DNA from: a virus | DNA length: 64,000 bases | Virus record (IMG/VR): IMGVR_UViG_3300028610_000987 | Coordinates: 1 to 64,000 of that record | Reading direction: 5' to 3' (one strand) | Part shown: piece after piece, positions 1 through 64,000 of the stretch | How the letters are laid out: the number at the start of each line of letters is the position of its first letter | How positions within the stretch are numbered: position 1 is the stretch's first letter | The notes under the pieces: generated by a model | The model's input: only the letters and a program-made list of their open reading frames with translations | The model's database searches: none | Told to the model about the DNA's origin: nothing | Translations under genes and position numbers: made by a program

Positions 1-566
1 TCCTGTGGTGTTTCGGACAGGGTCTTCATTGATTCTTCAAATATTTGACCCAAGGACACAACAGTTGCGCCTTGATCCATGATGTCTCCTGTGAATTCAA
101 ATATTGGTTCTTCGATGTTGGCTATGATCTCGTCAACACCTTCCGCTCCCGTAATGGCTTTCAGCCTGTGTTGGACCTTTTGTGCTGCCACATACCCACG
201 ACGAGCAAGAGACAATTTGTAGATAACTACGACTAGTTTTCTTACGTTATCCTCAGACGAACCAACTTCTTCTGTGAGAGATAGCAAATATTCAGAATGC
301 TTACCTCCACCTACGAAGTCTTCGAATCCCAGAATCTTGGCTACCGCCTGTATGTTCGGCAAATCGAATGTTTTGGCGTCTTGGTTGTGAACAAGATGAG
401 TCAAAATCGTGAAAAGTTCTTGATTGTACATCCAGTAAAAATCTTTGACACTGAGTATATCTTCGACGCCAAAGAAACAGTCTGACCCGTGGGCAATTAT
501 GCCAGCCAAGACTGCTCGTTCCATGCCTGAGTCTTGTAGAATAGCGTTCGACTTATTGCTAACCAT
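1..566 (-). CDS. DnaB-like replicative helicase, N-terminal part (cut by window edge)
   Basis: The first 188 residues of a protein that runs off the left edge. The start of the protein (residues about 14-45, with ERAVLAGIIAHG followed by a helical segment containing FYWMYNQELFTIL) looks like the N-terminal domain of DnaB helicases, which binds primase and helps form the hexamer; the ATPase domain lies outside the window. The ATG at 566 overlaps the stop of the upstream gene by 8 bases, so translation is probably coupled. Function as the phage replication-fork helicase is family inference; the P-loop cannot be checked here. Confidence 0.75.
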   Translation of the reverse strand, partial: MVSNKSNAILQDSGMERAVLAGIIAHGSDCFFGVEDILSVKDFYWMYNQELFTILTHLVHNQDAKTFDLPNIQAVAKILGFEDFVGGGKHSEYLLSLTEEVGSSEDNVRKLVVVIYKLSLARRGYVAAQKVQHRLKAITGAEGVDEIIANIEEPIFEFTGDIMDQGATVVSLGQIFEESMKTLSETPQ

Positions 567-1152
567 TAAATTGACTCTTTCTGCCATTTAGACATGATGG
601 ACATTTTTGTCCCATTTGACCAGTCTGTCTATTTGACTCAAAATCTCGTAGGCATTCATTGCATTGGACCTTGTATGTTTTGGTTGGTCGTTTTTCAAAA
701 TGGGTTCGATCAGTTTTCGCCGCCTTTTCCTTATTCTTAGCGATTTCTTCTGGATCAGGAACATTCGTAATGTGCTGTACGGTTCCAATATCTCTCGGTC
801 CGGGTGTCCTCCTATTGCCTTCAAGTACGATAGAAGAATCTTCACCCTCTTTGGAAATGGTTTTTGCTTTCTTCTTTCCGGTCTTCTTGGTTTTCTTGAC
901 CTTCTTTCTCTTTCCACGTCTTCTCGTGGAAGTTGCGGATTCAACCTCGGCTTCCTCAAGGCAAATTTCTGCGTTTACATCTAATCCCAATGCCGTCTCT
1001 GCAATGTCATGAATTTTCTGCATGGCTTCTGGGGCATTCATCTGACCAGGAACAGGCAAACACTGACCGGTCAATCTTTCAAATCCTTCGCAAACAGTTT
1101 TCCAATTGCCAGCAAGGATGCCTTCTCCGATATCATCTATTGGACTGCTCAT
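559..1152 (-). CDS. basic zinc-finger protein, unknown function
   Basis: 197 residues. The middle (about 75-100) is almost entirely Lys/Arg/Thr, a likely nucleic-acid-binding or flexible linker, and the C-terminus carries a CNEC...CPSC zinc ribbon (about residues 164-186). It lies directly upstream of the DnaB-like gene with overlapping ends, so a replication-linked role such as helicase loading is possible but not shown. Ribosome site AAGGG precedes the ATG. Confidence 0.7.
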   Translation of the reverse strand: MSSPIDDIGEGILAGNWKTVCEGFERLTGQCLPVPGQMNAPEAMQKIHDIAETALGLDVNAEICLEEAEVESATSTRRRGKRKKVKKTKKTGKKKAKTISKEGEDSSIVLEGNRRTPGPRDIGTVQHITNVPDPEEIAKNKEKAAKTDRTHFEKRPTKTYKVQCNECLRDFESNRQTGQMGQKCPSCLNGRKSQFNG

Positions 1153-1568
1153 CTGTTGTTCCCTTCGTTGTACCGGGCTCGAACAAGCCCACTTATGCTC
1201 TGACCAACCAATTCTATTCTTCTAGCCAGATAAGCTATTCGCTCTAACCTCAACTCTGCTTTTCTGACCCACGACACCAATTTCGTGCGATCTTCCCCTA
1301 ACAAACGATTGGTAATCTGCTCTGACCATTTAAGAAACGTCTTACACTCGTTTGCTTTTTGCTGTAGGAACAATGCGTATTGAGCCAAGATAACAGTATC
1401 TTCAGACAAGTCCACAGATGATTGTTCCCTCAGCAACTCTCTTGTAAAACCAAGAATGGTTTCTATCTCTGAGTTTTTCGGTTGATATTTCGGCAAGCCC
1501 AGTGATTTTACCCACCGGTCTAGTTCTGCGGAGTATGTCTCGGATTCTTCTTTGAGGTTACTCATCAT
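1149..1568 (-). CDS. hypothetical helical protein
   Basis: 139 residues, mostly amphipathic helix, no recognised domain. It starts inside the end of the upstream nuclease-like gene (shared GATGAGTAA) and ends inside the start of the zinc-finger gene, placing it in the same operon as the helicase. Confidence 0.7.
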   Translation of the reverse strand: MMSNLKEESETYSAELDRWVKSLGLPKYQPKNSEIETILGFTRELLREQSSVDLSEDTVILAQYALFLQQKANECKTFLKWSEQITNRLLGEDRTKLVSWVRKAELRLERIAYLARRIELVGQSISGLVRARYNEGNNR

Positions 1569-1917
1569 AAATTTCTAACAAACGAAATCCATTTAGTTCG
1601 CACCAATCACGTTTTTTCTGATCCACATCTTGCTGGTTGTGAAACTCTTTTCTGGTTTTGTGAAAATGCTTAACGTGCTTTTTGTGTTGTCTGCCATGGC
1701 ATTCCACAACTAGATCGAGAGACGGTATGAAAAAGTCTAATATAAATCCATCACCCGGCACGATAACTTCTTCGAAAATAACGTCATGAGGATATTTCAG
1801 AACCAATTGCTGGCCAACTTCGTACTGAAATTGCGATTTCGATTTGCCTCTTGTCCTGATACGCTTGTTGTTAAGACGCAGCGTTATTTGTTTTCCTCTG
1901 AGAGAAAGAACTTCCAT
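1558..1917 (-). CDS. Vsr-like / PD-(D/E)XK endonuclease-like protein
   Basis: 119 residues. A central FILDFFIP...LVVECHGRQH segment (residues about 57-76) supplies the D and ExH of a very-short-patch-repair or DUF559-type nuclease core, and the C-terminal KKRDWCELNGFRLLEI segment matches the helix and strand that end this fold. Phages use such enzymes as homing or repair nucleases. It lies between the deaminase and the helicase-side genes. Single-domain and complete; whether active is unknown. Confidence 0.65.
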   Translation of the reverse strand: MEVLSLRGKQITLRLNNKRIRTRGKSKSQFQYEVGQQLVLKYPHDVIFEEVIVPGDGFILDFFIPSLDLVVECHGRQHKKHVKHFHKTRKEFHNQQDVDQKKRDWCELNGFRLLEIYDE

Positions 1918-1918
1918 G

Positions 1919-2473
1919 TTACACCGCTATGTCTTCGCCATTGAATCTTGTGATTACACCAACCTCTCCGTCATACAAACAACACTCAACTCCAGCCTCG
2001 TTCATCATCTCCCATGCATTAACGATAGACTCTACCCAAGTGGTATGGCTACCAGCCAAGGCCATCAATTGAGCATGTCCCACTACCTTGATAATACCAG
2101 CCTGAATGATCGCCTTGGCACACTCAGAACATGCATAGAATGGGCAATACAGGGTTGTCTCCCTAGTCGCATTGCCGTTCCTGGCCGCATTGAAGATAGC
2201 ACCGTTCTCGGCATGAACAACCATTCTGTATTTGGTGGTCTTGTCTGTCAGGCGACTCTGGGTCTCTGCGACTCCGTCAGGAAACTTATTCACACCATAA
2301 GACAAGATTCCATGGTGGCAACTGACAAGAACCGAACCGTTTTTTGTGCTCGGATCAGGGCTTACAGAGTTCGCGTGTTCGTATGCCTTCTGTAGCATCT
2401 GTCGATGCAAATAATCATTTGTCACGGTAAACGGGTGCTTTAGCCACGCTAGTTCGTCTCTAACACTAATCAT
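1919..2473 (-). CDS. deoxycytidylate (dCMP) deaminase-like zinc enzyme
   Basis: 184 residues from the ATG that follows GGAGG. Zinc and catalytic residues of the cytidine/dCMP deaminase family are present: HAE (residues 87-89) and the PFYACSEC motif with two cysteines (115 and 118). The enzyme would convert dCMP to dUMP, the substrate of the ThyX encoded at 17 kb. The ATG overlaps the RecA stop by 8 bases. Substrate (dCMP rather than another pyrimidine) is family inference. Confidence 0.85.
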   Translation of the reverse strand: MISVRDELAWLKHPFTVTNDYLHRQMLQKAYEHANSVSPDPSTKNGSVLVSCHHGILSYGVNKFPDGVAETQSRLTDKTTKYRMVVHAENGAIFNAARNGNATRETTLYCPFYACSECAKAIIQAGIIKVVGHAQLMALAGSHTTWVESIVNAWEMMNEAGVECCLYDGEVGVITRFNGEDIAV

Positions 2474-3527
2474 CTTTTTTTTCCTCCGGAAGCACAATGC
2501 CTCTAACTTCCCTTTCGAGTTTTTCCAATTTGTCGGGGTTTTCTTTTAGAAAATTCGACAATCTAGCCAGACCCTGAAACTTAGGCGGGTTTTTCTTTTT
2601 CTCTGCGAACATTGGTATAGAATACCATGCACCGGCTTTCTCAATGAGTCCCAAGTTCTCCGCAGTATTTACGATGTCCCTAATTCTGTCGATACCTATG
2701 CCGTATCTCAGAGGTAATACGCAAGGCAATAGTGGTCGTCCCATTGCGGAGGATTGAACAGTTATGTGCATATCATGTCCATCGGGAGCGTTGGTTTCTG
2801 TATTGCGATCCCATTGCTGGGTCCACGCAACCTTTAGCCAAACAGAACATGCATATTGGATGGCTATGCCGCCTTTTTCTGTCCACTTCGGACCACGAGG
2901 CTCGCGGTTCGTCATCATTTGAGATATGAAAATCAGAATAACATCCTGGGCATCAACTATTTGTTGTGCGCGTCTGAAAAATGCAGACAACAATTTCGCA
3001 GGGCCAGCCATGTCTTTGTTGCTACCAATGTCTTCTTCTTGTTCTGTCATAGTAGAAAGTGCAGCGATGCTATCTACCACTACGACGGCCCTGTTCTGCG
3101 TCTTGGCAATTCTCTCGATGATATTCAGATAGTCTTCTGCTGTTAAAGCCTTCTCTACTTTATGAGGGACAACCTGTAGCTTAGAAGGATCAAGTCCTTG
3201 GATAGTTTCCAGAAGCGCAGGAGTACATCTTTTCTCGATATTGACGTAGAACGTCGGTCTATTTTCTATCTGGGCATTCCTGAGTATTTCCAAACATAAT
3301 GTTGTCTTGCCACTCTTTGGCTTTCCAGTAATCAGACAAATCGTTCCGTCAGGTATTCCACCGCTTAATGCTATGTCCAAAGAAAGAGGTGTGTGTAGCA
3401 ACTCTCTAGATTGCGGAGGCAAAGCCTTGTCTGCCGTAGCAATAATGCCTTCGCCATGTATTCTGGTTAAAAAAGCATCCAAACTTTCGTTTTCAATCTT
3501 AGGTTTTCTTTTAACCATTTTCAGCAT
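2466..3527 (-). CDS. recA: RecA-family recombinase
   Basis: 353 residues. Walker A GKPKSGKTT (68-76), a Walker B VVVVDSIAAL strand and the following MTEQEEDIG and FISQM segments are those of RecA. It would polymerise on single-stranded DNA for recombination and replication restart. A second in-frame ATG three codons in (3518) has a GAG at better spacing, so the start could be there. Neighbours are deaminase, nuclease-like and helicase genes of the replication module. Confidence 0.92.
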   Translation of the reverse strand: MLKMVKRKPKIENESLDAFLTRIHGEGIIATADKALPPQSRELLHTPLSLDIALSGGIPDGTICLITGKPKSGKTTLCLEILRNAQIENRPTFYVNIEKRCTPALLETIQGLDPSKLQVVPHKVEKALTAEDYLNIIERIAKTQNRAVVVVDSIAALSTMTEQEEDIGSNKDMAGPAKLLSAFFRRAQQIVDAQDVILIFISQMMTNREPRGPKWTEKGGIAIQYACSVWLKVAWTQQWDRNTETNAPDGHDMHITVQSSAMGRPLLPCVLPLRYGIGIDRIRDIVNTAENLGLIEKAGAWYSIPMFAEKKKNPPKFQGLARLSNFLKENPDKLEKLEREVRGIVLPEEKKDD

Positions 3528-3981
3528 CTCTTATCTTTGCAAGGACATTCTTTCTTCCCGTATCTACAAAAGTAGCATTTTTCTTGGAGTCGATTTTGGT
3601 TGGCTGCTTTTTATTGGACAGAGATTCTCTTTGGCTCAGCAGTTCTTGATAACACTTATGAGTCAACCTAACCACCCTCGCAACTGTTTTCTTAGAAACT
3701 AGCGCCTTGATGTAGTTGGTTTTGATCACCTTTATGAGTGCTACCTGAACGAGTGTGTCCCCCAAATCCAATTCTCTCCCAAGATTGGACATGCCTCGTA
3801 TTTCTCTTCCGTATTTTGGCCCCCAGTATTTCCTGTCCGACCAAAATCGCGGCCCTATTTTCTGGTTTACATTCAAGCAAACCATCTCTATGATGTAATC
3901 TCTAAATGCGATATAGAGTCCCGGCGTTGTCGGCGAGGCGTATGGATGTTTTTCACTTTGAGGCTGGTGTTTGATACCCAC
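3511..3981 (-). CDS. hypothetical protein
   Basis: 156 residues, basic, with no recognised motif. A short Trp/Lys/Arg-rich stretch (RFWSDRKYWGPKYGRE) near residue 45 could contact nucleic acid. It overlaps the start of recA by 17 bases and shares a TAATG-type junction with its upstream gene. Confidence 0.7.
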   Translation of the reverse strand: MGIKHQPQSEKHPYASPTTPGLYIAFRDYIIEMVCLNVNQKIGPRFWSDRKYWGPKYGREIRGMSNLGRELDLGDTLVQVALIKVIKTNYIKALVSKKTVARVVRLTHKCYQELLSQRESLSNKKQPTKIDSKKNATFVDTGRKNVLAKIRDAENG

Positions 3982-4415
3982 TATGGATTCCGTATCAAAA
4001 AGAAACCTGCATTTTCAACAGTTCGTTCTTCTGCTATCGCATGATCAAACTTGGGCTGTCGGTGCCAAATCACTTCGATTTTATTGCCATCGTAAAATCC
4101 AACCGCAACGTAATTATTTTGACCACCACCCCATACAGCCTGCTGTTTGTTGCCAAAAAAATATCCCTTTTGATTTGGTGGCATTTTGACATCTACACCG
4201 TTTGGACCCTGTAGTCTTATTCCGGTGATAGAAATGTTCGGATTGACTTCCATCCATTTTGCCAATCTTGCCCACGCTGCTCTTTCGTCTGGGCGATTGT
4301 CCTGGATTACAGTTCTCCCGTCCGAAAGAGATGCTAAAAATCGGACAACAGGCGTTTTATTGGTTACAACAAACGCCAGTTGTTCATCGCCGACAGTGTC
4401 AATAGAATCGGTCAT
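3981..4415 (-). CDS. hypothetical protein
   Basis: 144 residues from an ATG seven bases after GGGAG; an in-frame TTG one codon earlier is less likely. No family recognised; the C-terminal half is rich in aromatic and glycine residues (YFFGNKQQAVWGGGQNNY). Confidence 0.7.
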   Translation of the reverse strand: MTDSIDTVGDEQLAFVVTNKTPVVRFLASLSDGRTVIQDNRPDERAAWARLAKWMEVNPNISITGIRLQGPNGVDVKMPPNQKGYFFGNKQQAVWGGGQNNYVAVGFYDGNKIEVIWHRQPKFDHAIAEERTVENAGFFLIRNP

Positions 4416-4419
4416 CAAT

Positions 4420-4767
4420 CTACTCCCTATCTTTTTGTTCCTTGGCGTATGGAGAACGATTGAGTTCTTTGTCTGCCCTCTGAGACTCAGAACCGGTCAT
4501 TGCCACAACACCCTTGCCAGCATCCAAAGCCCTTCTCTTGTCCTTCGGCTTCATACAAACAATACGGTCACTATCACTGGACTTCTCTTCTTTTTCCTTA
4601 ACAACCTCAACAACCACTTTCTTACTATTTACGGTTTCAAAAGCCGTACACATAGACTCAATCTCCTTGAGGAACTCAGCCCTAGTCTTCGTACTTTTCC
4701 GACCAAGATTCACGGTTGAATTTTCCACAAACTTCAGAAGGTCTTTTTTGAATTTCTTAAAAGTCAC
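4420..4767 (-). CDS. hypothetical charged protein, GTG start
   Basis: 115 residues. The GTG start is chosen because AAAGGAG lies 8 bases upstream; a TTG eight codons earlier has no ribosome site. Highly charged and helical, with Lys/Glu repeats in the middle. No function can be inferred. Confidence 0.6.
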   Translation of the reverse strand: MTFKKFKKDLLKFVENSTVNLGRKSTKTRAEFLKEIESMCTAFETVNSKKVVVEVVKEKEEKSSDSDRIVCMKPKDKRRALDAGKGVVAMTGSESQRADKELNRSPYAKEQKDRE

Positions 4768-5089
4768 TGCGAAATCTCCTTTGTGCCACAATAAATGGCG
4801 TTCTGCTCTTGCTCCGTAAAAATTCTGTATACGAATCGTAACATTGTTTACTACACGCTTTCAGTCTCCAGAACATCCCTCCGCGCTCACGGTCTTTTTT
4901 GAATAAATTGTTGTTAGTGTCGAGTGTGTCAAATAAATCACCCTCATTAGAAGCAAGAACAAAATACCTATCGTTACACCATTGCGCAAAGACATTGAAA
5001 TTAGAGCACATCTTTACTGGCTCGTCGGGGCCATTAACAATTTCATGCGGTGTGCCGCTCTCGTCGACCTGTATTATTTTGGTTCTCAT
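4757..5089 (-). CDS. hypothetical protein
   Basis: 110 residues, acidic N-terminus, basic C-terminus. The ATG overlaps the upstream stop (ATGA), typical of translational coupling. Not recognised. Confidence 0.65.
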   Translation of the reverse strand: MRTKIIQVDESGTPHEIVNGPDEPVKMCSNFNVFAQWCNDRYFVLASNEGDLFDTLDTNNNLFKKDRERGGMFWRLKACSKQCYDSYTEFLRSKSRTPFIVAQRRFRSDF

Positions 5090-5418
5090 TTTTTCCGCGC
5101 CTTAAAAAATATGTCAGCCTCAACCGGAGCGCCTTCACCATCGTCAACATCGAAAATCATGTCGTCGTTAGGAGCACCCGGAGCAAATTGGCCAATGACT
5201 TGTTCTACGTCTGAATATGAACCACAAGTCCCACATTCTACCACCACTCTCGACAACACCTTAGCTTTGGTGTTTCCTTTGATCGCAATCAGTTGCAAAC
5301 ACAGCAATTCTTGCCCACAACCATTACACTTGAAATAGACACGACCATTGTCCACTAACCCCTTTAGCGGTCGATTTTCTCTACCGACTTGTTCTACCCG
5401 CAACTTAGGATTCTCCAT
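5086..5418 (-). CDS. zinc-ribbon protein, unknown
   Basis: 110 residues with CNGCGQ and CGTCGS pairs (about 31-34 and 62-65), a zinc-ribbon spacing. The TAATG junction joins it to the FmdB-like gene upstream. Acidic C-terminal tail ends in KARKK. Confidence 0.7.
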   Translation of the reverse strand: MENPKLRVEQVGRENRPLKGLVDNGRVYFKCNGCGQELLCLQLIAIKGNTKAKVLSRVVVECGTCGSYSDVEQVIGQFAPGAPNDDMIFDVDDGEGAPVEADIFFKARKK

Positions 5419-5834
5419 TACTCCACCTTTCCCTCTCGAATGTATTTTCCTGGATTGTTCAATATCTTCTTGTCAATCTTGCCATCTCTCCAGAAAGGTT
5501 TACCACTTTTGTTCTTTCCTCGGCCTAGCTTGTCACCCAGCTTAGGTTTCCTTCGCTTGTCATTTTTGACCGTTCTTGTCCCACGACACGGATTCTCCGT
5601 ACCCTTTACTACCACAGCCGCTCCTGGCCCTATCAACTTCATCAATTTGGATTTACCGCACTCTGGACAATCCTTGAGCGGTTCTGCTAACATCGAGTGA
5701 AAAGCCTCAAATTCGAACCCACATTCTTCACATTCGTAATCGTAGGTTGGCGTGATGCACCCCCTTTGTAACGATCTTTTTGACTCCGGGATAGAACAAC
5801 ACGTCAGGAAGCTTCCTTCTCTTAAGCATAACAT
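5418..5834 (-). CDS. FmdB-like zinc-ribbon protein
   Basis: The segment PTYDYECEECGFEFEAF followed by CPECGKSKLMKLIG is the FmdB-type zinc ribbon, small proteins often called regulators but of uncertain role; a basic tail of about 60 residues follows. Family members begin immediately before PTYDYEC, yet the nearest in-frame ATG is 28 codons upstream and has no spaced ribosome site. The true start may be a non-standard codon; see findings. Confidence 0.65.
   Translation of the reverse strand: MLCLREGSFLTCCSIPESKRSLQRGCITPTYDYECEECGFEFEAFHSMLAEPLKDCPECGKSKLMKLIGPGAAVVVKGTENPCRGTRTVKNDKRRKPKLGDKLGRGKNKSGKPFWRDGKIDKKILNNPGKYIREGKVE
5728..5829 (-). CDS. possible 33-residue basic peptide overlapping the FmdB-like gene
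   Basis: A short reading frame in another phase from the FmdB-like gene starts at an ATG six bases after AAGGA, just downstream of promoter 5886-5914, and encodes a Lys/Arg-rich peptide beginning MLKRRKLPDV. It may be a genuine small gene or a leader that sets translation of the overlapping gene. Confidence 0.35.
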   Translation of the reverse strand: MLKRRKLPDVLFYPGVKKIVTKGVHHANLRLRM

Positions 5835-5885
5835 TCCTTTTTTTCGTGTTTTCTGGGATCAGGATATCTATCATGATGATACCTC

Positions 5886-5914
5886 ATTATACGTCCAACT
5901 CGGCCTTTTGTGCC
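5886..5914 (-). promoter_or_regulatory. phage promoter, shared family (copy 1)
   Basis: On the minus strand GGCACA, 17 bases, TATAAT, with GACG directly before the -10 box. The same arrangement recurs at 16969, 30111 and 31583. It would drive the small genes to its left. Confidence 0.6.
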
Positions 5915-6483
5915 ATAGAAATCGTATCTATTTCAAAAGTTTTTTTAGCAAATACCCCGAGACACTTACGATGTTTGTGGGTACAGCGGCCTTTTTTCAC
6001 TTCTTCGTGTATCTGCTCTTTGATGGCATGTATAGTTTCGGGTGAACGTTTCCCAACCCTCTGAACGGCAGCGGTGATAAGACTGAGCATACTTCCTCGT
6101 CTCATGAAGGCGCGTATCAGGAGAAGTCCTGCGGCGACGAATATGAAGACTATGACACCGGTCCCAACAACCACCCATCCAGCCCCACCATAATTTATGG
6201 TTTCCGCTTGTACGCTTTTTCTCCATAGGGAGAGTTCTTCGGCAACTTGGTTGGTCTGTTCGATCCTATTGTTGACCTGTTCTATTTTTTCAGCAACAAC
6301 TGAACTGTTGGCCTTCTGTTCGACAAGCTTCTCCATCTTTCCCATATCGTTGCGGATACCCTGGATGTCGGTCTTGATTGCGTCAGGAGCAACACACCCT
6401 GGCACGACGCAAAAGAGTAGGGCTAAGAAGATAGCCGCTTTCGCATTTCTTTGTTTCGTTGCTTTCTGGTTTTTTGCTCGCAC
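5887..6483 (-). CDS. lipoprotein with a second membrane span
   Basis: 198 residues from a GTG nine bases after GGAG; an ATG 24 codons upstream would put extra charged residues before the signal. A signal sequence (AIFLALLFCVVPGC) ends in a lipobox Cys; then a coiled-coil segment (about 35-95, NNRIEQTNQ) and a membrane span (GWVVVGTGVIVFIFVAAGLLLI) follow. Such an architecture fits an envelope-spanning protein; a spanin or superinfection role is possible but unproved. Its start overlaps the RNase H gene end by 61 bases. Confidence 0.65.
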   Translation of the reverse strand: MRAKNQKATKQRNAKAAIFLALLFCVVPGCVAPDAIKTDIQGIRNDMGKMEKLVEQKANSSVVAEKIEQVNNRIEQTNQVAEELSLWRKSVQAETINYGGAGWVVVGTGVIVFIFVAAGLLLIRAFMRRGSMLSLITAAVQRVGKRSPETIHAIKEQIHEEVKKGRCTHKHRKCLGVFAKKTFEIDTISMAQKAELDV

Positions 6484-6887
6484 TTTTCCGCTCTCCTTTC
6501 GAATACTGCGTTGACCAAGGCATCTGCTCGTTTGTTTTGGTTCCGTGGTACCCATTTCAGAGTATAGAATTCGAATTTGTCCAACAGATCAAGAACATAG
6601 TCTCGATGCGCTCTTAGCTCTGTTTTGTCGGCTTTGAATGCTCCTGTCAGTTGTTTGATCACAAGCTGGCTGTCTCCGATGATATGTATGATCTTGACGC
6701 CATGTTGAAGACTGCCTTTCAATCCAGCAATGAGCGCCCTGTATTCTGCAATGTTGGATGTTCCCGTACCACACGTTCTGTTGCCAGATTTTAACACTTC
6801 ATTTTCGTCTAGCATATCCACAAGAAGATAGCCATAGGCCATCTGCCCTTTTCTAATTCCTCCGTCGAAGTACAGGGTCGCTTCCAT
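6423..6887 (-). CDS. ribonuclease H (type I)-like
   Basis: 154 residues with the RNase H fold acidic residues: YFDGG (D8), AEYRALI (E), GDSQLVI (D) and NKRADALVN (D). The enzyme would degrade RNA in RNA-DNA hybrids, for example replication primers. The GTG start of the next gene lies within its basic C-terminal tail. Confidence 0.85.
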   Translation of the reverse strand: MEATLYFDGGIRKGQMAYGYLLVDMLDENEVLKSGNRTCGTGTSNIAEYRALIAGLKGSLQHGVKIIHIIGDSQLVIKQLTGAFKADKTELRAHRDYVLDLLDKFEFYTLKWVPRNQNKRADALVNAVFERRAEKCEQKTRKQRNKEMRKRLSS

Positions 6888-6890
6888 GTA

Positions 6891-7580
6891 CTATTTGACC
6901 CCCTTAATGTGTAGATGTGCAGTTTTGTGTACATTATTTTCTTGCATATAGACAACATTCTGGAAATGTGTTCCTATATCGTATCGTAGGTAGATAGAAA
7001 ATCCATATCGTCCAAGGTAGTCTGAAAGTTCATTCTCTGATGGTTCTCCTACTCGTCTCGGCTGAATACTTACTTCCAGATTGATCCATTTTACTCTCCC
7101 TGATCCTAGTAACTTGTGACCACCCTTGAGTGCTTCTAACTCAGAACCTTCTATGTCCATCCACAGAAAAATATCTTCAGGAAACTTCAACACTTCATCA
7201 AGATGATCTAGTGTTGTGCAACAAACGATTCCTTTACTGCATGTTGTTTTTTGTTTGTATGACCACTTACCTACCCATCGATCGTCAGGAGCGAGCATAC
7301 TGGATTTACCCTTGCTTTTTCTGACCATAGAAAGTATTTTGAGACATGGGGTACTCCATAATCCCCATGGGTATATTTTACCTGGATATTTAGAAGCTCT
7401 TTCTCTGAATATGTTTATATGTGGTTCAAGACCTATTATTCTCATCTTCGGCCATCGAGCTTGAAATACTTCAGCCTCGTTGTGGGGTACAGGACCAACT
7501 CCAATGTTTAACAAAGTCTTTGGCTCAATTTCAGCACAACTTTCCAACATTTCGTCTGTTGTCATTTTGTTCGTAGGCAT
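6891..7580 (-). CDS. FkbM-family methyltransferase-like protein
   Basis: 229 residues. LLNIGVGP near the N-terminus is the SAM-binding loop and LWMDIEGSELEALKG is the hallmark segment of FkbM O-methyltransferases. The substrate is unknown; phage FkbM enzymes are thought to act on sugars or nucleic-acid-linked groups. Start overlaps the upstream stop (TGATG). Confidence 0.75.
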   Translation of the reverse strand: MPTNKMTTDEMLESCAEIEPKTLLNIGVGPVPHNEAEVFQARWPKMRIIGLEPHINIFRERASKYPGKIYPWGLWSTPCLKILSMVRKSKGKSSMLAPDDRWVGKWSYKQKTTCSKGIVCCTTLDHLDEVLKFPEDIFLWMDIEGSELEALKGGHKLLGSGRVKWINLEVSIQPRRVGEPSENELSDYLGRYGFSIYLRYDIGTHFQNVVYMQENNVHKTAHLHIKGVK

Positions 7581-8533
7581 CAGAATGGAGTCTCATCGTC
7601 ACCAATTTCAGTCTTGGCACCAGGGCACATTTCACGGAAGAAACATCTCGTACAGGCGTGTTCATTGTCTGTTCGTTGAAAGTAATCAGGATTGTCTTTG
7701 TTCTCAAAGGCTTCTGTCAACATTGGGTACTCACTCCTGATTATACCCGCTTGTCTTTTCATATGCTGCATTGTCACTTCTAGGTATGGAGTAGCCCGAT
7801 CGCCGAGTTCTGCATAAGTTGCTAGATAAACAGGTATGATGATTATGTTCTCTGGTTTGTCGGTCCATCCTTGCTTGAGCGCATACATTGAATATGTCGT
7901 GAGTTGATCGATAACACTATCGCTAACGCGACCAGTTTTCCAATCCAAGAGATATATCTTACATTGATACCTGAAGCCACAGTCAATCTTAAGGGTAACT
8001 TCTTCCCCCGTATTGAGTTGGAATTTTTGGAAATCTTCTATTGATAACCAGTCTTCTTTTTTGAGACCCCGAAGAATTTCAAACAAAGGCATTTCATAGA
8101 ATGCCTTCAGTGATCGAAGAACTTTCTGTTTGAATTCTTTCAACCTTTTTGGATCGAGTTCTTCCTGGTAGAAGTGTTCTGCTAGATTGACATTTTTGGC
8201 GGGGCTATCTTGCCATCTTTTGTTTTTGGATTGCTTCCACCCTCGCCTCAGTCGTTGCACAGCAGCTTCTTGTGCTTGTTTTAATGTCCACCATCGACCT
8301 GTATTTCTGCCATCGTGTATTACTTCTTCGATAGTGTCGTGGACAACGCTCCCTATAAACATGGGAAGATTGGTCATCTTCTTGAGCATGTATGCCCGTT
8401 GGCACTCTTGTGGGGCACTGCCAAGCCAGCCTTCCCAACTTTGGAAGTACGTCAAATAGTATTGCCACGCACATTCTCTGAAAGTCTTGACTCTTGAGTT
8501 TGACCATGCGTAGGTCAGTTCAATTTTTCCCAT
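7580..8533 (-). CDS. PD-(D/E)XK nuclease with Cas4/AddB-type iron-sulfur cysteines
   Basis: 317 residues. An early Cys (FRECAWQYY, about 21), the nuclease core LKIDCGF...LLDWKTG (about 180-200) and a C-terminal CTRCFFREMC cluster match RecB-like exonucleases of the Cas4/AddB group, where four cysteines hold a 4Fe-4S cluster. Probably a DNA exonuclease for recombination or host DNA breakdown. Complete length for a single-domain member. Confidence 0.85.
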   Translation of the reverse strand: MGKIELTYAWSNSRVKTFRECAWQYYLTYFQSWEGWLGSAPQECQRAYMLKKMTNLPMFIGSVVHDTIEEVIHDGRNTGRWWTLKQAQEAAVQRLRRGWKQSKNKRWQDSPAKNVNLAEHFYQEELDPKRLKEFKQKVLRSLKAFYEMPLFEILRGLKKEDWLSIEDFQKFQLNTGEEVTLKIDCGFRYQCKIYLLDWKTGRVSDSVIDQLTTYSMYALKQGWTDKPENIIIIPVYLATYAELGDRATPYLEVTMQHMKRQAGIIRSEYPMLTEAFENKDNPDYFQRTDNEHACTRCFFREMCPGAKTEIGDDETPF

Positions 8534-8545
8534 ATCTCATCTCTC

Positions 8546-8797
8546 TTATTTACATTCTTGGCACGTAACTGTATGGTATTGTGTTCTGTTCTCTCCGCAC
8601 GTAGCTTGTCTGTTAGATGCTTCTCTATCCGCCTCTTCATGTCTACCTTTTCCCTTACATTTCTTACAGATAGCTTTGCGAAGCCTTTTCACACAATCAA
8701 CACAAAAGTCATAAAGGCCAATGCCTGGAACAGTAAGTTCCACACTTGACTCTGGGTCTATGGTATTTTTGCACAAATCACAAACACAAGTTCTCAT
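8546..8797 (-). CDS. small multi-zinc-finger protein
   Basis: 83 residues from the ATG after AGGGG. Four Cys pairs (CDLC, CVDC, CKKCKGKG, CQEC) resemble paired zinc ribbons or a DnaJ-like CxxCxGxG knuckle. Starts two bases after the phosphoesterase stop. Confidence 0.75.
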   Translation of the reverse strand: MRTCVCDLCKNTIDPESSVELTVPGIGLYDFCVDCVKRLRKAICKKCKGKGRHEEADREASNRQATCGENRTQYHTVTCQECK

Positions 8798-8798
8798 T

Positions 8799-9989
8799 TT
8801 ATTTCCCCTGTAGTCTTTCCCCGATACCATCACGGTTGAGGTAGTAGCCTCTGTCCCAGAACGGATAGAACTCAGGACAGAATCTTGTGATACTGCCGCC
8901 GATATCCTGCTGTAGTGTTACGATAACGAAACCGACATGAGCAGCCAGCTTTCTCTTGCGCATGAACCTAGTTTGGTCTTGCATACAACCAGCTTGGACG
9001 CAATGGACATTTCTAGGAAAGCAATACTCTGCTTTATGATAGTGTCCGATGATACAAACTGCTGGCTTTTCTCCACCCTGGAATGATTCCACAAGCTTTT
9101 GGCTAGCATATGAATATGCGTATGAACTGCCACCACCCGCATGGATAACTTTGATCACAGCACTTCCCTTTGGTGCTTTGAGTTCAATGTCTGCTTCCAT
9201 GTAACCCATGTAAACAAGATCGTCACGACCCTGTGATTGGGCTTCTAGCATCAGATATCTACCTATCTCTATGCCTTCTCGTTGCTGAAACCATCCTTCG
9301 TGATCGTCACCATCTACGAAATATGTTTTCATCCCTGGCTTGTGTGGCCAATGGTCGATCGCATATTGTACCTGATCGGCTATACCGTGTGCATACAATT
9401 CGTGCGTATTGAACCTGCATTCTCCGTCAATATAGTTGCCTGGACAGAAAACAGTTGTGATACCACGTTCTTCAAATGTGTCATATGCCGCCTGTAGAAC
9501 ATCCAATCTTTCGGACTTGCTACACATATGCATGTCTGCAACAATTCCGAATTCCACTGGCTTTTCGTGTAAATGATTTTCCATGATGATTTTGCCACTG
9601 GACAATTCAGCAGATTTGCCAACCTGAACCGTAGAACCTCGTCGCTGAATAATGTATCCACGTTCTTCCATGTCGCCAATAACAGCAAGTACTTCCTCTT
9701 CTGTCGAATGTAGTTGCTCTGCTATTTTTTTGGGTGTAATAGCTTTCTTCATACGTCGCTGAATCTCTGATCGGAAAAGTGGATCGCTAGGGTCAATACC
9801 TACCTGTGGGATACCTGCCATCACCGTTTCTGTTTGTGTTATCAGCTTCCTGGCTTTCCAGACACTCACATTGAGAGATTCAGCAACAGCATCTCGAAGA
9901 GTTCCGATACCCCCTGCTCTGTTGTGTAGCCTAATCAGCTTGATAACGTCCTGCATTTGTTCAGTCAACCGGGGCTTTTCTTTCGCCAT
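8799..9989 (-). CDS. metallophosphoesterase with N-terminal winged-helix regions
   Basis: 396 residues. The first 120 residues contain helix-turn-helix-like segments (LRDAVAESLNVSVWKARKLI; KKIAEQLHSTEEEVLAVIGDMEERGYI). The rest is a calcineurin-like fold: DMH (about 153-155), GNYIDGE, GDDHE, HAGGG and GHYHK supply metal ligands, with Asn and Asp replacing some usual residues. It could be a sequence-targeted nuclease or phosphatase. The fusion of DNA-binding and phosphoesterase parts is typical of several phage proteins. Confidence 0.8.
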   Translation of the reverse strand: MAKEKPRLTEQMQDVIKLIRLHNRAGGIGTLRDAVAESLNVSVWKARKLITQTETVMAGIPQVGIDPSDPLFRSEIQRRMKKAITPKKIAEQLHSTEEEVLAVIGDMEERGYIIQRRGSTVQVGKSAELSSGKIIMENHLHEKPVEFGIVADMHMCSKSERLDVLQAAYDTFEERGITTVFCPGNYIDGECRFNTHELYAHGIADQVQYAIDHWPHKPGMKTYFVDGDDHEGWFQQREGIEIGRYLMLEAQSQGRDDLVYMGYMEADIELKAPKGSAVIKVIHAGGGSSYAYSYASQKLVESFQGGEKPAVCIIGHYHKAEYCFPRNVHCVQAGCMQDQTRFMRKRKLAAHVGFVIVTLQQDIGGSITRFCPEFYPFWDRGYYLNRDGIGERLQGK

Positions 9990-11774
9990 CTAACTACCAC
10001 CTTTCGTAGTATCGCACACTCCACTTGGGCAATCATTCACTGCCGCCTCTTCCGCCATTTGTTCCAAATATTCATTAGCTTCGGACAAGGGCAGTGGAAT
10101 CAAAGGTGATTCGCCCTTACTCCCATCCTGGTACACCGTGATTCCCTTCAATTCGCCTATGTACTTCCTCATATCTCTCGACAACTGTTCGAAAGTATAG
10201 CCTTTCGGCAAATTGATTGTCTTAGAAATAGAATTATCTATATGCTTTTGACAAACCGCTTGCATAGCAAGATGTGCTTCTGGTGAAATGTCATGAGCAC
10301 CCTGAAAATGTTTTATAGACTTGCGTTTTGCCAAAAAGCTTTTCAACAATGGATGAACAACAACCTCCATGCTGCCAGTTTTAGAAACCTTATCATGAAT
10401 ATCTTTGTGTTCATTGAATCGTCTCTGATAAACAGGTTGAAACAACGGCTCTATACCAGAAGAACAACCAGCCACAATAGAAATTGTACCCGTTGGGGCA
10501 ATCGTCAATAGGGCACAATTGCGAACACCATGTTCTTTGATCAGTCTATGAAGTCTTCTTGTTAAGCATCTGCGAGCAAATCCAGTCTTGGTATGCTGAT
10601 CAACATCAAATGCATGGAACGACCCCTTCTTAATAGCGAGAGATATGCTTGCGTGATAAGCCTGCTTTTTCACAAAATCCATCACCTTGTCGACAACGTT
10701 TCTAGCTGCTTGGCTAGAATATTTCAGATTAAGTTCCAACAGCATGTCATGAAGTCCCATGACTCCCAAACCTATTCTACGAAACTTTTGACACGTCTCT
10801 TGGATTATGGGCATGGGATAATTGTTCTGGTCGAGTACGTTATCCAAAAACCTGACGCTCATCGCGACTGTTTCTTCGAGCAAATCCCAATCAATCTCTC
10901 CGTCTATTACGTGCGTATGGAGATTCACTGCCCCAAGACAACAACAGTCGTATGGTGGCATCCAAATTTCACCACAGGGGTTAGTACTAACCAGTTCATG
11001 CCGATAGGATATCGTATTCATGACGTTCGCAAAACCTATGTTCAACAATCCAGGGTCTCCATTCTTGAGGGCATTCTTAACGATTTTGTCCCAAATATCC
11101 TGAGCGGCTATTTTACCTCGTTCTTCACCTTGCCACTTGAAAACCACATCTTCTCCGTCGTCTAGTAGCTTCAAAAAGACATCATCTATCAGTACGGATA
11201 TGTTGGCATTACTGAGTTCGTTGTTGTCTAGTTTCGCTTCTAAGAATTCCATCAAATCCGGGTGATCATATTTGAGACAAAACATGAGAGCCGATCTTCT
11301 GCCGCCGCCTTCTCTAAGTTCATTACAGACAGAGTTGATTGCTCGCATGAGACTAACCGCGCCGGTAGCCTCACCCCCCGTACCACGGATAAGAGAACCT
11401 CTTGGACGTACTTTTGAAAAGTTGATTCCGACTCCACCACCAGTACCAGAGATAATTGTAACTGCTCTGAGTGCATCTCCCCACCCCTCTCTAGAGTCTA
11501 AATCGTCTGTCCATACGAAACAATTCAACATCTGTCCCCTTCTGCGTCCTGCCCCTCTCCATATCCTTCCGCCAGGAGAAAAACGATTTGTCTGTAGGAT
11601 ATCTAGAAACCTAGCGCAATATTCATCTCTCTTGGTTCCCATTTCTGCGTCAGATATCGTCCTAGCAACTCGTTCGCACGCCTGTGTAAACGTTTCTTCA
11701 GCGTGAATAGCGTACCTATCACGAAAAATCTTCAGCGCAAATCCATGCGGTTCGTACTTCTGAACAACACTCAC
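9990..11774 (-). CDS. nrdJ: class II (adenosylcobalamin-dependent) ribonucleotide reductase
   Basis: 594 residues. Active-site residues: LNCFV (C85), NPCGE (C267 and E269), CCLGAVNL, APTGTIS, and a C-terminal CPSGVC redox pair. No radical-carrying R2 subunit is encoded nearby and the size fits B12-dependent NrdJ, so the enzyme would make deoxynucleotides without oxygen dependence, using host cobalamin. GTG start overlaps the HD-protein stop (GTGA) with GGGGG nine bases upstream. Confidence 0.92.
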   Translation of the reverse strand: MSVVQKYEPHGFALKIFRDRYAIHAEETFTQACERVARTISDAEMGTKRDEYCARFLDILQTNRFSPGGRIWRGAGRRRGQMLNCFVWTDDLDSREGWGDALRAVTIISGTGGGVGINFSKVRPRGSLIRGTGGEATGAVSLMRAINSVCNELREGGGRRSALMFCLKYDHPDLMEFLEAKLDNNELSNANISVLIDDVFLKLLDDGEDVVFKWQGEERGKIAAQDIWDKIVKNALKNGDPGLLNIGFANVMNTISYRHELVSTNPCGEIWMPPYDCCCLGAVNLHTHVIDGEIDWDLLEETVAMSVRFLDNVLDQNNYPMPIIQETCQKFRRIGLGVMGLHDMLLELNLKYSSQAARNVVDKVMDFVKKQAYHASISLAIKKGSFHAFDVDQHTKTGFARRCLTRRLHRLIKEHGVRNCALLTIAPTGTISIVAGCSSGIEPLFQPVYQRRFNEHKDIHDKVSKTGSMEVVVHPLLKSFLAKRKSIKHFQGAHDISPEAHLAMQAVCQKHIDNSISKTINLPKGYTFEQLSRDMRKYIGELKGITVYQDGSKGESPLIPLPLSEANEYLEQMAEEAAVNDCPSGVCDTTKGGS

Positions 11775-12409
11775 TCTTCTTCGCCCCCTTTTATCTGTAT
11801 GCCACCAATGACATCATTAGGTTCAAAATCCAATGGTTCAGAACTAGGTTGTCGTTCTAAATATGACACAACAGCCCTTCTGAATGGTTCTATCAGGTAA
11901 TTTACATATCGTTGGTATCCACTATAAGAAGATGAATCAGCCATGCGCAACACAAACCAATTTTCAACATTGTCTTTTCCAACACTTGCCACAAACTTTC
12001 GAATGGTCTTGTCTTGTGTCACGTCTCTGATGTCAAACATGTGGGTGGAGACGACACGGACTACACTATCTACTAAATCAGGGTTAGCTCCCCATTTTTC
12101 AAGTCTTGCTTTGGCTATTTCTGCCGACTTACCAGCGTGACCAGGGAACTTCGAACGCGACGGATCATCCGTTGGGTCTATGTAGTACTTGCCCAGGTCA
12201 TGGAATAGGCCAGACAGCAAAGTAGTGGGGTTTTTTACCGTCAGTGCGTCGAGTACTCGCATCGTGTGTTCCCATACAGATCGTCTGTCTCGTTGTTGTA
12301 CTGAATGGCTATTCTCTAGCTCTGAAAAATATACGGTAGCGTCGTACCAATAGTCGCTTGGCTCGTTCACCGCCATCATACCGCGAATAATTTCCGTTAC
12401 TTGATTCAA
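11771..12409 (-). CDS. HD-domain phosphohydrolase
   Basis: 212 residues. VWEHTMRVL and LFHDLGK give the H...HD metal site and a later STHMF the additional His. HD proteins of this kind remove phosphates from nucleotides. The TTG start overlaps the upstream stop (TTGA) and GGAAA lies 9 bases before; the next ATG is ten codons in. Placed directly before nrdJ, so nucleotide metabolism is the likely setting. Confidence 0.75.
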   Translation of the reverse strand: MNQVTEIIRGMMAVNEPSDYWYDATVYFSELENSHSVQQRDRRSVWEHTMRVLDALTVKNPTTLLSGLFHDLGKYYIDPTDDPSRSKFPGHAGKSAEIAKARLEKWGANPDLVDSVVRVVSTHMFDIRDVTQDKTIRKFVASVGKDNVENWFVLRMADSSSYSGYQRYVNYLIEPFRRAVVSYLERQPSSEPLDFEPNDVIGGIQIKGGEEE

Positions 12410-13170
12410 GGTAGTATTTCCGCATTTTCGTGTATCAGATTCTTAACCGCCGATGTGGAGATGGCTTCGGCCAAGTGTGGTGCTACATGACCTTCCTCGA
12501 TTAAACCAACACGGAATGGGATGCCTATTAGATAATAGTGATTGCCATATTCTTTGAACAAACCACCACCACTTGCGCCAGGGACAATCTGTGCCGTGTT
12601 GGCATAGATTATAACATCTACTTCTCCCATCAGTTCTGTATGGATCAGAGATATAATACCGACTGTTGGTCCAGGAAAATCATCTTTCAGATTGCATCCT
12701 ATAGCGAATACTTCGTCGAAAACACCTATTTTATCCAGCATTTTTTGAGTTGCGAATTTTGCAACAGAAAGCACTTCTGAGGAACTGAAGGCCAACAACG
12801 ATATGTCCACTTCTCTGTTTTCTACGATGACTGATGCTGGATATGATTCATAGCTATTCGCGGTGTGATCGAAAGTCCAGACTATGCATCCTTTGTCGAC
12901 TTTTTTATTCGGCGACTTTGGGTAAATGACCCATCTACCTTTTGTGATGTGTTCGTTTGTCAACACGGAGTATCTGAAAACACCATTCATTTCGGTTGCG
13001 GTCTTGCCTATTATTGTCCCAGAGCCGTTCGTAGTTTCTGCCGAGACGAACACTGATGTGTAAAGCATCTCTCGACATTTCGTCTCACCATCAGATGCGT
13101 AGGAAGCTACTGAAACAAGACACAGCAACAAGATGCTAACCAAGAAATTTGTTTTCGGCATAGGTAACAT
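12406..13170 (-). CDS. secreted trypsin-like serine protease, copy 1
   Basis: 254 residues. Signal peptide (FLVSILLLCLVSVASYAS), then a chymotrypsin-fold protease: GSGTIIGK...LTNEHI (His), REVDISLLAF (Asp) and PGASGGGLF (Ser). Exported phage proteases of this type are unusual; it may act in the periplasm or on the envelope. It follows a related gene after 3 bases, so the pair arose by duplication. Confidence 0.8.
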   Translation of the reverse strand: MLPMPKTNFLVSILLLCLVSVASYASDGETKCREMLYTSVFVSAETTNGSGTIIGKTATEMNGVFRYSVLTNEHITKGRWVIYPKSPNKKVDKGCIVWTFDHTANSYESYPASVIVENREVDISLLAFSSSEVLSVAKFATQKMLDKIGVFDEVFAIGCNLKDDFPGPTVGIISLIHTELMGEVDVIIYANTAQIVPGASGGGLFKEYGNHYYLIGIPFRVGLIEEGHVAPHLAEAISTSAVKNLIHENAEILP

Positions 13171-13173
13171 ATC

Positions 13174-14025
13174 TTACTCCTTGCTTACTCTGTTTTCTTC
13201 TAAGAAATTTTTTGCTGTAGATAGAGAAATTGCATTCGCTAAGTGTGGCATAATATGGTGATCCCGTGTTACTGCCGCTCGTAATATGATGCCTATAAGA
13301 TAGTAATGTCCGTCATATTCCACGAAAAGCCCGCCGCCGCTTGAGCCAGAAGCGATTTGTGATGTTGTTCCATATAGCATCCATTTTACTTGTCTGGTGA
13401 CTCCAGAAATAATATCAGATATGATACCAAATGTTGGCGTTGGACGCATTCCTAGTTGGCACCCTAATGCAAAAACGTTATCAAAAACTCTGATACTTTC
13501 TAGTATCTCATCCGTAGCTAATAAGGCGACTGTTATTGGGTCGTCTGTTTCAAAGGACAATATAGCCAAGTCTAAATAGGGATTTTCTGCAACAACTTTG
13601 ACTACATATCTCTTTTGTTTCTGATTTTTGTGATCAAATACATCTATGCTGCATCCTGTGTCGATGGGTAATATGATTAGCTTTCCTGTCAAGAAATCAG
13701 CATCAGATGGAAACATCATTCTTGTCTGGGTTACGTGTTGGTTGGTCAATACTCTATATTCAAATAAGTTCTTTGTTCCTGTGTCGAGTTTTTCATATAT
13801 AGTTCCAGAACCTAATGCTTGACGTGTTTCTACTCGGACGATAGGGTCTCGCATTTCTCGTTGTTTTATTGCTATCTGATCAACTTTTTGGATTTCGTGT
13901 AAGTTACATTGTTTTTCTGGGACACTGGAAATTGCCGGTTTATTTTCTGCGGCGAGAAAGATAACTCCAACAAACAACATCAAGACCAAACAAATAGGGG
14001 TAATTCTACTCGGCAAAGAAACCAT
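13174..14025 (-). CDS. secreted trypsin-like serine protease, copy 2
   Basis: 283 residues with an N-terminal signal or anchor (ICLVLMLFVGVIFLAA). Triad positions: GSGTIYEK...LTNQHV (His), YLDLAILSF (Asp), ASGSSGGGLF (Ser). Same order and spacing as the adjacent copy at 12406-13170 and about 30 residues longer at the N-terminus. GGAGG lies just before the ATG. Confidence 0.8.
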   Translation of the reverse strand: MVSLPSRITPICLVLMLFVGVIFLAAENKPAISSVPEKQCNLHEIQKVDQIAIKQREMRDPIVRVETRQALGSGTIYEKLDTGTKNLFEYRVLTNQHVTQTRMMFPSDADFLTGKLIILPIDTGCSIDVFDHKNQKQKRYVVKVVAENPYLDLAILSFETDDPITVALLATDEILESIRVFDNVFALGCQLGMRPTPTFGIISDIISGVTRQVKWMLYGTTSQIASGSSGGGLFVEYDGHYYLIGIILRAAVTRDHHIMPHLANAISLSTAKNFLEENRVSKE

Positions 14026-14042
14026 TCATACCTCCAAACTTC

Positions 14043-14079
14043 AAAAAAAAACGAGAGGGCGACCCAATCCGGATCGCCC
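14043..14079 (-). terminator. intrinsic terminator after the lipoprotein gene
   Basis: On the minus strand a nine-pair stem (GGGCGATCC with GGGTCGCCC, one G-U) around loop GGATT is followed by TCTCG and nine Ts. It lies between the lipoprotein gene and the protease pair. Confidence 0.9.
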
Positions 14080-14091
14080 CATCGAATTTTT

Positions 14092-14535
14092 TTACTTCGA
14101 GAATTCTTCGACTGCTTCAAGAGCGCCGTCTATTGCCGCAAAGATGATTCCGATAATGTCTTCTTGGTCTGCTGTGATATCAAGGTTGGCAGATGTCAAA
14201 TACCTTTCTATCAGATTAATTATGGAGAAACCATAGACCTGATATTTCGTTGGCAAATCTCCGACAAGCATCTTAGCCCCATTGAAGTTGGGCTTGCCTG
14301 GGACGGCCAGCAAGTCTCGCAAAGCCACTAGATACCCCTTAATGACCCCAACATCTTCAGCCGACATATTTGCTTCGTGGAGCAGAAGCCTCGTGGCAAT
14401 AATTGAGAACATCGCAACATCCTGCTTGAGTTGAGGGACGTTGTCATTCCAATTGCCACCACCCGTAGTTGCACAGCCCGTGAGAGGGAGGGCCAATGCC
14501 ACCAACAACATCAATACCGTAAACCATCGCTTCAT
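14092..14535 (-). CDS. lipoprotein, unknown function
   Basis: 147 residues. MKRWFTVLMLLVALALPLTGC is a lipoprotein signal with Cys at 21. The mature part is helical with no recognised domain. Followed by a strong terminator; sits beside the exported proteases, suggesting an envelope-directed group. Confidence 0.8.
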   Translation of the reverse strand: MKRWFTVLMLLVALALPLTGCATTGGGNWNDNVPQLKQDVAMFSIIATRLLLHEANMSAEDVGVIKGYLVALRDLLAVPGKPNFNGAKMLVGDLPTKYQVYGFSIINLIERYLTSANLDITADQEDIIGIIFAAIDGALEAVEEFSK

Positions 14536-14603
14536 TTTGTTCGCCTTTCAAATTTGGGAACAGAAGGTGAAACTACTAAGAGTTTATACACCTCAAAACA
14601 CTA

Positions 14604-14924
14604 TTAAGACCTATCTCTGTCCATCTTTTTCTTACGACTTTGTTTCGCGTCTTTGTGCTCGGTAGATTCTTTTTGTTTACCGAATTTCCACCCCCTTTTG
14701 GGTCTCTTGGAACCCTTTCGACCAAGGTCTTTGCATTCGACCTGATACAATTCACCACATTCTACTCGTCCTGAGTTGGAATTCGTGTGAGCTTCTCTGC
14801 ACTTACCCTCACATATCTTTTGATGCCCACTACAACATGCGCACAAATCGAGACCAACAAATTTGATTAACCGTTCTGCTTTCTTCTGGCTGCTTTTCTC
14901 TTGTTTTCGACTTTTTCCTGCCAT
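14604..14924 (-). CDS. basic Cys-containing protein, unknown
   Basis: 106 residues, 30 percent or so Lys/Arg, with a central CACCSGHQKICEGKC cluster that could bind zinc. GAGG precedes the ATG; follows the sigma-like gene after 11 bases. Confidence 0.6.
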   Translation of the reverse strand: MAGKSRKQEKSSQKKAERLIKFVGLDLCACCSGHQKICEGKCREAHTNSNSGRVECGELYQVECKDLGRKGSKRPKRGWKFGKQKESTEHKDAKQSRKKKMDRDRS

Positions 14925-14935
14925 TGACTACCTCG

Positions 14936-15439
14936 CTATACCTTGCATTTGACCCTCATTTTTTCTAGTGCTTTGTTCTTAACCCTACATAGGGTTGATG
15001 GAGCAATTCCATTCTCACTAGATATTTGTCTCACAGTCTTATGGTTAAAAAACAGTTCCACGATAATACATCGTTCTTTTGCCGTAAGACACGAAAGACA
15101 TTCCTCCACCATTATCCCAGTATCCATATTATATTCGCTGGTCAACGTGTCGCTCGTGTCCTCCAGAAACGATGTTTGTACCCTCCCGAACCTTTTTTCA
15201 ACATCCCTCATGTGTCTAAAGGCACCCAGCAGTCTGTAATGGAAAAATGTGATGAATGAACCAATATTCTGGTAACAAATCATACACTTCAACAATTCGA
15301 CACGAGCCTGAGATAAGCATTCGTCCATCTGCGAGGGCTTTAGCCCGACCACCGAAGCCATTTTCTGAACCATTGGTTCGTATTGCTTGAGAGCTATCCT
15401 AAAATACGTATCTGTTATTCTTCGTTGCGGCACCATCAT
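14936..15439 (-). CDS. sigma-70-like RNA polymerase factor
   Basis: 167 residues. The C-terminal part (LTAKERCIIVELFFNHKTVRQISSENGIAPSTLCRVKNKALEKMR) is a region-4 helix-turn-helix, and the middle (ECLSQARVELLKCM...FITFFHYRLLGAFRHM) resembles region 2. The ATG at 15439 is chosen since AAGGAG lies 9 bases upstream and it shares bases with the ClpP stop (TAATG); an ATG 15 codons earlier has no site. It may redirect host RNA polymerase, for example to the recurrent promoter family or the repeat array at 62-64 kb. Confidence 0.7.
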   Translation of the reverse strand: MMVPQRRITDTYFRIALKQYEPMVQKMASVVGLKPSQMDECLSQARVELLKCMICYQNIGSFITFFHYRLLGAFRHMRDVEKRFGRVQTSFLEDTSDTLTSEYNMDTGIMVEECLSCLTAKERCIIVELFFNHKTVRQISSENGIAPSTLCRVKNKALEKMRVKCKV

Positions 15440-16080
15440 TACATGAAACTCCTTGTCACAGCACGTTCTTTTTCTGCCGTCCATATACCGTCGATGAGAC
15501 CAATATTTACCGCCTGCTTAGGTTGCATCCATGTTGTTTCCGACATTATACCGGTAAGCTTCTTTTTGGTTATTCCCATCTTTCGAGCTAATACCGCTAT
15601 CTTTTTGTCGTAATCTAATCGTGTATAATCAAACATCTTTTTGTGATGCTCTAGACAACTTGCTGGATCGTGTATTGTGACAGAATGCAACATCAAAGAA
15701 GAATTCGGTGTTGCATACCTATATCCCTTTGTACCGAAAGCAGCTATCATAGCTCCCATCGAATGTGCTGTCCCTCTGACGATAGTAACAACAGGTCCGG
15801 TACATGATAACATCTGATCTATGATTGCGTAACCAGCATAAAGACTTCCACCTGGGCTGTTGATGTACATGTAGATTGGTTCGTTCATTATCGCAAATAC
15901 TTGAAGACAGCTACAGATATTAGCAGAGGCTATATCGTCGATTTCACCAACAACTAAAATTCGACGAGTACGACGAAGGAAATCTTCAACCACAGCGTTG
16001 AGGCCCAACGGAAGATTCTGGTCTGGACACTGACATTCTTCTTCTTGAGGATCGATCGGTTCCTTTTTACCTTGCAGCAT
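15439..16080 (-). CDS. ClpP-like serine protease
   Basis: 213 residues. INSPGG, the nucleophile in TAHSMGAMI (Ser107) and the histidine in LMLHSV (His132) match ClpP. At the place of the usual catalytic Asp the sequence reads MSETTW, where Thr seems to replace Asp. A Cys-rich N-terminal extension (ECQCPD) replaces the usual propeptide. ATG chosen with GGAG seven bases upstream. Could degrade host proteins with host ClpX, or be a phage maturation protease. Confidence 0.85.
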   Translation of the reverse strand: MLQGKKEPIDPQEEECQCPDQNLPLGLNAVVEDFLRRTRRILVVGEIDDIASANICSCLQVFAIMNEPIYMYINSPGGSLYAGYAIIDQMLSCTGPVVTIVRGTAHSMGAMIAAFGTKGYRYATPNSSLMLHSVTIHDPASCLEHHKKMFDYTRLDYDKKIAVLARKMGITKKKLTGIMSETTWMQPKQAVNIGLIDGIWTAEKERAVTRSFM

Positions 16081-16948
16081 GTTCTTCTCCAAAAGGATGA
16101 CAACGTTCGTGTAGACATTTCAATTTGTCTTGACTAACGCACAAGTACGACTGAGTTGTGGATAAATCTTGATGTCCAAGAAGAAATTGGATCAATTCTA
16201 TGTCGACTCCGCGATCCATAAGGTCCGTAGCACAACTTCTACGAAGTAAATGGGGTGTGGTGTGTTTAACACCAGCAGTATTAGATGCTGCCCTTAACAT
16301 ATCCCCAACACTTCTTCGAGTAATTCTCGATCCATCAAGCTTGACGAAAACAGCATCAGTGTCCGAAACGCGATCAATATTGATGTAATCGCATATCGCC
16401 TTCATACATTTTTCGGTCGTTGGAACAATTCTTTCCACACGACCTTTGCCCATGACAAGTATGTCTCTTCGACTTGTGTTTATATCTTTCAAATCAAGGT
16501 TGCACAATTCAGACACTCGCAGTCCACTCCGATACAAGATCAATATAATAGCGATGTCGCGGCGAATGTTAACGGCTCTAGATGCTGGTAAACGCTTTTC
16601 CACAGCGGAAACAATAGCATCCACATCATCAGACTCAATCGCATCAGGTGTTCTCCTGTCTATACGAATAGGATCGATCATCTTATGGATATTCTTATCA
16701 AGACGACCGATACCAACCATAAAATGACACAAACAACGGACAGACATACACTTCCGACGCACGGTGGTAGCCTTCATTCCTTGTGACTGAAGACTTCGGA
16801 TAAATGTATCGATCAATCGAGATGTCAACTGTTCGTCCCCGATAAAATCAAGAAATTCTTGTACATCTCTTTTGTACGCAGAAAGCGTCTCCGTGGACAG
16901 ACCAAGCTCTGTGTTGACATATCTTTCGAAGTCGAGTATTATGTTCAA
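16067..16948 (-). CDS. tyrosine recombinase (XerC/D-like)
   Basis: 293 residues. N-terminal SAM-like domain, then catalytic residues: SGLRVSEL (Arg), HLLRRS (His-x-x-Arg), LLGHQDLSTTQSYL (His and nucleophile Tyr). Could resolve genome multimers or integrate the phage; no attachment site was recognised. TTG start, 8 bases after AAGGA and just below promoter 16969-16997. Confidence 0.88.
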   Translation of the reverse strand: MNIILDFERYVNTELGLSTETLSAYKRDVQEFLDFIGDEQLTSRLIDTFIRSLQSQGMKATTVRRKCMSVRCLCHFMVGIGRLDKNIHKMIDPIRIDRRTPDAIESDDVDAIVSAVEKRLPASRAVNIRRDIAIILILYRSGLRVSELCNLDLKDINTSRRDILVMGKGRVERIVPTTEKCMKAICDYINIDRVSDTDAVFVKLDGSRITRRSVGDMLRAASNTAGVKHTTPHLLRRSCATDLMDRGVDIELIQFLLGHQDLSTTQSYLCVSQDKLKCLHERCHPFGEEHAAR

Positions 16949-16968
16949 GATGTTGATCCTTCCTCTAC

Positions 16969-16997
16969 ATTATACGTCAGAAACAGGTCTTTGTCCC
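16969..16997 (-). promoter_or_regulatory. phage promoter, shared family (copy 2)
   Basis: Minus strand GGGACA, 17 bases ending in GACG, then TATAAT. The start of the recombinase gene lies about 20 bases downstream, with its ribosome site in the short leader. Confidence 0.6.
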
Positions 16998-17015
16998 ACG
17001 AATTATCTTTTTTTA

Positions 17016-17843
17016 TTACACGCGACGATATTCGGAATTAACACCTTCCGTTTCGTCTTCCAGCCTTAAAACCTCCATCCCGTGAATCAAAAGTGGCGCT
17101 TTATCTTGCATGATACGGAATACTTTGACTGCCAATTTCCTTATCTCAACATCAGCGAATTTGCTCGCTCGCAACTCGATCAGATGACGAATAGCCCTTG
17201 CATTCAATGTGACGTATATCTTGGTTTCGGTAGCATTCGGAAGCACCGATCTGGCAGCTTGGCGAGCCATCTTACGACGCTCCAATCCACTTTCTACATC
17301 CGAATACATTTCAGACAATTTGCCGGTCAGTTTTTCGTAAAGCTGACGAGACTGTTCACAATGGCTGACCCACTCGCGGTAGCTATCTGGATCATTCTTA
17401 GCCAACTCTTGAATGGCAGGAGGTACAATAAAACACACGTTAGACGAATCGACGTACCGCTGAGACAACTGAGAGTAAGAGGCGATACGGTGACGTACCA
17501 ACTCATGAGTCAGGCTTCGAGAAACATTCCACATGATAAAACTCATGTTACAATGCTCGATACACGCGCCATGCCCAACTTCAACGAGGTGCTTGATATG
17601 GTCTTCGTGACACCTACTCTTTATCGTCTCGCCCTCTTTGGCCCACGACATGTAACACAATCTAGCAGCCATCTCGACAAGCCATTCTCCATCGTCGTCC
17701 CCGAGTGATGTCATAGACGACAGTTTGTCTTCAAGTTCTGGCCAGACAAGACCGTGGTCCTCCAGGAACTTCATGACCCCACCAATTTCTATCACCGGCT
17801 TACCGACGAGTACGACTTCTGGTTCTGTTACAAATCCGTTCAT
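17016..17843 (-). CDS. thyX: flavin-dependent thymidylate synthase
   Basis: 275 residues. The ThyX signature RHRIASYSQLSQRY spans 117-130. The enzyme makes dTMP from dUMP using FAD, NADPH and methylene-tetrahydrofolate. ATG chosen at 17843, seven bases after GGAG, overlapping the methyltransferase stop (ATGA). With the dCMP deaminase and NrdJ it completes a route to dTTP. Confidence 0.93.
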   Translation of the reverse strand: MNGFVTEPEVVLVGKPVIEIGGVMKFLEDHGLVWPELEDKLSSMTSLGDDDGEWLVEMAARLCYMSWAKEGETIKSRCHEDHIKHLVEVGHGACIEHCNMSFIMWNVSRSLTHELVRHRIASYSQLSQRYVDSSNVCFIVPPAIQELAKNDPDSYREWVSHCEQSRQLYEKLTGKLSEMYSDVESGLERRKMARQAARSVLPNATETKIYVTLNARAIRHLIELRASKFADVEIRKLAVKVFRIMQDKAPLLIHGMEVLRLEDETEGVNSEYRRV

Positions 17844-18406
17844 TTCTGCTCCTTTTTTACAACTTTCCAACACTGTTTATCCTTTCCCAAAACCAATTTC
17901 AATTGGTTGGTTTTCACAAAAGCATTCACGACTTCTCTTACTTCCTGCCACTGGTAGTCGTGACCGCCCAAAGTTCCTCCGACCTTAATCTTTGGCCACC
18001 ACGCATCTACATCCCGTCTTACGTCTTCTTTTGCATGAGAGGCATCTATGAAACAAAAATCTACCTCACCATCAACAAACAATTGCGATGACGCAGCGCT
18101 ATCCAACTTGTGAATTTCTAGATAATCTAGAATATTCATCGCCCTCATGTTATTTTCAAACACCTCTCGCATATTTCTCTTGCGTTGATTCCTTGTCGCT
18201 GGGTCTTTCGGGTCCGTTCCCCAAAAATTATCAATGACACAATAGTTATTAACATTTTTCTTACAAACTGGAGCCATAGCCGCAGTAGACTTACCAGCAT
18301 AACACCCTAGTTCCACAACGATTCCTTCGTGGATTCCTTCACATACAGCTACCACGAAATCTACATCATACTGAGAGAACCAACCTTCGATTTCTTGCCA
18401 TCTCAT
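17840..18406 (-). CDS. class I SAM-dependent methyltransferase-like protein
   Basis: 188 residues. VVELGCYAGKSTAAM is the SAM-binding loop and FCFIDASHAKEDVRRD with VGGTLGGHDY completes a class I fold of the small-molecule or sugar methyltransferase type. Substrate unknown. Two ATGs compete (18418 and 18406); the second is three bases after the upstream stop. Confidence 0.75.
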   Translation of the reverse strand: MRWQEIEGWFSQYDVDFVVAVCEGIHEGIVVELGCYAGKSTAAMAPVCKKNVNNYCVIDNFWGTDPKDPATRNQRKRNMREVFENNMRAMNILDYLEIHKLDSAASSQLFVDGEVDFCFIDASHAKEDVRRDVDAWWPKIKVGGTLGGHDYQWQEVREVVNAFVKTNQLKLVLGKDKQCWKVVKKEQK

Positions 18407-18407
18407 T

Positions 18408-19868
18408 TTACTTACCATCCTCTATCTCGTAGGACAATTTTACACCTTTGAATTCAGAAGGCAATATAACAGCTAACTGATCAATAACCCTCTGCCTAAG
18501 ATCAACAGCTATGTCAAGAACGGTTTTCAATTCTTCTGCCTCAACAGTCATCGAGGTTCTGTGTGGGAACACCAATTTCAACAATCCTGATCCTATCCTT
18601 AGAAGAGAACGTTGATTACGCTGTGACATATCTCCGAATGTAACGTTGTGTAAAATTACATTTGTGTAATTCTTGTCTCTCATCCGATGCATAATTTCGC
18701 TTATGTAGTCAGCCATGAATCCATGCCCTTTGGCTAATTTCGATTCACGAATTTGAGGAATCCTCCACCCCGGAATAAAACCATGGATACGGTCCAAGAA
18801 TGCGCGATCTCTACTGACCGCTTCCGGCAATGGCTGAAACAGATTTCTATACCGAGCCGATACCGTTCCCTTGCCCCTATCACAATCAATATTACCTGCA
18901 AACATTATTGAGCAACCAGACGCGAACTCAGCGGTACCTCTTCCAAATCGACCAGAGTTCATAAAGTCTTTCAACATATCGATCAAATCGCCGTGGCCAG
19001 ACCACTTGTTTCCTACCCTACTATTTGCGAACTCATCGAACATAACGCAATCTCGATATCCGACCAAACCCAGTTGTCTTCGTAATTTGTCATAGAACAG
19101 AGATGCGACAGTAGTTTGTCCACCGGATATTACAAATCCATGAGAACTAAGAGACTGGTATGCAAAAGTCTTCCCTGTTTCGGGAGGCCCTAGCTCTACC
19201 AAATTGACATTAGATTCGACGAACGGGACCAATCGTACAACGTACAACATTTTTTCTTCTAGTGAAAGCTGACCTGGATCGAATCCGATACTGGTAATCA
19301 TTAGGTCCAACCATTCATCGTGACTAAACTGTACTCGACGATCTATCCATGAATCTAGGTCTATCGTTGTGATCTGGATAGGCTTAAACTCCGTTATGAC
19401 AAACGGGTACAATTTATTCCTCATAATGAAAGAATCGTCGTAAGCGATTTTGAATACACCCCAAGCACCCGTCGTTAACAGAACCTCTCCGTATTCTTCT
19501 ATTAAAATCGGGTCAATTCTGATAAACTGATTGCCCAGTGACGTAACATCTACCCAATATTCATCTCGCCCCTCATCAAGACGACAACGAATGCGACCAA
19601 TCAAGGTATACTCGCCATCTTCCCTGATCCGACTTTTGATCCACTCCTTCTTGTCTGAGTCCATAAAGTGATCATCCAGAAGTTTGCCGATCCTCTCTAA
19701 GCCAACGCTCGGATTGGATACATCTACCATCTCGGCAACCAGATAATCGATAACAAACGTCGGAAGCTTACGGAACTGTTCGTTGAGATAGGCAATACTT
19801 TTATCTATCACAACCCCATGTTCGCTGAAGACACTCAAAATCTTCTGTTTTGTATCAACTTCGGCCAT
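18408..19868 (-). CDS. BrxL-like AAA+ ATPase lacking the Lon protease domain
   Basis: 486 residues. Walker A GPPETGKT (227-234), ISGGQTTVASLFYD (248-260), Walker B CVMFDE (274-279) and FAGNID (323-328) match the ATPase of BrxL, the Lon-related protein of BREX defence. BrxL proper is near 680 residues with a C-terminal Lon protease domain; here the protein stops after the ATPase lid. BrxL has been shown to form rings on DNA, so this may be a DNA translocase or a BREX antagonist. Neither other BREX genes nor a methylase PglX are present. Confidence 0.75.
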   Translation of the reverse strand: MAEVDTKQKILSVFSEHGVVIDKSIAYLNEQFRKLPTFVIDYLVAEMVDVSNPSVGLERIGKLLDDHFMDSDKKEWIKSRIREDGEYTLIGRIRCRLDEGRDEYWVDVTSLGNQFIRIDPILIEEYGEVLLTTGAWGVFKIAYDDSFIMRNKLYPFVITEFKPIQITTIDLDSWIDRRVQFSHDEWLDLMITSIGFDPGQLSLEEKMLYVVRLVPFVESNVNLVELGPPETGKTFAYQSLSSHGFVISGGQTTVASLFYDKLRRQLGLVGYRDCVMFDEFANSRVGNKWSGHGDLIDMLKDFMNSGRFGRGTAEFASGCSIMFAGNIDCDRGKGTVSARYRNLFQPLPEAVSRDRAFLDRIHGFIPGWRIPQIRESKLAKGHGFMADYISEIMHRMRDKNYTNVILHNVTFGDMSQRNQRSLLRIGSGLLKLVFPHRTSMTVEAEELKTVLDIAVDLRQRVIDQLAVILPSEFKGVKLSYEIEDGK

Positions 19869-19983
19869 CTGTGGCTCCCTTCGTTATATGGATGATGATT
19901 CCATTACATTTGTTACACCACACCCATGAGGTGTGAAAAGTCCAGAATTTCCAATGAAAAAACCGACAAATCCATTTTGGCAT
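19855..19983 (-). CDS. small aromatic-rich protein
   Basis: 42 residues starting MPKWICRFFHWKFW, with WVWCNKC near residue 30. GGGAG lies six bases before the ATG and its TGA lies inside the start of the BrxL-like gene, the packing seen throughout this genome. Function unknown. Confidence 0.45.
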   Translation of the reverse strand: MPKWICRFFHWKFWTFHTSWVWCNKCNGIIIHITKGATDGRS

Positions 19984-20056
19984 ATTAAACTCCCACTTCA
20001 TCCATTACTCATTCCATAATACTGTTTACTGTTGGCTCGCTTTTACCAACTCTTTT

Positions 20057-20296
20057 TTATTTGAAGAGCGATAACGCATCTGACCTTTCCACAACAGCCT
20101 CTACAACACCCGTATTTGACGTTCTCGCCGCGTCTCCTGAACTTTGAAGACATTCTAGATGGATGACACCATCTACTCTGTTTGCGCCAATTTGGTGGAT
20201 TATATCATCCGCACATGGGCCATTATACACCGCTTCGGTAATCAGAAGTACAGAATCGTTTTGACGAATTTCAAGACCACAAACTAGGCATTCCAT
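20057..20296 (-). CDS. small zinc-binding protein
   Basis: 79 residues with CLVCG at the N-terminus, then a Cys at 29 and VIHLEC near 50, a treble-clef-like spacing. No relatives recognised. Confidence 0.6.
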   Translation of the reverse strand: MECLVCGLEIRQNDSVLLITEAVYNGPCADDIIHQIGANRVDGVIHLECLQSSGDAARTSNTGVVEAVVERSDALSLFK

Positions 20297-20670
20297 TCCA
20301 TTTTCTCCGAACGAACCGACCCAGATTTCAATTAAACACAGTTGTTCTCAACCTAAACTTTTTCTTCTTTTGTTGAATATGTTAAAGAGTTTCTACGAAG
20401 CTGTAACCTTCGAGAAACAAAACCTTCAACAAATCAATGGTAATAATTGCCAGACAGAAAATAGTACGTTAGGTGGAAAACTCAAAAGTATTCATGTCGT
20501 GAAGTTGTCGATGATTGTCGCGGTTCGGAATTCTATTACGCTGTATGAACCGGCTAGTTAGCAAACTACTATATTACTACAAATATAGACAGTGCAAAAA
20601 AGACAAAAGCGCTCGCGCAAAATGAAAAAAAATGAAAATAATCAAAATCAGCAAGTCCCTCTGTATTTTA
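20297..20670. other. AT-rich intergenic region
   Basis: 374 bases between the deformylase stop and the next gene. The minus strand has runs of T and a small GCGCGAGCGC hairpin followed by TTTT (20600-20625), a weak terminator at best, and a TTGCAC that could be a -35 box. A plus-strand frame of 61 codons (20379-20561) has no ribosome site and is not called. Confidence 0.5.
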
Positions 20671-21171
20671 TCAACCGTCGAACGTTTTTAATAATCGTCT
20701 TAGTGTACACTTGTTTAAGCTAGTCTCTTCTTTTGTCATGTTGTCGATGATCAATTTTCCGTCCAGATGATCTATTTCGTGTTGCCAAATCCGAGTCGTG
20801 TGTGTGTCTCCGATAAATTGTATCGGCAGGTTGTTGATACCTATCCCCGTCAAGATAGAAGACGTACCTCTAGTCATCGTGACCGAGACACCAGGAAGAG
20901 AAAGACATCCTTCTATTGATGGTTGTTGTCCGCTGACACTTTTCAATACTGGATTCCATATGATTTGGCAGAATCCATGCTCTTTCCAGGCGAACATTCT
21001 GACGTTCATTCCAACCTGTGGTGCTGCTAATCCTACTCCATTGTGTCTTTCGAGAATTCGGAACATCTCTGCTCGCATTATCCTTCGTTTCTTAATGCTC
21101 TCTTTGATTGAAGAATCGTACTCCTGACATCTCATAAGAAGTCTTGGGTCCGGATAATACACTAATTGCAT
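20671..21171 (-). CDS. def: peptide deformylase
   Basis: 166 residues with all three deformylase motifs: GVGLAAPQ (45-52), EGCLSLPG (87-94, Cys89 metal ligand) and QHEIDHLDG (130-138). The enzyme removes formyl from nascent proteins; phage copies are thought to keep translation or membrane-protein turnover going during infection. Confidence 0.95.
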   Translation of the reverse strand: MQLVYYPDPRLLMRCQEYDSSIKESIKKRRIMRAEMFRILERHNGVGLAAPQVGMNVRMFAWKEHGFCQIIWNPVLKSVSGQQPSIEGCLSLPGVSVTMTRGTSSILTGIGINNLPIQFIGDTHTTRIWQHEIDHLDGKLIIDNMTKEETSLNKCTLRRLLKTFDG

Positions 21172-21425
21172 TTTACCCGCCCCTTCGTTAGAGACCAGTC
21201 TAGAATCCCCAATGACTCATCGGGATACGTTGATGATCTATAGATATCCAACCATTTTGAGAACTGATCATCTGACCCTTTTGTGTCTGGCAACTCAAAT
21301 TCTGTCGCTGGTTCAAACATAGATGTTCTGAAAATATCAGGTATCGGTCCATGACACACATCTATTGGAATGGTTCCCATACGATTGGCCCAGAATCTAA
21401 CGACTATCGGCATTTGTGTTCTCAT
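21162..21425 (-). CDS. hypothetical protein
   Basis: 87 residues from the ATG eight bases after GGAG. Trp-rich C-terminal half, no family recognised. Overlaps deformylase start and the upstream stop (ATGA). Confidence 0.65.
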   Translation of the reverse strand: MRTQMPIVVRFWANRMGTIPIDVCHGPIPDIFRTSMFEPATEFELPDTKGSDDQFSKWLDIYRSSTYPDESLGILDWSLTKGRVKCN

Positions 21426-21655
21426 TCTTGGTCTCCTTCTACTTTCCATTCTGTAATCAACAAATTATCTTTCCACGCTTCAAGAGGATCATATTCTGGA
21501 TTTGGTTTCTGTTGGCCACAACCACCACACTTGATGGTCTCTACGACTACTCCTGGTCTGATATATTCTTCTGCTGCTTGTTTTGTGAAGAACACACCTC
21601 GCACCCTACCTCCTGTTCTTGTGTTGTGAGTCACTACGAACACTTTCATCTTCAT
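21422..21655 (-). CDS. small protein with a CGGC pair
   Basis: 77 residues, starting MKMKVFVVTHNTR; KCGGCGQ near residue 47 may be half a zinc site. AGGAAAG precedes the ATG. An ATG two codons further in is an alternative start. Confidence 0.6.
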   Translation of the reverse strand: MKMKVFVVTHNTRTGGRVRGVFFTKQAAEEYIRPGVVVETIKCGGCGQQKPNPEYDPLEAWKDNLLITEWKVEGDQE

Positions 21656-21809
21656 CTTTTTCTTTCCTTTTAAGAAGTGGACCACTGATTCGTTTCGCCG
21701 CGCTGCCGATCAGCCTCTTACTTATCGGACCATGGACCTTGATTGTTTCTCGTAATCCATGGATAATGATGCTGTTGATTATTTGCCTTTCTGTTTTCTT
21801 TTTCTTCAC
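21606..21809 (-). CDS. possible basic protein, GTG start
   Basis: 67 residues beginning with a Lys tract, very basic at both ends. GGAG is seven bases before the GTG. Overlaps the next gene by 50 bases in another frame, so it could be spurious. Confidence 0.4.
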   Translation of the reverse strand: MKKKKTERQIINSIIIHGLRETIKVHGPISKRLIGSAAKRISGPLLKRKEKDEDESVRSDSQHKNRR

Positions 21810-21862
21810 CCTACTACTCCATTTCAAAACACATACAGACCAAACTGGCCTGACTTTCAAGA

Positions 21863-22018
21863 CTACAGTGCAGTACAGATAAGAAGAATAACAACCCCTA
21901 TGCCAGCTATACCAAGTAGGCCGACAAAAATACCTGCAACGATGGGACCGTAACCTCTCCATGTGGGGTCTTCTGGCCACTTGTCTTCATCAGTATAACT
22001 ACCACCGCATCCAGCCAT
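21863..22018 (-). CDS. small single-span membrane protein
   Basis: 51 residues: a 22-residue polar head with two Cys-Gly pairs, then a membrane span (IVAGIFVGLLGIAGIGVVILLI). GGAG lies before the ATG. Confidence 0.65.
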   Translation of the reverse strand: MAGCGGSYTDEDKWPEDPTWRGYGPIVAGIFVGLLGIAGIGVVILLICTAL

Positions 22019-22028
22019 GTTTTTCTCC

Positions 22029-22223
22029 TTATGGATTGAATGTCTTACCGATAGTTGGGTGTGTCATAATATCATCCTCAATCATGATCCTTAATCTGGC
22101 TTCATAATTATCTAGAGCCCTTTTACTGATACGAGTCAGTTTGTCTTCCATCCCCGGCCTCATGGCTGCAAGTTTGGCTCTTATAAACACTTTGATCTGA
22201 CTTCTATTAAGAAGATTGGACAT
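22029..22223 (-). CDS. 64-residue helical protein, possibly histone-fold-like
   Basis: Starts MSNLLNRSQIKVFIRAK and continues with one long amphipathic helix (about 27-53) and ends GKTFNP. The first helix, long helix and K-T loop resemble the first two helices of bacterial single-domain histones, but a third helix is missing. The resemblance is from memory and weak. TAATG-type junction with the DUF2997-like gene. Confidence 0.55.
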   Translation of the reverse strand: MSNLLNRSQIKVFIRAKLAAMRPGMEDKLTRISKRALDNYEARLRIMIEDDIMTHPTIGKTFNP

Positions 22224-22429
22224 TATATTCCTCCGCGTTGAGTGTTTCTTTCTCTGGTCACGCGACGTTGTCGATATTCTGGCTTGTCTGTGTGAGACAC
22301 ATCTGTTCCCAAAACTTCTTCTATCTCAGATAGAAATTTGGCACATTCTGGTCCCACAAACCCCTTACCTTCTATGGAACAATTACCATCGGGGTCGATA
22401 TTAATAATGACTTCTTTTTGTCCTCTCAT
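22223..22429 (-). CDS. DUF2997-like protein
   Basis: 68 residues. EVIINIDPDGNCSIEGKGFVGPEC followed by KFLSEIEEVLG has the features of DUF2997, small proteins encoded with DUF1257 and AAA proteins in cyanobacteria and phages. Here DUF1257- and Ycf46-like genes are 3-7 kb upstream in the same direction. Role unknown. Confidence 0.65.
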   Translation of the reverse strand: MRGQKEVIINIDPDGNCSIEGKGFVGPECAKFLSEIEEVLGTDVSHTDKPEYRQRRVTRERNTQRGGI

Positions 22430-23031
22430 CGTTTTTTCTCCGCTTCACAAAGTAGTTCTTCGAAGTACTCGGCTTTCTCTGAAGATGTTACACGACCCTT
22501 GAGTTTCTTTTTCCTCTTGTTTTCTAGGGCCAATTTATCACTCATTAGGCACAACCAGTCAATTGCTGTTTTGAATCGCCCAAGTTCTGATTGTATTTGA
22601 TCTAGGGCGTAGACATTCTTTAATCTGCCTCCTGATAAATCGATGTCTGTGATTTCTGTATCGATACTTGTGTCAGACAACCATTGTGCTGTTATTTGTA
22701 CACCTCGGTTACCCCAAATTCGAAATCGGTAGATTCTCTGTTTGAGTAGCCGACGTAGTTCTAAGACAGCAAGTGCCCTAGTCATATCTGATGATCTACC
22801 TACTGGAGCAAAACACCTATGGGACTCACAGTTGTGGTCTTCTTTTTTCTCACAAAGACGACATCTGTTCTCCAGTTTCGGGTTCTGGTGGAAATCACAA
22901 TCGATCGTGGTTATCTTACCACTACAGACTGTAGTGATCGCTTGATGATTACCAGAGATATGCCATACGCGATGCCATTTACCTCTTGTTTTCAGAGACT
23001 GACGGTACCAACCCCTAAACATCTTCACCAT
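22426..23031 (-). CDS. hypothetical protein with a Cys/His cluster
   Basis: 201 residues. A CRLCEKKEDHNCESHRC cluster near residue 57 may bind zinc; the remainder is helical and basic. ATGA overlap with the next gene. Not recognised. Confidence 0.7.
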   Translation of the reverse strand: MVKMFRGWYRQSLKTRGKWHRVWHISGNHQAITTVCSGKITTIDCDFHQNPKLENRCRLCEKKEDHNCESHRCFAPVGRSSDMTRALAVLELRRLLKQRIYRFRIWGNRGVQITAQWLSDTSIDTEITDIDLSGGRLKNVYALDQIQSELGRFKTAIDWLCLMSDKLALENKRKKKLKGRVTSSEKAEYFEELLCEAEKKR

Positions 23032-23043
23032 AAACCTCCTTCT

Positions 23044-23205
23044 CTACCTGATAACCTCGACACTCTTGACTGTCACATCCTGAACGTCTACCTCGTCGCA
23101 ATCGTCTGGCCAAAATTCCATACCTTCAAGTTCCTCTACTCCGTCGACATTGTCTGTCTCGGTCGTGGTTACTTCAAGTGTGATTTTATAGTGTCCTTTT
23201 TTCAT
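23044..23205 (-). CDS. small acidic protein
   Basis: 53 residues beginning MKKGHYKITLEV; acidic, alternating beta pattern. AGGAGG stands eight bases before the ATG, one of the strongest ribosome sites in the window. Confidence 0.65.
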   Translation of the reverse strand: MKKGHYKITLEVTTTETDNVDGVEELEGMEFWPDDCDEVDVQDVTVKSVEVIR

Positions 23206-23449
23206 AGTGCGTACCTCCTGGCGAAAATGCCTCTATTTCCCACTCAATTGCCTTTTCCCTGTTGGGATTCGTGTGAAGGACTTTACCGTTCAAAGACAAT
23301 ACTTCCCACGTTTGCTCTGTCTCGTTGAATTCTACGTTCGACGCCTTGTGGATATCCGTCACTAGACCGATCGCGAACAGATTGACATCGTCTGTGTATA
23401 GACAATGGACATCTCCGTTCTGATCGATATCAAGTGTTATCGTTTTCAT
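23186..23449 (-). CDS. conserved phage-type small protein
   Basis: 87 residues from the ATG after CCAGGAAC. The pattern MKTITLDI...GDVHCLY...KASNVEF...TWEV is one that recurs in small phage proteins of unknown role (recollection of family, not tested). Confidence 0.65.
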   Translation of the reverse strand: MKTITLDIDQNGDVHCLYTDDVNLFAIGLVTDIHKASNVEFNETEQTWEVLSLNGKVLHTNPNREKAIEWEIEAFSPGGTHYEKRTL

Positions 23450-23450
23450 G

Positions 23451-23738
23451 TTAGTTCCTGGAACATCGACTTGCATCTTCTTTTATTTCCTTTCTTACTC
23501 TCGCGACAGCTTCTGCGATTGAACCTGCTGTTGGTTTTTTCTTTTGCTTGTCTTTTTCTATGAGATAGAGGACTCTGGCTTTGAAGCACCAATAGATTAT
23601 TGATGCGACCCAAGAACAACCCCAGACACAGAATACGCCCAGTGCTATCTTCCAAGACAAGATAAGACACCCTAGACTGATCACAAAGCCGCCACCGAAA
23701 AGCCAGAATGCCAACATATACTGTCCAATCTTCTTCAT
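23451..23738 (-). CDS. membrane protein, two spans
   Basis: 95 residues: two hydrophobic segments (9-30 and 33-52) then a basic helical cytoplasmic tail. Lies just below the IMPDH/GMP reductase gene. Holin-like topology is possible but not specific. Confidence 0.65.
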   Translation of the reverse strand: MKKIGQYMLAFWLFGGGFVISLGCLILSWKIALGVFCVWGCSWVASIIYWCFKARVLYLIEKDKQKKKPTAGSIAEAVARVRKEIKEDASRCSRN

Positions 23739-23740
23739 CT

Positions 23741-24751
23741 CTACGATCCCCTTGGTAAGGTTTCCTCTATCGACAAAGGACTAACGAGTACGTAGTCCAC
23801 ATTCTCACGTAAGTCAACAAAATTCATCGCACCACCCATGGCGAGACCAGACTTGATTCCCATAACGTAGTCCTCAATGACCTTTTCTGTCCTGCCTTTG
23901 TCCTCCATCTCTATCTCGATACCTTCTGGTGCTATATCCGGCCTACCAGAAGCCGCACGGCTACTCATGCCTCGATAGAGACGTTTATCCCCAATCCTTG
24001 GGGTTGCTCGTGTACCAGCCAACATGTATCCGATCATACACGCATCAGCGCCAGCCCATATTGATTTTACCATGTCTCCACTGGTTCGCAATCCTCCGTC
24101 TGCAATAATTGAAACTCCATATTGGCCACTTACTACTTTGCATGTTTCTTGTATTGCAGAAAATTGTGGGACGCCGAATCCTGTGACTATTCGTGTGGTG
24201 CAAGCAGCGCCTGGGCCGATACCAACCTTGATCGCATCGACTCCGTGTTGGGCGAATTTGATTGCTGCTTCGGGAGTGCAGACATTACCAGCCATGAGTG
24301 TGAACGGATATTTCTCTCTCACCCTAGATAGAGAATCGATAGTTTCGTACATTTTTACGTGGTCGCCGTGTGCCACGTCGATACAGATGACGTTGCAGCC
24401 AATATCTGCCAGCATCTTTACTTTGTAAGGTATTTCTCCTTTCAACCCTATTGCGCATCCAACGTTTTTGGCACCCTGGTCACGAGCCCATTTGATTTCT
24501 TTCATTTGGGTGTCTAGTTCTGTACGGTCGTCCAGGTTGATATGTCGGGTCAGGATACCTAGACCGCCCATCTTATCCATGACTACCAACATGTATTTTC
24601 CTGTAATAGAATCCATAGCCGCAGAGATGAGTGGTATTTTTAGCTCCACTGATCCTATCTTGGTTGCAGTACTTGGTGAAGTTCTAGACCCAAGGGTTGA
24701 GTAGTGCGGGACAAGCAAGATATCATTGAAACACAGTTTGCGCTCTTTCAC
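23741..24751 (-). CDS. IMP dehydrogenase / GMP reductase family enzyme
   Basis: 336 residues, no CBS domains. The catalytic loop GIGPGAACTTR (with the Cys that forms the covalent purine intermediate), IADGGLRTSGD and YRGMSS are present. Length fits GMP reductase, which returns GMP to IMP, rather than full IMP dehydrogenase, but residues seen cannot separate the two. It would shift the purine pool during phage replication. Confidence 0.85.
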   Translation of the reverse strand: MKERKLCFNDILLVPHYSTLGSRTSPSTATKIGSVELKIPLISAAMDSITGKYMLVVMDKMGGLGILTRHINLDDRTELDTQMKEIKWARDQGAKNVGCAIGLKGEIPYKVKMLADIGCNVICIDVAHGDHVKMYETIDSLSRVREKYPFTLMAGNVCTPEAAIKFAQHGVDAIKVGIGPGAACTTRIVTGFGVPQFSAIQETCKVVSGQYGVSIIADGGLRTSGDMVKSIWAGADACMIGYMLAGTRATPRIGDKRLYRGMSSRAASGRPDIAPEGIEIEMEDKGRTEKVIEDYVMGIKSGLAMGGAMNFVDLRENVDYVLVSPLSIEETLPRGS

Positions 24752-24760
24752 TGACTTCTC

Positions 24761-25141
24761 CTAGAGTTGTACCCGTCTAACAGACGAATGCCTTCTTTTT
24801 TCATTGGAATTTTTATTGATTGGCTTTGGCTTGGTTATGTAAACCCGACTTATGTTATCTACGGTATTTGAGAGTGTTTGGTTTTTACACATTTCGAAAA
24901 ATTGTTCTGGACTTATCAGGTCTATGTCCATTTCTCGGGCCTTTTCTGCTTTTTGAGACTTGCTGTTCGCATCAGCTATCACCAAGATTGTTGTGGATTT
25001 TGTTATGGATGCTGTTATTGAGGCTCCAGCCTGTACTGCTATGGCCGTCATTTGGTCACGAGGTTTTGGAGACTTGCCAGTGAAACAGAATACTGCGCTT
25101 TTCAAATCTCCAGTATCTTCGTTTAGGAATTGAAGTGCCAT
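24761..25141 (-). CDS. stand-alone BRCT-domain protein
   Basis: 126 residues. AVFCFTGKSPKPRDQMTAIAVQAGASITASITKSTT and DLISPEQFFEM are the strands and helices of a BRCT domain as found at the C-terminus of bacterial DNA ligases. No ligase domain is attached; a basic tail follows. Possibly a phosphopeptide or DNA-end binder. Confidence 0.8.
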   Translation of the reverse strand: MALQFLNEDTGDLKSAVFCFTGKSPKPRDQMTAIAVQAGASITASITKSTTILVIADANSKSQKAEKAREMDIDLISPEQFFEMCKNQTLSNTVDNISRVYITKPKPINKNSNEKRRHSSVRRVQL

Positions 25142-25142
25142 A

Positions 25143-25667
25143 TCAACGATACCCCGTTACTCTGATGGTTTGGTGTCCATTTGCTTCTCGAACTCTAGCG
25201 ACAGTACGACCATAAGCCGCCATTTCTTTTTCGACAGCATAAAACGCACAGCTTCCCTTGAGGTGACCTATCCATTGAGCGCCATATTTGTCAGAATCGA
25301 ATTCTGAAATCAGAGCCTCATAAGTTCCGTCATCTTTCTTCACGAATCCAATATCATTAGCGCTATTGCCTACATATACTCGACGGATGATGATGTGGGC
25401 TACTTCTGCTCGTTGATCTCCGTGGTAACCGAATAAGTGCTGTGGGTCGCTGTGGACTTCTATCTGGGCTTCTGTCCAGTTCCCCGTCTCCATCAGAGCC
25501 TTGAATAGTGAGCTACCATCTTTGAACTGCGTCTTTACTGTGCAATAGCGTGAGATAACTTTCTCCTTCATTTTTGTATGGGTGTTGTCAATGATTTTCG
25601 CACTGACCATCCCAGAGTGACCAATCTGTGCCATAGGGCTTTCTGACCTATGTTTGTTTCCCACCAC
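25143..25667 (-). CDS. DUF1257-like (Ycf35-like) protein
   Basis: 174 residues from a GTG. The core, from about residue 38 (SRYCTVKTQFKDGSSLFKAL) through AHIIIRR, NDIGFVKKDDGTYEALISEFD and a C-terminal IRVTGYR, follows DUF1257. The start is unsure: family members begin near residue 33, but no upstream ATG has a good ribosome site. Belongs with the DUF2997- and Ycf46-like genes. Confidence 0.7.
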   Translation of the reverse strand: MVGNKHRSESPMAQIGHSGMVSAKIIDNTHTKMKEKVISRYCTVKTQFKDGSSLFKALMETGNWTEAQIEVHSDPQHLFGYHGDQRAEVAHIIIRRVYVGNSANDIGFVKKDDGTYEALISEFDSDKYGAQWIGHLKGSCAFYAVEKEMAAYGRTVARVREANGHQTIRVTGYR

Positions 25668-25788
25668 CTCTTACTGTTTTTCTTTTTCCGCAGTCGCACA
25701 GACATAACCAACGAGCATTATCTACATACTCTATCACCGTAAGTCTGGTGAATTTTTGTCCAGTTATGTCTACGCGACACTTGGCCAC
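25648..25788 (-). CDS. small zinc-ribbon protein, GTG start
   Basis: 46 residues: GQKFTRLTVIEY...WLCLCDCGKRK is the short motif found at the N-terminus of phage HNH/AP2-type proteins. Start GTG shares bases with the upstream TAG (TAGTG), and AGGAGG lies 8 bases before it. No nuclease domain follows, so a remnant or a free-standing ribbon. Confidence 0.65.
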   Translation of the reverse strand: MAKCRVDITGQKFTRLTVIEYVDNARWLCLCDCGKRKTVRGGGKQT

Positions 25789-25976
25789 TAAGATTCCTCC
25801 TTTATTACAAACTGGAACCTCATTCCATTACCAGTGTCGAATTCGTCAGGTAAACCATTTTCCAATTGTTCCTGGAGATTTTGAATCAACTTACCTGCCT
25901 CTTTCTTGCTCATGAAGACTTTTGTCAACGGTGTGAAGATGGTTTTTATGCCGTTCTGGAATATTTCTACTTTCAT
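25788..25976 (-). CDS. hypothetical small protein
   Basis: 62 residues, MKVEIFQNGIKTIFTP start, helical middle; ATG overlaps the stop of the Cys/Asp-rich gene. Not recognised. Confidence 0.65.
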   Translation of the reverse strand: MKVEIFQNGIKTIFTPLTKVFMSKKEAGKLIQNLQEQLENGLPDEFDTGNGMRFQFVIKEES

Positions 25977-26950
25977 CGACTACACGCTTTTAACCATCTT
26001 GCACGAGCGAATGCATTCATAGGACGAAAAGTCTGATAGACATTTTCGTCGTCAAATTCATCGGTATCGATATCAGGATCGCCCATACATCCACCACTCG
26101 TAGCGAGGCAATCACAGTCGGTGCATATTTCCTGACATTGGGTACAGTAGCCATCTTCGTCCCAGCATCCACATGTGGTCGAGTCCATACCGCATCGAAG
26201 ACAGTCGTCGTCGTCGAGATCATCATCTTCGTTGCAGATACAGCAACTGTTTTTCTCGCAACATGTCAAACAATTATCATAGATATCTTCGTCGTCGTCG
26301 TCGTCGTCGCAAACACAGTCAAAGCCATGACAATTCTCGCACATGTTTTCACATGTACAGTTTCCGTACAGATTGCAACACCCGTCACAATATGTATTTT
26401 CTGTGTCTTCACCTATGATTCTGACTGCCGCCAATTCTACAATAAAACGAGGAACGTCTAGTTGCGGGAATTCTGATGGATGTCTTTTAAGAGCAGCCTG
26501 AGCACCACCTTCTATTCTGTTATCTAGGCATGTGAATAGTTTGTCGTCTAGTTCTATTTCGTTATGGTTAGTCCTGTATCCTAGACAATACGCCCTGCCA
26601 CTGTGATAGCAACCTCCAAGTTTGACCTTAGACGTATCTACTTCGATACTCAGACATAATGCGGCCATGTTTTCTTTTGTTGCTGGTACTACATCGTCAA
26701 TGGTTAGTTTACAGAATTCGCCACCGAGGAAGAATAGTTCTTTTCCAGGTTTTGGAGCGGCGCTTACAACTCGACCTTTTGGAAGGATATAGTCGTACAT
26801 GAATGTACCATTTGATTGATGTTCCCAATACACGAATTTTGTTGTTGACTTATCGCGGCCAGTGACAAAACAAACATGTTCTTCCCACTTTTTGCTCTTG
26901 TCGTCTGAATCAAATCTAGCGATAGCTAGTTCACAATTCTTTGCATTCAT
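25973..26950 (-). CDS. Cys/Asp-rich multi-zinc protein
   Basis: 325 residues. An N-terminal folded part (1-175) is followed by about 100 residues with more than 25 cysteines in CxxC pairs interrupted by Asp tracts (DDDDDDE; DDDLDDDD), then a short basic helix. It probably binds several zinc ions as a protein-interaction surface. The same style of tail is seen on the E2-like protein at 36934-38271. Sits between DUF3150-like and DUF1257-like genes. Confidence 0.75.
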   Translation of the reverse strand: MNAKNCELAIARFDSDDKSKKWEEHVCFVTGRDKSTTKFVYWEHQSNGTFMYDYILPKGRVVSAAPKPGKELFFLGGEFCKLTIDDVVPATKENMAALCLSIEVDTSKVKLGGCYHSGRAYCLGYRTNHNEIELDDKLFTCLDNRIEGGAQAALKRHPSEFPQLDVPRFIVELAAVRIIGEDTENTYCDGCCNLYGNCTCENMCENCHGFDCVCDDDDDDEDIYDNCLTCCEKNSCCICNEDDDLDDDDCLRCGMDSTTCGCWDEDGYCTQCQEICTDCDCLATSGGCMGDPDIDTDEFDDENVYQTFRPMNAFARARWLKACSR

Positions 26951-26962
26951 TTCATTTTTCTC

Positions 26963-27973
26963 CTAGAGAATTACTCTACGTTTCAGTTCGCCAATAAATT
27001 TCGATCCGCTTTCACCTTCTGCCGCAGCTTTGCTCCTGATTGCCTCTAAGGCATCGGATACACTATTCTTAACCGTAGCAGACTCAAAGTCTTGTGGACG
27101 GATACCTTCGTCAAGGAATGTGTTTCTGAAGTCAGACAGCATCTTTTCGATATCTTCGTCCTCGAATATGTTCATGGAACGGAATCTGTCGACATACTTT
27201 CGGAAACATGAGATAGATTTTGGAGTCAACTGCTTGCTTTCTTCTTCGTCTCCGAATGGTTGTCCGTTGATTCTGGCAGTCATTAACTCACAGAATCGAA
27301 CGGTTTCGTCTCTCATGGACGTTACGTAGTCTCCGACAAATTCTCCAACGGCGTCTCTCATCTGAATACGTAGTTCTGTTTCTCTTTCTGTCTGCACCTT
27401 TTGCTTGGCAACCACCTCTTCGACGCTGGTTTCTTCTATAGACCCAAGACCTGCTATCTGGAATGTGTACCAATCAAACTTGAAATGTTCTCTCAGGGCT
27501 TTCGGATTGCGGGGATAGTGACCTTTCAAACACTTATCCCAAAAATCTGGGTGTGCCGATTTGACAGCTTGTGTCAGGTCGTCGAACCGCAAGATGAAGC
27601 TGTCGACCCTCTTGAAGAATTCTTCTTTTAGTTCTTCTATTTCCTGCTCTACGCTCAGCAACATGGTGGATGGAACAAAGTGTGCGTTTGCTATCCCGAA
27701 CGGCACACTCCATCGTTCGAGCGCCTTACGAGCACGTTGTTCAATCTGGGTCAGAGCCTGAAGTTCCGTCTTTGGAACCATCAATTTCCTTCCTAGATTG
27801 ACAATTTCTTTGGGGAGTGCATCCGGATCATATCCGACACGGACAAGATCGGCGCGGGTCAACATTTTCCTTCCGCTCCACATTTTTATACTCAGGTTGA
27901 CTAGACAACCAACGTCGAAAAGATTGATAGTGTCTTTATCAACCTTTGGTTGGTCTTTGGTCACTGTAGCCAT
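26963..27973 (-). CDS. DUF3150-like protein
   Basis: 336 residues. VNLSIKMWSGRKMLTRADL at 30-50, PKEIVNLGRKLMVPK, and the helical RARKALERWSVPFG segment fit DUF3150, a family usually encoded next to MoxR-type or other AAA ATPases in phages and plasmids. Here it directly follows the Ycf46-like ATPase by 18 bases, so it is a likely partner or substrate adaptor of it. Confidence 0.65.
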   Translation of the reverse strand: MATVTKDQPKVDKDTINLFDVGCLVNLSIKMWSGRKMLTRADLVRVGYDPDALPKEIVNLGRKLMVPKTELQALTQIEQRARKALERWSVPFGIANAHFVPSTMLLSVEQEIEELKEEFFKRVDSFILRFDDLTQAVKSAHPDFWDKCLKGHYPRNPKALREHFKFDWYTFQIAGLGSIEETSVEEVVAKQKVQTERETELRIQMRDAVGEFVGDYVTSMRDETVRFCELMTARINGQPFGDEEESKQLTPKSISCFRKYVDRFRSMNIFEDEDIEKMLSDFRNTFLDEGIRPQDFESATVKNSVSDALEAIRSKAAAEGESGSKFIGELKRRVIL

Positions 27974-27991
27974 CTTTTTCTCCTTTTCAGC

Positions 27992-29548
27992 TTAGCTTAA
28001 TACGACCTTCCGTTTGTTTGCTTGCGAATTCTCTTCCGAACACGGATTGGCGGGTTTGGCATGTAGCTTGCACCATTCCCTGATAATCTCGATACGTTGT
28101 GCCTCTGTTTTGGATAGAGGAACAATCTCTGAAGTAGCTTGAGCTATGTGTTTTCCTGCTAACTCAACATTGTTCGCGAATGACATTTTGAGTGCGAGTT
28201 TGATGATTTGTTCGATATCTGCTCCCGTATATCCATCGGTAAGTTTGGCGACTTTGGTGATGTCGTAATTTTCGGGTTTTCTGTCCCTCCGAGATAGATG
28301 GATACGAAAGATTTCTTCTCGTTCATCAATTCTCGGAACATCTAACCCAAATATCTCATCGAATCTACCTTTGCGACAGAATTCGGGTGGCAAGGATTGT
28401 ACTTGATTGGCGGTGGCGACAACGTAGACAGGAGAATTCCTATCGCTTAGCCATTTGAGGAACGTTCCGAATAACCGTTTAGACGATCCACCGTCATGAT
28501 CTCCAGAGCCGCCGAAACCTTTTTCAACCTCGTCGAGTTGCAAGACGCAAGGAGCTATGCCTTCCATCATCTTAATGGCTTCTCTCATGTTCTTTTCTGA
28601 CTCACCAACGAATTTGTTCATAAGATTGCCAACGTCCATGGCAATAAGGGGAAGTCCTAGTTCGGATGCAATCGCTACAGACAGTAGTGTTTTTCCGCAC
28701 CCAGGTATTCCGACCAATAAAATTCCTCGTGGGAATTCTATTCCGTAATCTCTTGCTTTTTGTGTGAAGCACGGTTTGTCTAGAGAGATGTGTTGTTTTA
28801 GCGCGTCGTATCCTCCGACATTATCCATACCACCTTCTGGGGGTTCTATATATGTCAATAATTCTGATGCACGAATAATCCCAGCTTTTTCGTCGACTAT
28901 CGTTTGAACCGCATCTAAGTTCAAGTCTTTATGTTTACGGAGAGCTAGTGCCACGCGGTCGGTTGTTTGTTGTGATGTCATACCCCTACAGGCATCTACC
29001 ACTTGTGGAACGATATCTTCGTCGAGTTCGAAGTCTGAACCATCGGATTTCTCAACACCATCACACACAAACTCAATGCGTTCTTTGATTTGATCGCCAT
29101 CCGGTAAATCAAACTCAATTCGTGTTATATCGTGCAGTAGTGGCTTCGGTGTGTCAAAGTCTGGTCCGACGAAGACGATTGTTTGGTTAACTGACGATAC
29201 GATTTTCCGTAGTTGATCCAACCAGCTTATCACAACATCATAAGTTGGATAAGTTTCGTGTTTCAGGTATCCGCCAAAGTCGTTAAGGATAAGGATTATG
29301 TCGTTGGGGAATTTCATGATTGCTTCAAGGTGTTTTTCGACCGATGCTTCAGGCTTCAAGTCGCAAACAGATACTTGATTTTTATCAACCCATCCCTGCG
29401 CAATTGTCCAGATGTAAATTTGTCGGTCTATGTTTTGCGCAACTTCTTCGATGGAAGCTATAGCCCTGTCTTTTTCGAATGTATCTACTCGTAGCAGTGC
29501 ATGGCCAGAGCAGATGTAATTGCTAATTGCCTCATTGAAATTTTGCAT
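27992..29548 (-). CDS. Ycf46-like AAA+ ATPase
   Basis: 518 residues. N-terminal domain (1-235) with HALLRVDTFEKDRAIASIEE and RQIYIWTIAQGW like Ycf46; AAA module with Walker A GIPGCGKT (280-287), Walker B CVLQLDE (334-340), sensor VVATANQ and arginine finger region CRKGRFDEIF (391-400). Predicted protein remodelling ring. ATG at 29548 chosen for AGGAG six bases upstream; an in-frame start 41 codons earlier would overlap the previous gene. Confidence 0.85.
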   Translation of the reverse strand: MQNFNEAISNYICSGHALLRVDTFEKDRAIASIEEVAQNIDRQIYIWTIAQGWVDKNQVSVCDLKPEASVEKHLEAIMKFPNDIILILNDFGGYLKHETYPTYDVVISWLDQLRKIVSSVNQTIVFVGPDFDTPKPLLHDITRIEFDLPDGDQIKERIEFVCDGVEKSDGSDFELDEDIVPQVVDACRGMTSQQTTDRVALALRKHKDLNLDAVQTIVDEKAGIIRASELLTYIEPPEGGMDNVGGYDALKQHISLDKPCFTQKARDYGIEFPRGILLVGIPGCGKTLLSVAIASELGLPLIAMDVGNLMNKFVGESEKNMREAIKMMEGIAPCVLQLDEVEKGFGGSGDHDGGSSKRLFGTFLKWLSDRNSPVYVVATANQVQSLPPEFCRKGRFDEIFGLDVPRIDEREEIFRIHLSRRDRKPENYDITKVAKLTDGYTGADIEQIIKLALKMSFANNVELAGKHIAQATSEIVPLSKTEAQRIEIIREWCKLHAKPANPCSEENSQANKRKVVLS

Positions 29549-29549
29549 C

Positions 29550-29813
29550 TTAACTCCTTTTTTTGTTGAGGGATTCCATTTTTTCGACGGTAGTAGCCAA
29601 GTTGTCCACAATGTGTCGAGGGACCATGACGAAAGCTGTAGGAATAGAAGGATTGTAATCTTCGACACCAAGCAAAGAATGAGCTATGGCAAGAAGCTTT
29701 TCTCGTTCTCTCCATATACAACTTGGGCATCTCCAACCTTCTCCATACATATAAAGTCCACATACAACTGTACAAGTATCGCACTTGATGTTTTTGACTT
29801 CATCAGGATGCAT
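29550..29813 (-). CDS. zinc-finger protein, unknown
   Basis: 87 residues; CDTCTVVCG and CPSCIW form a zinc ribbon, followed by a helical tail. AAGGA is six bases before the ATG. Immediately upstream of the Ycf46-like gene. Confidence 0.7.
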   Translation of the reverse strand: MHPDEVKNIKCDTCTVVCGLYMYGEGWRCPSCIWREREKLLAIAHSLLGVEDYNPSIPTAFVMVPRHIVDNLATTVEKMESLNKKRS

Positions 29814-29880
29814 CTTCATTCCTTTCCTTTGGTTTCCTGTCGGCGATAACCAAATGACCTATAAAATAAAGGCGTGAGTG

Positions 29881-30105
29881 TTACTCAGAGTCTTCTTCTA
29901 GAAGGTTGCGAACCTGGAACAGTTCGCTACGTGTAGCCTGCACGTTGAATCTTAAATCTGCAATCAAAAGCGATACATGCTGCAACAACACAGAAACATC
30001 GCTGTCGTGTTTTGACGACTTCTTTCTATTGAGAATACCATTAGCCTCAACATCTTCTCTGTCGAGTATCTTTCGTAGAACGGCGATTATCTCTTTCTTC
30101 TCCAT
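29881..30105 (-). CDS. hypothetical protein, apparently leaderless
   Basis: 74 residues, helical, acidic at the end. Its ATG starts only five bases after the -10 box of promoter 30111-30139, so the transcript would begin at or within the start codon. No other in-frame ATG follows. Confidence 0.65.
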   Translation of the reverse strand: MEKKEIIAVLRKILDREDVEANGILNRKKSSKHDSDVSVLLQHVSLLIADLRFNVQATRSELFQVRNLLEEDSE

Positions 30106-30110
30106 ACCCT

Positions 30111-30139
30111 ATTATACGTCTCGCTAGGTAGTTTGTGCC
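30111..30139 (-). promoter_or_regulatory. phage promoter, shared family (copy 3)
   Basis: Minus strand GGCACA, 17 bases ending GACG, TATAAT. -35, spacer end and -10 are identical to copy 1 at 5886. Confidence 0.65.
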
Positions 30140-30147
30140 AAAGAAAA

Positions 30148-30342
30148 TCATTTTTCTTCGCTGGTTATAGGGCGTACCGCTCCACCTTCGCCTCTTGTCA
30201 GACCTATCTTCTTCAATAGCCTCTTTTCTGTCTTGCTATCGGACCCACAAAGCTGATTCCAGTGGATGCTGCAAATTTCATGCCCGATATATCCCAAATC
30301 AGGAAAATTTCTGCATCTCGGGAAATTGCATTGATCTGCCAT
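30148..30342 (-). CDS. small zinc-finger protein
   Basis: 64 residues: CNFPRC...GHEICSIHW is a Cys3His-type knuckle seen in small phage proteins. ATGA-type overlap with the larger upstream gene. Confidence 0.65.
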   Translation of the reverse strand: MADQCNFPRCRNFPDLGYIGHEICSIHWNQLCGSDSKTEKRLLKKIGLTRGEGGAVRPITSEEK

Positions 30343-31157
30343 TATGTCATTTCCAATTCTTTCTCTGAGATGCCATACGACACACTCACAGAGGGGGAAT
30401 CAGCGTCTGTTTTGCATTTGTCTAGAATCATTTGCGTCATATTTACTTTTCTTTTCCTCATGAATACTTGAAGATTGTGTCTGACCATATAGCAATCGCC
30501 TTTGTTGCACGCTCTCCTTATGTGACTCCAACACCATTCATTGTCATGGTGTCCACGCTCTATCATAGACAAATATGCCCACTTCATGAGTCGATGATAA
30601 AACCCATAAGGAAGTCTTCCTATTCTTTTGTTCTCGTTTACTGCATCCAGAATCTCATTCCACCACAGATCATTCAAATGTTTCTTGTTGTTGTGGTTAG
30701 GAAGATGGTATTTCTTGAATGCCAATAATTCTTCAATGAGGCCGGTGACACACATATCCAAGACTAGTGCGATAAACTTTTTGCAGTACCTGTCTACTTC
30801 TCTTTTTGTTTTACAAGCGTAAGACAGAGGAATCTTCTCGCCCACGACTACGCCGTCATGTCCAACGAGCATACCGTCTTGGAAAAAAGAATCTCCAATA
30901 GACCACAGACCATTTTGTTGCTTAACGACACACGGTAGAACATGATTCATTCTACGTTTTGTTGTAGTTGTTCTTAACCCTCCGGTATTGATCCTGTAAG
31001 TACCATCTGGACGTATGATCACAATATCTGTGTTGTATAGACGGACTGCACAAGACCTACCTCTCATATGTATATGGGTTTTGTGGGCAAGCAAGTATCC
31101 GCGACTTTTGTTTCTGCATTCGTCGAATAGAGATTTTGCTTCTTTGTGAGTTAACAT
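30342..31157 (-). CDS. hypothetical protein
   Basis: 271 residues. N-terminal beta-rich part (RSCAVRLYNTDIVIIRPDGTYRINTGG), then His- and Trp-rich helices. No family recognised. It begins 10 bases below terminator 31167-31204, so its expression depends on read-through or its own unseen promoter. Confidence 0.7.
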   Translation of the reverse strand: MLTHKEAKSLFDECRNKSRGYLLAHKTHIHMRGRSCAVRLYNTDIVIIRPDGTYRINTGGLRTTTTKRRMNHVLPCVVKQQNGLWSIGDSFFQDGMLVGHDGVVVGEKIPLSYACKTKREVDRYCKKFIALVLDMCVTGLIEELLAFKKYHLPNHNNKKHLNDLWWNEILDAVNENKRIGRLPYGFYHRLMKWAYLSMIERGHHDNEWCWSHIRRACNKGDCYMVRHNLQVFMRKRKVNMTQMILDKCKTDADSPSVSVSYGISEKELEMT

Positions 31158-31166
31158 GATATCTCC

Positions 31167-31204
31167 AAAAAAAAGGGGCCGTGCCTATAGAAAGACACGA
31201 CCCC
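31167..31204 (-). terminator. intrinsic terminator
   Basis: Minus strand GGGGTCGTG pairs with CACGGCCCC (one G-U) and eight Ts follow. It ends the transcript of gene 31223-31516. Confidence 0.88.
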
Positions 31205-31222
31205 GACGTGCGACCTATCGTA

Positions 31223-31516
31223 CTATCCAGCGTCTGGTGCGTCGTTGAGAACGATTTCTGGATCGATATCGGTTTCTCCGACATCTCCACCGTACTGGAT
31301 GTCCCCACATTCAGCAAGAACGTATCCCATCTTGCGGACAATGCTGGCACCCTTGCGCCGGTTACTGGTGTTTTTTAGCTGATTAGCCAAAGCACCCATG
31401 ATGCCCTTTTGGACGATGATAACAGTTTCGCCCGTTGCGAGATTGACTTCGTCGACCCTGAACGCTGGATCGTTACGAACCTCTTCGACCTGTTCGACGT
31501 TTTCTGTTTGCTGCAT
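31223..31516 (-). CDS. hypothetical protein under its own promoter and terminator
   Basis: 97 residues, acidic, VDEVNLATGETVIIVQKGIMGALANQL core. ATG chosen at eight bases from AGGAG. A family promoter lies 70 bases upstream and a strong terminator follows, so it forms a single-gene unit, suggesting distinct high or timed expression. Confidence 0.75.
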   Translation of the reverse strand: MQQTENVEQVEEVRNDPAFRVDEVNLATGETVIIVQKGIMGALANQLKNTSNRRKGASIVRKMGYVLAECGDIQYGGDVGETDIDPEIVLNDAPDAG

Positions 31517-31582
31517 CTTCACGACTCCTATTGTTTGAGAAACCTCGATGATCGATCATACGTAATCGATCTCGTATATTCC

Positions 31583-31611
31583 ATTATACGTCAAACCAGA
31601 CAGCTTGTTCG
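31583..31611 (-). promoter_or_regulatory. phage promoter, shared family (copy 4)
   Basis: Minus strand CGAACA, 17 bases ending GACG, TATAAT. The -35 matches least well of the four copies; the GACGTATAAT block is identical. Confidence 0.55.
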
Positions 31612-31626
31612 ACGAATTTTTGAAAT

Positions 31627-31788
31627 TTATTGTTCAATCGGCAAGAATTCTAATTCATCTGCCGGATAATCGCTTACGCCACCATCATCCCACAGGACGG
31701 ATATTACTGGACTCTTTGTGTCTAGATGGATTACTAGTATCTCACCCACACCAAGGGCGGGGTGTTCTACTACGATACCTAGTGACAT
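31627..31788 (-). CDS. small protein, SH3-like strand pattern
   Basis: 53 residues starting MSLGIVVEHPALGVGEI, with alternating strands (VISVLWDDGGVSDYP) reminiscent of small barrel proteins. CGGAG precedes the ATG. Divergent from the plus-strand lipoprotein gene. Confidence 0.6.
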   Translation of the reverse strand: MSLGIVVEHPALGVGEILVIHLDTKSPVISVLWDDGGVSDYPADELEFLPIEQ

Positions 31789-31878
31789 TTCGTGTCTCCG
31801 TTTCTTATGAAAAACCCTGCAATCTCGCCCAGATTGGCCTTTCTTGGTGTATAACCTATTGTACGAAAGGAGATTGTT

Positions 31879-32097
31879 ATGCGAAAAAGCTTTGTAACGT
31901 TGATGTTGGTCGTAGGTCTACTGGTCGGAACTTCCGGTTGTGCCATTGTCACCAAGGGTAATGGTTCTTGGGAGGCATTTTGCGGTATCCGAACAGAAAA
32001 GATCAGCGAAGAACCAGCTTCCGTTGGTATCGAATCGGACGTTCTTGAACGGCTGATCGACAACCTGACAGACGGTGAAGTCACAGAAGCTGAATGA
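31879..32097 (+). CDS. lipoprotein, the only clear plus-strand gene
   Basis: 72 residues: a signal sequence (MRKSFVTLMLVVGLLVGTSGC) with lipobox Cys21, then an acidic mature part. AAAGGAG lies six bases before the ATG. A plausible promoter (TTGGCC, 17 bases, TATTGT) is just upstream and a terminator follows at 32153. An opposite-orientation cargo gene; a superinfection-exclusion or Rz1-like role is possible but not shown. Confidence 0.75.
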   Translation: MRKSFVTLMLVVGLLVGTSGCAIVTKGNGSWEAFCGIRTEKISEEPASVGIESDVLERLIDNLTDGEVTEAE

Positions 32098-32152
32098 AAG
32101 CTAATCTTCAAAGTCCTATGGTATTCAGTCCAATGGTACTTTGAGATTCCCG

Positions 32153-32184
32153 GCTTACTAGACTTGATCTAGTAAGCTTCTTTT
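32153..32184 (+). terminator. intrinsic terminator of the lipoprotein gene
   Basis: Perfect ten-pair stem (GCTTACTAGA with TCTAGTAAGC) around CTTGA, followed by TTCTTTT on the plus strand. Confidence 0.85.
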
Positions 32185-32190
32185 GCGCGC

Positions 32191-32424
32191 CTAATCCCAC
32201 GTCCCAGGAAGCTGACGATCCAATCTTCCTTCTCTGAGCCATCGTTCGTAGTCGCAGATGTAGACACCCAAAGTCCCATCCTCCATTGTCAGTCCCGTTT
32301 GGCCTGAATACCACTCTGAAAATACCACCAAATCTTCTGGCGTGTGGTGTCTGTTGAAGAGTTCGATGGTGACAACCTTCATCCCTTGAGATTCTACATA
32401 CTCTTCTTCTGGAATTCTTGCCAT
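32191..32424 (-). CDS. hypothetical protein
   Basis: 77 residues, acidic, Trp/Tyr-containing; starts MARIPEEEYVESQGM. No family recognised. Confidence 0.65.
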   Translation of the reverse strand: MARIPEEEYVESQGMKVVTIELFNRHHTPEDLVVFSEWYSGQTGLTMEDGTLGVYICDYERWLREGRLDRQLPGTWD

Positions 32425-32427
32425 TAC

Positions 32428-32634
32428 TTAGTACCTTTCCGATACCTCCTTGATATCTCTGAACGGAATTGTTACAACAGGACGAATTTCGTTGAATTTC
32501 CCAGTCTGACGATTACGTTTCGATCCGGCGAAATATGTGATCGTAATGCTGGTTTTTCCAATATTAACCACTTCACACGGAGAGAAAATTGCATTCTCCG
32601 TGGTGAGGATCAAAGCACTTCCTTTTTGTATCAT
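32428..32634 (-). CDS. hypothetical beta-rich protein
   Basis: 68 residues, mostly alternating strands (SALILTTENAIFSPCEVVNI; SITITYF), ending in a helix. Overlaps the next gene by four bases. Confidence 0.65.
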   Translation of the reverse strand: MIQKGSALILTTENAIFSPCEVVNIGKTSITITYFAGSKRNRQTGKFNEIRPVVTIPFRDIKEVSERY

Positions 32635-32882
32635 TCCTGATCTCCTAGTTGGGTCATCAACCTGTCTCTTTCTCTTCTGGTCGCCTCTACGTCTAATATG
32701 AGGTACTTAATGACGATTCGCAAGATGCTATAGGAATCGTCCAGATTCTTCGTTAGCAATTCCAAGTCCTTTATCCTTGGGTGGCTTCGGGCCAATTTTC
32801 TTGCGAGACATATGTGCTCGCCGTTTTCTCCTATCTTTTCCATTAACTCAGCCAATAGGATGGAAAATTGGTCTTCTGTCAT
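32631..32882 (-). CDS. hypothetical helical protein
   Basis: 83 residues, all helical, start overlaps upstream stop. Not recognised. Confidence 0.65.
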   Translation of the reverse strand: MTEDQFSILLAELMEKIGENGEHICLARKLARSHPRIKDLELLTKNLDDSYSILRIVIKYLILDVEATRRERDRLMTQLGDQE

Positions 32883-33154
32883 TCTTTTACCCCCTGACTA
32901 TCTGCGGGATCGGGATACTGTGATTTCCACGGTGTCTGCTTGAAGATTGTGCCGTCGAACTTCTCGGTATACCGAAACGTATTGTTTTCCAGTGGATTTC
33001 CATATTCCTTTCCAAGTAATTCCATATCCTTGTCTAGGAAAGAAGTGAATACCACCTTCGAACAATCACACTCACAAGACGAAGTGAAAAGAGGTACTTG
33101 GCCGGTACCTTTGCACCATCTACACTTCGGGTCTGGTTCCCCGATCAATGACAT
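32879..33154 (-). CDS. zinc-binding protein with CKGTGQVPLF motif
   Basis: 91 residues. CRWCKGTGQVPLFTSSCECDC is a Cys knuckle that recurs, in similar wording (CQWCGGSGELVLFTSSKPCVDC), at the end of the protein at 46011-46814. ATG chosen with GGAAGG upstream. Confidence 0.7.
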   Translation of the reverse strand: MSLIGEPDPKCRWCKGTGQVPLFTSSCECDCSKVVFTSFLDKDMELLGKEYGNPLENNTFRYTEKFDGTIFKQTPWKSQYPDPADSQGVKE

Positions 33155-33389
33155 CACCACCTTCCTGAGTTGGACATCCTTGTCGATACGCTATTGCTAA
33201 AGCCCTCCACGCCGTAAACAGAACAACTACGTCTGCCGTTGCGACTTTGAGATGTTCCGACAATTCGACAGCCCAATCGGGAGTGTCCCACACTCCTTTG
33301 TTATACAATTCTCGTATGCTGTCATGAACTATCTCGGCCTCATCCAAGGACAAGATGTATTCTCCGATGATCTTCTCGCCGATGGTCAT
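33120..33389 (-). CDS. hypothetical protein
   Basis: 89 residues; hydrophobic helix near the C-terminus (VATADVVVLFTAWRALAIAY). GGGGG precedes the ATG. Unknown. Confidence 0.65.
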   Translation of the reverse strand: MTIGEKIIGEYILSLDEAEIVHDSIRELYNKGVWDTPDWAVELSEHLKVATADVVVLFTAWRALAIAYRQGCPTQEGGDVIDRGTRPEV

Positions 33390-33398
33390 GTCGCCCCC

Positions 33399-33641
33399 TT
33401 ACTCTCCGATGAGTTCTTTGAGTCGAGTCGCAATCTTAACTGCACGATCAGAAGCCTTCTCCAAAAAGCTGTGTCGTGTAGTTAGTGTTGACATCTGCTC
33501 CTGGATTGCTGCACAATCAGAATCACAATCACAAGAACCTGAATCAAGTTCTTCAATCATCGTACCGAATTGACCTAAGACCTTGTTGATAAGATCGACA
33601 CCACGTACTACCTTAGCTTCCTTTTTTCCAAATCCAAACAT
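33399..33641 (-). CDS. hypothetical protein
   Basis: 80 residues from the ATG seven bases after GGAG (MFGFGKKEAKVVRG). A CDCDSDC stretch near residue 37 is the only notable feature. Confidence 0.65.
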   Translation of the reverse strand: MFGFGKKEAKVVRGVDLINKVLGQFGTMIEELDSGSCDCDSDCAAIQEQMSTLTTRHSFLEKASDRAVKIATRLKELIGE

Positions 33642-33642
33642 T

Positions 33643-34377
33643 TCATTCTCCTTCTGGATTAGACTTCCTCTGACCACAATCTACTTCTTTAACGGTATAT
33701 GCACCGTCTTGTATTACCAATGCTCTCAACTTTCCTCCTTCGTAGGCACCGCCGTCGATACAGAAGGCGTATCTACATGGGTGAACATTGTCTGTCCTAA
33801 TGTGCCCACTGATGACGATGTAATCTCCTGTCAACGTTTTCCACCACGGGATACCATGTTCGTCGAAAAAGTCTTTGCCGTCCAGATACCTTGCGTACAG
33901 ACAGGTTTCTATTCGTTGACTCTCTATCGGTTTGCGACCATCAACCCCTGCGTGAACGACATAGACTGGCTTGCCTTTCCTGTCTGCTAGACGAATCATA
34001 TGGGGCCAGTTGCCCATCCACTTAGACAATTCTGCTCTCGTTTCATCGCTGATGGCATCCGTTTGCTCTATGGTCATGTCTAGGCCATTGATTATCTTGA
34101 CAGGGTTGCCCTTCCAATACCTTATGACCTTATTGTCGTGATTTCCCATGACAGAAAACGTGTTGGACGTGATATAGAACCACGCAAGCACTTCTCTGAT
34201 TTTTGGGCCTCGGTCTACCAAGTCTCCGGTTGCGACCACTATGTCCATGTCGTTGTAATCGCATTCTTTGAGCAGCGACATGAATTCATCAAAGCACCCG
34301 TGAATGTCTCCGACGACAATGACCTTCCTGTGCTTGCATATGCCGCTTATGTCCAGCGTGTGACTGTATCCTTTCAT
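33643..34377 (-). CDS. PPP-family serine/threonine phosphatase
   Basis: 244 residues. VVGDIHG, GDLVDRG, GNHD, VVHAG and ISGH are the metal-binding blocks of PPP phosphatases, closest in size to bacteriophage lambda-type protein phosphatase and Ap4A hydrolase. May reverse host protein phosphorylation. Complete. Confidence 0.9.
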   Translation of the reverse strand: MKGYSHTLDISGICKHRKVIVVGDIHGCFDEFMSLLKECDYNDMDIVVATGDLVDRGPKIREVLAWFYITSNTFSVMGNHDNKVIRYWKGNPVKIINGLDMTIEQTDAISDETRAELSKWMGNWPHMIRLADRKGKPVYVVHAGVDGRKPIESQRIETCLYARYLDGKDFFDEHGIPWWKTLTGDYIVISGHIRTDNVHPCRYAFCIDGGAYEGGKLRALVIQDGAYTVKEVDCGQRKSNPEGE

Positions 34378-34383
34378 TTGGAT

Positions 34384-34680
34384 TCAATCCTCCATTTTGG
34401 TGTATTCGCCGATCATACTGCGTTCGCTAAGATAATCATACAGTTTTTCCATAGTGAAAGCAAACACATGACGACATTTTTGACATGCAAATCCAGCGTC
34501 TATACCCCCCCCATGGGCATGTCCAGATAACATTGGCACGAGATCGGTGCTACTTGGGTCGAGAGGGTGTCTAACCATAGAATCTACTCGTGATGATACT
34601 ATCACATGAGTCTTTATGTGAATGATTCTGTTGTGTCCACATGTTTCACATTTGAAGTAGATGTTTGTTTCAAGGCTCAT
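34384..34680 (-). CDS. zinc-finger protein
   Basis: 98 residues with CETCGHNRIIH near the start and CQKCRHVF at about 76, a split zinc ribbon. Lies next to the phosphatase and the conjugation operon. Confidence 0.7.
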   Translation of the reverse strand: MSLETNIYFKCETCGHNRIIHIKTHVIVSSRVDSMVRHPLDPSSTDLVPMLSGHAHGGGIDAGFACQKCRHVFAFTMEKLYDYLSERSMIGEYTKMED

Positions 34681-34683
34681 GAG

Positions 34684-35004
34684 CTATTTCATCCATCTTT
34701 CGTCTTGGAGAAACTTTCGTAGACTTTCCTGGAACACCGCTACTAATTGTGGAAGCTTAGCAAGATCATAGCCGAACTCAACTGTTACCCAGTTCTGCAT
34801 ATTCAGACATACTTCTTTCACCCCTTCGAGTGCAAACAGGCCATCAAGCATGGGGTTTTCATCTCTATAGCCCTTTACTTGTCCTGCCCAGACATGACCT
34901 GAGTCATAATATGTCTTGACTTCCTTCTCGAATCTTGCGTCACCCGCCCACTCAGGAAGAGTAAAGGTCAGTTCGATTAGCTGAATTTCTCCCGACATGG
35001 TCAT
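34684..35004 (-). CDS. hypothetical protein downstream of the E1-like gene
   Basis: 106 residues; strand-helix pattern (EIQLIELTFTLPEW; VKEVCLNMQNWVTVEFGYDL). GGAGG precedes the ATG. It may be the last gene of the conjugation operon, but no family was recognised. Confidence 0.65.
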   Translation of the reverse strand: MTMSGEIQLIELTFTLPEWAGDARFEKEVKTYYDSGHVWAGQVKGYRDENPMLDGLFALEGVKEVCLNMQNWVTVEFGYDLAKLPQLVAVFQESLRKFLQDERWMK

Positions 35005-35075
35005 TTAACCTCCAATTGAACAAGTGTTGGCAATTTTGTCGTCTTTTACACTATTTGCCGATTCTGTACATCGGG

Positions 35076-35735
35076 TTACTTTGCCCCCATCTCATTTGTG
35101 AGCAGATTCAAATCGATATCTTTGTCGACCGGATACCCACGAAGCCATTGGGCGAATTGTGACACCATGATTCCTGCTGCGACATTGGAACAGTAGATAG
35201 TCGACTTGGCCGTACATGGGCCTTGGTACGCTTCTGACGAGGGGAACAGTGTAGTGGAATAGTGTTCGCGAGATGCATCGTCGTGAACAGTCAGGACTCT
35301 GAGATACTCTGCACTCATCCTACCATCGACGAAAAAGTCTGCCCTTTCGATGATTGAATTGAAGATTTGCTTTCGAGTCTCTATTCCATCGACACAGCAG
35401 AAAAACGCACCGACTGTAAACTGCAATGACCTAAACTTTCGATTTGCAGTATACACCTCGATGTCTGGGTTGATAGCTCGACATACGTCGGCCACGGCTT
35501 CGACCTTGGGTGTACCAATGTCTGCCGGATAGAAGCCCTGTGGGGCAAGATTTTCCACCTCCACGGTGTCGAAATCTATGAGTTGAATACTCGGAGCGCC
35601 GATAGCTGCAAGCTGCAATGCTACTTGACGACCAATAGCGCCAACACCCACCACCGTAGCTGGCATCTCCAACAGCTTATCTGGCGGAACCAATTCCCTT
35701 TGTCTCACATCTCTGTCTGCAAGATCATTCGTCAT
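35076..35735 (-). CDS. ThiF/E1-like adenylyltransferase
   Basis: 219 residues. Rossmann loop GVGAIG (30-35), acidic pair DFDTVEVENL (54-63), Lys77, CVDGIETRK (114-122) and PCTAKSTIY with Cys174 correspond to the ATP, metal and possible thiol sites of ThiF/MoeB/E1 proteins. It would adenylate the C-terminus of the ubiquitin-like protein encoded at 38406. Part of the Ubl - E2 - JAMM - X - E1 operon. Confidence 0.88.
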   Translation of the reverse strand: MTNDLADRDVRQRELVPPDKLLEMPATVVGVGAIGRQVALQLAAIGAPSIQLIDFDTVEVENLAPQGFYPADIGTPKVEAVADVCRAINPDIEVYTANRKFRSLQFTVGAFFCCVDGIETRKQIFNSIIERADFFVDGRMSAEYLRVLTVHDDASREHYSTTLFPSSEAYQGPCTAKSTIYCSNVAAGIMVSQFAQWLRGYPVDKDIDLNLLTNEMGAK

Positions 35736-35937
35736 TGTTATCCCCTTTCTCGTCTGTCACCTCTACTTCAACGTAATCCCCGAAGTTCCTTTTTGCTATT
35801 AGGAAGTTATCGTCTGGCCATTGGCGGACAATGATCATATCCCCATCTTTGGCGAACTGACCTGCTTCCACCATTTCCCCGTCTTCTGCTGGACGAATTT
35901 TCAATAAGTCTGTCTTTTGCACCCACTTCTTCGCCAT
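35725..35937 (-). CDS. small protein between JAMM and E1 genes
   Basis: 70 residues from an ATG that shares bases with the JAMM stop (TAATG). Beta-rich (DMIIVRQWPDDNFLIAKRN) with an acidic end (TDEKGDNNDE). Its fixed position suggests a conserved component of the system; not itself a clear ubiquitin fold. Confidence 0.65.
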   Translation of the reverse strand: MAKKWVQKTDLLKIRPAEDGEMVEAGQFAKDGDMIIVRQWPDDNFLIAKRNFGDYVEVEVTDEKGDNNDE

Positions 35938-36917
35938 TATGCTGTCGCCTTTCTCCACTCAGGGCGACAATACGCATTCTTTTTTGCCCAATACCTGATC
36001 TTTTTGTCAAGTCCTTCTTTGTCTGGAGAAGCACAAGGCTGGAAGTCATCTTCACTTTCTAGTTGCCATGTGTCGTTGTCCGGATTGTAATAGTATGAAC
36101 AATCTTCTCCCTTGTTGGCGATAAAGCATACCACATCACCATCTAAATCCCAGTAACAATCCATCTCGTCGATCATCTCGTTGAACTCTAGCTTCTGCTT
36201 TTCTTCTGGCGTGACAGAAATCCATGCAGAATCGTAGTCATCCCACCACTGAGAGCTATTGCCCGACCCAGTTTGACGGGTAGCTCCCAATTCTTCTTCG
36301 AAAATGTCGAGAAGAGGGGCATCCGGAATAAGACGCTTTCTTTTTCCTTCTGCGCCAGTCATATGGAAGCTCGTCTTCTTGGAGACCTTTGCTTTGTACT
36401 CATTTTCCCATTCTGTAGGATTTGAGCCGTTGAACGGAACTCCATATTCTATTACCACATCTAATAGACTAATAGTGCCCGGCCCTGTGTTCATCTTCAG
36501 GCGACAGTACGCGCTGCCATCTTGGCCAATGATCAACATGATCGCCCAGTTAGGATGAGAAAACGCTTTTTCGAAGTTTTTCTCATCGACGAAAGATGGG
36601 TCTGTAGAATTCCCTGGATGGGTGTGTGCAAGAATGTTCATACATTGCCATGGTGCGAGACCTTCGTCCATCATGCGCTCTACGTATTCTGCGCTATCGT
36701 CTGAATCAAGATCGAATGTGACTATGGTACATTCTTGTTTGATCAAGACGAAGTCTGTGATCAACAGGGGGTCAGATGTTTCTGTGACACAATATCCAGC
36801 GACTTCTGTGTTGCCCTTGTCCCTCATCCAGATAAGTTTTGCCCAGGCATATGGCGTCAACTTCAGTTGCTTGCCAAACGTAAGTCGCGGTTTGCAAAAT
36901 TCCTGTTCTTTTCCCAC
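35937..36917 (-). CDS. JAMM/MPN metalloprotease-like protein
   Basis: 326 residues. Glu38 and the exact JAMM motif HTHP-x6-SFVD (His98, His100, Ser108, Asp111) form a zinc isopeptidase site like those of Rpn11 and archaeal/bacterial deubiquitinases. A C-terminal extension (200-326) is Trp/Tyr/Asp-rich and unknown. GTG start, AAAGG seven bases before. It would remove or mature ubiquitin-like tags. Confidence 0.9.
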   Translation of the reverse strand: MGKEQEFCKPRLTFGKQLKLTPYAWAKLIWMRDKGNTEVAGYCVTETSDPLLITDFVLIKQECTIVTFDLDSDDSAEYVERMMDEGLAPWQCMNILAHTHPGNSTDPSFVDEKNFEKAFSHPNWAIMLIIGQDGSAYCRLKMNTGPGTISLLDVVIEYGVPFNGSNPTEWENEYKAKVSKKTSFHMTGAEGKRKRLIPDAPLLDIFEEELGATRQTGSGNSSQWWDDYDSAWISVTPEEKQKLEFNEMIDEMDCYWDLDGDVVCFIANKGEDCSYYYNPDNDTWQLESEDDFQPCASPDKEGLDKKIRYWAKKNAYCRPEWRKATA

Positions 36918-36933
36918 ATCGTTACCTTTCGTT

Positions 36934-38271
36934 TTAGTTGTTTACTTCTGCCAGCAAACAGTTGTGCTCTTCTTTGCATGACGAACACATAGACACACCA
37001 CAATGATCACACGAGTTATCGATACAGTTTGAACACATTTCTTTGTCACATGATGGACAGTGCTTCAGGCACAAACTACAAGCATGTTCTCCACATTCTT
37101 CACATATTGTGAGACAATTATCACAATGTGAGTCTCCACAATGGCAACATTCCCCGAGGCACTCATGACACACTTCGTCGTCACACTCACAAGACGTAGA
37201 GCATTCTTGACAAGAACGATTACTGCATTGAGCACATTCTTTTGTGCACTTTTTGCAATAGGAGTTTTGGCAACAACTACAAGATACGGTACATGATTTA
37301 CACATTGACTCACCACAGCCGTTACATCCATTCATACACTCATCACAATGCCACTCATCGCAACTGCTGCATTCGTCGATGGTGCCACAATCTCGACATC
37401 GACTGACTCCACACCCAGAACAATAGTAGATGATTTCGTCTGAATACCATTCTTCACATATGTCGCAAAGTGATTGACCATCTCTGTCTGGATCGTACCA
37501 GTCGTTAAGTGGCTCATAAGGAGAATCCTCGTTGTATGTGCGGACGATTGCTTCGACTATCCGAAAGTAATCTTCAAGCCTTCCTTGTCTTAGGGCGAGT
37601 TGCATTATGTCGCCGCCATCACCCTCGCAGAGTTGACCATCTTTTACATGAGGATGACAGTATCCACTATTTCCTTCTATTGGACAGACAGCCTCTACGA
37701 GAAGCCCATAAATCAGACGATCGTCGTCCTGAACCCCTTTGCCCATAGGATCGTCAAGGTTGACACGCAAGATGAAATCGCCAAGGTCTACTGCTTCAGT
37801 GCCGTCGTCGAGAGACACATTGCCAATGTTTACGGATAAAACCCCCTCTCGGTATGTGACTTTATCCCATGCATCATTGATAATAGTCAGTTCCTGAATT
37901 GCTTCCTTGACTCCGAGTGGTTCACAAACTTCGTCGCTCACCATAGATTCCATTAAGGCTGTGCATTTGTCCAGGGCGACTACCATGGTGTTTCTTAGGT
38001 CTGGAATCATTTCGTTGGCTATGTCGGCATACACCTTTGGGTTCGGAGTACCAATATGCCTTGCGGTCATTGCCCCTACTTCGACCTGAACACGAGGTGT
38101 CATCCCCGCCATGAAACGCTTGGTCCATTTCCCAAAAATCCTTGACCTTACTTCGAGCCATTCTGTGTAGTTTGCTATCCTTTCTCGATATTCAGATATT
38201 GGCTCAAGAGCATTTTTGTGCATCCAATTGCGGTAATGATTGGCGGCACGAACTACAAGTTTATCCTTCAT
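36934..38271 (-). CDS. E2-like conjugating domain fused to a Cys-rich (RING-like) tail
   Basis: 445 residues. Residues about 110-255 contain CHPHV-KDGQLCEGD (His206, Cys215) followed by YNEDSPYEPLNDW, the HPH...C layout of bacterial E2-like proteins. From about 268 to the end there are over 50 cysteines in CxxC pairs, a set of zinc knuckles that may work like RING domains. Thus conjugating and ligase-like parts appear joined. The N-terminal 110 residues are basic and helical. Assignment is by motif and operon context, not structure. Confidence 0.7.
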   Translation of the reverse strand: MKDKLVVRAANHYRNWMHKNALEPISEYRERIANYTEWLEVRSRIFGKWTKRFMAGMTPRVQVEVGAMTARHIGTPNPKVYADIANEMIPDLRNTMVVALDKCTALMESMVSDEVCEPLGVKEAIQELTIINDAWDKVTYREGVLSVNIGNVSLDDGTEAVDLGDFILRVNLDDPMGKGVQDDDRLIYGLLVEAVCPIEGNSGYCHPHVKDGQLCEGDGGDIMQLALRQGRLEDYFRIVEAIVRTYNEDSPYEPLNDWYDPDRDGQSLCDICEEWYSDEIIYYCSGCGVSRCRDCGTIDECSSCDEWHCDECMNGCNGCGESMCKSCTVSCSCCQNSYCKKCTKECAQCSNRSCQECSTSCECDDEVCHECLGECCHCGDSHCDNCLTICEECGEHACSLCLKHCPSCDKEMCSNCIDNSCDHCGVSMCSSCKEEHNCLLAEVNN

Positions 38272-38353
38272 GGTTGATTCCTTGTGTCAGTCCACCCATT
38301 TCGGCTTGTTTGGTTGCGAATTTTTCTTCTGTCATCGGAAGAACCTCTCGCGG

Positions 38354-38386
38354 AAAAAAGGAGGGGGACATTTCTGCCCCCCTCCT
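38354..38386 (-). terminator. strong terminator between Ubl and E2-like genes
   Basis: Minus strand GGAGGGGGG...CCCCCTCC stem with six Ts. It lies between the ubiquitin-like gene and the rest of the operon, so the ubiquitin-like mRNA would be more abundant than the enzyme mRNA. Confidence 0.88.
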
Positions 38387-38405
38387 AGCACGTAGCACCA
38401 CCTGA

Positions 38406-38636
38406 TTAGGCTCCGTCAACCTTCACAGGTGCAAGACTTACACGATCACCTTCGCAGAGAACGTAATCCCGGTGTGCCTCGACCGAGGTTCCATTCGCTC
38501 GTATACGAATCGTGAACTCATCCGGGTCACCATCGAAGGCAATCTCCAGGAACTTCTCCAGGGTCGTACCTTCTACGACTGGAGTCTTGACTGGTAGCCC
38601 AGCGCCCCCATTATGAACCAAAGTCACGTTAATCAT
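38406..38636 (-). CDS. ubiquitin-like (ThiS/MoaD-type) beta-grasp protein
   Basis: 76 residues, beta-grasp pattern: MINVTLVHNGG strand, TTLEKFLEIAF helix, EFTIRIRANG strand, then LCEGDRVSLAPVKVDGA as in MoaD/ThiS C-termini. The tail ends Gly-Ala rather than Gly-Gly. Start ATG at 38636 is six bases after GGAG; another ATG is one codon before. With E1, E2-like and JAMM genes downstream it is the likely modifier. Confidence 0.8.
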   Translation of the reverse strand: MINVTLVHNGGAGLPVKTPVVEGTTLEKFLEIAFDGDPDEFTIRIRANGTSVEAHRDYVLCEGDRVSLAPVKVDGA

Positions 38637-38697
38637 CATGATCTCCCTAAAAATTGGACTATTGTCCATTCCTCAAATCGGGACAGATGAACACCAT

Positions 38698-39171
38698 CTA
38701 TCCTATTGTTCCCGCATGAAGTTGTGCATGATGTCTTTTGCACAACCATCTAACATCCAACGGTTTTGAATAATCTTCGTGGTGGGCGTCAGTTTCTTCT
38801 TTGTCGCAAATTTCACACGGTTGGCGTATCAACCTACCAGTATGTATGGCCCATTCAACCTTGTCGTGTGCTGATGCTTTTTCCTTGTTGTTTACTCTAT
38901 AGCAGTAAAAACACCGCCAACCCTGTTTGCGTCCGTATTCAAAGTGTTGTTTTCTGTCACGTCCACACTTCGGGCAAATGACATAATTTTTTTCTTGTTT
39001 GATGATAGGTGGAAGATTATTCTTTGCTCGTTCTTTGTTTTCTGCTCGTCTAGACCTTCGTAGTCTATTTTCACACGAACGGCATCTCCATCCGCGACCC
39101 CTGTTGTGTTTATCCCTTCGTTGTTTACGATTTCCTCCGCATTTGGGACACACTGATTTGTTCTTAGACAT
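38698..39171 (-). CDS. HNH-type endonuclease-like zinc protein
   Basis: 157 residues. Two zinc ribbons (CPKCGG; CPKCGRD...CFYC) and a C-terminal CEICDKEETDAHHEDYSKPLDVRWLCKRHHAQLH, an HNH-family finger common in phage homing nucleases. Sits just upstream of the Ubl gene. Confidence 0.75.
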   Translation of the reverse strand: MSKNKSVCPKCGGNRKQRRDKHNRGRGWRCRSCENRLRRSRRAENKERAKNNLPPIIKQEKNYVICPKCGRDRKQHFEYGRKQGWRCFYCYRVNNKEKASAHDKVEWAIHTGRLIRQPCEICDKEETDAHHEDYSKPLDVRWLCKRHHAQLHAGTIG

Positions 39172-39183
39172 AACACAACATCT

Positions 39184-39426
39184 TTACATATGAGCTATTA
39201 GCTCCCATTCTTTGTCGGTGATTTTTCGTGTCACCGAATTCCAATCCATGGGCAATCCAACGCAAGCGCATTCTAGTGCTTTTTCATGTGTACTCCCCCT
39301 TCCGTAAGAACATAGACCTTTAGGAGAAAAACGCACCATCACATTGAACGTATAGTTCATCTGATTAGGTGGAACATCCTCGCATGTCATTCCGACAAAC
39401 GCAATTTTCTGAGCCCATGTGACCAT
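39184..39426 (-). CDS. hypothetical protein
   Basis: 80 residues, Cys- and Met-rich beta pattern, C-terminal helix. Unknown. Confidence 0.6.
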   Translation of the reverse strand: MVTWAQKIAFVGMTCEDVPPNQMNYTFNVMVRFSPKGLCSYGRGSTHEKALECACVGLPMDWNSVTRKITDKEWELIAHM

Positions 39427-39435
39427 TGTTTACCC

Positions 39436-39822
39436 CTAACTCTCTATGAACTTAGACACAGCAAGCTTGATACTGGGAAGAACGTCTGGTCCGCATGTGT
39501 TGCAAAATTCTCCAGCGACGCACTCGCAAGACACAGTAGCCACCCATAAATGACCTAAGTCTGTCCGGTTTCCTTCGATTTGCTGCTCGTTCAGAGCATT
39601 GCCGAACATATTCACACCTCTTCGAAGATGTGCTTCCTCGATTTTGCCCTCCACATAGTTAGAGACTGCGTGTAGTTTCTCAGACAACTCAGTAAGTGAG
39701 TCAGCAAGATTCGAAAGGTCTTCGGTAAATTCGGTCTGATTTTTCCCTGCTACATCTGCCATTTCTTGACCGATCTTCCTATCTAACGCATCTGCTGTCT
39801 CGATATCTAACTTCATGTTCAT
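39436..39822 (-). CDS. hypothetical protein with C-terminal Cys cluster
   Basis: 128 residues; helical N-terminal 80, then CECVAGEFCNTCG that may bind metal. GGAG seven bases before the ATG; overlaps upstream gene stop. Confidence 0.65.
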   Translation of the reverse strand: MNMKLDIETADALDRKIGQEMADVAGKNQTEFTEDLSNLADSLTELSEKLHAVSNYVEGKIEEAHLRRGVNMFGNALNEQQIEGNRTDLGHLWVATVSCECVAGEFCNTCGPDVLPSIKLAVSKFIES

Positions 39823-40073
39823 TTGTCTCTCCTTCTTGTTCGTGGTTTGGGTTTCGCCTTGGGCTTAACCTTCTTGTCAATCTCGGTCTTGGCCTCTTGA
39901 CGTATCCTTTTGCGTCCTGCGTCGATCGCCTCATTCCACCTGCGACGAGTCTTGTCGGCTGCATACAGGTAGCCGTTCCCTTCGGCATACAGAGCCAGCA
40001 ACTCTTCATTAGTTGTTGCACTCTTGATGCGGTCCAGAAGACTGACAGGTTTGAAGTCAACAGCGTTCACCAT
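39819..40073 (-). CDS. basic helical protein
   Basis: 84 residues, ending in an almost pure Lys/Arg/Pro tail (KPKAKPKPRTRRR), likely nucleic-acid-binding. Confidence 0.65.
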   Translation of the reverse strand: MVNAVDFKPVSLLDRIKSATTNEELLALYAEGNGYLYAADKTRRRWNEAIDAGRKRIRQEAKTEIDKKVKPKAKPKPRTRRRDK

Positions 40074-40076
40074 AAT

Positions 40077-40307
40077 TTACTCCTTTATGTCGCCTAGTAT
40101 TGCAACGTTGGCCATCAGCCGACCACATAGTACGTCAATGCTGGTACTCTCTAGCTGAATTTCTCCAAGAGAATTGATATCAGACATATCGCTTGATGAT
40201 AATCTCATCAATCTTTCCCCCAAGATTTTACATCTTTGGGAAAGTTCACGTTTGTCTCCATCAACGCGAATTTTGAGTTTCAATTGCAAATTTTCCATTG
40301 CTATCAT
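40077..40307 (-). CDS. hypothetical protein
   Basis: 76 residues from the ATG after AAGG; LQLKLKIRVDGDKRELSQRC start. Unknown. Confidence 0.55.
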   Translation of the reverse strand: MIAMENLQLKLKIRVDGDKRELSQRCKILGERLMRLSSSDMSDINSLGEIQLESTSIDVLCGRLMANVAILGDIKE

Positions 40308-40308
40308 G

Positions 40309-40515
40309 TCAATTGCCTTTTTTCTTGTAAAAGAAGAATGCATTAATAGCATCGACACCGAGACTGAACACCCACGCCACTGTCATTGTGATCAACGTTC
40401 CATTCTCCGACATGATGGTTTGTGCTTGACTTCCGTATTCAAGCTCTAAGAAGCCAAACGCAAGTATCACGAGCATAGTGAGTGCCAAAACGATCGGGAA
40501 CCAAGCTGTCATCAT
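40309..40515 (-). CDS. two-span membrane protein, holin-like
   Basis: 68 residues with hydrophobic spans at 5-25 and 41-60 and a Lys-rich end (YKKKGN), the simplest class II holin shape. No lysin gene is next to it, so lysis is a guess. Confidence 0.6.
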   Translation of the reverse strand: MMTAWFPIVLALTMLVILAFGFLELEYGSQAQTIMSENGTLITMTVAWVFSLGVDAINAFFFYKKKGN

Positions 40516-40572
40516 TATCTCCTTTTAGACACAGGTCAAACCGGATTACGCTCGACTATCCCGTTGCAGTAG

Positions 40573-41031
40573 CTACAACCCGCACATTTCCATCATGTCT
40601 TGTTTGCAATCAGGACATACGCACGCTTTGTCGTCGGGGTCGGTTATATACGTGTGATAACATTGATCTCCATGGCATTCACGAATGTCTATTTCTCCAT
40701 GGATAAACCTCTCCACTAGGTCAACGAAGCTATCTCTAGTTAGATGGGGATCGTTAAACAACGCATCCGCCACTGACTGAGAGATATCAAGGTACTTGGC
40801 CAGATAGAATGTATTGATGTGCCACGTTTTCTTGCAATGATTTGCGTGTCTCATCGCTTCAGACGTTACTTTGAGTAGATCAGCCAACTCAGGGTGACGA
40901 GTGATGTAATGGCCTATTGGACACATAGTTATCACACCATCTTTATCACACCACCACGTATTGAAACGCAGAGATTCATCTGGTATCTCTTTCGATTCCT
41001 CGACGATCTGCATGATAAGTTCAGCGTTCAT
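40573..41031 (-). CDS. hypothetical zinc-containing protein
   Basis: 152 residues from the ATG after GGGGAG. Has a CHGDQCYH segment and a terminal CVCPDCKQDMMEMC. ATGA overlap with the hydrolase gene. Confidence 0.7.
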   Translation of the reverse strand: MNAELIMQIVEESKEIPDESLRFNTWWCDKDGVITMCPIGHYITRHPELADLLKVTSEAMRHANHCKKTWHINTFYLAKYLDISQSVADALFNDPHLTRDSFVDLVERFIHGEIDIRECHGDQCYHTYITDPDDKACVCPDCKQDMMEMCGL

Positions 41032-41579
41032 ACAACACTCCCCTCGGTTGTTAATATACCCAAGTCTTTCAGCGTTACGAGTTTTTCGAACTGCAATTGT
41101 CCTCCATAAGATGCGTACTCTGGGCACACAGCATCGCGGACTACATCAATTTCGACCACGTCGCTGTTTTCAAATAGACCTCGTACCGTTGCCGCCACAC
41201 AGTTAGGTCCATAGACACCACAAACAAGTAGGTTTGTAGACCATGCTGGATGTGATTCTATACACGCGATAACCTGTCTGCCACCATCGCAATCATGTTT
41301 GGTTACAGTGTCTTTGTGCGGGTATCCCCGAAGTGCTTGTGTGATTTCTTGATCGGTCTCCCCCGACCCAGAATATTCCACCACGATGATCGCCCATTTC
41401 TTGGCAATTGCGTGTCTTATCATCGCTATGATGTTTGGAATGATTTTCTCTTCGTCTGCTTCGATGAACAATTCCTGCATGTCGATGATGACTAGTGTCT
41501 GTTCTGGTTCAAATTCGATCTGATGTTCGTGGAGACGGAACACTGCTTTTCTTTTCGCTGCTCTTGCAAATGCATTCAT
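41028..41579 (-). CDS. isochorismatase/nicotinamidase-family cysteine hydrolase
   Basis: 183 residues. LVIIDMQELF (Asp), VTKHDCDGG (Lys) and GVYGPNCVAATVRG (nucleophile Cys) form the hydrolase triad. Family members cleave nicotinamide or related amides; in a phage this could adjust NAD turnover, but the substrate is open. Confidence 0.8.
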   Translation of the reverse strand: MNAFARAAKRKAVFRLHEHQIEFEPEQTLVIIDMQELFIEADEEKIIPNIIAMIRHAIAKKWAIIVVEYSGSGETDQEITQALRGYPHKDTVTKHDCDGGRQVIACIESHPAWSTNLLVCGVYGPNCVAATVRGLFENSDVVEIDVVRDAVCPEYASYGGQLQFEKLVTLKDLGILTTEGSVV

Positions 41580-41588
41580 GGTTATTTC

Positions 41589-41867
41589 CTAGTGGGTTGG
41601 TGATTCGATTTCGTCTTCGCGCCCTTCCATCAACAACGCGATGTTGTTTGATATTTCCTCCATCCTCTCGATGTGCCTTTGGACGACCGACATTGCGTCG
41701 TCGATCAGTTCATCTGGTGTCAACCGGTGGTCACCTTTGCACACTATCCTTCGCTGATTCGCACCAGAGTTGACCATGGTCATCCACTTCATGGCATACA
41801 GATCGCACATCCTGAGTGCTGTTTGCATCCGAACCAGTCGAGCTTCTTGTTTTTGTGTTAAAGCCAT
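41589..41867 (-). CDS. hypothetical helical protein
   Basis: 92 residues, helical, Met-rich; no domain recognised. Confidence 0.6.
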   Translation of the reverse strand: MALTQKQEARLVRMQTALRMCDLYAMKWMTMVNSGANQRRIVCKGDHRLTPDELIDDAMSVVQRHIERMEEISNNIALLMEGREDEIESPTH

Positions 41868-41873
41868 TCTGAA

Positions 41874-42005
41874 TTACTCCTGATTGAGACAGGCATTGAT
41901 CGCCGTTTGTACACCTTCAACGTATTTGGCGTCTTCCACGTCCACTCCACCACAGGCGTGCGCCAACACGAGACTTTCTATGCCATCGACAAGTGTGTGT
42001 ATCAT
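41874..42005 (-). CDS. small helical protein
   Basis: 43 residues (MIHTLVDGIESLVLAHACGG start). Its ATG overlaps the upstream stop by four bases (ATGA), which supports it despite a weak ribosome site. Confidence 0.55.
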   Translation of the reverse strand: MIHTLVDGIESLVLAHACGGVDVEDAKYVEGVQTAINACLNQE

Positions 42006-42247
42006 GACTTATCTCTTTTTCTTGCCTCGGAGAAGCCCTCTAGTTGTTCCAGTTCGTGACGCAAAGGGCCTAGTGCCAATTGCCACCTTGCCCCTCTACC
42101 TTCCAAGTAGGCCAGAGTAAGTCTCTTGGCTTTGATCATGAGTTTAAGTTCCTCATTACTGTGTGCGAATGCTTCCCCAAGAGTACCAACAGTGATTCCC
42201 TCTTCGAGTTCCCCAGCCCGTTTGAATTCTTCTTCTGTGATTCTCAT
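42002..42247 (-). CDS. hypothetical helical protein
   Basis: 81 residues, acidic then basic helices. Unknown. Confidence 0.6.
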   Translation of the reverse strand: MRITEEEFKRAGELEEGITVGTLGEAFAHSNEELKLMIKAKRLTLAYLEGRGARWQLALGPLRHELEQLEGFSEARKRDKS

Positions 42248-42251
42248 GGGT

Positions 42252-42563
42252 TCATCTTCCTTTCGGTGGGTCAGGACGAAAATATTCCTTTTCGCTATCT
42301 ACTAGTTCATCTTCGAGAGCAGTGCCGATGAACCCGTCTACAAACTCAATTTCATATGCTATCGGATGCCCAGTCTCGCCTCTTTCTTTCAAGGTTTGAA
42401 TATTCCACCCGTCGTTGTCTACGAATTTCAACACAGTGACCTTCTGATGGGAATGATACCACAACTCAGCATCACAAGACGATGCGGATTCTTCACAGTG
42501 ATATTCGAAGAACAACTCTTGACCGATCGTTCTGACATCTTCTGTTGTTGGTAATGGGATCAT
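42252..42563 (-). CDS. hypothetical protein
   Basis: 103 residues, acidic, beta-rich (ELWYHSHQKVTVLKFVD). TGATG-type junction with the next gene. Confidence 0.6.
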   Translation of the reverse strand: MIPLPTTEDVRTIGQELFFEYHCEESASSCDAELWYHSHQKVTVLKFVDNDGWNIQTLKERGETGHPIAYEIEFVDGFIGTALEDELVDSEKEYFRPDPPKGR

Positions 42564-42787
42564 GATTGTTTCCTCTTAACTACTAACCACCATCCGGGAT
42601 TTTTCCCTTGTATAATCCATGCTTCCGCCACCATGTTTTCCGTTTTACATGTGGGATAGTAAAAACACCATGCTCCAACACAACCCTGTTTGTATGCGCC
42701 AGGATAGCTTTCTCTGACAATGCGTAATGCATCCTCAATGGTGTTTACTCGTTGTTTTTTGCCGTCTAGGTTAAAGATTTCTCGCAT
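42560..42787 (-). CDS. small protein, paralogue of 51394-51606
   Basis: 75 residues. The frame ALRIVRESYPGAY...GAWCFYYP...MVAEAWII...WWLVVK repeats that of the protein at 51394-51606. Start chosen at the ATG after GAAGGG. Unknown role. Confidence 0.6.
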   Translation of the reverse strand: MREIFNLDGKKQRVNTIEDALRIVRESYPGAYKQGCVGAWCFYYPTCKTENMVAEAWIIQGKNPGWWLVVKRKQS

Positions 42788-43208
42788 AGGCCCTTCCCGA
42801 TTCTGTGACTGAAAACCCGCCATCTCCATCTGATATTAGGAAACCCCTATGGCGAAGAGTCATTACGTCGTCCTCGTTGGCCACCCTTGCAGAGCCCCAC
42901 CAGCAAAATTCTCCGTTGTGTTCGCGTACTGTGTTTTCGTTGCTGAACTCTTCCAGCATCTGTTTGGCAGCAGACGACAGGGGTAGATGTCTTTCTGTGA
43001 ATTCGTATACGGTGAGTGGAGATTGTATCTCTTGTTGGATATCGAAACACTTGCCACACGCCTCTGCGCCGATCCATTCTCCAGACCAATCGTTGGGTAG
43101 TATCATACCTGCATGGACAGGTATTCCCTTGCTGTTGTCTGTGTAAACGCCACACACATAGCACTTTGCCGTCCGACACTGAAGATCGATTACAAGAATG
43201 TCTGACAT
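42771..43208 (-). CDS. hypothetical zinc-binding protein
   Basis: 145 residues with CYVCGVYT and ACGKCFD Cys pairs and a C-terminal winged-helix-like end (VMTLRHRGFLISDGDGGFSVTESGRAYA). Confidence 0.65.
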   Translation of the reverse strand: MSDILVIDLQCRTAKCYVCGVYTDNSKGIPVHAGMILPNDWSGEWIGAEACGKCFDIQQEIQSPLTVYEFTERHLPLSSAAKQMLEEFSNENTVREHNGEFCWWGSARVANEDDVMTLRHRGFLISDGDGGFSVTESGRAYARNL

Positions 43209-43299
43209 GATGTTCTCCAGTTGTTTTGGCCCACAATTTGTTTACACACCATTTACCACAGCGGCGGGCTACTGCGTCATGTGGTGAATCTTTAACCAT

Positions 43300-43372
43300 T
43301 GCCCCTGCGGAGATTCGAACTCCGGTTTGTGGCTTGAAGGGCCACCGTCCTGGTCCACTAGACGACAGGGGC
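43300..43372 (-). tRNA. tRNA-Glu (anticodon TTC)
   Basis: Acceptor GCCCCTG/CAGGGGC, D arm with TAGTGG, anticodon stem GTGGC/GCCAC around CCTTCAA, T arm with GTTCGAATC. All stems pair, and the discriminator base is A; the CCA end is not encoded. Confidence 0.95.
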
Positions 43373-43377
43373 TAAGT

Positions 43378-43438
43378 GGACTGAAGGTACAATTACATGT
43401 ACGCCGTTACCCCTGTGTCGATTCACAGAGCACAGTCC
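43378..43438. ncRNA. structured element next to tRNA-Glu
   Basis: GGACTG/CAGTCC closes a 61-base segment holding two further hairpins (GTAC-AATTACAT-GTAC; CTGTG-TCGATT-CACAG). No reading frame. Candidate small RNA or processing signal. Confidence 0.35.
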
Positions 43439-43443
43439 TACTA

Positions 43444-43590
43444 TCACGATTTTCTCTTTCCTTGGTTTTCGGATGACGCTTTGACCGCATCAAGTGCCGC
43501 TCTGTATTGACAGACACACAGAGAGTAGCCGACTTTGTAGCCTACAAGGTATCCTATGACGATGCTTACTATGGATATTGTAATCATCAT
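43444..43590 (-). CDS. small single-span membrane protein
   Basis: 48 residues: MMITISIVSIVIGYLVGYKV span and a basic tail. GGAG upstream; ATGA overlap with the upstream gene. Confidence 0.65.
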   Translation of the reverse strand: MMITISIVSIVIGYLVGYKVGYSLCVCQYRAALDAVKASSENQGKRKS

Positions 43591-44033
43591 TTTGAAATCT
43601 CCGGGATTACCATACTAAACAAAGCGCCAGGCTGTACTCTATTGTCTACATCAATGTCCCCGACCACTGATCCACACACTTCACACCATCTGATAGTCGT
43701 GATATCCGCTCCTGATGGTCCAGAGATGTTGTCTCCACAATACGTGGCCACTATTTTCAGACGATGATTACCCTTCCGACAATCAGCCATTCTGTCTTCA
43801 AAGCTGTTGTTATCGGGCTCAGGTAATTCATAATCGTCAAGTGGCATCAACATTCCTAGACGAATCATTAGTGGTGTGGAGCTAAACACAAGTGCCCTGA
43901 TGGTTTTTGGCCACTCATCCATCATGTGGACAAAGTTCTCAGAGCCACGATACTTATTAATCAACGACTGAAGCTTCATCAACAACTCTCGCTTTGATCT
44001 ACACACCGCAAGTCTCCTTTTCAGTGCGCTCAC
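43587..44033 (-). CDS. hypothetical protein with zinc pairs
   Basis: 148 residues; ADCRKGNHRL and WCEVCGSVVGD form a likely zinc site in the C-terminal half. Unknown. Confidence 0.65.
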   Translation of the reverse strand: MSALKRRLAVCRSKRELLMKLQSLINKYRGSENFVHMMDEWPKTIRALVFSSTPLMIRLGMLMPLDDYELPEPDNNSFEDRMADCRKGNHRLKIVATYCGDNISGPSGADITTIRWCEVCGSVVGDIDVDNRVQPGALFSMVIPEISK

Positions 44034-44475
44034 TCATTACGATTTCTTCTATGTCGCAGGCCAGACAGATCAGAGGGATGTTTGGATGATCATTCAGCGT
44101 GTCACCGCGATGGAATTTTGTATCTTGGTAAAAAATAATACCCACACACTCATGGCTCGACATCGTAGCTATGATGCTGGATATAGTCATGCCCGAATCG
44201 GTAAAGTCATCGACAATGACATACCTTTGACCGTTTTGAAGATATCTTGTTCCGCCAGTCTCGACAGTCCTACTAGAATGAGTTCCGCTTTTATCTTTAC
44301 GGATAGCGCCAAACGGTAAACCAGATTGCAAATGGATAGCGGAAAGCAGTAGTGTGCCGCTGAATCCTATACCCACAACTAAATCTACTTTTCCTAGTTT
44401 CGGGTTTTTTAGCTCGTGGCAGATGGCATCAACGGTGATTTGAGTTTTTTGTGTTGCGTTGTCAAAGTAACACAT
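43999..44475 (-). CDS. type I phosphoribosyltransferase-like protein
   Basis: 158 residues. VIVDDFTDSG (86-95) is the PRPP-binding motif, preceded by VVGIGFSG and GLPFGAIRK. Such enzymes join nucleobases to PRPP in salvage; the base is unknown. Fits the nucleotide theme. Confidence 0.8.
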   Translation of the reverse strand: MCYFDNATQKTQITVDAICHELKNPKLGKVDLVVGIGFSGTLLLSAIHLQSGLPFGAIRKDKSGTHSSRTVETGGTRYLQNGQRYVIVDDFTDSGMTISSIIATMSSHECVGIIFYQDTKFHRGDTLNDHPNIPLICLACDIEEIVMSERTEKETCGV

Positions 44476-44499
44476 AGAAAAATCCTCTGGATTTTACAG

Positions 44500-44724
44500 T
44501 TAATCCGCATTTCTCATAAAAGCCGCTATGCCGTCTGCGCCATGCCAAGAACCAGAATCATCCTGGAGAAACGGGAAATCTACCCATTCGCTTGTAGACA
44601 ATGGGCACACCTTGATAACGGGGTCGTATCCCAACCACTTAAGGCCGTACTCGACGAATTCATTAACTTCTTTTTGACTGGCGATGATGAACATTTGCAC
44701 TTTAGGAAACCGCTGTTTTTGCAT
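44500..44724 (-). CDS. hypothetical protein
   Basis: 74 residues from the ATG after AAGGAAA (MQKQRFPKVQMF). Longer upstream frames would overlap the methyltransferase-like gene. Unknown. Confidence 0.55.
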   Translation of the reverse strand: MQKQRFPKVQMFIIASQKEVNEFVEYGLKWLGYDPVIKVCPLSTSEWVDFPFLQDDSGSWHGADGIAAFMRNAD

Positions 44725-44728
44725 TATT

Positions 44729-45352
44729 TTATTTCCTTGTTTCACACATCCGCCTACACCAACTACCCTGCCAATCACATCGTCGTCCATACTTGCGATG
44801 AAGCTTGTGCATCTCCGGTAGATTATCTGCGCAGATATCATTCCAAATGTCGTGCCATACGACGCGATATCGTTGGCCCTTTGGCGGTTTCCAATCGAAT
44901 GCATCCGCACACACTACAATTAACCTGTCTCCATACCGACACTTGTAGTGTCCACTAACTAGGGCTATTACATCCTCTGATTTTTCTATGACAGTCAGAG
45001 AATCTACTGTTGGTTCGTCCAGTATAGCCTGTGCCACCACACCCAAACCCAAGCCGTTGACCAGGACATGATTCGGATATTCTGGATCACCTCTATCATC
45101 CCTTGTGCGTCTTGCCGGTTCCCGGTGGTCTCGCAATTCCGCTAGCGTATCAGACATAACGATCTTGCCACGATGAGTCAATTTCGTGTAAACGCCAGCT
45201 TCCATGAATCTATAAGTACGATGAATACGTTCGCGAAGGTTGTGTAGTCTAATGTCTTCCTCTGTAGCTTCGAATCTGGAGACTTCCCAATCCCCACTTT
45301 TGCCTTCCGGGACATCAACCTTCCTCAACAGTTCCCTTTTTCCTTTGGGCAT
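44729..45352 (-). CDS. spermidine-synthase-like / class I methyltransferase fold
   Basis: 207 residues. VLVNGLGLGVVAQAIL, LTVIEKSEDVI and CADAFDWKP...VVWHDIWND are the SAM-like cofactor loop, acidic strand and product loop of the spermidine-synthase-like fold. Enzymatic activity not certain. Confidence 0.7.
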   Translation of the reverse strand: MPKGKRELLRKVDVPEGKSGDWEVSRFEATEEDIRLHNLRERIHRTYRFMEAGVYTKLTHRGKIVMSDTLAELRDHREPARRTRDDRGDPEYPNHVLVNGLGLGVVAQAILDEPTVDSLTVIEKSEDVIALVSGHYKCRYGDRLIVVCADAFDWKPPKGQRYRVVWHDIWNDICADNLPEMHKLHRKYGRRCDWQGSWCRRMCETRK

Positions 45353-45363
45353 ATTCCAATCCC

Positions 45364-45468
45364 CTAGAACAAATACGTAGGTTCAAGGCATTCGGCGCAC
45401 TCATCGCACAAGCTTTCGTCGTTTTCCCCGACTGGATCACCGCACAAGACGCACTTACCACTTACCAT
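45364..45468 (-). CDS. 34-residue zinc-ribbon peptide
   Basis: CVLCGD...LCDECAECLE gives four to five cysteines in zinc-ribbon order. GGAGG lies seven bases before the ATG. Confidence 0.6.
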   Translation of the reverse strand: MVSGKCVLCGDPVGENDESLCDECAECLEPTYLF

Positions 45469-45709
45469 GATTTCCTCCAGGACTACAGTCAAGCTCTTCC
45501 AGAGGTGTTTCTAAGATGGTTGACAACTCTCCCAACCCATCGAATCCTACCACAGTAATTCCGACAGGACCACCTCCGAGTTTGTCTCCGATGAATCCAC
45601 TCCCATCTTCGTAAAGTTCGAGGTAGGCATACCTGCCGAATTTCTCAGCGATCTTATCTAGAATCCTCCGAAACGCGCAGGTCTCTGTTTTGGTCATTCC
45701 TACTATCAT
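45455..45709 (-). CDS. hypothetical protein
   Basis: 84 residues; glycine-rich centre (GSGFIGDKLGGGPVGITVVG). Unknown. Confidence 0.6.
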   Translation of the reverse strand: MIVGMTKTETCAFRRILDKIAEKFGRYAYLELYEDGSGFIGDKLGGGPVGITVVGFDGLGELSTILETPLEELDCSPGGNHGKW

Positions 45710-45741
45710 TACTTTCTCCTACCCATCTGACATCTAACAGA

Positions 45742-45990
45742 CTACCCGACGAAGTTGATGAGTGCTTCTTCAATAGAACGAAATGCGCTGTTGATTCTTT
45801 TCTCACCTTGGTTGGTCAGACACAATTCAATAAGCGCCGCCAAACCACCCATCGTCTGAGTTGTAACGGTCACCGTACCCGCGTGCCCGGTAACGACACA
45901 ACCCTCGACTCGTTCGAGGATAAGCATTGTCTCATTGCCCTCTACGTCCTGAATGACATGCATGAATTCTCGCTTCATCTTCATATCCAT
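45742..45990 (-). CDS. hypothetical protein
   Basis: 82 residues from the ATG after AAGGG (MDMKMKREFMHV); strand-rich then helical. Unknown. Confidence 0.6.
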   Translation of the reverse strand: MDMKMKREFMHVIQDVEGNETMLILERVEGCVVTGHAGTVTVTTQTMGGLAALIELCLTNQGEKRINSAFRSIEEALINFVG

Positions 45991-46010
45991 TTCGTTTTCC
46001 CTTCGAAAAG

Positions 46011-46814
46011 TTACACCCAACAATCAACGCAAGGTTTACTGGAAGTAAACAACACGAGTTCCCCCGATCCTCCACACCATTGGCAATTCGGGTTCGGTCC
46101 ATCCAATCTCAAGTCGCACTCCCTTACCTTGCCATTGAAAATCGACTGGTGTTGACATGAGGATACTTCCACGTCACTGTACTGAGTCACGATCGCATAC
46201 CAATGATGGCGGTATGAGAAGTAAGATTCTTCTGACTCATTCGCCAACCCAACCACCGTTGCTTGAAGCCATTCGTTGTTGTGTCTGACAAGAACTTTTT
46301 GGCCATCATGGAATTGTCGGAATGGCGCTAGATTGCTTTCACACACCGACTTGAACTGATTGCCACCATCTACGGCGATGCGGTATTTCAGCCACAATCC
46401 CGGCCAACTATTCTCTACATCCCACTCAACAACGGTTGCCGTGTAAATGGGATAGTTCGTGTGGCCAAATCCGTAGTGGTAGTCATGCGCCATCACCCTT
46501 GTCCCTATTGGATAGGCACGTCTACTTTCGTGGATTACGCCCGCCAGTTCCCTACCGGCTTTGATGGTTGCGAGTGTCGGCCCGAACTTAGGGTTATCGT
46601 GTGGCATAAACCCCATGTGGTTCATGGAACACATGGCATAGTGCTCGTTTTCAGGGTCACATATAGGGCACACATGATCATACGACATACCCATTGTGTT
46701 CATGGTTCTTTGGCACTTGTCGCACCAATGACCTTCAAACCCTGGCCAATTATTCCAAGTGAGTATGCCATTTGCTATTCTGTCTGGCGTCCACTCGTAT
46801 GTCTCTGCCATCAC
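46011..46814 (-). CDS. multi-zinc protein
   Basis: 267 residues. N-terminal CDKCQ...CPICDPE zinc ribbon, a middle beta-rich region with repeated VMAHDYHYG / VLVRHNNEWLQATVVG stretches, and a C-terminal CQWCGGSGELVLF...CVDC knuckle like the one at 32879-33154. Confidence 0.7.
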   Translation of the reverse strand: MMAETYEWTPDRIANGILTWNNWPGFEGHWCDKCQRTMNTMGMSYDHVCPICDPENEHYAMCSMNHMGFMPHDNPKFGPTLATIKAGRELAGVIHESRRAYPIGTRVMAHDYHYGFGHTNYPIYTATVVEWDVENSWPGLWLKYRIAVDGGNQFKSVCESNLAPFRQFHDGQKVLVRHNNEWLQATVVGLANESEESYFSYRHHWYAIVTQYSDVEVSSCQHQSIFNGKVRECDLRLDGPNPNCQWCGGSGELVLFTSSKPCVDCWV

Positions 46815-46822
46815 ACCGACTC

Positions 46823-47503
46823 CTAAGAACTAACTTTCACAAAGACACGGTGCTGTCCAGCGAGGAAATCATCGATCTGCGGAATCTCACGAATTTCGTG
46901 GAGTTCTACCATCCTGTCGACACAGGCGAGACATTCCCAATCGCCACCGCTGAGAATATTTTCCATCATGAATGCTCCTGATGTTTTCAGGAGAGCGAAG
47001 ACTTTGTCCCGAATGGCCAGAAATTTTCTCTGGCCTTCATCTGTGAAAAGCCACTCTTTTTGATCTTCGTATTTGTACGACATTCCATTCTCCAAGTTAG
47101 TAGGACACAAACAGACACAGGGCAAACTAACTTCACAACCACGGCGACGATGCAGTTTCTTGAGTGCCACCCTAGCTCTAGCGGCTTGTTGTTCTGCCAG
47201 AGCTACGTCCCACGGACAAGGTGGTCCATCATTGTATCGAGGTGGTGTCACGATCATATCGATGTTGCATGGGTTTTCTGATACCTTCGGTACTGCTGAG
47301 AGAAATGGATCGAGCCATTCAAACCCAGATGGTACATGGCCGCACAGGACAAGTTCCGCTATTGTCGAACAACGGTCGGTTTCTACGCCTGAACCGACCA
47401 CCACTCCGATAGAGGAATGTCCTCCAAAACATCGCTTGACGCTAAAGAGTTGGTGTACTAGGTGGTTCTGCCTCGTCACATCCTCTATTTCGCTCAGCAA
47501 CAT
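46823..47503 (-). CDS. hypothetical protein, possibly with an internal start
   Basis: 226 residues. From residue 141 (position 47083) the sequence MSYKYEDQKEWLFTDEGQ starts after GGAG at perfect spacing and reads like a stand-alone small phage protein; the first 140 residues are Cys-rich. Either one fused protein or two products from one frame. Confidence 0.6.
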   Translation of the reverse strand: MLLSEIEDVTRQNHLVHQLFSVKRCFGGHSSIGVVVGSGVETDRCSTIAELVLCGHVPSGFEWLDPFLSAVPKVSENPCNIDMIVTPPRYNDGPPCPWDVALAEQQAARARVALKKLHRRRGCEVSLPCVCLCPTNLENGMSYKYEDQKEWLFTDEGQRKFLAIRDKVFALLKTSGAFMMENILSGGDWECLACVDRMVELHEIREIPQIDDFLAGQHRVFVKVSS

Positions 47504-47515
47504 ATCGATCTCCGA

Positions 47516-47773
47516 TCAACGATTGCCGCAACGAGCAACCGTCTTTTTGTGATGCGCCCCTTCTAGATGGTTGATGCTACGAATGCGATGACCACAACTA
47601 CACCTCGTGCCAATTGTGAGTTTGATGTCATCGCCGTTATCGTCAGTTCCGACAGCAACCGTTTCGCCATAGCGATGGCTGGTTCCATGTTGACGACTGT
47701 GGGCCTCATGTAGTATTTCGCCTCGCGGGGTGATTTTGTCTTCGAGCTTCTTCTTTGCTTTTTCTTTCTTCAT
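47516..47773 (-). CDS. basic protein with CSCGH motif
   Basis: 85 residues, Lys-rich start (MKKEKAKKKLEDK), then RCSCGHRI and several His. Unknown. Confidence 0.6.
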   Translation of the reverse strand: MKKEKAKKKLEDKITPRGEILHEAHSRQHGTSHRYGETVAVGTDDNGDDIKLTIGTRCSCGHRIRSINHLEGAHHKKTVARCGNR

Positions 47774-47803
47774 CGATCTTGTCCTTTCGTGGTTAGGGTA
47801 GTC

Positions 47804-47901
47804 AAAAGGGGGAGATGACGAAGTGCGAGGAATGGTTCCACCGTCCAGTCAACGGCTACCACCAACAGACTGGCTGCTCACACTTCTCGTTATCCTCCCC
47901 C
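47804..47901 (-). terminator. long structured terminator-like RNA
   Basis: Minus strand GGGGGAG...CTCCCCC outer stem, a middle helix with CGAGAAGTG/CACTTCGT, and an inner CCAGTC/GACTGG stem, then TTTTG. About 94 bases, much longer than a normal terminator, so it may be a small RNA ending in a terminator. Confidence 0.55.
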
Positions 47902-47911
47902 TTAAGACATC

Positions 47912-48205
47912 TCAAAAGCCATTGTTGCAATCACAGTCCTGATCATCACAACCAAACTCTTCGTTGTTGTAGTCACACTCATCTGCCGGATCGAGTACGG
48001 GTGGTTGGCTCTTTGTCCAAGAGAGAGTGCCGTGAGGGCCTTCTAGCGTTGCTTTCTGGATGTCAGAACTTCTGACGGCAGTCATCATACAGGCCAGGGC
48101 ATTGGCCTCGATTACTATGTTGAAGCTGTCTGTGCCGTGCTGCCTGACGAAAGAGTTTTGGTTGAAGTTTGTGCTCGTTCGATTCCAGATGGTTATCTTG
48201 TACAT
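47912..48205 (-). CDS. hypothetical protein
   Basis: 97 residues from the ATG after GGGAG (MYKITIWNRTS); ends in a Cys/Asp tail (CDDQDCDCNN). Unknown. Confidence 0.65.
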   Translation of the reverse strand: MYKITIWNRTSTNFNQNSFVRQHGTDSFNIVIEANALACMMTAVRSSDIQKATLEGPHGTLSWTKSQPPVLDPADECDYNNEEFGCDDQDCDCNNGF

Positions 48206-48588
48206 GATTTCTCCCTTTCGCTTTGTAGACACGACTCTATAATCGAGTCGACATGGTAACTTGGTTCGTACCCGTCAAAAAGACCAAGGTGAAGTCCAGC
48301 ATGTATCCAACGCTGAACGAGATCAGCCCCTTTGTCTGTCATGCGACACCACATTGTTGACCCATGACGGAAATTGACCCAGGTCATCAACCCAGCGTTC
48401 ACAACTGTTTGGTAATCAGACTGTGTTCCAACTCCTGTCCAGATGCCGGTCATTGTCTTTTCGTTGTTTCCCAACATGAAAGTATGACGAGCTTCGACAT
48501 TGGAGTAAAGAAACCGTGTCTCCAAGAGCCATCGCCTAGCCGCCTCAAGCATCAACATCCTTTGCCTTTTGCCTAGCTTTCTGTGCAC
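48193..48588 (-). CDS. hypothetical protein
   Basis: 131 residues; Trp/Arg-rich helices and VNFRHGSTMWCRMTDKGADLV, winged-helix-like. Unknown. Confidence 0.6.
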   Translation of the reverse strand: MHRKLGKRQRMLMLEAARRWLLETRFLYSNVEARHTFMLGNNEKTMTGIWTGVGTQSDYQTVVNAGLMTWVNFRHGSTMWCRMTDKGADLVQRWIHAGLHLGLFDGYEPSYHVDSIIESCLQSEREKSCTR

Positions 48589-48591
48589 GAT

Positions 48592-48753
48592 TTATAATCC
48601 CTTGTTGTGTTCATCGACAATCGATATCGCGTCTTGTTCTTCATACACAGTAGCTATTGGTTGCTCCTGTATATTCCCATTGGACGATCCATCAAAGGGC
48701 CGTATTGTAAAATATCCATACGCGTCGTTGCTTTTGTCCACTTGCCATTTCAT
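48592..48753 (-). CDS. small protein
   Basis: 53 residues (MKWQVDKSNDAYGYFTI start). AGGAG is seven bases before the ATG. Unknown. Confidence 0.6.
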   Translation of the reverse strand: MKWQVDKSNDAYGYFTIRPFDGSSNGNIQEQPIATVYEEQDAISIVDEHNKGL

Positions 48754-48776
48754 AGCAATCTCCTATGGGGGTGGAA

Positions 48777-48849
48777 TGGGGGCTGTGGGACTCGAACCCA
48801 CGACTTGAAGGTTATGAGTCTTCTACTCTACCAACTGAGTTAAGCCCCC
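48777..48849 (-). tRNA. tRNA-Met-type (anticodon CAT)
   Basis: Acceptor GGGGGCT/AGCCCCC, D arm with AGTTGG, anticodon loop CTCATAA, T arm GGGTTCGAGTCCC. One mismatch closes the anticodon stem. CAT could also be isoleucine-2 after modification. Confidence 0.92.
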
Positions 48850-49428
48850 TCAGTCTATTCGTTCGTTCTTGTCTTCTTCACACAAATCTGCCCCACATGT
48901 ACAGTTGTCGTTCATACGCAAACACTCTGGACACTGGTATATAGGGCACGTCGGCCCCTCATTTTGGCCCCACTCGGTGACTCTCACGATTTTATCAAAA
49001 CCTTCGTCGTTTTCTCCAGTTGGGGGCTTGAATCGATTTGCCATTTCTTCGATAACATGGGCAGGCACTTTTCTTTTTCTGCCAGCATTCCTTGCCAGAC
49101 AGACAGACGTTGCCACATCCATCCACACGCAACTGACAGGAGCGCTACACTTCACAGCTAAGTCGATCCACTTGAGTCTACTCTTGACTGTGAGACTTGT
49201 CATGTCTATGACTACGGGCATGGATCGTTTTAGTAGAACTTCGACAGTTGTCGAGACCATCAGATAGATCATATGTTCAGCAGATAGGTCGAAATCTTTA
49301 CCTGTGTAGACCTTCCTGAATTCGTCAGCACAAATGATTATGTGTGAGTCTCCCCACTCTTTCTTTGCGTATGTGCTTTTTCCACTACCAGGGAGACCAC
49401 ACAGAACGATCAGTTCTTTACCACCCAC
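48850..49428 (-). CDS. P-loop kinase, polynucleotide-kinase-like
   Basis: 192 residues. Walker A GLPGSGKST (11-19), VVIDMTSL and an ARNAGRKRKVP lid resemble the 5' kinase domain of phage polynucleotide kinase; a C-terminal CPECLRMNDNCTCG zinc-like tail is added. Could repair RNA or tRNA ends. It lies directly downstream of the tRNA-Met gene. Confidence 0.75.
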   Translation of the reverse strand: MGGKELIVLCGLPGSGKSTYAKKEWGDSHIIICADEFRKVYTGKDFDLSAEHMIYLMVSTTVEVLLKRSMPVVIDMTSLTVKSRLKWIDLAVKCSAPVSCVWMDVATSVCLARNAGRKRKVPAHVIEEMANRFKPPTGENDEGFDKIVRVTEWGQNEGPTCPIYQCPECLRMNDNCTCGADLCEEDKNERID

Positions 49429-49442
49429 AGCAACCTCCAGAC

Positions 49443-49787
49443 TTAGATCAACAGACTGACGACGACAGAGATGATCGTAGACATGAGACAGATGCCGATC
49501 ATGACTACTTTCGCCCCAATTTTTTGGGCTTTAACCTGTATCTCTCCCGCATTTCTCATGGTTTCTTGCCATTCATCGTGTCGACGACGAGCACCTTCGT
49601 TTGCTCGGTTGGACTCTTTGACCAGATTTTCAACATGACCACACAGCATACCAAGCAAGATGTTGGTCGACTCGTGTGCCTCGTGGGGGGATAAAATTTT
49701 CCTTGGCTTTGGCGCTTCGTTACACATATTGCCAATAGGTCCATCGTTGTCTGCGTGCATGTGGCCCGAAGGCCCCTCGTCTCTCAT
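49443..49787 (-). CDS. C-terminally anchored membrane protein
   Basis: 114 residues; helical soluble part and a C-terminal membrane span (VVMIGICLMSTIISVVVSLL). Unknown. Confidence 0.65.
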   Translation of the reverse strand: MRDEGPSGHMHADNDGPIGNMCNEAPKPRKILSPHEAHESTNILLGMLCGHVENLVKESNRANEGARRRHDEWQETMRNAGEIQVKAQKIGAKVVMIGICLMSTIISVVVSLLI

Positions 49788-49800
49788 CGTTAATCTCCTT

Positions 49801-50226
49801 TTATGAAGCTGTCATGACAAGCCATGTCCCGAACTCGTTTTCATCCCACAATCCGAGATTCGACATGGCGGTTTTGATTCTTTCCCTGACAAACTCTTCA
49901 CGCACTTCTGTGTGGTTGAACCTCTTAAAACCATCCTCGTCTCCGTCGAGTTTGGTTTCGCAATGCATACCACACACAAACACGAAGTCGTCGTATTGGG
50001 ATCGGATAACACCGATCCCTCCAAGCGTTTCTTTGCATGGGTCAAATTCTTTACGGTAGCCTGTTTCTTCTACCCATATTTCTTCCCCACACTGCGAACA
50101 ATACTCAGCATCGCTTGTTTCGCCTGGGTGAACGTGGTCGCAACCCCTTATCATTTCTCTGGTGATAATTGCCGATTTTGGTAGTCTCAGACCAACGATC
50201 ACATGTGCATAGTATGTTGTACTCAT
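49801..50226 (-). CDS. hypothetical protein with CSQCG zinc pair
   Basis: 141 residues; a CSQCGE pair and later CGMHC. Unknown. Confidence 0.65.
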   Translation of the reverse strand: MSTTYYAHVIVGLRLPKSAIITREMIRGCDHVHPGETSDAEYCSQCGEEIWVEETGYRKEFDPCKETLGGIGVIRSQYDDFVFVCGMHCETKLDGDEDGFKRFNHTEVREEFVRERIKTAMSNLGLWDENEFGTWLVMTAS

Positions 50227-50350
50227 ATTTTCCCTTTCTTATCCAAGCCGAAAGCCCACCCTAGTCGGCAATGACTACATTGGCCATGGATCAGATGGCT
50301 GTAGTCCCCGTCACATACGTTTGCGACCCTCATCATTTCAGTAGTGTATC

Positions 50351-50443
50351 TCGCAGGATGGGATTCGAACCCACAACCAACCCTTCCGGGTTATTACAGA
50401 TAGGAATGACCTACCTAAGCTCTTCCAATTGAGCTACATGCGA
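50351..50443 (-). tRNA. tRNA-like gene with unusual anticodon arm
   Basis: Good acceptor (six of seven pairs TCGCATG/CCTGCGA), D arm GCTC/GAGC with TTGG, and T arm with GGTTCGAATCC. A 14-base AACCC-GGAA-GGGTT hairpin acts like a long variable arm. The anticodon stem is GGTAG/CTATC with loop GTCATTC (CAT in place), but three extra bases separate it from the D stem. Identity uncertain. Confidence 0.55.
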
Positions 50444-50448
50444 TCTTT

Positions 50449-50540
50449 GACAGCGTAACAAGAAATCCCCGACTCATAACGTACACTAGCACCATTAGGC
50501 ATACGGGTAATACGCATCAGGGACTTCTTATCACGCTGTC
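50449..50540. ncRNA. structured RNA candidate A
   Basis: Perfect GACAGCGT/ACGCTGTC closing stem, continued by AAGAAATCCC/GGGACTTCTT, around about 48 unpaired-or-folded bases. tRNA-sized (92 bases), no reading frame, beside two tRNA-like genes. Confidence 0.45.
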
Positions 50541-50636
50541 GGGTGTGGAAGACTTATAGCTTCGGACTTTATGCATACCCCGATACTTTGGGACCGGCTT
50601 CGTTCGACCACGTTTTACCCCGACAACGCGACAAAG

Positions 50637-50715
50637 GTTACGGGTGGGATTCGAACCCACGACCTTCTGGCCCCAAAGGGGTCTCGCAGACGCTCTACCA
50701 CTGAGCTACCGCTTC
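50637..50715 (-). tRNA. tRNA-like gene with enlarged anticodon arm
   Basis: D arm GCTC/GAGC and T arm GTGGG-TTCGAAT-CCCAC are canonical and the acceptor has two A-A mismatches. The anticodon arm has TCTG/CAGA around 17 bases instead of 9, including TTTGGGG, which would give TGG (Pro) if eight bases (GAGACCCC) were absent. May be defective or specialised. Confidence 0.5.
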
Positions 50716-50721
50716 CATCAG

Positions 50722-50812
50722 ATTCGTGGTGGCTTCGCCCTACACTTTCCCTAGTCTTCGGGACGCCTGTAGCGGTTGATCGAAGCTCTTATCCAAGGGA
50801 CGGACCACGAAT
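50722..50812. ncRNA. structured RNA candidate B
   Basis: ATTCGTGGT/ACCACGAAT perfect nine-pair closing stem, inner GCTTCG/CGAAGC and CTACA/TGTAG stems. 91 bases, directly beside the tRNA-like gene at 50637; no reading frame. Confidence 0.45.
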
Positions 50813-50872
50813 TATCTACCAAACGATATAGGGATCGTTTCCCAATCGTCTGAAGTTTCCATTTTGTCTTCT

Positions 50873-51382
50873 TTAGGCTGCAATAGACCTTTTCCATCCA
50901 CGGGCCGCACCACGATTACGATTTCTGGCACGCAGACTTTTTTTCTCGACAGCTTTCTTCTCAGCTACCACCATCGGATCACGATTGGCATCAGACACCT
51001 CTACACGAGACGCCAAACTCCATTTACTACCATCAACCCTCCGCGCCCTTCTATTAGTCGATGCTCTCGCCGACTTGTTCCGAACCAACGTGTGCCTCTT
51101 CTTCTTGAATTGTTCGTCTAGTCCGATTTCCATCTTGACTTCGTCGACCTGCCCTTTACGTCTTGTCGAGAACCCCATGGTTCCATCGCCGCATTTGACC
51201 TTTTGCCACAAAGGTCCGCTGAATTTCTTGCCGCCCCTGACCGACACACAATACTCGGACCGAGCGAACAGATTGTCTTCCGCCCACTGGCGAGAGTCAC
51301 CCTCAAGTCGATTGAATCCATACCCTTCCGCTCCAGTTTTGTTTGGTTTCTTTTGGTCTTTGCAACATGAACAAGGTTTCAT
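50873..51382 (-). CDS. basic protein with CSCC start
   Basis: 169 residues, more than 20 percent Arg/Lys, C-terminus almost all basic. MKPCSCCKDQKKPNKTGAEGYG start; a Trp-containing middle. ATG after AAGGAA. Possibly nucleic-acid-binding. Confidence 0.65.
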   Translation of the reverse strand: MKPCSCCKDQKKPNKTGAEGYGFNRLEGDSRQWAEDNLFARSEYCVSVRGGKKFSGPLWQKVKCGDGTMGFSTRRKGQVDEVKMEIGLDEQFKKKRHTLVRNKSARASTNRRARRVDGSKWSLASRVEVSDANRDPMVVAEKKAVEKKSLRARNRNRGAARGWKRSIAA

Positions 51383-51393
51383 GATCAAATTCC

Positions 51394-51606
51394 TTACAGA
51401 GGTTTCACAACAACCCACCACGTATCATCTTCTTTGACCCAAGCTTGTGCTACCAACTTTTGTTCTTCGAAGAAGTTCCACACACCTTGGAATCTTAACC
51501 TTGTGGTTTCTGGGTACCTTCTCGCAATGACGTTCTGGACATTATCGAAACCGACGATACACCCAGTGTCACCACTCATCGGAGTGAAATCTTTTGTCTC
51601 ACACAT
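51394..51606 (-). CDS. small protein, paralogue of 42560-42787
   Basis: 70 residues: VIARRYPE...GVWNFFEEQKLVAQAWV...WWVVVK repeats the frame of the earlier gene. Unknown. Confidence 0.6.
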   Translation of the reverse strand: MCETKDFTPMSGDTGCIVGFDNVQNVIARRYPETTRLRFQGVWNFFEEQKLVAQAWVKEDDTWWVVVKPL

Positions 51607-51615
51607 GGCAACTTT

Positions 51616-51792
51616 CTACTCCAGCAGGCGACGACGGAATTGTTCCCACCTGGCGTATGTGGTGGTACATCCCATAATGGCACCAGATACCCACATACTC
51701 GTGTCTCCCAGAAAATTGCAGATAACCAAGTGGAGTACCACTAGGCACGCCATTCAAAGTGTTAGATCAATGATGAGAAGAATCGTTTTCAT
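51616..51792 (-). pseudogene. small membrane-protein frame split by an in-frame TGA
   Basis: GGAG, then MKTILLIIDLTL, TGA, immediately ATG and 45 more codons in the same frame (MACLVVLHLVICNFLG span). Either a broken 58-codon gene, a readthrough site, or an opening 12-codon leader coupled to a second start at 51753. Confidence 0.45.
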
Positions 51793-51804
51793 TTTTTCAC
51801 TCCG

Positions 51805-52191
51805 CTATTTGCCTAGAAGATGTACCGCCTCGTGGTAAGACATTCCTGCTCGCATCAAATCGTTGTGATTCAATCCTTCGATGTCGATCAGCACACCAAG
51901 AACGGCTGTCCCGGCAAAGTCCATGACCTTGGCGTTCCCAACTCTGTCTGGGAATTGCGACTGCATGAATTCGACCACCTCGTCATTTGCTCGAACCCGA
52001 ACTTGTTTTACTTCTTTCTTTTCCACCACCTTGACAGCCGCGATGAAGTCTGAGTCGAAGTCTATGGACAGTGTTGTCTTATGAGACATCGCTTGAACCA
52101 TAGTGAAATTCTCATAAGCCCTGATCGTGAGAGTTTCACCATTCTCTTGTGCGATCGTAGCCGTATCACCCGGTTTCAGTTCGTAGTTCAT
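51805..52191 (-). CDS. hypothetical protein, LKPGDT start
   Basis: 128 residues. The start ELKPGDTATIAQENGETLTI echoes the KPGD starts of four neighbours. Unknown. Confidence 0.65.
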   Translation of the reverse strand: MNYELKPGDTATIAQENGETLTIRAYENFTMVQAMSHKTTLSIDFDSDFIAAVKVVEKKEVKQVRVRANDEVVEFMQSQFPDRVGNAKVMDFAGTAVLGVLIDIEGLNHNDLMRAGMSYHEAVHLLGK

Positions 52192-52487
52192 GTGAAGTAA
52201 CCTCTCAGAAGTGCATCCCGTTTTTGTCTTAGAGACTTCTCCAAATCCATAGGAGTATCGTTTACGATACTCGGAGTTGAAACGCCTTTACCCTTGCGCT
52301 TCACTATCTTGTAATATTCTCTTGTCCAGTATGACAGACAACCATTTGAGTTTTTATGCCACGCACATCCTGGTGGATTATGCTTTGCATTATCTGGGCA
52401 TTCTACCACCACATACTGACGACCAGTCGAGTATTCCGAATGTGTGATTTCGATGGTATCTCCAGGCTGAGCATACTCGGTATTCAT
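52188..52487 (-). CDS. PGDTI-family protein, copy 1
   Basis: 99 residues; YAQPGDTIEITHSEY, RQYVVVECP, PGCAWH, YYKIVKR and a LRQKRDALLRGYFT end define a family with copies at 52906 and 57380. Start chosen by analogy with the paralogues; an ATG nine codons earlier also has a ribosome site. Confidence 0.65.
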   Translation of the reverse strand: MNTEYAQPGDTIEITHSEYSTGRQYVVVECPDNAKHNPPGCAWHKNSNGCLSYWTREYYKIVKRKGKGVSTPSIVNDTPMDLEKSLRQKRDALLRGYFT

Positions 52488-52524
52488 GTTGCCTGGATTG
52501 GCTTGTCTATTCATCTCAGACCTT

Positions 52525-52605
52525 TCAAAGAGATGTCACGATCGTGATAAAGACAGCCAAAAGAAACATGACAATCAGACACGTTCTCAACGACGGGTTA
52601 TACAT
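52525..52605 (-). CDS. 26-residue membrane peptide
   Basis: MYNPSLRTCLIVMFLLAVFI with a membrane span to the end; AGAGG eight bases upstream. Phage-sized toxin-like or regulatory peptide; function unknown. Confidence 0.5.
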   Translation of the reverse strand: MYNPSLRTCLIVMFLLAVFITIVTSL

Positions 52606-52616
52606 GGTATTACCTC

Positions 52617-52709
52617 TCAGATTTTCTGGCACACACGAAGCGTGAACAGGAGGAAGAAGACGATTGCAGTAGCCACCAACGCGATGTAGATTATTACGCC
52701 TCGCAACAT
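52617..52709 (-). CDS. 30-residue membrane peptide
   Basis: MLRGVIIYIALVATAIVFFL is a span, then RVCQKI. AAGGG lies eight bases before the ATG. Adjacent to a second such peptide at 52525. Confidence 0.5.
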   Translation of the reverse strand: MLRGVIIYIALVATAIVFFLLFTLRVCQKI

Positions 52710-52714
52710 CTGTT

Positions 52715-52894
52715 TTACCCTTTTTCAGCCCTGACACGCATTGAGAAACTTGCTGGTCTGTCTATATCAAGACGCGAATCAGCACTGGCTGAAGTAATTA
52801 TCAGTTCGTTTTCGCCGACAGACATCACGATGAGTTGTCCATTACTTTGTTCAAGCCTTAGTATGTCCCCAGGTTTCACTGTTATCGTCGACAT
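52715..52894 (-). CDS. small protein, VKPGD start
   Basis: 59 residues: ITVKPGDILRLEQSNGQLIVM, strands suggesting a small barrel. GGGAG precedes the ATG. Confidence 0.6.
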   Translation of the reverse strand: MSTITVKPGDILRLEQSNGQLIVMSVGENELIITSASADSRLDIDRPASFSMRVRAEKG

Positions 52895-52905
52895 TTCATT
52901 CTCCC

Positions 52906-53214
52906 TTAGAAACCGAAAGCGTGCCTCAAGTTATTGTCTCTTTGTTTTTTCAGAGAAGCGTCCACGTCTAACTCTAAATCCACACCTACCACGCGATGGA
53001 CTTTTCCAGCACGCTCCACAACTGTGTAGTTCTTTGGTCTGAGAAAAAACGCATGTCCGGAACTTGATCTAAACCAAGCACACCCAGGTTCGTCGTCGGC
53101 GATGCCTACCTGATCTGCTGGGCGATCAATGACCAACATGCGACTAACTTTGCTCGCATTCGTATTCCGAGACACGATCGTATCCCCAGGTTTCGCGTAG
53201 GCGATATCGGACAT
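52906..53214 (-). CDS. PGDTI-family protein, copy 2
   Basis: 102 residues: YAKPGDTIVSRN, DEPGCAWF, NYTVVERAGK and LKKQRDNNLRHAF. Same layout as copies 1 and 3. GGAGG before the ATG. Confidence 0.65.
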   Translation of the reverse strand: MSDIAYAKPGDTIVSRNTNASKVSRMLVIDRPADQVGIADDEPGCAWFRSSSGHAFFLRPKNYTVVERAGKVHRVVGVDLELDVDASLKKQRDNNLRHAFGF

Positions 53215-53235
53215 TTGACCCTCCTTCCACACCAC

Positions 53236-54312
53236 ACAGTACAGCGAGACATCCCCGACAGTAACACACGGTTACGCCTTAGAGGCAATGACTCATGTGC
53301 GCCAGGGACATCTCGCCATACTATCGTATTACACGACAGCATAACGAGCGTTTAATTTTAGCCGTTTCTATGCATTTCGGGCTTACCAATAGGCTCCCGA
53401 CATGCCAATACGACGCAGGCCACCTCTGCTCGCTCTTTGATTGCTCACAACAATGGAGTTATCCCCACCGATTCTCCCATCCCTACTCATCGCCATGCAC
53501 TACTCTGCACGTTACCCGAGTCTATCCTGTACATCAAGGAATCCCCACCAATTCCTGCACAAACGAAGCGGCTAAGCCATCTCGTTTTCCCGTTCACTGG
53601 CTTCATGCGCTGTGTGAACGCTCTCCTGTTTTCAACTGGAAGACCAACACGGCTCGAACCTTTCTCACAGTTCTTTATTGGCTCTCCATTAAAAGTACGG
53701 GAACCCCCACCTGTTCCTGCAATGACGGTGGTAGCCAATCGGCTACCAGTCGTCTCCTGCGCCACTAGGAGCCATACCATAAAGACTCCATGACTCTGAC
53801 ACAACCCACAATCTTAAAAGTGCCTACCCCCACCAGTGACACCTGACAATCCCGTGGATTGCCATAATCCCTTCCCCAACTTGTTATCATCGGGGACTCC
53901 AGGCGAGTATCAATATCGCAATTGCCTTTTTCGTCTCGCCACGGCAATGACGACTCGCGAACGAGCCTAAGCCTAATTGAATCAGCTAGCTTCCAGACAT
54001 CAGCTACGATGCCTAATCACTCGACCGCTCTACCACACATATGACTAGCCACCCCCTGACTAGCCTGGGACGAAATAACCCCGGCCTTTCACCGCACAAT
54101 CGTCCGCCTGGTGCGACCGCCGCCACACCACCTACATGCCGACTGGCCTTCATGTTGGGTTAAGGTAACCGGGTTTTCACCCGACACGCGGGGGGTTTAC
54201 ACCCCCTAATCGCCCAAATCAGACTCTCCGACACACGGGCCAACGCTAATCAATCTACGGATTGATCTCATCTCAGGAACGTATCACCTGAAAACGCTTA
54301 GCCCTGATATAC
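53236..54312. other. 1.1 kb non-coding stretch full of hairpins
   Basis: No supported gene. Many short perfect stems: GTAAC-ACACG-GTTAC (53261), CGTTCAC/GTGAACG (53591-53620), and three hairpins packed in 53700-53771, CTCG-CGAA-CGAG (53954), CGGGT-TTTC-ACCCG (54170), GGGGG/CCCCC (54191). Reads like a block of small structured RNAs; see findings. Confidence 0.55.
53245..53315. ncRNA. structured RNA candidate C
   Basis: CGAGA/TCTCG plus TCCC/GGGA closing helix, hairpins GTAAC-ACACG-GTTAC and GCCT-TAG-AGGC inside. 71 bases, tRNA-sized. Confidence 0.35.
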
Positions 54313-54483
54313 CTACGGAACCAACCAACCTTGACACCAACTGAAGCAGATCGCCGACCCCACGACCAAAAACAAGGGAATTGCTCCGACTCGATGTCCT
54401 CTCGCGATGTTGATGGCCATCGCCAATCCCCAGACGCCGAAAACAAACATACACAGAAGCTTCAGACTGAAAATCGTGAACAT
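54313..54483 (-). CDS. membrane protein
   Basis: 56 residues, two spans (LKLLCMFVFGVWGLAMAI; GAIPLFLVVGSAICF). AAAGGA before the ATG. Confidence 0.6.
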   Translation of the reverse strand: MFTIFSLKLLCMFVFGVWGLAMAINIARGHRVGAIPLFLVVGSAICFSWCQGWLVP

Positions 54484-54496
54484 CTTTCTTTTCCTT

Positions 54497-54742
54497 TCAA
54501 GACAACGAAGATTGTTTCGGGTCAACCCCGACTTCTTGGTGCTTGTGACGAATGAAGTGAACGACAGGTACCGCTGTCGCATCGAAGATTTGGACATTTG
54601 GCCCGACGAGCAAGCGTAGGTTGTGGAAGAATATCTCTTGTGATTGCTGGTCTACGAAATCCTCTACAAGAAATTCAACCTCGGTGCCCTCTGACCAATC
54701 CTGATCAGGTCTGTCCAACAACAAAAGCTTGACTTTTCTCAT
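54497..54742 (-). CDS. hypothetical protein
   Basis: 81 residues (MRKVKLLLLDRPDQDW start), beta-rich. GGGAG before the ATG. Unknown. Confidence 0.6.
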   Translation of the reverse strand: MRKVKLLLLDRPDQDWSEGTEVEFLVEDFVDQQSQEIFFHNLRLLVGPNVQIFDATAVPVVHFIRHKHQEVGVDPKQSSLS

Positions 54743-54743
54743 C

Positions 54744-54875
54744 TCACTCCCTCTGTTTTTTGATACCCGTACAGACGGGACATCTCTTTGAGGGATTATG
54801 ACCGTGGTGGGGACACCATCCCGCAAGTATCCACAAAGGGATATTCCATCCTGCCCACTTCAACTGTTTCCACAT
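54744..54875 (-). CDS. 43-residue zinc-binding protein
   Basis: Trp-rich start (MWKQLKWAGWNIPLW) and CPHHGHN...CPVC, a short zinc knuckle. AAGGGG before the ATG. Confidence 0.55.
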   Translation of the reverse strand: MWKQLKWAGWNIPLWILAGWCPHHGHNPSKRCPVCTGIKKQRE

Positions 54876-54885
54876 TTCGGACCCC

Positions 54886-55080
54886 TTAGTCTTCGTGTAT
54901 GCGAATCCCAAGTAGACGGGCCAATCTGCGCCTGTTGCCTCGGACCCAAATCCCGAGAAACTCCTTACTCGACGGAGTCAGACGGAACTTATTGACATGT
55001 CCTAACGTGGCCACTCCGTCCTCGTTGACGTACACCCTAACATTGAACGATTCAATCTGTTGCTTTTTCTTTCTCGGCAT
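54886..55080 (-). CDS. hypothetical basic protein
   Basis: 64 residues (MPRKKKQQIESFNVRV start), Arg-rich. Unknown. Confidence 0.55.
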   Translation of the reverse strand: MPRKKKQQIESFNVRVYVNEDGVATLGHVNKFRLTPSSKEFLGIWVRGNRRRLARLLGIRIHED

Positions 55081-55219
55081 TTTTCCAGACCTTTCCACAA
55101 ATGGTGCAGCCGAGCCACTCTCCACCTCTCGGATCGGCTACCACCTGAGAGTATTTACATCGTGGGCACTTCGCGCCCTTGACCTTACACCTCGTTACGA
55201 ACTTCACCCTTTTCGACAT
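55052..55219 (-). CDS. zinc-ribbon protein
   Basis: 55 residues: CPRCKYSQV...CTICGKVW. ATG shares bases with the upstream stop (TAATG). Confidence 0.65.
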   Translation of the reverse strand: MSKRVKFVTRCKVKGAKCPRCKYSQVVADPRGGEWLGCTICGKVWKNAEKEKATD

Positions 55220-55311
55220 TACCCTATCACCCCCGAGTTGATCCCGATGATGATCAAGAATGAGATAAAAGCAATGACCAGACATGCCGCCATAGTCGTT
55301 TGTTTGTCCAT
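55219..55311 (-). CDS. 30-residue membrane peptide
   Basis: MDKQTTMAACLVIAFISFLI plus a short end; one span. TAATG junction with the next gene supports it. Confidence 0.55.
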   Translation of the reverse strand: MDKQTTMAACLVIAFISFLIIIGINSGVIG

Positions 55312-55316
55312 GTTTT

Positions 55317-55535
55317 TCACCTACCCCTTAAAGCACCAGCCAACCGCCCTGACCTGTCCTTGATGAACGTGTGCCCTATCCAGACACCCCCCATTGGTTT
55401 TCTGATTGGAACGAACCGTTCCGTCTTTCGCTCCCCACACCCAAAGTCAATCACCCATATACGCCCACACTCGATGCAGTACTCAGCCATGAATTCGTCA
55501 TGGACCGGTCTCCGTTTGTTGCATTTGCACATCAT
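55317..55535 (-). CDS. zinc-binding protein
   Basis: 72 residues; CKCNKRR...YCIECGRIW then a Gly/Arg-rich tail. Unknown. Confidence 0.6.
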   Translation of the reverse strand: MMCKCNKRRPVHDEFMAEYCIECGRIWVIDFGCGERKTERFVPIRKPMGGVWIGHTFIKDRSGRLAGALRGR

Positions 55536-55858
55536 TCGACCCTCGTCAGTTGTTCCACTCTGAGCTTACTTATTTCCGTCACGCTCATCTCGGTTTTGAC
55601 CACAACAAGACGCGCAATTTGTTTCGGAGTAGTGAAATTGTTTCTCGTCCTATACGCTTCGATGATCGCGCCGCTGAGGAACCATTCACCAGCGAGAGGC
55701 GGTCGGAATTCACCAGCCTTCACGCATACGATGCCAATTTCCCCAGGCGTGAATGGACAGGCTATTGCCTTGTTGATATTGAAGTCACCATTGATACCTA
55801 GAGCCTGTATGTCCTCGAAAGTCGGACGGTCATTCAACGGATAGCATCGACCTTTCAT
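55532..55858 (-). CDS. hypothetical protein
   Basis: 108 residues (MKGRCYPLNDRPTFEDI start); ends in a helix. ATGA overlap with the next gene. Unknown. Confidence 0.6.
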   Translation of the reverse strand: MKGRCYPLNDRPTFEDIQALGINGDFNINKAIACPFTPGEIGIVCVKAGEFRPPLAGEWFLSGAIIEAYRTRNNFTTPKQIARLVVVKTEMSVTEISKLRVEQLTRVE

Positions 55859-55897
55859 TCTGTGCCTCCTATTGGTATGTCGTGTCCCTTCGTTCTA

Positions 55898-56170
55898 TTA
55901 GTTCGGTTTGAACACCCCTTTACAACAACCACAAGCCAAACAACTTTGTCCGATCACCTTTTCCGACCCGTGACGACCGCAATTACCGCACTTTGAACCA
56001 CAACTCAAGTTCAGACGAATTGTTCCAGCCCCTGCCCTATCGAGTAGTTGTTCCAATTGACTACGGACCAAAGCTATATCGGACAGCATATACGCTATCT
56101 CGATATCGTTTGGGTATTGTTCGAGTAGTTTCCGAGTCCGAACTTCGACCATTTCTAGAGTCGCACTCAT
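55898..56170 (-). CDS. zinc-binding protein
   Basis: 90 residues: helical start, then CGSKCGNCGRHG...CLACGCCKG. Unknown. Confidence 0.65.
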   Translation of the reverse strand: MSATLEMVEVRTRKLLEQYPNDIEIAYMLSDIALVRSQLEQLLDRAGAGTIRLNLSCGSKCGNCGRHGSEKVIGQSCLACGCCKGVFKPN

Positions 56171-56250
56171 CTTTTACACCCTCCGTTTGCTTTCCACATA
56201 AAGAAGGCAGAAAGCAACATACAACAGATAGTCTATTTCTCATACGACAT
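56167..56250 (-). pseudogene. paralogue of the 56419 peptide with an internal TAG
   Basis: MSYEK, TAG, then TICCMLLSAFFMWKANGGCKR. The intact copy at 56419-56505 has TGG (Trp) at the TAG codon. A nonsense mutation, or a suppressible stop. Its TGA overlaps the start of 55898-56170. Confidence 0.5.
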
Positions 56251-56269
56251 TTCGTATCACCGTTTCTTT

Positions 56270-56422
56270 TCACGTCACCGCACAGTATGCCAGAATGATC
56301 AGACAGACCACGATTATCGGCCACATGAGAATCCGCAGTGCAATACAACAGGCAACGAATGCCGCAAAACAACATGCCCCTAGAGCCACGGCTACTGTGA
56401 AGAATGTTTCTAAGAATTTCAT
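56270..56422 (-). CDS. membrane protein, Cys-rich
   Basis: 50 residues, nearly all hydrophobic (FFTVAVALGACCFAAFVACC, then WPIIVVCLIILAY). GGAG seven bases before the ATG. Confidence 0.6.
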   Translation of the reverse strand: MKFLETFFTVAVALGACCFAAFVACCIALRILMWPIIVVCLIILAYCAVT

Positions 56423-56505
56423 TTTCGTCTCCATCCTCCGTTCGCTTTCCACATGAAAAACGCCGAAAGTATTAAACAACATATGGTCCATTCTTCGTAT
56501 GACAC
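56419..56505 (-). CDS. 28-residue membrane peptide, GTG start
   Basis: MSYEEWTICCLILSAFFMWK then NGGWRRK. AAGGAG lies seven bases before the GTG; ATGA overlap downstream. Has a mutated second copy at 56167. Confidence 0.55.
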   Translation of the reverse strand: MSYEEWTICCLILSAFFMWKANGGWRRK

Positions 56506-56514
56506 TTTGTCTCC

Positions 56515-56670
56515 TTACGGCAATATGATATCCAGCGCTGCCATCACCTCTCCGAACCCGCCTGAGAAACCCAGTGCAACCATTCCGCATCCGGGACACT
56601 TGACGATGTTCGGCGGTGTGAAGTTTTCCTCGGTCGAGAACGTTGTCTGACATCCAGGACATGTTTCCAT
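56515..56670 (-). CDS. zinc-ribbon protein
   Basis: 51 residues with CPGCQTTF and KCPGCGMV. GGAG nine bases before the ATG. Confidence 0.65.
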   Translation of the reverse strand: METCPGCQTTFSTEENFTPPNIVKCPGCGMVALGFSGGFGEVMAALDIILP

Positions 56671-56684
56671 TCGTGTCCACTCCT

Positions 56685-56906
56685 TTACACTACGTCGTCA
56701 AGTTCCATTTCCTCGATCAGCTTAGCGGATTGCATGATCAACACCTTGACTCCGGTAAGTACCCCAGCGATCAGCATGGCAGCTTCTTTTTTTGCTGCAT
56801 CTTCGTCGTCGATCACAGGTTTTTCCCCGCTACGATCCAACAACGCCTTGATTACCGGGTTGATGAACTCATTGTGACCTTCCAACAGTTGCTTTATCGC
56901 ACTCAT
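56685..56906 (-). CDS. hypothetical helical protein
   Basis: 73 residues, helical, acidic end. Unknown. Confidence 0.6.
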   Translation of the reverse strand: MSAIKQLLEGHNEFINPVIKALLDRSGEKPVIDDEDAAKKEAAMLIAGVLTGVKVLIMQSAKLIEEMELDDVV

Positions 56907-56909
56907 TTC

Positions 56910-57089
56910 TTACCTCCATCCGGGAGACAACGCTACTGGGTCAATCACTTGACTGATAACATCGCCGCTCAGGAAATAGATTCGAGATGTCTCATACGAT
57001 TCACGCACCGCTAACACACGAGTACCGTGTAAATTATGGTACGGTTGGAGTTTTGATGGCTGATTGATCCACATACGTTCTACGGTCAT
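56910..57089 (-). CDS. hypothetical protein
   Basis: 59 residues (MTVERMWINQPSKLQPYHNL start); GAGG before the ATG; ends ATGA-overlapped with the upstream gene. Confidence 0.6.
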   Translation of the reverse strand: MTVERMWINQPSKLQPYHNLHGTRVLAVRESYETSRIYFLSGDVISQVIDPVALSPGWR

Positions 57090-57343
57090 TTTTCACCTCG
57101 AAGCACATTTGCCACATCTTCCTTACACTGAGTATAGCCTTCGTCGTATATGTCTGTCATGTTGCTACACGGTGGGTCTCTTTTCTCACCCAGCCCCTCG
57201 ACTACTGCAATCGCGCCATCCTTGATACCCTCGATATGGCCAAGCAGAAGACGAATACACGCCATCAGACGTGCCTCGTGTGGTGTTGATCCACGTTCAT
57301 TGCTGAGACGAGACAGTTTCTTTGCCATTGTCCATGTCTTCAT
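57086..57343 (-). CDS. hypothetical helical protein
   Basis: 85 residues; start uncertain (57343 or 57328). A competing 27-codon frame begins at 57380 sharing the upstream TAA. Unknown. Confidence 0.55.
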   Translation of the reverse strand: MKTWTMAKKLSRLSNERGSTPHEARLMACIRLLLGHIEGIKDGAIAVVEGLGEKRDPPCSNMTDIYDEGYTQCKEDVANVLRGEK

Positions 57344-57379
57344 CGGTCATTATCCGATAGTCGTCTGCATGAGTCAACA

Positions 57380-57673
57380 TTATGTGAATACCCTCCTCAA
57401 GTTGTCGTTCAATTGACGCTTCAGAGACTTGTCAACGCCCTCTCCCGTTGTCGTCTGGCCATTGCCTCTCGCCACGATTTTGTAGTTACCGGCAAAGAGA
57501 TAGGACGGTGATTTGCCCTTTTCTGCAATAACCCAAGCATTTCCTGGATTGTCACAAGACGTACCCTTGTACGATTCTGGACATTCCACGACTATGTATC
57601 GCCTGCCTTTCCAGTCATCATAATCCCACGTAATCTCGATCGTATCCCCTGGCTTGGCATAGTCATCTGACAT
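57380..57673 (-). CDS. PGDTI-family protein, copy 3
   Basis: 97 residues: YAKPGDTIEITWDYDDW, RRYIVVECP, PGNAWV, NYKIVARG and LKRQLNDNLRRVFT. Closest to copy 1. Confidence 0.65.
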   Translation of the reverse strand: MSDDYAKPGDTIEITWDYDDWKGRRYIVVECPESYKGTSCDNPGNAWVIAEKGKSPSYLFAGNYKIVARGNGQTTTGEGVDKSLKRQLNDNLRRVFT

Positions 57674-57688
57674 TTCGTGTACCTTCTT

Positions 57689-57919
57689 TCACGCTGGTCC
57701 TTGGTATTCCAACATGACCTGAATCAATCGACCGACGAAACCAATGCTGAATGAGTAGTCAGGGTGTGTGTTAATGCTCCATGTGCCAACACTTTCAAAT
57801 CGATGTAGAGTTCCAATGACTTCATCTCGCGAGATGATGTCGTACTCGATCACTTTCCCTTTACCGTTACTGACTGCGGCCCTCAGAGACGGTACACCAC
57901 TGTCCACAAGTATCTTCAT
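57689..57919 (-). CDS. hypothetical protein
   Basis: 76 residues, beta-rich, starts MKILVDSGVPSLRAAVSN. Unknown. Confidence 0.6.
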   Translation of the reverse strand: MKILVDSGVPSLRAAVSNGKGKVIEYDIISRDEVIGTLHRFESVGTWSINTHPDYSFSIGFVGRLIQVMLEYQGPA

Positions 57920-58059
57920 TTTCCCCCTCCACGTATTTCTGTTCCCAGAGTTTTGAGTCGATAATAGACAGTACTCAAGGAGACGTTTGATTGTTCGGCG
58001 ATTTTCTTGGCAGACATTCCTCCCTCATAACAATTTCTGGTCGCCATGAGAGTACACAT
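57916..58059 (-). CDS. small helix-turn-helix protein
   Basis: 47 residues; SAKKIAEQSNVSLSTVYYRLK is a resolvase/IS-type helix-turn-helix. The start is uncertain (58059 or an ATG five codons later). A DNA-binding regulator is likely. Confidence 0.6.
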   Translation of the reverse strand: MCTLMATRNCYEGGMSAKKIAEQSNVSLSTVYYRLKTLGTEIRGGGK

Positions 58060-58073
58060 TCTATGCCAAGTCA

Positions 58074-58289
58074 CTATGCTTTCTCCAAACCGAGCCGATT
58101 GATCAACAGCGACCAAGTCTCGGAGATATCCAGAAGACTAAACCCGCCACGATCTTTGACTCCAACGATCTGCCACTCACAAAGAGTTTCGCAAAAACAC
58201 AGGAACCCCATCAATCTTGAGTCTTTGTATATCGAATAAGTGATGACAAACCCGCGATGGCAAGTACCTGGCTTGAGAGAAATGTCCAT
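58074..58289 (-). CDS. hypothetical protein
   Basis: 71 residues with four Cys and alternating strands. Unknown. Confidence 0.55.
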   Translation of the reverse strand: MDISLKPGTCHRGFVITYSIYKDSRLMGFLCFCETLCEWQIVGVKDRGGFSLLDISETWSLLINRLGLEKA

Positions 58290-58290
58290 C

Positions 58291-58521
58291 TTACCCTACC
58301 TTTCGCGCCATCCCACACTTTCGGACGAATCCAAGTAAACCCCATCTTATCGGGACTCTGGCTTTTGCCGCGTGCAGACAGATAGACAGAACAGTGAACA
58401 CATGTATCGCCTGCTCATCCCCGGTAGGATTCGTGGACACTTCTTTTAAGTCATGCCACGCTTTGTTGTATCGCCTACAGAGATTCAGATATGCACGTTT
58501 ATCTGACTTCTTGTACCTCAC
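58291..58521 (-). CDS. hypothetical helical protein
   Basis: 76 residues, basic ends. Unknown. Confidence 0.55.
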   Translation of the reverse strand: MRYKKSDKRAYLNLCRRYNKAWHDLKEVSTNPTGDEQAIHVFTVLSICLHAAKARVPIRWGLLGFVRKCGMARKVG

Positions 58522-58733
58522 TACAGTTCGCCCACTTGTCTGGCCGTTTCGTCTATGAAATCCTGGCTTAGGCAGAATTTTCCCAGTGTGGAGAAATGGA
58601 GTCTGCCTGATACACTGTATATTTCACAAACGACTGTGACTACATCCCTGGTCGTGTGGACCGTATAATCAGGTCCAGTTTCGTCGTCACAAACCACCAC
58701 TACGGGAGTACAATTGCTATTCACAAAGATCAT
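58521..58733 (-). CDS. hypothetical protein
   Basis: 70 residues from the ATG after GGAGG (MIFVNSNCTPVVVVCDD). Unknown. Confidence 0.6.
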   Translation of the reverse strand: MIFVNSNCTPVVVVCDDETGPDYTVHTTRDVVTVVCEIYSVSGRLHFSTLGKFCLSQDFIDETARQVGEL

Positions 58734-58852
58734 TTCGCCACCTCCGAATTTGCCAGAATCCACATGATTTCGTTCGCAGATAACCCCTCGTTTTCCAAAT
58801 CGCCCCGAGTCAATCCCGTTAGGTCGATCTCCACCGCACTTGAATTAGTCAA
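58730..58852 (-). CDS. small helical protein, TTG start
   Basis: 40 residues. The TTG start lies across the upstream stop and the TGA overlaps the next ATG (ATGA). A GTG six codons in is an alternative. Confidence 0.45.
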   Translation of the reverse strand: MTNSSAVEIDLTGLTRGDLENEGLSANEIMWILANSEVAK

Positions 58853-59315
58853 CCAAGCTATCGTCCATGTCTTGTCCACATTCGGGACAGATTGGCCAAC
58901 CAGATTCCCTTAAACAACTAAGGATTGTTGTTATGTTCATTTTGAGATGAGCCACCTTTTCGCATTTGGAACATGTGAGTTCTACGTCAAACACATGTTT
59001 ATGGGCGTAGTTCTTCAAGTGCTCGATCTGGCCGTCGATTCCTTTCGGAATAGGTAATACCGTGTTCCATCTTTGGTATTCGCGCCAACAATCGGGACAA
59101 CAGAGGTGTGTCGTCTCTCCATCTGGAACTTCTGGGTTGTCGTGTGGTCTCCTATATCCGTTTCCAGTCCTTGCCTTTTCTATCGCCAACCCTTTTGTTG
59201 GCGCTCCAGGCATATTGTGATCAGGACGGTGGTTGCCAGACACACAAGTTGTTAATTTTCCGTTAACCCCACGAACTCCGTCACAGGTGGCTTTGTATAC
59301 GACTTCTGTTGTCAT
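58845..59315 (-). CDS. multi-Cys protein
   Basis: 156 residues; CDGV, CVSGNH, CCPDCW, CSKCEKV and CPECGQD suggest two zinc sites. GGAGG before the ATG. Confidence 0.65.
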   Translation of the reverse strand: MTTEVVYKATCDGVRGVNGKLTTCVSGNHRPDHNMPGAPTKGLAIEKARTGNGYRRPHDNPEVPDGETTHLCCPDCWREYQRWNTVLPIPKGIDGQIEHLKNYAHKHVFDVELTCSKCEKVAHLKMNITTILSCLRESGWPICPECGQDMDDSLVD

Positions 59316-59336
59316 TTTCGTACCCTCCAAAAACGA

Positions 59337-59457
59337 CCGAATAAGGTAGATTTCCTACTACCGTTGGCTCTGCGCCAGTGGGTGGGTAATTCCCACTATT
59401 AACCCGTTGGACGCCTTACGGCTTACCCATCGACCCATCAGAGAGATGGTTATTCGG
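59337..59457. ncRNA. structured RNA candidate D (121 bases)
   Basis: Perfect CCGAATAA/TTATTCGG closing stem around four hairpins: GGTAG-ATTTCCTA-CTACC, TGGC-TCTGC-GCCA, AGTGGG-TGGGTAATT-CCCACT and CCATC-AGAGA-GATGG. Multi-branched, like a tRNA or riboswitch-size RNA; no reading frame. Confidence 0.5.
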
Positions 59458-59487
59458 TTCCAAGCAAATATGATAATAGCCAGATTT

Positions 59488-59667
59488 TCACGGAAATCGC
59501 CTAACGTCGCTTGCTATTGTTTTCACGTCTACCAGTTCAACTTTTAGGCTCGTTGTTTTCTCCGCTGTGACTCTCAACACATGATCAACATGAAAGTCAG
59601 CAATCCGTATATCTTTTTCCTCCATTATACAAATGTCTTTCCCGTCGATGATTATGTAATATGTCAT
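59488..59667 (-). CDS. small beta-rich protein with hairpin-covered ribosome site
   Basis: 59 residues (MTYYIIIDGKDICIMEEKDI start). GGAGG is followed by GGTGT-TAA-ACACC immediately before the ATG, a hairpin covering part of the site. A longer frame reaches 59811. Confidence 0.5.
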   Translation of the reverse strand: MTYYIIIDGKDICIMEEKDIRIADFHVDHVLRVTAEKTTSLKVELVDVKTIASDVRRFP

Positions 59668-60092
59668 GGTGTTTAACACCTCCAAAAGCACATGACGATA
59701 GCCATCGACGAATACGACGATAGCATAAGATCGTATGACGATCACGATCAAATCTCGTACTCCCAACGCCATTTTCCCCACTCTTCCCCACACGGTGACA
59801 TTGTCCTCCACACGGGTGAAAAATCACATATAGGGACCAAACGAGGCTCATATGAGGCGCGACTGTGCAGTAGGAAAAGGTGGGTTTTTGGCCCGATAAA
59901 GTCACTTTTTGTCTCGATCTACCCTATACCACCTTTACAAGGAACACAAGGAATGCAGAGCGCTCGGAAATGGGACGGACTGGGATTTGGCGCCTGGCAC
60001 ACAGGCACACCAAGACTGTCGATGAAAAACCCGGAAACTCTTTCTCAGAACCCCGGATAGTTTCCTCGGCGCGCTATGTTTCTATGTTGGAC
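59668..60092. other. intergenic region
   Basis: 425 bases without a convincing gene; repeated ACGATC/GATCGT half-sites near 59730-59755. A longer reading of the 59488 gene would use its left part. Confidence 0.4.
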
Positions 60093-60167
60093 CTATAACG
60101 TACTGATGGTAAACCCTACGATGGTTCCCAACAAGAACATAAGCCACATGCCCACTTTCATTGACAT
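60093..60167 (-). CDS. 24-residue membrane peptide
   Basis: MSMKVGMWLMFLLGTIVGFT span; GGGGAAATGAA before the ATG, a leader also used at 60285. Confidence 0.5.
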   Translation of the reverse strand: MSMKVGMWLMFLLGTIVGFTISTL

Positions 60168-60177
60168 TTCATTTCCC

Positions 60178-60285
60178 CTACATTGTGACGGCGATTGACA
60201 CCACCACTACAACCACCGCGCCAGCCACGATCCAATCCAGGACCGTAACCATGCAGTGCATCAAACTCGTGACACGTTCTAGCAT
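60178..60285 (-). CDS. 35-residue membrane peptide
   Basis: VTVLDWIVAGAVVVVVVSIA span following a polar start. Same GGGGAAATGAA leader as the 60093 gene. Confidence 0.5.
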   Translation of the reverse strand: MLERVTSLMHCMVTVLDWIVAGAVVVVVVSIAVTM

Positions 60286-60303
60286 TTCATTTCCCCTTAA
60301 ACA

Positions 60304-60373
60304 CGGTCGGACAGGACTCGAACCTGCAACCTTCCCCCGACTGGGGATGCGCTGCCAATTGCGCCACCGACCT
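60304..60373 (-). tRNA. tRNA-like gene with a five-base anticodon loop
   Basis: Acceptor GGTCGG/CCGACC plus one mismatch, D arm GCGC/GCGC with TTGG, T arm GCAGG-TTCGAGT-CCTGT. The anticodon stem TCCCC/GGGGA is perfect but its loop is only AGTCG. Identity uncertain. Confidence 0.55.
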
Positions 60374-61364
60374 AGAAAAGACACGCGCCAACCCACCTTC
60401 ACGCGCACTCAGACTATTGCGAGTTATTAGCCCGCAGTAGCTGACTCCCGACCCGTAGGTCCGTTCCTCTACTTTCTTTTGGATAACATCCAGGCAGATA
60501 TAATCTGGCAATCTGTTTCTTCCCTGGATGGTTTCATGTATCCTTATTTTAACGACTATCCGAATCGAGACTGCCGCGCCAGTGCGGTTATCCAGTTTAT
60601 TCGATCCGCCGTCGTGTCGTGTCGTTCGGGTGTATCCCAACTTTCCAATGACTCACAACTGCCCGCTGTGCGCCATCGAATGTGGCCTCAAGACAAGAAT
60701 TGAACCGTGCCTCATATCCGACCCGCCGACCATCGGAAGTTTCAGCGAACTTCGTCCGACCATTGTGAGAGAAATCAAAGAGGATTAGTTTACAAGACTT
60801 GCGCGAATGAGCCCCTATCCCACGACAAAAAAAGAGCCTATCACCTGACTGACGAGCGGTTTCCCGAGACGATTCGAGAGATAGTAATACACGACAAAGA
60901 CCCTTTGCTGTCTTGCTCCCACGGTGGCTGACACCCGGACCTTGCCAGACAGATAAGGAATCGTGTAGACGAACCGTCACTTATATCCGCCCACGTCATT
61001 GACGTAGACTGAGTCTGCAATTCAGACTCTGCGTTTTGCCGCTTCTTGGACTGGCTTTTGACCGATAGCCTTGACGATCCCGGTTCAGACCATTGACGCG
61101 CTTCCTGCGCCGTCGCCGACCGTACTGCGGAGACTACAGACCTACTCCCCAACCCATTCCGGGGATACCCGACGCTTATCGGACTTCCCGCTGAAATTGG
61201 TTATGGGAACCGCTGACACTGATTCTAAGTGTGCCTATAACGACAGGGTGCTACCCTGACAAGCGGCTCTATCCTGACTTATGTCAGAATGTCCATCGTA
61301 AAGCGCCCCGACGATTCGAGGCGCTTCGAGTCAGACACTCTACTCGGACTGTGGACCGACGAGA
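60374..61364. other. 0.99 kb non-coding or unassigned stretch
   Basis: No frame with a ribosome site and protein-like composition. Contains AAGCGCC/GGCGCTT (61296-61325), inverted short repeats and the first TTATCGG-type motifs. GC-rich. Confidence 0.45.
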
Positions 61365-61697
61365 CTAGACCTTGCCCAAATCCTTGAACGCCTTGCGCGT
61401 CGCGCCGGTTGTCGACCTGAGTCCCATAAGGGTCTCTGCGATCGTGGCCGCGTTATCGGACCCGAAACCCAGTTCACGGTCGGGGGTGTACTGACCACCC
61501 TCTACGACCTGACTTTCGAGCGATTCCCACGCTGCGGTCAGACCTGCGATGGCGTCATCGACGTTATCGTACCCCGAGCACGCATCGACAATTCGCTTGT
61601 GCTGACGATACGTGACGGCGTTTGCCAAAAACGCATCCTGACCGAACTTCTCGGACGTTCCTTGGGCATCATTCTTGACAGCGGTGTCAATGCTCAT
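61365..61697 (-). CDS. hypothetical protein in the repeat region
   Basis: 110 residues (MSIDTAVKNDAQGTSEKFGQ start); ATG seven bases after GGGAG. Helical, ends basic. A host-like promoter lies at 61918. Confidence 0.7.
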   Translation of the reverse strand: MSIDTAVKNDAQGTSEKFGQDAFLANAVTYRQHKRIVDACSGYDNVDDAIAGLTAAWESLESQVVEGGQYTPDRELGFGSDNAATIAETLMGLRSTTGATRKAFKDLGKV

Positions 61698-61917
61698 ACG
61701 TTTCTCCCGTATTGACTTGCCGCCCCAAGAGCCGAGACTACACCGTCCTGACTTATGGGACGGGCCTAGTAGACTCGTTATCGGAACATCACTTATTCGG
61801 ACCAACCTTGCGTCGGCCACTTATTATCGGTCCCTCGCGGGACTTCGGCTTGCGTCCGAGAATAACGAACCGGACCTAGCGTCCGTTTTCGTTCTCTCGT
61901 TTTTCATCCTACATAAT

Positions 61918-61946
61918 ACTCTATGTAAAGTTATACAAAACGTCAA
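61918..61946 (-). promoter_or_regulatory. sigma-70-like promoter
   Basis: Minus strand TTGACG, 17 bases, TAGAGT. Lies 220 bases upstream of the 61697 gene, in the AT-rich gap where the repeat orientation changes. Confidence 0.55.
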
Positions 61947-62675
61947 GCGCGGATTGAAAATAAATTTTCGGCCCTGAGAGCCGTCAATCGTCGATATTAT
62001 CGCACTTTGTCCGATAATGCATGATTTGATTTACGTCCGCTTTTTGAGATCATTTATCGGTCAATTGCCTATAATATCCCGTTTATCGCGCCCTAGAAGC
62101 TGATTCTTATCGGAAAGTCCTATAAGATGTGTTACGCGAGTCCTATAATGCGCGAATTATCGGCAAAAAGCGTCCTATAACCGTTAAAATCGCGATATTT
62201 TCGGTCGATTCCGATAAAAAAGCACGCCCTATAACGAAATCACGGTTAATTGGGTCAAAAACCATGATATTATCACACGTACATAACGATTCCCGGAACG
62301 GTCCGATAATCCCGCCCCGCGCTACGTCCGATAACCCTCTGGGGGGAGGAAGGTCCGATAAGCAAGACGAGGAAGAGTCCGATAACCATTTGTCCACGAA
62401 CGTCCGATAACACAGGGACCGATAACGAAAAACCCGCTTGGCCCGATAACGGGCATGGCGGTCCGATAACTGCTTTGTGGCTGGTCCGATAACCCATTCT
62501 GCGCCATACGATATTCTCGGCCCTATCCGATAAGTATTCGTGTCCACGCATACAAACCAAACTGTTATGTGCCACGTCCGATAATCGCCCACGGCCCAAC
62601 GTCCGATAATTTTCTGGTCTGCGCAAAGAAAAAGGTCCGATAATTCGGACCCCTGATCTTTTTAGTTATCACCCC

Positions 62676-62933
62676 TTAAAGGATTGGTCCCATAATGTGC
62701 CGATTCGCATACTCCCGATAACCGCCACAAAGAGCGATAATCTTCCGAGTTGGAAGGACCGATAACACCCATTCCAGCGTCCCGACCGCACAGTCCGATA
62801 ACTCCAAATGGTCCTGGGTATGGTCCGGTAACCTGTCTCGCAGAATTCCGTCAATTACCGGACGTTCCCACAACGTCCCGAAGGCTGGTCCTATAATCAG
62901 GAAATCATCGGCTGTGGTCCTATATCTACACAT
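62676..62933 (-). CDS. hypothetical protein
   Basis: 85 residues (MCRYRTTADDFLIIGPAFGT start); GGAG six bases before the ATG. Its codons contain four array motifs, so part of the sequence is shaped by them. Confidence 0.5.
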   Translation of the reverse strand: MCRYRTTADDFLIIGPAFGTLWERPVIDGILRDRLPDHTQDHLELSDCAVGTLEWVLSVLPTRKIIALCGGYREYANRHIMGPIL

Positions 62934-63001
62934 GGTCTACTCCTTGTTATCGGCCCAAGAGGGGCGAGGTTCCGATAACCCCACCCGCTCTCCGTCCGAT
63001 A

Positions 63002-63370
63002 TTACATGCCAGCGGTTCCGATAAGCTCGCCCGGTGTCTTGATTATAGGACGACCCGAACTGATTTGGTCCCATAATCTCAGGTCCACTTTGCCGACATT
63101 ATCGGCGTCGTCAACGTCCGAAAACAACAGACAGCCGAAGTACCGATAATCGTTCGCCAGCCGTCTTTTCAGTGCTGCTTTAGCCCGATATTTCTTTGTT
63201 GCGAAGCTGCACATCCCATAAAGTGCGCTATGGAAAGGTCCGAGAACTTGGCACAACCACCCATTCTGTACTCGGACGTAGTTGTATCGGACTGTCTTTT
63301 TTCGGGCGCTCTTGAACTGGAGCACTGTGTCCGATAATACGACTCGACCTGTCTGTCCCATAACTGCCAT
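63002..63370 (-). CDS. hypothetical protein
   Basis: 122 residues, basic, QFKSARKKTVRYNYVRVQNGW; GGGAG before the ATG. Includes motif copies within codons. Confidence 0.6.
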   Translation of the reverse strand: MAVMGQTGRVVLSDTVLQFKSARKKTVRYNYVRVQNGWLCQVLGPFHSALYGMCSFATKKYRAKAALKRRLANDYRYFGCLLFSDVDDADNVGKVDLRLWDQISSGRPIIKTPGELIGTAGM

Positions 63371-63390
63371 GATTGACTCCCGTCCTATAA

Positions 63391-63702
63391 TTATTCCGAC
63401 AATCGCCTCGCGATTATCAGACGTTCCCGCTTGCTGAACTTCCGATAACGTAATCGGGCCACCAAGCTGTTGTTAGTCCCATAACGTGCGCTCGCCCACA
63501 GGCCGAGTCCGATAAATCCATAAACTGCTACTTCAAAAGAATGCGCCATCAACCAGAGTCCGATAAAGATGATGATCGGAAATGCGACACATCCCATTAT
63601 CCATCCGATAATAATTGTCTCGCCTCCGGGCGCTTGACTATCGGATTTAACGTCCGATATTTTGCCGCTTGCCACTAGGTCCGAATAGTCGATGAGTCCC
63701 AT
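63391..63702 (-). CDS. membrane protein
   Basis: 103 residues; spans at about 30-52 and 55-72 and a basic cytoplasmic tail (RLRYRKFSKRERLIIARR). AAGGG before the ATG. Motif copies encode Ser-Asp and Ile-Gly pairs. Confidence 0.65.
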   Translation of the reverse strand: MGLIDYSDLVASGKISDVKSDSQAPGGETIIIGWIMGCVAFPIIIFIGLWLMAHSFEVAVYGFIGLGLWASARYGTNNSLVARLRYRKFSKRERLIIARRLSE

Positions 63703-64000
63703 AATTTATTCCCTTTCGTGCTTACACTGAAGTATAGGATACCTGCGCCGGAATGTCGAGCCGATAACCTATAAATCCAAAAAACTTTCTTCGTCCTATA
63801 ATGTGCCCTTTTCTGTCCTGCTGCCCCATGCGTGCATTATATGCCACGCCCAATAATCCTCACGCCCCATAACTTCGCCGCGCTACAAAACCGCGATTCT
63901 GAGCCCCAATCCGAATACTTATCGGCCACACATACGCACGCCAAACGATTACCGGCCACGTCCTATAATAACTCACGGCCCTACGGTCCGATAATGTTCT
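63703..64000. other. repeat-rich non-coding end of window
   Basis: Contains about eight further array motifs and no supported gene up to the window edge. Confidence 0.5.

Follow-up and report, generated by a model that had tools for sequence, protein, structure and literature searches.

Most of what is known about ubiquitin-like protein (Ubl) conjugation in prokaryotes comes from the defence of bacteria against phages. E1, E2, JAB and UBL partners also occur together in PRTRC-like operons, which we take to be type 6d of Iyer 2006, and Caldiarchaeum subterraneum carries a Ub-E1-E2-RING-RPN11 operon in which the RING is a separate small gene. In CBASS, E1, E2 and JAB partners appear as Cap2 and Cap3, with Cap2 an E1-E2 fusion that conjugates cGAS, a protein that likewise ends in Gly or Ala. 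The anti-phage system Bil (BilABCD) is a four-gene UBL/E2/JAMM/E1 operon with trimming of the UBL precursor; it has a two-domain UBL (BilA), a CEHH E2, and an E1 (BilD) with two adenylation domains and a Cys domain (PMC11354881). Ubiquitylation operons in Planctomycetes were mentioned in a 2014 review (PMC4197634), so the planctomycete branch of the family considered below may be partly described already.

We analyzed a 64-kb stretch (the window) of a 119.6-kb virus record that carries terminase and portal genes, indicating a tailed phage. In the ORF list of the window, genes for a UBL, an E2-like protein, a JAMM protein and an E1-like protein formed a single run on the minus strand, adjoined by replication and nucleotide genes, with all reading frames open and the catalytic residues kept. 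An initial annotation had described a five-gene operon here, and all five ORFs are indeed present in place on the minus strand. The small 77-aa ORF between JAMM and E1 (35725..35958, minus strand), however, had no Pfam match, and tblastn against the fetched loci, close relatives included, gave nothing meaningful. It was rejected as a component and probably lies outside the system, which leaves a core cassette of four genes: UBL, E2-like, JAMM and E1-like.

The UBL gene (38406..38669, minus strand) encodes an 87-aa ubiquitin-like (beta-grasp) modifier ending in ...KVDG-A; an in-frame ATG at 38636 is an equally plausible start and gives 76 aa. The AF2 model (pLDDT 86) is a single domain with the element order EE-H-EEE, and its top PDB fold match was Caldiarchaeum ubiquitin (7e-4). 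The initial annotation had staked its reading on a beta-grasp fold for this protein, and model and fold match both bear it out. G86 was invariant in 45 of 45 sequences and was followed by Ala in 41, with 1-13 further residues after the Gly in all of them. Since the tails vary while the G(A) junction is constant, and the UBLs of phage loci L016 and L017 carry a long extra domain after the UBL, a processing step is to be expected.

The E1-like activating enzyme (35076..35735, minus strand; 219 aa) has a single adenylation domain (ThiF PF00899, 3e-25), and its profile matched UBA6, UBA5 and MoeB in the PDB. Among 163 relatives, G30, G32, D54, D56, N62, Q66, K77, D116, R121, R139 and C174 were 98-100% conserved, with D116, R121, K77, N62 and C174 at 99-100%; C174 is the putative thioester Cys. 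The JAMM/JAB metallo-isopeptidase (35937..36917, minus strand; 326 aa) gave a weak Pfam match on its own (Prok-JAB, 1e-3), and an 11-sequence profile placed RPN11-type proteins as the closest group (1e-9). Its ligands E38, H98, H100, S108 and D111 were invariant in the 11 proteins at identities down to 15%, so that the earlier description of both enzymes as intact stands.

The fourth gene (36934..38271, minus strand) encodes an E2-like conjugating enzyme (residues ~115-260) with a C-terminal Cys-rich domain (residues 263-445). The window protein had no Pfam match, a search of GenBank phages with it matched nothing, and single E2 sequences against Pfam produced one UQ_con match (0.22). Foldseek of the full-length model did not recover an E2 fold from the PDB, returning zinc-finger-type matches only, through the zinc part, and gave weak matches among viral structures. 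A profile of the E2 core searched against the PDB had E2 enzymes as 59 of its best 60 sequence matches (best E 0.015), with the Cys aligned. The predicted element order, H-EEEE-(HPH..C)-H-H, agrees with the E2 fold proposed in the initial annotation, and H206, P207, C215 and G217 were invariant in 53 sequences and also in 21 very diverged ones. From these matches we predict a UBC-type E2 with C215 as the catalytic Cys. The tail, with 45 Cys at a 15-residue period, probably binds zinc; its weak similarity to RING, FYVE and PHD domains is possibly composition-driven. Together, ORFs, Pfam and profile matches and invariant residues agree on a phage-borne operon for Ubl conjugation and deconjugation with intact active sites.

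This system is not Bil, CBASS or PRTRC. Where Bil has a two-domain UBL, an E1 with two adenylation domains plus a Cys domain and a CEHH E2, the phage has a single-domain UBL, a one-domain E1 and a classic HPx...C E2 with a Cys-rich tail, and the match of its E1 to the PADLOC BilD model was partial (6e-5). The PRTRC ThiF NCBIfam model scored the phage E1 at 31.5 bits against a cut-off of 144.75, and no PRTRC NCBIfam model matched the JAMM, E2 or UBL. In contrast to Cap2, the phage E1 and E2 are separate genes; E1-E2 fusion models matched the phage proteins through the E1 part only, and no CD-NTase match was found among the scanned neighbor ORFs, a subset of those in the window. The Caldiarchaeum operon provides the nearest solved structures for the UBL fold and the JAMM and likewise combines an E2 with a Cys-rich E3-like part, but the multi-CxxC domain of the phage is fused to E2, and neither a protease nor a proteasome gene was recognized next to the phage cassette.

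The phage version had been thought a possible distinct type; comparison shows that the type is not confined to phages, as close relatives exist in Planctomycetota genomes, and that distant ones occur in hundreds of other viral contigs. The Planctomycetota operons share the four-gene cassette and its order and an E2 with a similar Cys-rich tail, and their E1s are 45-64% identical to that of the phage. Among viruses, E1 relatives were found in 204 contigs, including crAss-like phages in which they are annotated "thiamine biosynthesis"; the GenBank phage search found distant phages with the E1 only. The phage E1 grouped with those of loci L002, L012 and L090 (54-65% identical) in a subclade with SH-aLRT 98. 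Loci of crAss-like, Flavobacterium and Xanthomonas/Erwinia jumbo phages encode E1s 27-33% identical to the phage E1 and an E2-like protein (H[PS]H...C.G), mostly with a JAMM, in the same order and with a UBL-like candidate upstream; no JAMM was recognized in the Xanthomonas phage locus. The UBL-E2-JAMM-E1 order is kept across phages and planctomycetes, and the catalytic residues of the cassette are invariant or nearly so at 10-65% identity. Locus L090 sits in a "Heimdallarchaeota chromosome" record, which might suggest an Asgard host; we rejected this because the record consists of contigs joined by 100-N gaps, two of which are phage-like and colinear with the window virus. We found no publication on phage Ubl conjugation or on a crAss-ubiquitin link in a search that had most subscription papers and bioRxiv outside its reach.

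The initial annotation overlooked a set of linked genes that offers the best clue to function. AAA+, DUF3150, DUF1257 and DUF2997 genes lie 5-16 kb from the cassette, all on the minus strand. The AAA+ ATPase (27992..29671; AAA 7e-29, AAA_lid_3), presumably Ycf46-like, resembles CDC48 and PAN, and its best NCBIfam model was CDC48 (3e-35, under that model's cut-off). It is followed by a DUF3150 protein (26963..27973; PF11348, 8e-22), a DUF1257 (Ycf35-type) protein (25143..25667; PF06868, 4e-6) and an adjoining BRCT-domain protein (24761..25141; PF00533, 4e-11), which has a homolog in the same order in the phage relative L090. Further along are a homolog of smA, which is a conserved small protein encoded in the planctomycete operon (23186..23476; tblastn matches to L112, L121, L124 and L129), and a DUF2997 protein (22223..22429; PF11211, 1.2e-9).

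In many planctomycetes the AAA+, DUF3150, DUF1257 and DUF2997 genes and the cassette form one operon, with the order AAA-DUF3150-smA-smB-UBL-E2-JAMM-E1 in, for example, Neorhodopirellula pilleata (L137), Rhodopirellula maiorica (L144) and L172. About 25 loci, phages L002 and L012 among them, have an AAA homolog close to the cassette, and the smA family was found in 25 loci. DUF3150 and the cassette co-occurred in seven of nine genomes against 0.5 expected (p = 1e-8, phylogeny ignored). A DUF1257-like gene is present in the planctomycete operons L172 (0.014, under the cut-off), L174 and L175, and DUF2997 is common to the phage and planctomycete operons. The operon is contiguous in the bacterial genomes, whereas the phage has two blocks 5-6 kb apart. 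In cassette order and in its AAA, DUF3150, DUF1257 and DUF2997 genes, the phage fits the planctomycete operon family as one element, and we regard the linkage of the cassette to a Cdc48/PAN-like ATPase as the main new point.

On balance we favor a Ubl conjugation system that is encoded by the phage and works together with an AAA+ unfoldase. The UBL precursor would be cut by the JAMM after the invariant Gly or the next Ala, and E1 would adenylate the trimmed C-terminus and load the UBL onto C174. The UBL would then move to the E2 at C215, and the Cys-rich tail fused to this enzyme may dock targets in an E3-like manner; the tag would be placed on targets, probably at lysines, from which the JAMM could strip it. 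This tagging chemistry is well supported as a prediction, given the strictly conserved active sites and the gene order. Operon linkage suggests a further step, in which the ATPase with its DUF3150, DUF1257 and DUF2997 partners would recognize, remodel or pull apart tagged complexes. Targets might include host defense, host replication or virion assembly factors. The complete reading would comprise a UBL, an E1, an E2 with built-in E3, a JAMM, an AAA+ ATPase and DUF3150/DUF1257/DUF2997 as adaptors. We put forward only tentatively the broader idea that phages run a self-contained, reversible tag-and-unfold pathway, exchanged with planctomycetes and remodeling proteins during infection as an analog of eukaryotic ubiquitin-Cdc48/26S.

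Under either a coupled or an uncoupled mechanism, the system could serve mainly in counter-defense or superinfection, tagging and inactivating host defense proteins or rival phages, a role we consider possible, if not the expected one. The cassette is on phages and is patchy in host genomes (9 of 294, with six copies in one), a pattern like that of defense or mobile cargo. The window also has a BrxL-like gene at 18408-19868, and the anti-phage ATPase IetA is among the partial matches of the AAA+ protein. Yet no defense family matched the E2 or UBL, and the replication and nucleotide gene neighbors fit a role in replication or takeover equally well.

A rival reading, in which the UBL is conjugated to proteins as above but the AAA+, DUF3150, DUF1257 and DUF2997 genes are a separate system that just shares mobile islands and phage genomes, with tagging alone altering targets, seems somewhat doubtful. 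In CBASS, tagging without an unfoldase suffices to change activity (PMC10097602). Several planctomycete genomes have DUF3150 but no cassette, and the AAA neighbor is mostly absent from Phycisphaerae loci, where DUF2958 takes its place, and from crAss-like loci (no AAA block was noticed in the crAss-like, Flavobacterium or jumbo-phage loci above), so coupling is not obligatory. Against this, 13 of the 16 planctomycete E2 copies have a DUF3150 homolog no more than 4 kb away, and several of these partner families recur in the phage and its relatives.

A sulfur-carrier pathway, in which a ThiS/MoaD-like UBL and a ThiF/MoeB-like enzyme serve a step in phage metabolism or in the modification of tRNA, seems very improbable. 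The UBL has a weak match to ThiS (E 0.13), the E1 matches ThiF, and many phage homologs are annotated as thiamine biosynthesis proteins; but a JAMM isopeptidase adjoins in nearly every locus (no more than 4 kb from E1 in 67 of 69 loci from phages and 46 of 50 from genomes), an E2 with a conserved catalytic Cys stands alongside, and rhodanese, ThiG and MoaE were not noticed among the neighbor families. That the cassette is a decayed remnant of a host operon, as its split into two blocks and the inserted unrelated ORF might hint, is hardly credible given the open frames and complete set of catalytic residues, and its retention in L002, L012 and L090 at 54-65% E1 identity indicates selection.

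These data place complete Ubl machinery on phages at scale, often under the label of thiamine biosynthesis. The link between cassette and ATPase offers a counterpart to ubiquitin-Cdc48 in bacteria and viruses, and it gives the unexplained DUF1257 (Ycf35), DUF2997 and DUF3150 families a testable idea of function. If the tag-and-unfold reading is true, the conserved Ycf46, Ycf35 and DUF2997 proteins of cyanobacteria and plastids would be the ATPase half of what is elsewhere a Ubl-tag machine.

On the minus strand of this virus, a putative ubiquitin-like conjugation cassette is laid out in the transcription order UBL (38406-38669), E2-like gene (36934-38271), JAMM (35937-36917), a small ORF (35725-35958) and E1 (35076-35735). 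The E2 and JAMM genes are spaced 16 nt apart, and the small ORF overlaps both the JAMM and E1 frames. The full record is linear (119,625 bp, of which the window covers bases 1-64000) and carries terminase and portal genes at ~92-97 kb, indicating a tailed phage. Other phage-borne genes in the window encode a ribonucleotide reductase (9990-11774), an IMP dehydrogenase (23741-24751; PF00478, 5e-80) and a BrxL-like protein (18408-19868; PF13337, 2e-104) that possibly acts against BREX or as a replication helicase.

Single-sequence searches with the window E2 found no match, and we built a profile from 21 diverged E2 cores, whose invariant positions were limited to H, P, C and G. Among its 60 best PDB matches, 59 were ubiquitin-conjugating enzymes, and the best match (E 0.015) aligned at the catalytic Cys; the E-values were individually modest and the E2 entries are mutually related. 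Such specificity would be hard to explain if the protein were not an E2. The predicted model (helix, four strands, HPH...Cys, two helices) also follows the UBC order. The Cys-rich stretch at residues 263-445 (45 Cys, 15-residue periodicity, 20 CxxC motifs) is a candidate built-in E3 or docking domain, and versions of this tail are kept in four related loci (L012, L013, L014, L090) and in planctomycetes.

The window E1 matched the ThiF family (3e-25) and consists of a single short adenylation domain, with no separate Cys or ubiquitin-fold domain. In an alignment of 163 E1 relatives, the adenylation-site residues and a single cysteine, C174, were kept in 98-100%. UBA5 and ATG7 have their catalytic Cys in the adenylation domain's crossover loop (PMC12355090), and C174 may occupy the equivalent position. 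For the JAMM profile, archaeal and eukaryotic RPN11 were the closest solved relatives (1e-9).

The UBL was predicted to be a beta-grasp protein, and its best fold match was Caldiarchaeum ubiquitin. Glycine 86 was invariant in 45 UBLs compared, and the next residue was Ala in 41. Because anything from none to 12 more residues follows this Gly-Ala junction, and two UBLs from phages (L016 3308-3922, L017 3183-3845) continue past KGA into a long additional domain, the C-terminus is probably trimmed. This additional domain is conserved, contains a YC.RMGC motif and may be a built-in partner that is cleaved off. A modifier ending in Ala is also possible by analogy, since the cGAS proteins of CBASS have Gly or Ala at their C-terminus (PMC10097602).

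A profile scan identified 204 E1 relatives in viral contigs. Among the best 80 of these, JAMM lay near E1 in 67 of the 69 phage loci with enough sequence, and many had an H[PS]H...C.G E2-like gene upstream. In GenBank, 88 phage records contain an E1 relative, including crAss-like, Flavobacterium and Xanthomonas/Erwinia jumbo phages; these are often annotated as thiamine biosynthesis proteins and are probably misannotated conjugation enzymes. Across bacterial and archaeal genomes, a single scan yielded 80 loci with E1s 45-64% identical, nearly all from Planctomycetota. In the tree, the window E1 grouped with L002, L012 and L090 in a supported subclade within a planctomycete-rich clade. A planctomycete host is plausible. 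L090 belongs to CP070695.1, a 'Candidatus Heimdallarchaeota' MAG chromosome stitched from contigs with 100-N gaps; its 47.5-93.9 kb and 151.2-173.0 kb regions comprise at least two contigs of a phage that is colinear with the present virus (protein identity up to 85%) and thus look misbinned. In that related phage (G001:C1:67546-70881), an in-frame insertion of ~1.2 kb, likely an intein, interrupts the terminase within a 1144-aa open frame.

When other window genes were searched against these loci, an AAA+ ATPase recurred next to the cassette. Clustering gave the planctomycete order AAA-DUF3150-smA-smB-UBL-E2-JAMM-E1 (smA being a small conserved family), with DUF1257- and DUF2997-type genes farther upstream. 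The 16 full E2 copies, spread over 9 of 294 sampled planctomycete genomes, all adjoin UBL, and 13 of them lie no more than 4 kb from DUF3150, as counted from the coordinates. The virus carries AAA (27992-29671), DUF3150 (26963-27973), DUF1257 (25143-25667), smA (23186-23476) and DUF2997 (22223-22429), all on the minus strand. The closest NCBI families to the ATPase were CDC48 and PAN, both below cut-off; we take it to be Ycf46-like, Ycf46 presumably grouping with DUF1257 (ycf35) and DUF2997. In cyanobacteria, the latter two are neighbours (PMC4284462). Between DUF3150 and DUF1257, a Cys- and Asp/Glu-rich protein with no family match (25973-26950) is a possible partner of the ATPase block, and a stand-alone BRCT-domain protein (24761-25141) adjoins DUF1257, as in a phage relative. 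In Phycisphaerae loci (L106 1644-2633, L117 and others), the upstream place of the AAA block is taken by a DUF2958 protein together with a small gene family that is repeated.

Judged by the features that define those systems, the cassette is not Bil, PRTRC or CBASS. Predictions of Ubl operons in bacteria go back to 2006 (PMC1779556). Ubiquitylation operons of planctomycetes receive a mention in a 2014 review (PMC4197634), whose primary source for them we did not locate. Within incomplete literature coverage, we found no paper describing phage-borne cassettes or the AAA/DUF link.

From the conserved active sites it would follow that JAMM trims the UBL, E1 activates it, and it is transferred to E2 and attached to targets, from which JAMM would later remove it. 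Gene linkage suggests that the ATPase may act on the tagged targets. DUF3150 and the cassette are also found separately from each other. Counter-defence is the main alternative role; we favour one in host takeover or complex remodelling.

Follow-up and report, generated by a model that had tools for sequence, protein, structure and literature searches.

Does a virus encode an E2 enzyme of its own, and what would such an enzyme do with a long series of cysteine knuckles at its C-terminus? The question is raised by a gene at positions 36,934–38,271 of the window, the 64,000-nucleotide stretch of DNA analysed here, which is part of a virus record of 119,625 bases. A sequence-only reading of this locus had proposed that the gene fuses an E2-like domain to a cysteine-rich tail; if this tail acted like RING fingers, transfer and ligase functions would sit on one chain. 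The gene model it gave is correct (minus strand, ATG start, 445 aa), and the HPHV...C215 motif is as it described: H206-P207-H208-V209...C215. Since the frame is kept in relatives at no more than 44% identity, we regard the gene as a genuine coding feature.

In direct searches the protein matched no PHROGs, NCBIfam, PADLOC or Pfam family, no PDB sequence and no GenBank phage; the sole viral contig matched, L002, carries a copy at 100% protein identity. The distant member L020, used as the query, likewise returned nothing from the phage or plasmid collections. The family was reached through a degenerate HPHVxxxGxLCxG pattern and through an E1 profile, and none of its 22 members tested matched the E2 families of Pfam or NCBIfam at E ≤ 0.01. 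The features discussed below are collected in Table 1.

Table 1. Features of the conjugation locus and its candidate partners in the window
Feature	Position	Strand	Remarks
E2 fused to Cys-knuckle tail	36934..38271	-	445 aa, ATG start
N-terminal helical region of E2 protein	37939..38265	-	approximately residues 3-111; helices 3-22, 26-56, 78-111
E2/UBC core, residues 113-264	37480..37935	-	predicted active-site motif HPHVKDGQLCEG, Cys215
Zinc-knuckle tail, residues 269-438	36958..37467	-	45 Cys, 20 CxxC; first module C-x2-C-x11-C-x2-C-x4-C-x2-C
Ubl (beta-grasp, ThiS-like)	38406..38669	-	87 aa, C-terminus ...KVDGA, one residue past conserved Gly86
JAB/MPN metallopeptidase	35937..36917	-	326 aa, E38 + HTHP..S..D ligands
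70-aa ORF	35725..35937	-	overlaps JAB stop (TAATG) and E1 start
ThiF/MoeB-type E1	35076..35735	-	219 aa, GxGxxG, conserved C174 (GPCTAKSTI)
Classical AAA ATPase	27992..29671	-	~5.4 kb downstream of cassette; candidate partner
DUF3150-family gene	26963..27973	-	adjoins AAA gene; homologue in chromosomal module; candidate partner

The fold on which the E2 proposal hinged, an E2 or UEV fold at residues 110–255, is present in the predicted structure. Folded alone, with an alignment of 25 of the 28 computed cores (L045, L052 and L012 omitted), residues 113–264 gave a pLDDT of 90.7 and a pTM of 0.85, with elements in the order helix, strands, active-site loop, helices. A model of the full-length protein, built on an alignment of 22 E2s from which the long or tail-less L040, L041, L044, L045, L052 and L012 were omitted, combined long N-terminal helices, a compact domain at approximately 121–260 and a regular series of small beta-knuckles (mean pLDDT 85.7); since its pTM is 0.49, this model does not fix the arrangement of the tail relative to the E2. 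With the core as the query, none of Foldseek's PDB matches reached E ≤ 0.001, and the 50 matches listed included no E2. VIA-align, a re-alignment of Foldseek's candidates, covered 996 chains, with Z ≥ 5 in 122 and Z ≥ 8 in none, and the 50 matches listed all came from entries that hold an E2 (Z 7.0–6.2, 103–123 residues aligned). UBE2S headed these (Z 7.0 over 121 residues, 4.2 Å), and Ubc13, UBE2K, UBE2D, UBE2E and other E2s were among the rest. At the sequence level, a profile search of the PDB found no significant E2 match (3we5, E 1.3), and a fold search with the whole protein gave no information on the E2, its VIA rows lying mostly over the long N-terminal helices.

The catalytic residues are strictly conserved: H206, P207, C215 and G217 are invariant in all 25 aligned relatives, and the same H, P, C and G are kept in each of the tail-less proteins L045, L052 and L012, which lie outside that alignment. 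As in E2s, the cysteine is found downstream of an HPx motif, here with His at the third position, where eukaryotic E2s have the Asn of HPN. In some relatives, e.g. L043 (HPHISPDGHIC), the motif has a spacing that we take to be canonical by comparison with eukaryotic HPN. The invariance of C215 argues for an E2 rather than a UEV. Once the core had been folded alone, the identification rested on VIA-align, the motif and the gene context, and on these combined grounds of modelled fold, motif and neighbourhood we are confident in assigning the window protein as a predicted E2.

The gene context consists of adjoining Ubl, JAB and E1 genes, on which the sequence-only reading was silent. We surveyed the cassette with HMMs in 31 rows, comprising 29 virus or MAG loci together with L012 and L030; L030 equals L029 over the stretch compared and L026 copies the window's cassette with one terminal Ubl residue changed. 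The E1 was found in all 31 rows, the JAB in 30, the E2 in 28 and the Ubl in 26, and the order Ubl>E2>JAB>E1 was seen in 25 of the 31, with no other order. The loci L033, L038, L039 and L025 end at contig edges, and the E2 of L049, missed by the HMM, was found by eye. BLAST clustering of the neighbours in 29 loci gave the same four families as the most frequent (E2 27, JAB 27, E1 26, Ubl 18), the next being an AAA ATPase (10). The gene thus belongs to a conserved cassette of Ubl, E2-zinc tail, JAB isopeptidase and ThiF/E1.

The Ubl is recognised by Pfam only as ThiS, and weakly (E 0.13). Its Gly86 is present in seven of eight aligned Ubls, the exception being the second Ubl of L023, which ends differently. 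In a wider set of 34 (the window, 25 loci and eight chromosomal copies), 23 have the motif [KR]-[VIM]-[DE]-G, which lies 1–10 residues from the end in 21, as expected of a JAB substrate. The other 11 are without the common Gly motif, and in the Ubl of L047 the last 36 residues include no Gly; those of L032 and L081 carry longer extensions, and those of L049 and L052 end in Gly. Two further observations concern copy number: the second Ubl of L023 (941–1189) lacks a terminal Gly, and L040 encodes a 221-aa Ubl-like protein (1417–2082) with two K-V-E-G motifs, 78 and 5 residues from the end, which is possibly a tandem di-Ubl.

The JAB protein has the metal site of an isopeptidase, with E38, H98, H100, S108 and D111 invariant in nine of nine and the H-x-H...S-x-x-D pattern in 30 of 30 proteins. 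Its best PDB profile match is RPN11 (E 0.0017) and its best NCBIfam match is the Cap3 model (E 0.0014). The E1 matches Pfam ThiF (E 3e-25), and its profile matches MoeB/ThiF in the PDB at 1e-16, together with UBA5, UBA7, UBA1 and BubCD (5e-11). C174, the putative catalytic cysteine, is invariant in nine of nine E1s, and a loose C[TGS]A pattern occurs in 28 of 31; the small 219-aa protein shows no sign of a separate E2-presenting domain.

An E1 closest to ThiF/MoeB and a Ubl whose sole Pfam hint is ThiS could also indicate a sulfur-carrier or cofactor pathway of the ThiS/MoaD type in place of protein conjugation. Such a pathway could use a Ubl, an E1 and a JAB, though not an E2. The cassette holds an E2 fold with an invariant Cys and a JAB with an RPN11-like profile, its conserved order puts the E2 between Ubl and JAB, and among the window proteins scanned, a subset of the ORFs, there was no thiamine or molybdopterin biosynthesis gene beyond the ThiF-like E1. 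We therefore consider a sulfur-carrier pathway very unlikely, and a phage-borne Ubl-conjugation system, with the E2-tail protein as its E2, to be the probable function of the cassette.

What, then, is the tail? It is indeed rich in cysteine, as had been noted from the sequence, although the figure of over 50 in the tail was too high: the whole protein has 50, of which 45 lie within residues 269–445. The estimate of about ten CxxC knuckles, conversely, was too low, since 40 of these 45 cysteines form 20 non-overlapping CxxC motifs, or roughly ten two-knuckle units. Very high cysteine content could mark a metal-storage, redox or low-complexity region with no defined fold, and Cys-rich profile matches can be compositional. 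The tail is, however, regular: gaps are mostly 3 or 4 residues, the period is 15, and 27 Cys pairs occur at lag 15 against 10.5 expected, while 10,000 shuffles of the tail gave a mean of 8.2 and a maximum of 15 CxxC against the 20 observed. The full-length model gives regular beta-knuckles along residues 301–410 with block pLDDT of 90–92, and distant relatives have the x11/x4 ligand spacing in common. On these grounds an undefined fold is highly improbable.

After the core, 22 of the 26 E2-tail proteins examined fit the pattern C-x2-C-x(n)-C-x2-C-x(m)-[CH]-x(2-4)-C, with n = 11 in 16 and m = 4 in 20 of the 22; the fifth ligand is a Cys in 19 proteins and a His in three, one of which, L042, is probably mis-parsed. 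The tails of L040, L041, L044 and L050 do not fit. From 16 of the 26 tails we built a profile of the first ~80 residues, which gave eight PDB matches at E ≤ 0.01 (E 0.0011–0.0094), to which composition may contribute: WDFY3, Midline-1 (two), TRAF3, ARHGEF2, KMT2D (two) and KMT2C. By their molecule names we take these to be FYVE, RING/B-box, C1 and PHD fingers, all of the treble-clef class. The top rows of the whole-protein Foldseek search likewise include PHD and LIM fingers (E 0.12–2). The first module thus looks like a treble clef of RING/PHD/FYVE type, and to this extent the suggestion of RING-like fingers is partly supported. RING fingers have the ligand order C3HC4, with spacings x1-3 and x2-3. 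In 20 of the 22 fitted proteins ligands 4 and 5 are four residues apart (x4), which does not agree with this; we take the spacing to be PHD-like and not that of a classical RING.

Nor is a tail present in every relative. Among the 28 rows with an HMM-found E2, the CxxC count is 0 in L045, L052 and L012 and 3 to 21 in the others. As tail-less forms occur, among them crAss-type ones, the tail is not needed in every system. A trans-acting E3 that would serve these tail-less E2s was considered and found unsupported: no ORF with at least three CxxC occurs in L045 or L012, and L052 has one with five CxxC ~4.4 kb from its E1. The tail region also varies in other ways. L046 (3848–6017) has two different E2-zinc-tail genes in tandem within one cassette, and in L029/L030 (4374–5745) the E2 gene is split into two frames inside the tail, identically in contigs of different samples, by a frameshift that is either programmed or mutational.

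These features bear on whether the tail is a ligase module or a scaffold that binds substrate, nucleic acid or a partner (e.g. by docking the E1, the AAA ATPase or the protein to be tagged) while the E2 alone carries out transfer. A length that ranges from none to 21 CxxC is what one would expect of a binding array, the tail-less systems keep the E2 motif, and the spacing comes closest to that of PHD fingers, which like LIM fingers mainly serve in binding. The block also stands beside DNA replication and repair genes in L040/L041/L044, a Xanthomonas phage and two Crassvirales records, which makes DNA or replisome binding conceivable. On the other hand, the profile matches of the tail include fingers of ubiquitin ligases (Midline-1, TRAF3), and the tail is joined to the E2 in 25 of the 28 rows with an HMM-found E2. 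A pure scaffold is, in our view, a serious possibility that falls short of being probable; for an E3-like role of the tail in cis, we judge the chances to be about even.

The replication and repair neighbours just mentioned are an annotated primase, topoisomerase and ligase, a UDG, a weak DnaB match (E 8e-4) and an SNF2-type helicase. The window itself contains genes for IMP dehydrogenase/GMP reductase, the ribonucleotide reductase large subunit and RecA/UvsX (23741–24751, 9990–11774 and 2466–3527, minus strand), as well as four tRNA genes.

Other phages carry parallel blocks. A crAss-like block (L007 and L008, Crassvirales; L009, bajarodcaudo virus 1) has the window's order of Ubl-like, E2-position, metalloprotease-position and ThiF genes, and its E2-position gene contains Y-[LM]-HSHV...C-[LT]-G-x-GPI; in L007 and L008 the annotation of the JAB-position gene is metalloprotease, and L009 has a homologue of it. 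This block differs from the window's in having no Cys tail and an E1 only 27–32% identical, and phmmer matched neither its E2-position nor its JAB-position proteins to the window's E2-tail or JAB protein. Xanthomonas and Erwinia phages of ~228 kb encode an 892-aa protein with HPHM...GSLCLG followed by a Cys-rich end of its own, which adjoins ThiF in the one record read (L006:3247-5925, Xanthomonas phage PhiXhv-12). It matched neither the window E2-tail protein nor the E2 HMM, so that the likeness is at the level of the motif; the PhiXhv-12 protein is perhaps an independent combination of E2 and Cys tail.

The cassette is also found on chromosomes. The E2 profile was run against 294 genomes from the phylum of the Gemmataceae MAG G002: 12 match at 1e-10, and in nine of these the match lies below 1e-59. 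Of 12 loci read there, nine hold the full cassette, one in each of those nine genomes; the E2 match of L080 contains one in-frame stop. A single 8.3-Mb contig (C1) of G243 has six E2-zinc-tail matches. In the phylum of the Shapirobacteria MAG two of 192 genomes match, and in that of the Heimdallarchaeota MAG two of 195 match at 1e-10, one of them G001 itself. The Heimdallarchaeota locus, L023 (CP070695.1), matches the 63–103 kb half of the virus record at 60–93 kb and the cassette side at 150–171 kb, and is a relative of the window's virus, either a provirus or a mis-binned virus. In the E1 tree, many of whose deeper forks are open with bootstrap not settled, the window falls in a ten-row clade of nine viral rows and L023 (support 100/99), and 11 of 12 chromosomal rows form a separate clade with L037 (98/82). 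We set aside an archaeal origin as unsupported, since the L023 stretch resembles the window's virus and is nested in a mostly viral E1 clade, and only two of 195 genomes of that phylum match.

Two of the chromosomal copies have a phage integrase nearby, recognised by Pfam in one case and by a BLAST cluster in the other; one copy adjoins an IS110 transposase, and another a Mokosh-type helicase (MkoA, E 5e-105). These neighbours, and the patchy distribution in the G002 phylum, are what might be seen of a system for anti-phage or inter-virus defence, comparable to BIL or CBASS conjugation and common to phages and planctomycete-like hosts. Against this, the cassettes are mostly in viral contigs here (in part through the choice of collection), several phage groups have them next to replication genes, the E1 tree separates the window's clade from the chromosomal one, and PADLOC has no model that fits the E2. 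A defence role therefore seems to us possible but rather unlikely.

Ten chromosomal regions of 18 kb were read, six from G243 and four from four other genomes. In nine of them, among which are all those of G243, an AAA ATPase and a second conserved gene lie directly upstream of the cassette on the same strand; L095 has the AAA split into two ORFs, and L097 lacks both the AAA and its partner. Intact chromosomal AAA genes are homologous to that of the window at E 2e-49 or better, and the second gene matches the window's DUF3150 gene more weakly (E 2e-9 to 1e-5 in eight). Since the upstream pair is homologous to the window's own AAA/DUF3150 pair, the arrangement suggests a functional set of six genes. 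In the phage, where the pair lies ~5 kb downstream of the E1 and is not adjacent to it, the link would follow by analogy. PADLOC places the window AAA nearest IetA (6.6e-28), perhaps through generic AAA likeness. We regard the coupling of the AAA to Ubl-tagged proteins as doubtful.

Other genes near these AAA pairs deserve mention. In the window, a 325-aa protein with a Cys- and Asp-rich tail (33 Cys; 25973–26950, minus strand) adjoins the DUF3150 and AAA genes, and by eye it has a likely relative, apparently without the tail, in L005 (6370–6792). In six of the ten chromosomal regions a conserved gene of ~260 aa ('VVEGTHDIKFL', L089:4299-5084), which has no Pfam match, lies upstream of the AAA; by eye its product is perhaps TOPRIM-like.

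How does the cassette relate to known conjugation systems? In Caldiarchaeum subterraneum, a Ub-E1-E2-srfp(RING) operon is found with Rpn11, which trims pro-ubiquitin, and the RING protein completes the cascade (PMC5654768). This cluster, which brings together an extended Ubl cut by an Rpn11-type JAB, an E1, an E2 with a catalytic Cys and a zinc-finger ligase component (PMC5654768), is like the set predicted here. However, the archaeon encodes its small RING protein separately, its Ub has a Gly-Gly end and its Rpn11 gene is oriented the opposite way (PMC5654768), whereas the system found here is viral and bacterial, with its zinc module fused to the E2 and, in the window, a single Gly before the last Ubl residue. 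The BilABCD/Bub systems have the same four-gene set of Ubl, E2, JAB and E1 (PMC11354881), and the window E1 profile matches Citrobacter BubCD at E 5e-11. They differ, however, in the CEHH motif of BilB and in BilD, a pseudodimeric E1 that includes a Cys domain (PMC11354881), while the window has an E2 with HPH...C and a zinc tail and an E1 of 219 aa, neither of BilB or BilD type. Against the PADLOC BilD model the window E1 reaches only E 5.8e-5, and a chromosomal E1 reaches 7.9e-8. By the features compared, the cassette is not a BIL member.

The operon groups of Iyer et al. 2006 (e.g. group 6d) similarly unite a Ubl, a JAB, an E1-like and an E2-like protein (PMC1779556). Group 6d differs in that its E2 is without the conserved His and its operon includes a helical protein, and no phage member with a Cys-rich E2 tail was found in the accessible part of that paper (PMC1779556). 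Type II CBASS also relies on E1 and E2 chemistry with a JAB isopeptidase, Cap2 and Cap3, but in Cap2 the E2 and E1 domains are on one protein, which conjugates the C-terminus of the cyclase itself (PMC11153139). The window has separate E1 and E2 genes, a free Ubl and no cyclase; the four cassette proteins scanned gave no CD-NTase match. Our literature search found no description of the window's cassette, though there may be one in Burroughs 2011 or Chambers et al., and no paper that joins crAss-like phages, ubiquitin and ThiF, or Caudoviricetes phages with ubiquitin enzymes.

We propose the following cascade for the putative Ubl-conjugation system. The JAB protease would trim the Ubl precursor, cleaving ...KVDGA between its Gly and Ala, to expose a C-terminal Gly. 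The small ThiF-type E1 would then adenylate the Ubl and hold it as a thioester on C174, from which it would pass to C215 of the E2 core. The C-terminal treble-clef/zinc-knuckle array would act in cis, replacing a separate E3, by binding the substrate and/or keeping the E2~Ubl reactive. The Ubl would finally be placed on a target protein, from which the JAB could take it off again. In planctomycetes, and perhaps also in the window's phage clade, the AAA ATPase would act on the tagged proteins. As a speculative extension, viruses and planctomycetes might share a tagging-and-extraction machine that parallels ubiquitin-Cdc48: a single-chain E2-E3 (a UBC core with an expandable treble-clef array) would put a one-Gly Ubl on targets, possibly replication or repair complexes, the RPN11-like JAB would reverse this, and a dedicated classical AAA ATPase with its DUF3150-like partner would extract or remodel the tagged proteins.

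A bacterial virus thus appears to carry its own ubiquitin-style tagging kit, whose transfer enzyme is extended by a long chain of zinc-binding fingers, and relatives of these four genes are present in further viruses and planctomycete bacteria. The complete Ubl conjugation cassettes known from bacteria and archaea are for the most part cellular or defence systems. What is distinctive here is the range of phages that carry them, the zinc-finger module on the E2 instead of a separate E3, and the AAA-linked relatives on chromosomes. Our best reading is that an E2 and a zinc-finger module on one chain constitute a variant of the prokaryotic E1/E2/JAB systems that is new here. The small, expressible four-gene sets would lend themselves to testing the E2-E3 fusion, the relation of tail length to output, and viral tagging of the virus's own or host proteins. 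They may also bear on how E2, E3, JAB and segregase modules were assembled before eukaryotes.

Follow-up and report, generated by a model that had tools for sequence, protein, structure and literature searches.

The Xer recombination system, which to our knowledge is nearly universal in bacteria, acts in chromosome dimer resolution at the dif site, and elements that integrate at dif already make use of it. Among phages, the filamentous CTXphi and VGJphi are Xer-exploiting mobile elements that carry dif-like sites. The plasmid Xer sites cer and psi consist of a core site with accessory sequences, and at sites such as cer the accessory role is assigned to other proteins. In phage P1, genome circularisation and multimer resolution are served by Cre-loxP. 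Repeated binding sites of another kind are found in mycobacteriophages, whose stoperators are dispersed genome-wide and bound by the phage repressor.

The stretch of DNA analysed here (hereafter the window) comprises the first 64,000 bases of the 119,625-base virus record IMGVR_UViG_3300028610_000987. The motif GTCCNATAAY occurs in it 26 times as an exact match on either strand, against an expectation of 0.67 and a maximum of three matches in 100 dinucleotide-preserving shuffles, the comparison that the original prediction had proposed. The block spanning positions 61,980 to 64,000 contains 25 exact sites, 24 on the plus strand and one on the minus strand, with G (13), T (7) or C (5) at the fifth position. 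Allowing up to one mismatch raises the count to 48 sites (43 on the plus strand), one per ~42 bases. The prediction had described a motif recurring about every 40 bases, varying among G, T and C at its fifth base and present in genes as well as spacers. Density and variation are confirmed by these counts, and the sites do fall both inside small minus-strand ORFs, in various frames, and in intergenic positions. The array extends beyond the window, to ~66.4 kb of the record (~4.4 kb in total), and holds 47 of the 49 exact sites of the whole record, 45 of them on the plus strand and two on the minus strand. Equal density elsewhere, which had been named as grounds for abandoning the prediction, is not what the record contains: the other ~115 kb harbor two exact sites, both on the minus strand.

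The array presents variable rather than equal spacing and no repeated unit longer than the motif, and the mean similarity of site flanks, measured on the near-identical record L130, is 0.25, which corresponds to chance level. Since the flanks are unrelated and the sites lie in differing frames and between ORFs, tandem duplication cannot explain the array, and the earlier assertion that it is neither a tandem repeat nor a CRISPR array holds. Repeats can indeed yield matches to a three-site pattern, because 50 of 52 bacterial and 26 of 78 viral matches of this type (see below) failed the test for unrelated flanks. For the window locus, however, a tandem or coding repeat, or chance, is refuted by the chance-level flank similarity and by the shuffles, and has a negligible probability as an account of the motif. 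The suggested likeness to stoperators could not be sustained either. Stoperators, too, are short repeated sites that lack symmetry and favor one direction, but they are scattered across the genome, whereas the window array is restricted to one block, with 47 of 49 exact sites confined to 4.4 kb.

Several small genes, all on the minus strand, accompany the array. At its left edge, F1 (61365..61820, likely start at 61697) encodes a small conserved protein with array-adjacent homologues in 11 records of the window's kind (group 1, see below), including the window's own. A search of INPHARED with F1 returned no match, and its predicted fold produced a single PDB match (E 6.8). Within the array, F2 (63002..63370) encodes a small conserved protein present in nine distinct group-1 records, and several half-sites occupy equal aligned places across the homologues of this gene. 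The predicted fold of F2 (mean pLDDT 63) had no match with E <0.001 and showed a weak dsRBD-like order (best VIA Z 4.9). F3 (63391..63702) encodes a small membrane-like protein with homologues in L123, L044 and L210, and its start codon falls in a C-variant site with a ribosome-binding-like sequence upstream. A further small ORF (62676..62933) has a homologue in G042/L204. The C variant of the motif includes a minus-strand start codon (RTTATGGGAC), and between positions 61980 and 66400 of the record five of ten C sites present an upstream ribosome-binding-like sequence and open ORFs of 25-119 aa. A start-associated sequence was nonetheless rejected as a full account of the motif, given that the ATG occurs in the C variant only and that the ribosome-binding-like sequence accompanies just those five of ten C sites. 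Elsewhere in the window, we observed a DUF3150 gene adjoining an ATPase-like gene (26963-29671, minus strand), both phage-encoded, and minus-strand tRNA genes at 43300, 48777, 50350 and 60303, for Glu, Met and, twice with identical anticodon, Asp.

Across 19 array regions, 357 exact sites were collected, with G (220), T (69), C (52) and A (16) at the fifth position. Among one-mismatch sites, C3, A6 and A8 are seldom changed (14, 22 and 9 changes, those at A6 mostly to G), and substitution of C4 by T is frequent (51). Beyond the motif there are weak preferences only, for C or G at position 0 and for A or T at position -1. Distances between same-strand pairs fall below 14 bases in three cases, versus 45 cases at 14-16 bases, and in 11 arrays the periodic signal of pair distances at 10.5-11 bases is stronger than in each of 200 jittered controls. 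We do not take this as a clean helical period, because a signal at 8.75 bases also lies above all these controls. Taken as a whole, the spacing pattern looks like that left by a protein that binds double-stranded DNA and covers at least ~14 bases; an RNA-level motif was ruled out by the occurrence of both orientations in the arrays of group 2 (see below). The proposal of a multi-site protein-binding array is thus upheld in its general form, by the 14-base minimum and the non-random spacing, but not in the specific kinds that it named, stoperators and -10 boxes.

In the latter case, the array would supply many -10 promoter elements for recognition by a sigma factor of the phage. Seven of the 25 exact block sites read CCTATAAY, and the window encodes a sigma-70/ECF-like ORF (14,936-15,484, minus strand) whose score of 42.1 bits falls just short of the 42.9-bit cut-off. 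These seven T-variant sites are, however, the only ones that the -10 reading fits; the fifth base is mostly G (220 of the 357 sites in the 19 arrays), no conserved -35 element is found in the flanks, and transcription from plus-strand sites would be antisense to the small array genes. In addition, the two exact sites outside the array are not ahead of the right-hand genes, since both are on the minus strand. We consider this explanation very unlikely.

The GTCCnATAAY motif is very probably an Xer arm, the XerC-binding arm of dif, to judge from its letters. In one passage of a published dif/Xer survey, five of seven delta-proteobacterial dif sites have a XerC arm of the form GTCC[CGT]ATAA, with a variable fifth base as in the array (PMC2731167). 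The same passage gives the arm as GTCCCATAA in Desulfovibrio vulgaris and Geobacter sulfurreducens, as GTCCGATAA in Anaeromyxobacter and Myxococcus xanthus and as GTCCTATAA in Syntrophus, while the arms of Bdellovibrio and Desulfotalea deviate from the GTCC type (PMC2731167). The printed dif arm of Myxococcus xanthus DK1622 is AGGTCCGATAAC. Genome searches identified GTCCNATAA-N6-TTATG in 102 of 199 Planctomycetota genomes, mostly as a single copy, and in 40 of 198 Desulfobacterota and 3 of 200 Pseudomonadota genomes. Since a reversed control pattern was present in 10 Planctomycetota, 27 Desulfobacterota and 26 Pseudomonadota genomes (counted by eye), these counts alone make a strong case for the Planctomycetota and a modest one for the Desulfobacterota. 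The Desulfobacterota case is decided by the letters, as 24 of 30 loci continue into TTATGTnAA. The GTCCnATAA arms of the array are identical, as 11-base XerC arms, to the printed and searched host dif arms. A search for arrays of the E. coli-type XerC arm TGCGCATAAY gave three loci, none with unrelated flanks.

A GTCC-type dif points to the Planctomycetota or the former delta-proteobacteria rather than to most Pseudomonadota, and from the arm type we infer that the hosts of these phages are probably members of one of the first two groups. The arm type may therefore hint, from sequence alone, at the host of phages available only as metagenomic contigs. The DnaA box has a layout, TGTGnATAA, that resembles GTCCnATAAY; an array of DnaA boxes was rejected, as PF08299 exceeded its cut-off in none of the 48 array records and produced a single weak match, in G021 (E 0.0145).

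The distribution of the motif was assessed with site-cluster patterns in viral contigs and in 84,980 bacterial species genomes. A two-site pattern returned at least 118 viral stretches, and a three-site pattern 78 viral and 52 bacterial stretches. The three-site loci were sorted by flank similarity and spacing, with no rows dropped; L186, L187 and L190-L195 were left out of another count as tandem-like. Arrays with unrelated flanks were identified at 52 of the 78 viral loci and 2 of the 52 bacterial loci. Both of the latter belong to Bacilli MAGs with a recombinase element, and neither a phage-type array nor an array-bearing prophage was found among the 52 bacterial stretches. A scrambled motif, CCTGnATAAY, matched at least 120 viral stretches, with unrelated flanks in none of the 120 matches listed. 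Whole-record counts in 47 virus records lie mostly well above those of the reversed pattern, with exceptions such as G031 (12 vs 6) and G010 (6 vs 4), in which the excess is weak. Some loci recur across duplicate or near-identical records (L130/G033 and the window's record, L204/G042, L083/G020, L213/G048, L468 and L469, L474 and L488), so that the numbers of loci are not numbers of independent lineages.

The array records can be sorted into three or more phage kinds that are unrelated to one another. Group 1, the window's own kind, has F1 in 11 records and F2 in nine. Group 2 is YuA-like and encompasses six records with many genes in common, among them G020, whose large terminase shares 53% identity with its counterparts in YuA and Sphaerotilus phage SN1. 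The third group is T7-like. In G023 the large terminase shares 34-37% identity with those of the phages listed as matches, autographiviruses among them, and the arrays of T7-like records are found close to the terminase gene and to a contig end. Eight cultured records (YuA, SN1, two autographiviruses and four carriers of DUF7178) contain one exact site in total. Two variations in array layout were also observed. The YuA-like arrays of G007, G015, G020 and G022 have a common block layout, in which two convergent half-sites enclose a GGGGAAAGGCCCC-like stretch, and at a contig end of G030 (L115, positions 4-199) eight half-sites with near-exact 23-base spacing form a locally tandem version of the array.

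Within the window array, a single candidate pairs a XerC arm with a TTAYGC arm. This putative dif-like core site lies on the plus strand at 62115..62142, and is composed of the XerC arm AAGTCCTATAA (62115-62125), the 6-base centre gatgtg (62126-62131) and the second arm TTACGCGAGTC (62132-62142). Seven of 11 group-1 arrays (those of the window record, L044/G011, G042, L027, L113, L123 and L210) each have a single TTAYGC arm at spacer 6, against one instance at all other spacers from 0 to 15 combined; the group-1 arrays of G014, L107, L115 and L094 have no such core. The second arm of the G011 core is as in the window, and its XerC arm and centre differ. Given that the group-1 second-arm consensus was derived from the same sites that it describes, it is the spacer distribution that constitutes the independent part of this evidence. 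In all seven group-1 arrays with a core, the XerC arm of the core is oriented like the majority of half-sites.

A similar picture emerges from six other arrays, five of them YuA-like (G007, G020, G015, G022 and G048) and the sixth that of G017, where seven instances of TTATG are placed 6 bases beyond a XerC arm, compared with four at the 15 other spacers together. The second arm is TTATGT in the five YuA-like cores and TTATGC in G017, as compared with TTAYGC in group 1. A 6-base centre is thereby found in 7 of 11 group-1 arrays and in all six others, in the cores only, the bulk of each array consisting of single arms. Across all 52 array loci, spacer 6 yields 14 matches in 13 loci, and the next best spacer six matches. 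Scored with a host-dif PWM, the five YuA-like cores reach 21.7-28.4 (shuffles <=14.3) and the G017 core 14.8 (shuffles <=6.0). The same PWM detected no core in the YuA-like record G043 and did not pick the window core, its best match in the window lying at 63,211 with a score of 15.3, against shuffles of up to 17.5.

The window also encodes a tyrosine recombinase (16067..16948, minus strand) matching TIGR02225 (XerD) with 223 bits and TIGR02224 (XerC) with 216 bits, under the respective equivalog cut-offs of 329.6 and 335. Judged by these scores, the protein is Xer-like and an orthologue of neither XerC nor XerD. Its alignment to solved XerD and XerA-type structures revealed that the catalytic residues R, K, H, R, H and Y are all kept. 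A PF00589 domain was identified in nine of 48 array records, the window's included, all of them 71-181 kb long, and no PF00589 gene was found in the other 39, many of which may be fragments. In a tree that also included E. coli XerC and XerD and 30 rows from Planctomycetota, the phage Xer proteins stand apart from these as one clade of ten rows, three of them identical, with support 100/99. The host part of this tree lacks resolution, one host row being only 39 aa long, and the tree revealed no XerC-versus-XerD ancestry for the phage proteins.

Presence of the recombinase was compared with the type of second arm. An Xer gene is encoded by five of the seven group-1 records with a TTAYGC core (G000, G011, G029, G032 and G046); none was found in the 40 and 77 kb of sequence of the core-bearing G042 and G005. 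The five YuA-like core records, with host-like TTATGT second arms, yielded no Xer gene, and neither did the 19.6 kb of G017. This pattern fits a division of labor in which a phage Xer protein would recognise the second arm and host XerC the array copies.

Arrays of the other dif arm, TTATGTnAAC, were identified as well. Ten of 33 viral loci with this motif (L477, L460, L461, L465, L468, L469, L472, L474, L484 and L488) have unrelated flanks and similarly short spacings, with, for instance, 28 sites in L477, 15 in L460 and 13 in L461. The eight loci read have a G+C content of 27-39% and one GTCC arm in total; no full site or core was detected in them above background, and PF00589 occurs in two of the ten records. 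Because such arrays exist besides those of the GTCC arm, the common theme may be that a single Xer arm is multiplied.

The reading of these data that we favor, with a probability of roughly one half, is that the array serves mainly in a phage Xer recombination module. The array would form a platform of Xer half-sites around one core site, with host XerC binding the arm copies. In the group of the window, the phage Xer protein would take the divergent second arm (TTAYGC), replacing host XerD, and in YuA-like phages host XerD would act on the arm of host type, TTATGT. The phage genome could then be circularised, or its multimers resolved, by recombination at the core, a role comparable to that of Cre-loxP in P1, with the array as an accessory region that loads XerC locally and imposes a single synapse geometry; it might also divert XerC from chromosomal dif. 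The cores, the uniform direction of group-1 arrays and the phage Xer genes favor such a module, as does a Bacilli element (L216, see below) in which recombinases of the same family adjoin this motif. The presence of a spacer-6 core in just 13 of 52 array loci stands against it, together with the failure of the host-dif PWM to pick the window core, the 39 of 48 array records in which no PF00589 gene was found and the lack of cores above background in XerD-arm arrays.

The scarcity of cores is what would be expected if the arrays acted instead as a sponge, the chief alternative, in which the ~50-100 half-sites of each genome, present in as many copies as the phage itself, draw host XerC off the chromosomal dif. 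Dimer resolution, or the excision and integration of rival elements that use dif, would then be blocked, and phage recombination would be secondary or absent. Most sites are single arms that could not recombine alone, the majority of array loci have no core, and the other arm is also arrayed, at 10 of 33 loci and with no core above background. Titration would not, however, require the uniform direction seen in group 1, and it leaves aside both the recurrence of dif-spaced cores within arrays and the phage Xer gene of nine of 48 records. We deem it rather unlikely as the main function; the recombination module and the sponge may also operate together. A broader scheme, which we put forward tentatively, holds that tailed phages of various unrelated types have turned multiplied XerC arms, or in other cases XerD arms, into sinks for host Xer, and that some lineages acquired an Xer protein of their own together with a second arm private to them, which put host XerC to use for the phage as well.

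A different possibility is that another phage protein binds the motif, with the array as an origin, a centromere or an operator and its likeness to dif a product of convergence. In G000, G011, G014 and G042 the array lies at the divergence of the gene arms and at the GC-skew minimum, and the cumulative minimum in the window's record falls at 66,084. This minimum is no independent sign of an origin, since the skew tracks gene blocks and changes sign with them within one arm. On top of a role in Xer recombination, the array may also work as an origin or a centromere. A candidate binder could be sought in DUF7178, the gene for which is located amid or next to array blocks in G045 and in the YuA-like phages. 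It was not found, however, in the group-1 records searched, four cultured carriers have at most one site each, and no protein family common to all groups was identified. Convergence, moreover, would leave the exact 6-base core unexpected, and we regard this explanation as improbable. DUF7178 (PF23802) genes were located at 6943-7572 in G007, 12472-13275 in G015, 56407-57027 in G020, 51157-51777 in G022 and 42525-43070 in G045, and the G020 protein has relatives in 77 of 50,697 INPHARED records.

If XerC does bind these arrays, the chromosome-segregation system of bacteria would be something that tailed phages regularly target or use, and if they act as Xer sinks, they would represent a new viral strategy controlling dimer resolution and all dif-using elements in the cell. 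They also raise the question of whether a repeated half-site is able to load or sequester a tyrosine recombinase.

Among the papers listed by literature searches, judged by title and abstract opening, none dealt with arrays of Xer half-sites. We found no described counterpart of an array-bearing, Xer-exploiting phage site, the nearest being the dif-like sites of filamentous phages and the accessory regions of plasmids. Chromosomal dif likewise combines a GTCCnATAA XerC arm of variable fifth base with a TTAYG second arm across a 6-base centre, but there is about one complete site per chromosome, whereas the phage arrays have tens of single arms and at most one core; the second arm of group-1 cores is TTAYGC, where the hosts examined usually have TTATGT. 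The L216 locus, one of the Bacilli MAG elements, encodes tandem tyrosine recombinases (414 aa, 320 aa and a third split over two ORFs), with GTCC[GA]ATAAY at 4,972-5,124 and 8,357-8,467. This element (4972-8467), which we take to be similar to a recombinase-in-trio (RIT) element, thus has the same motif at both ends flanking recombinase genes, but is 3.5 kb long with few sites per end and no dense array. CTXphi and VGJphi have a phage-borne Xer site in common with the array phages; they are small and filamentous, while the latter are large tailed phages with an array. Cre-loxP of P1 involves, as do some array records, a phage-coded tyrosine recombinase. As at cer and psi, a core adjoins an accessory region, but unlike that of these plasmid sites, the putative accessory region of the array phages is made of the recombinase's own arm, repeated over up to 4.4 kb.
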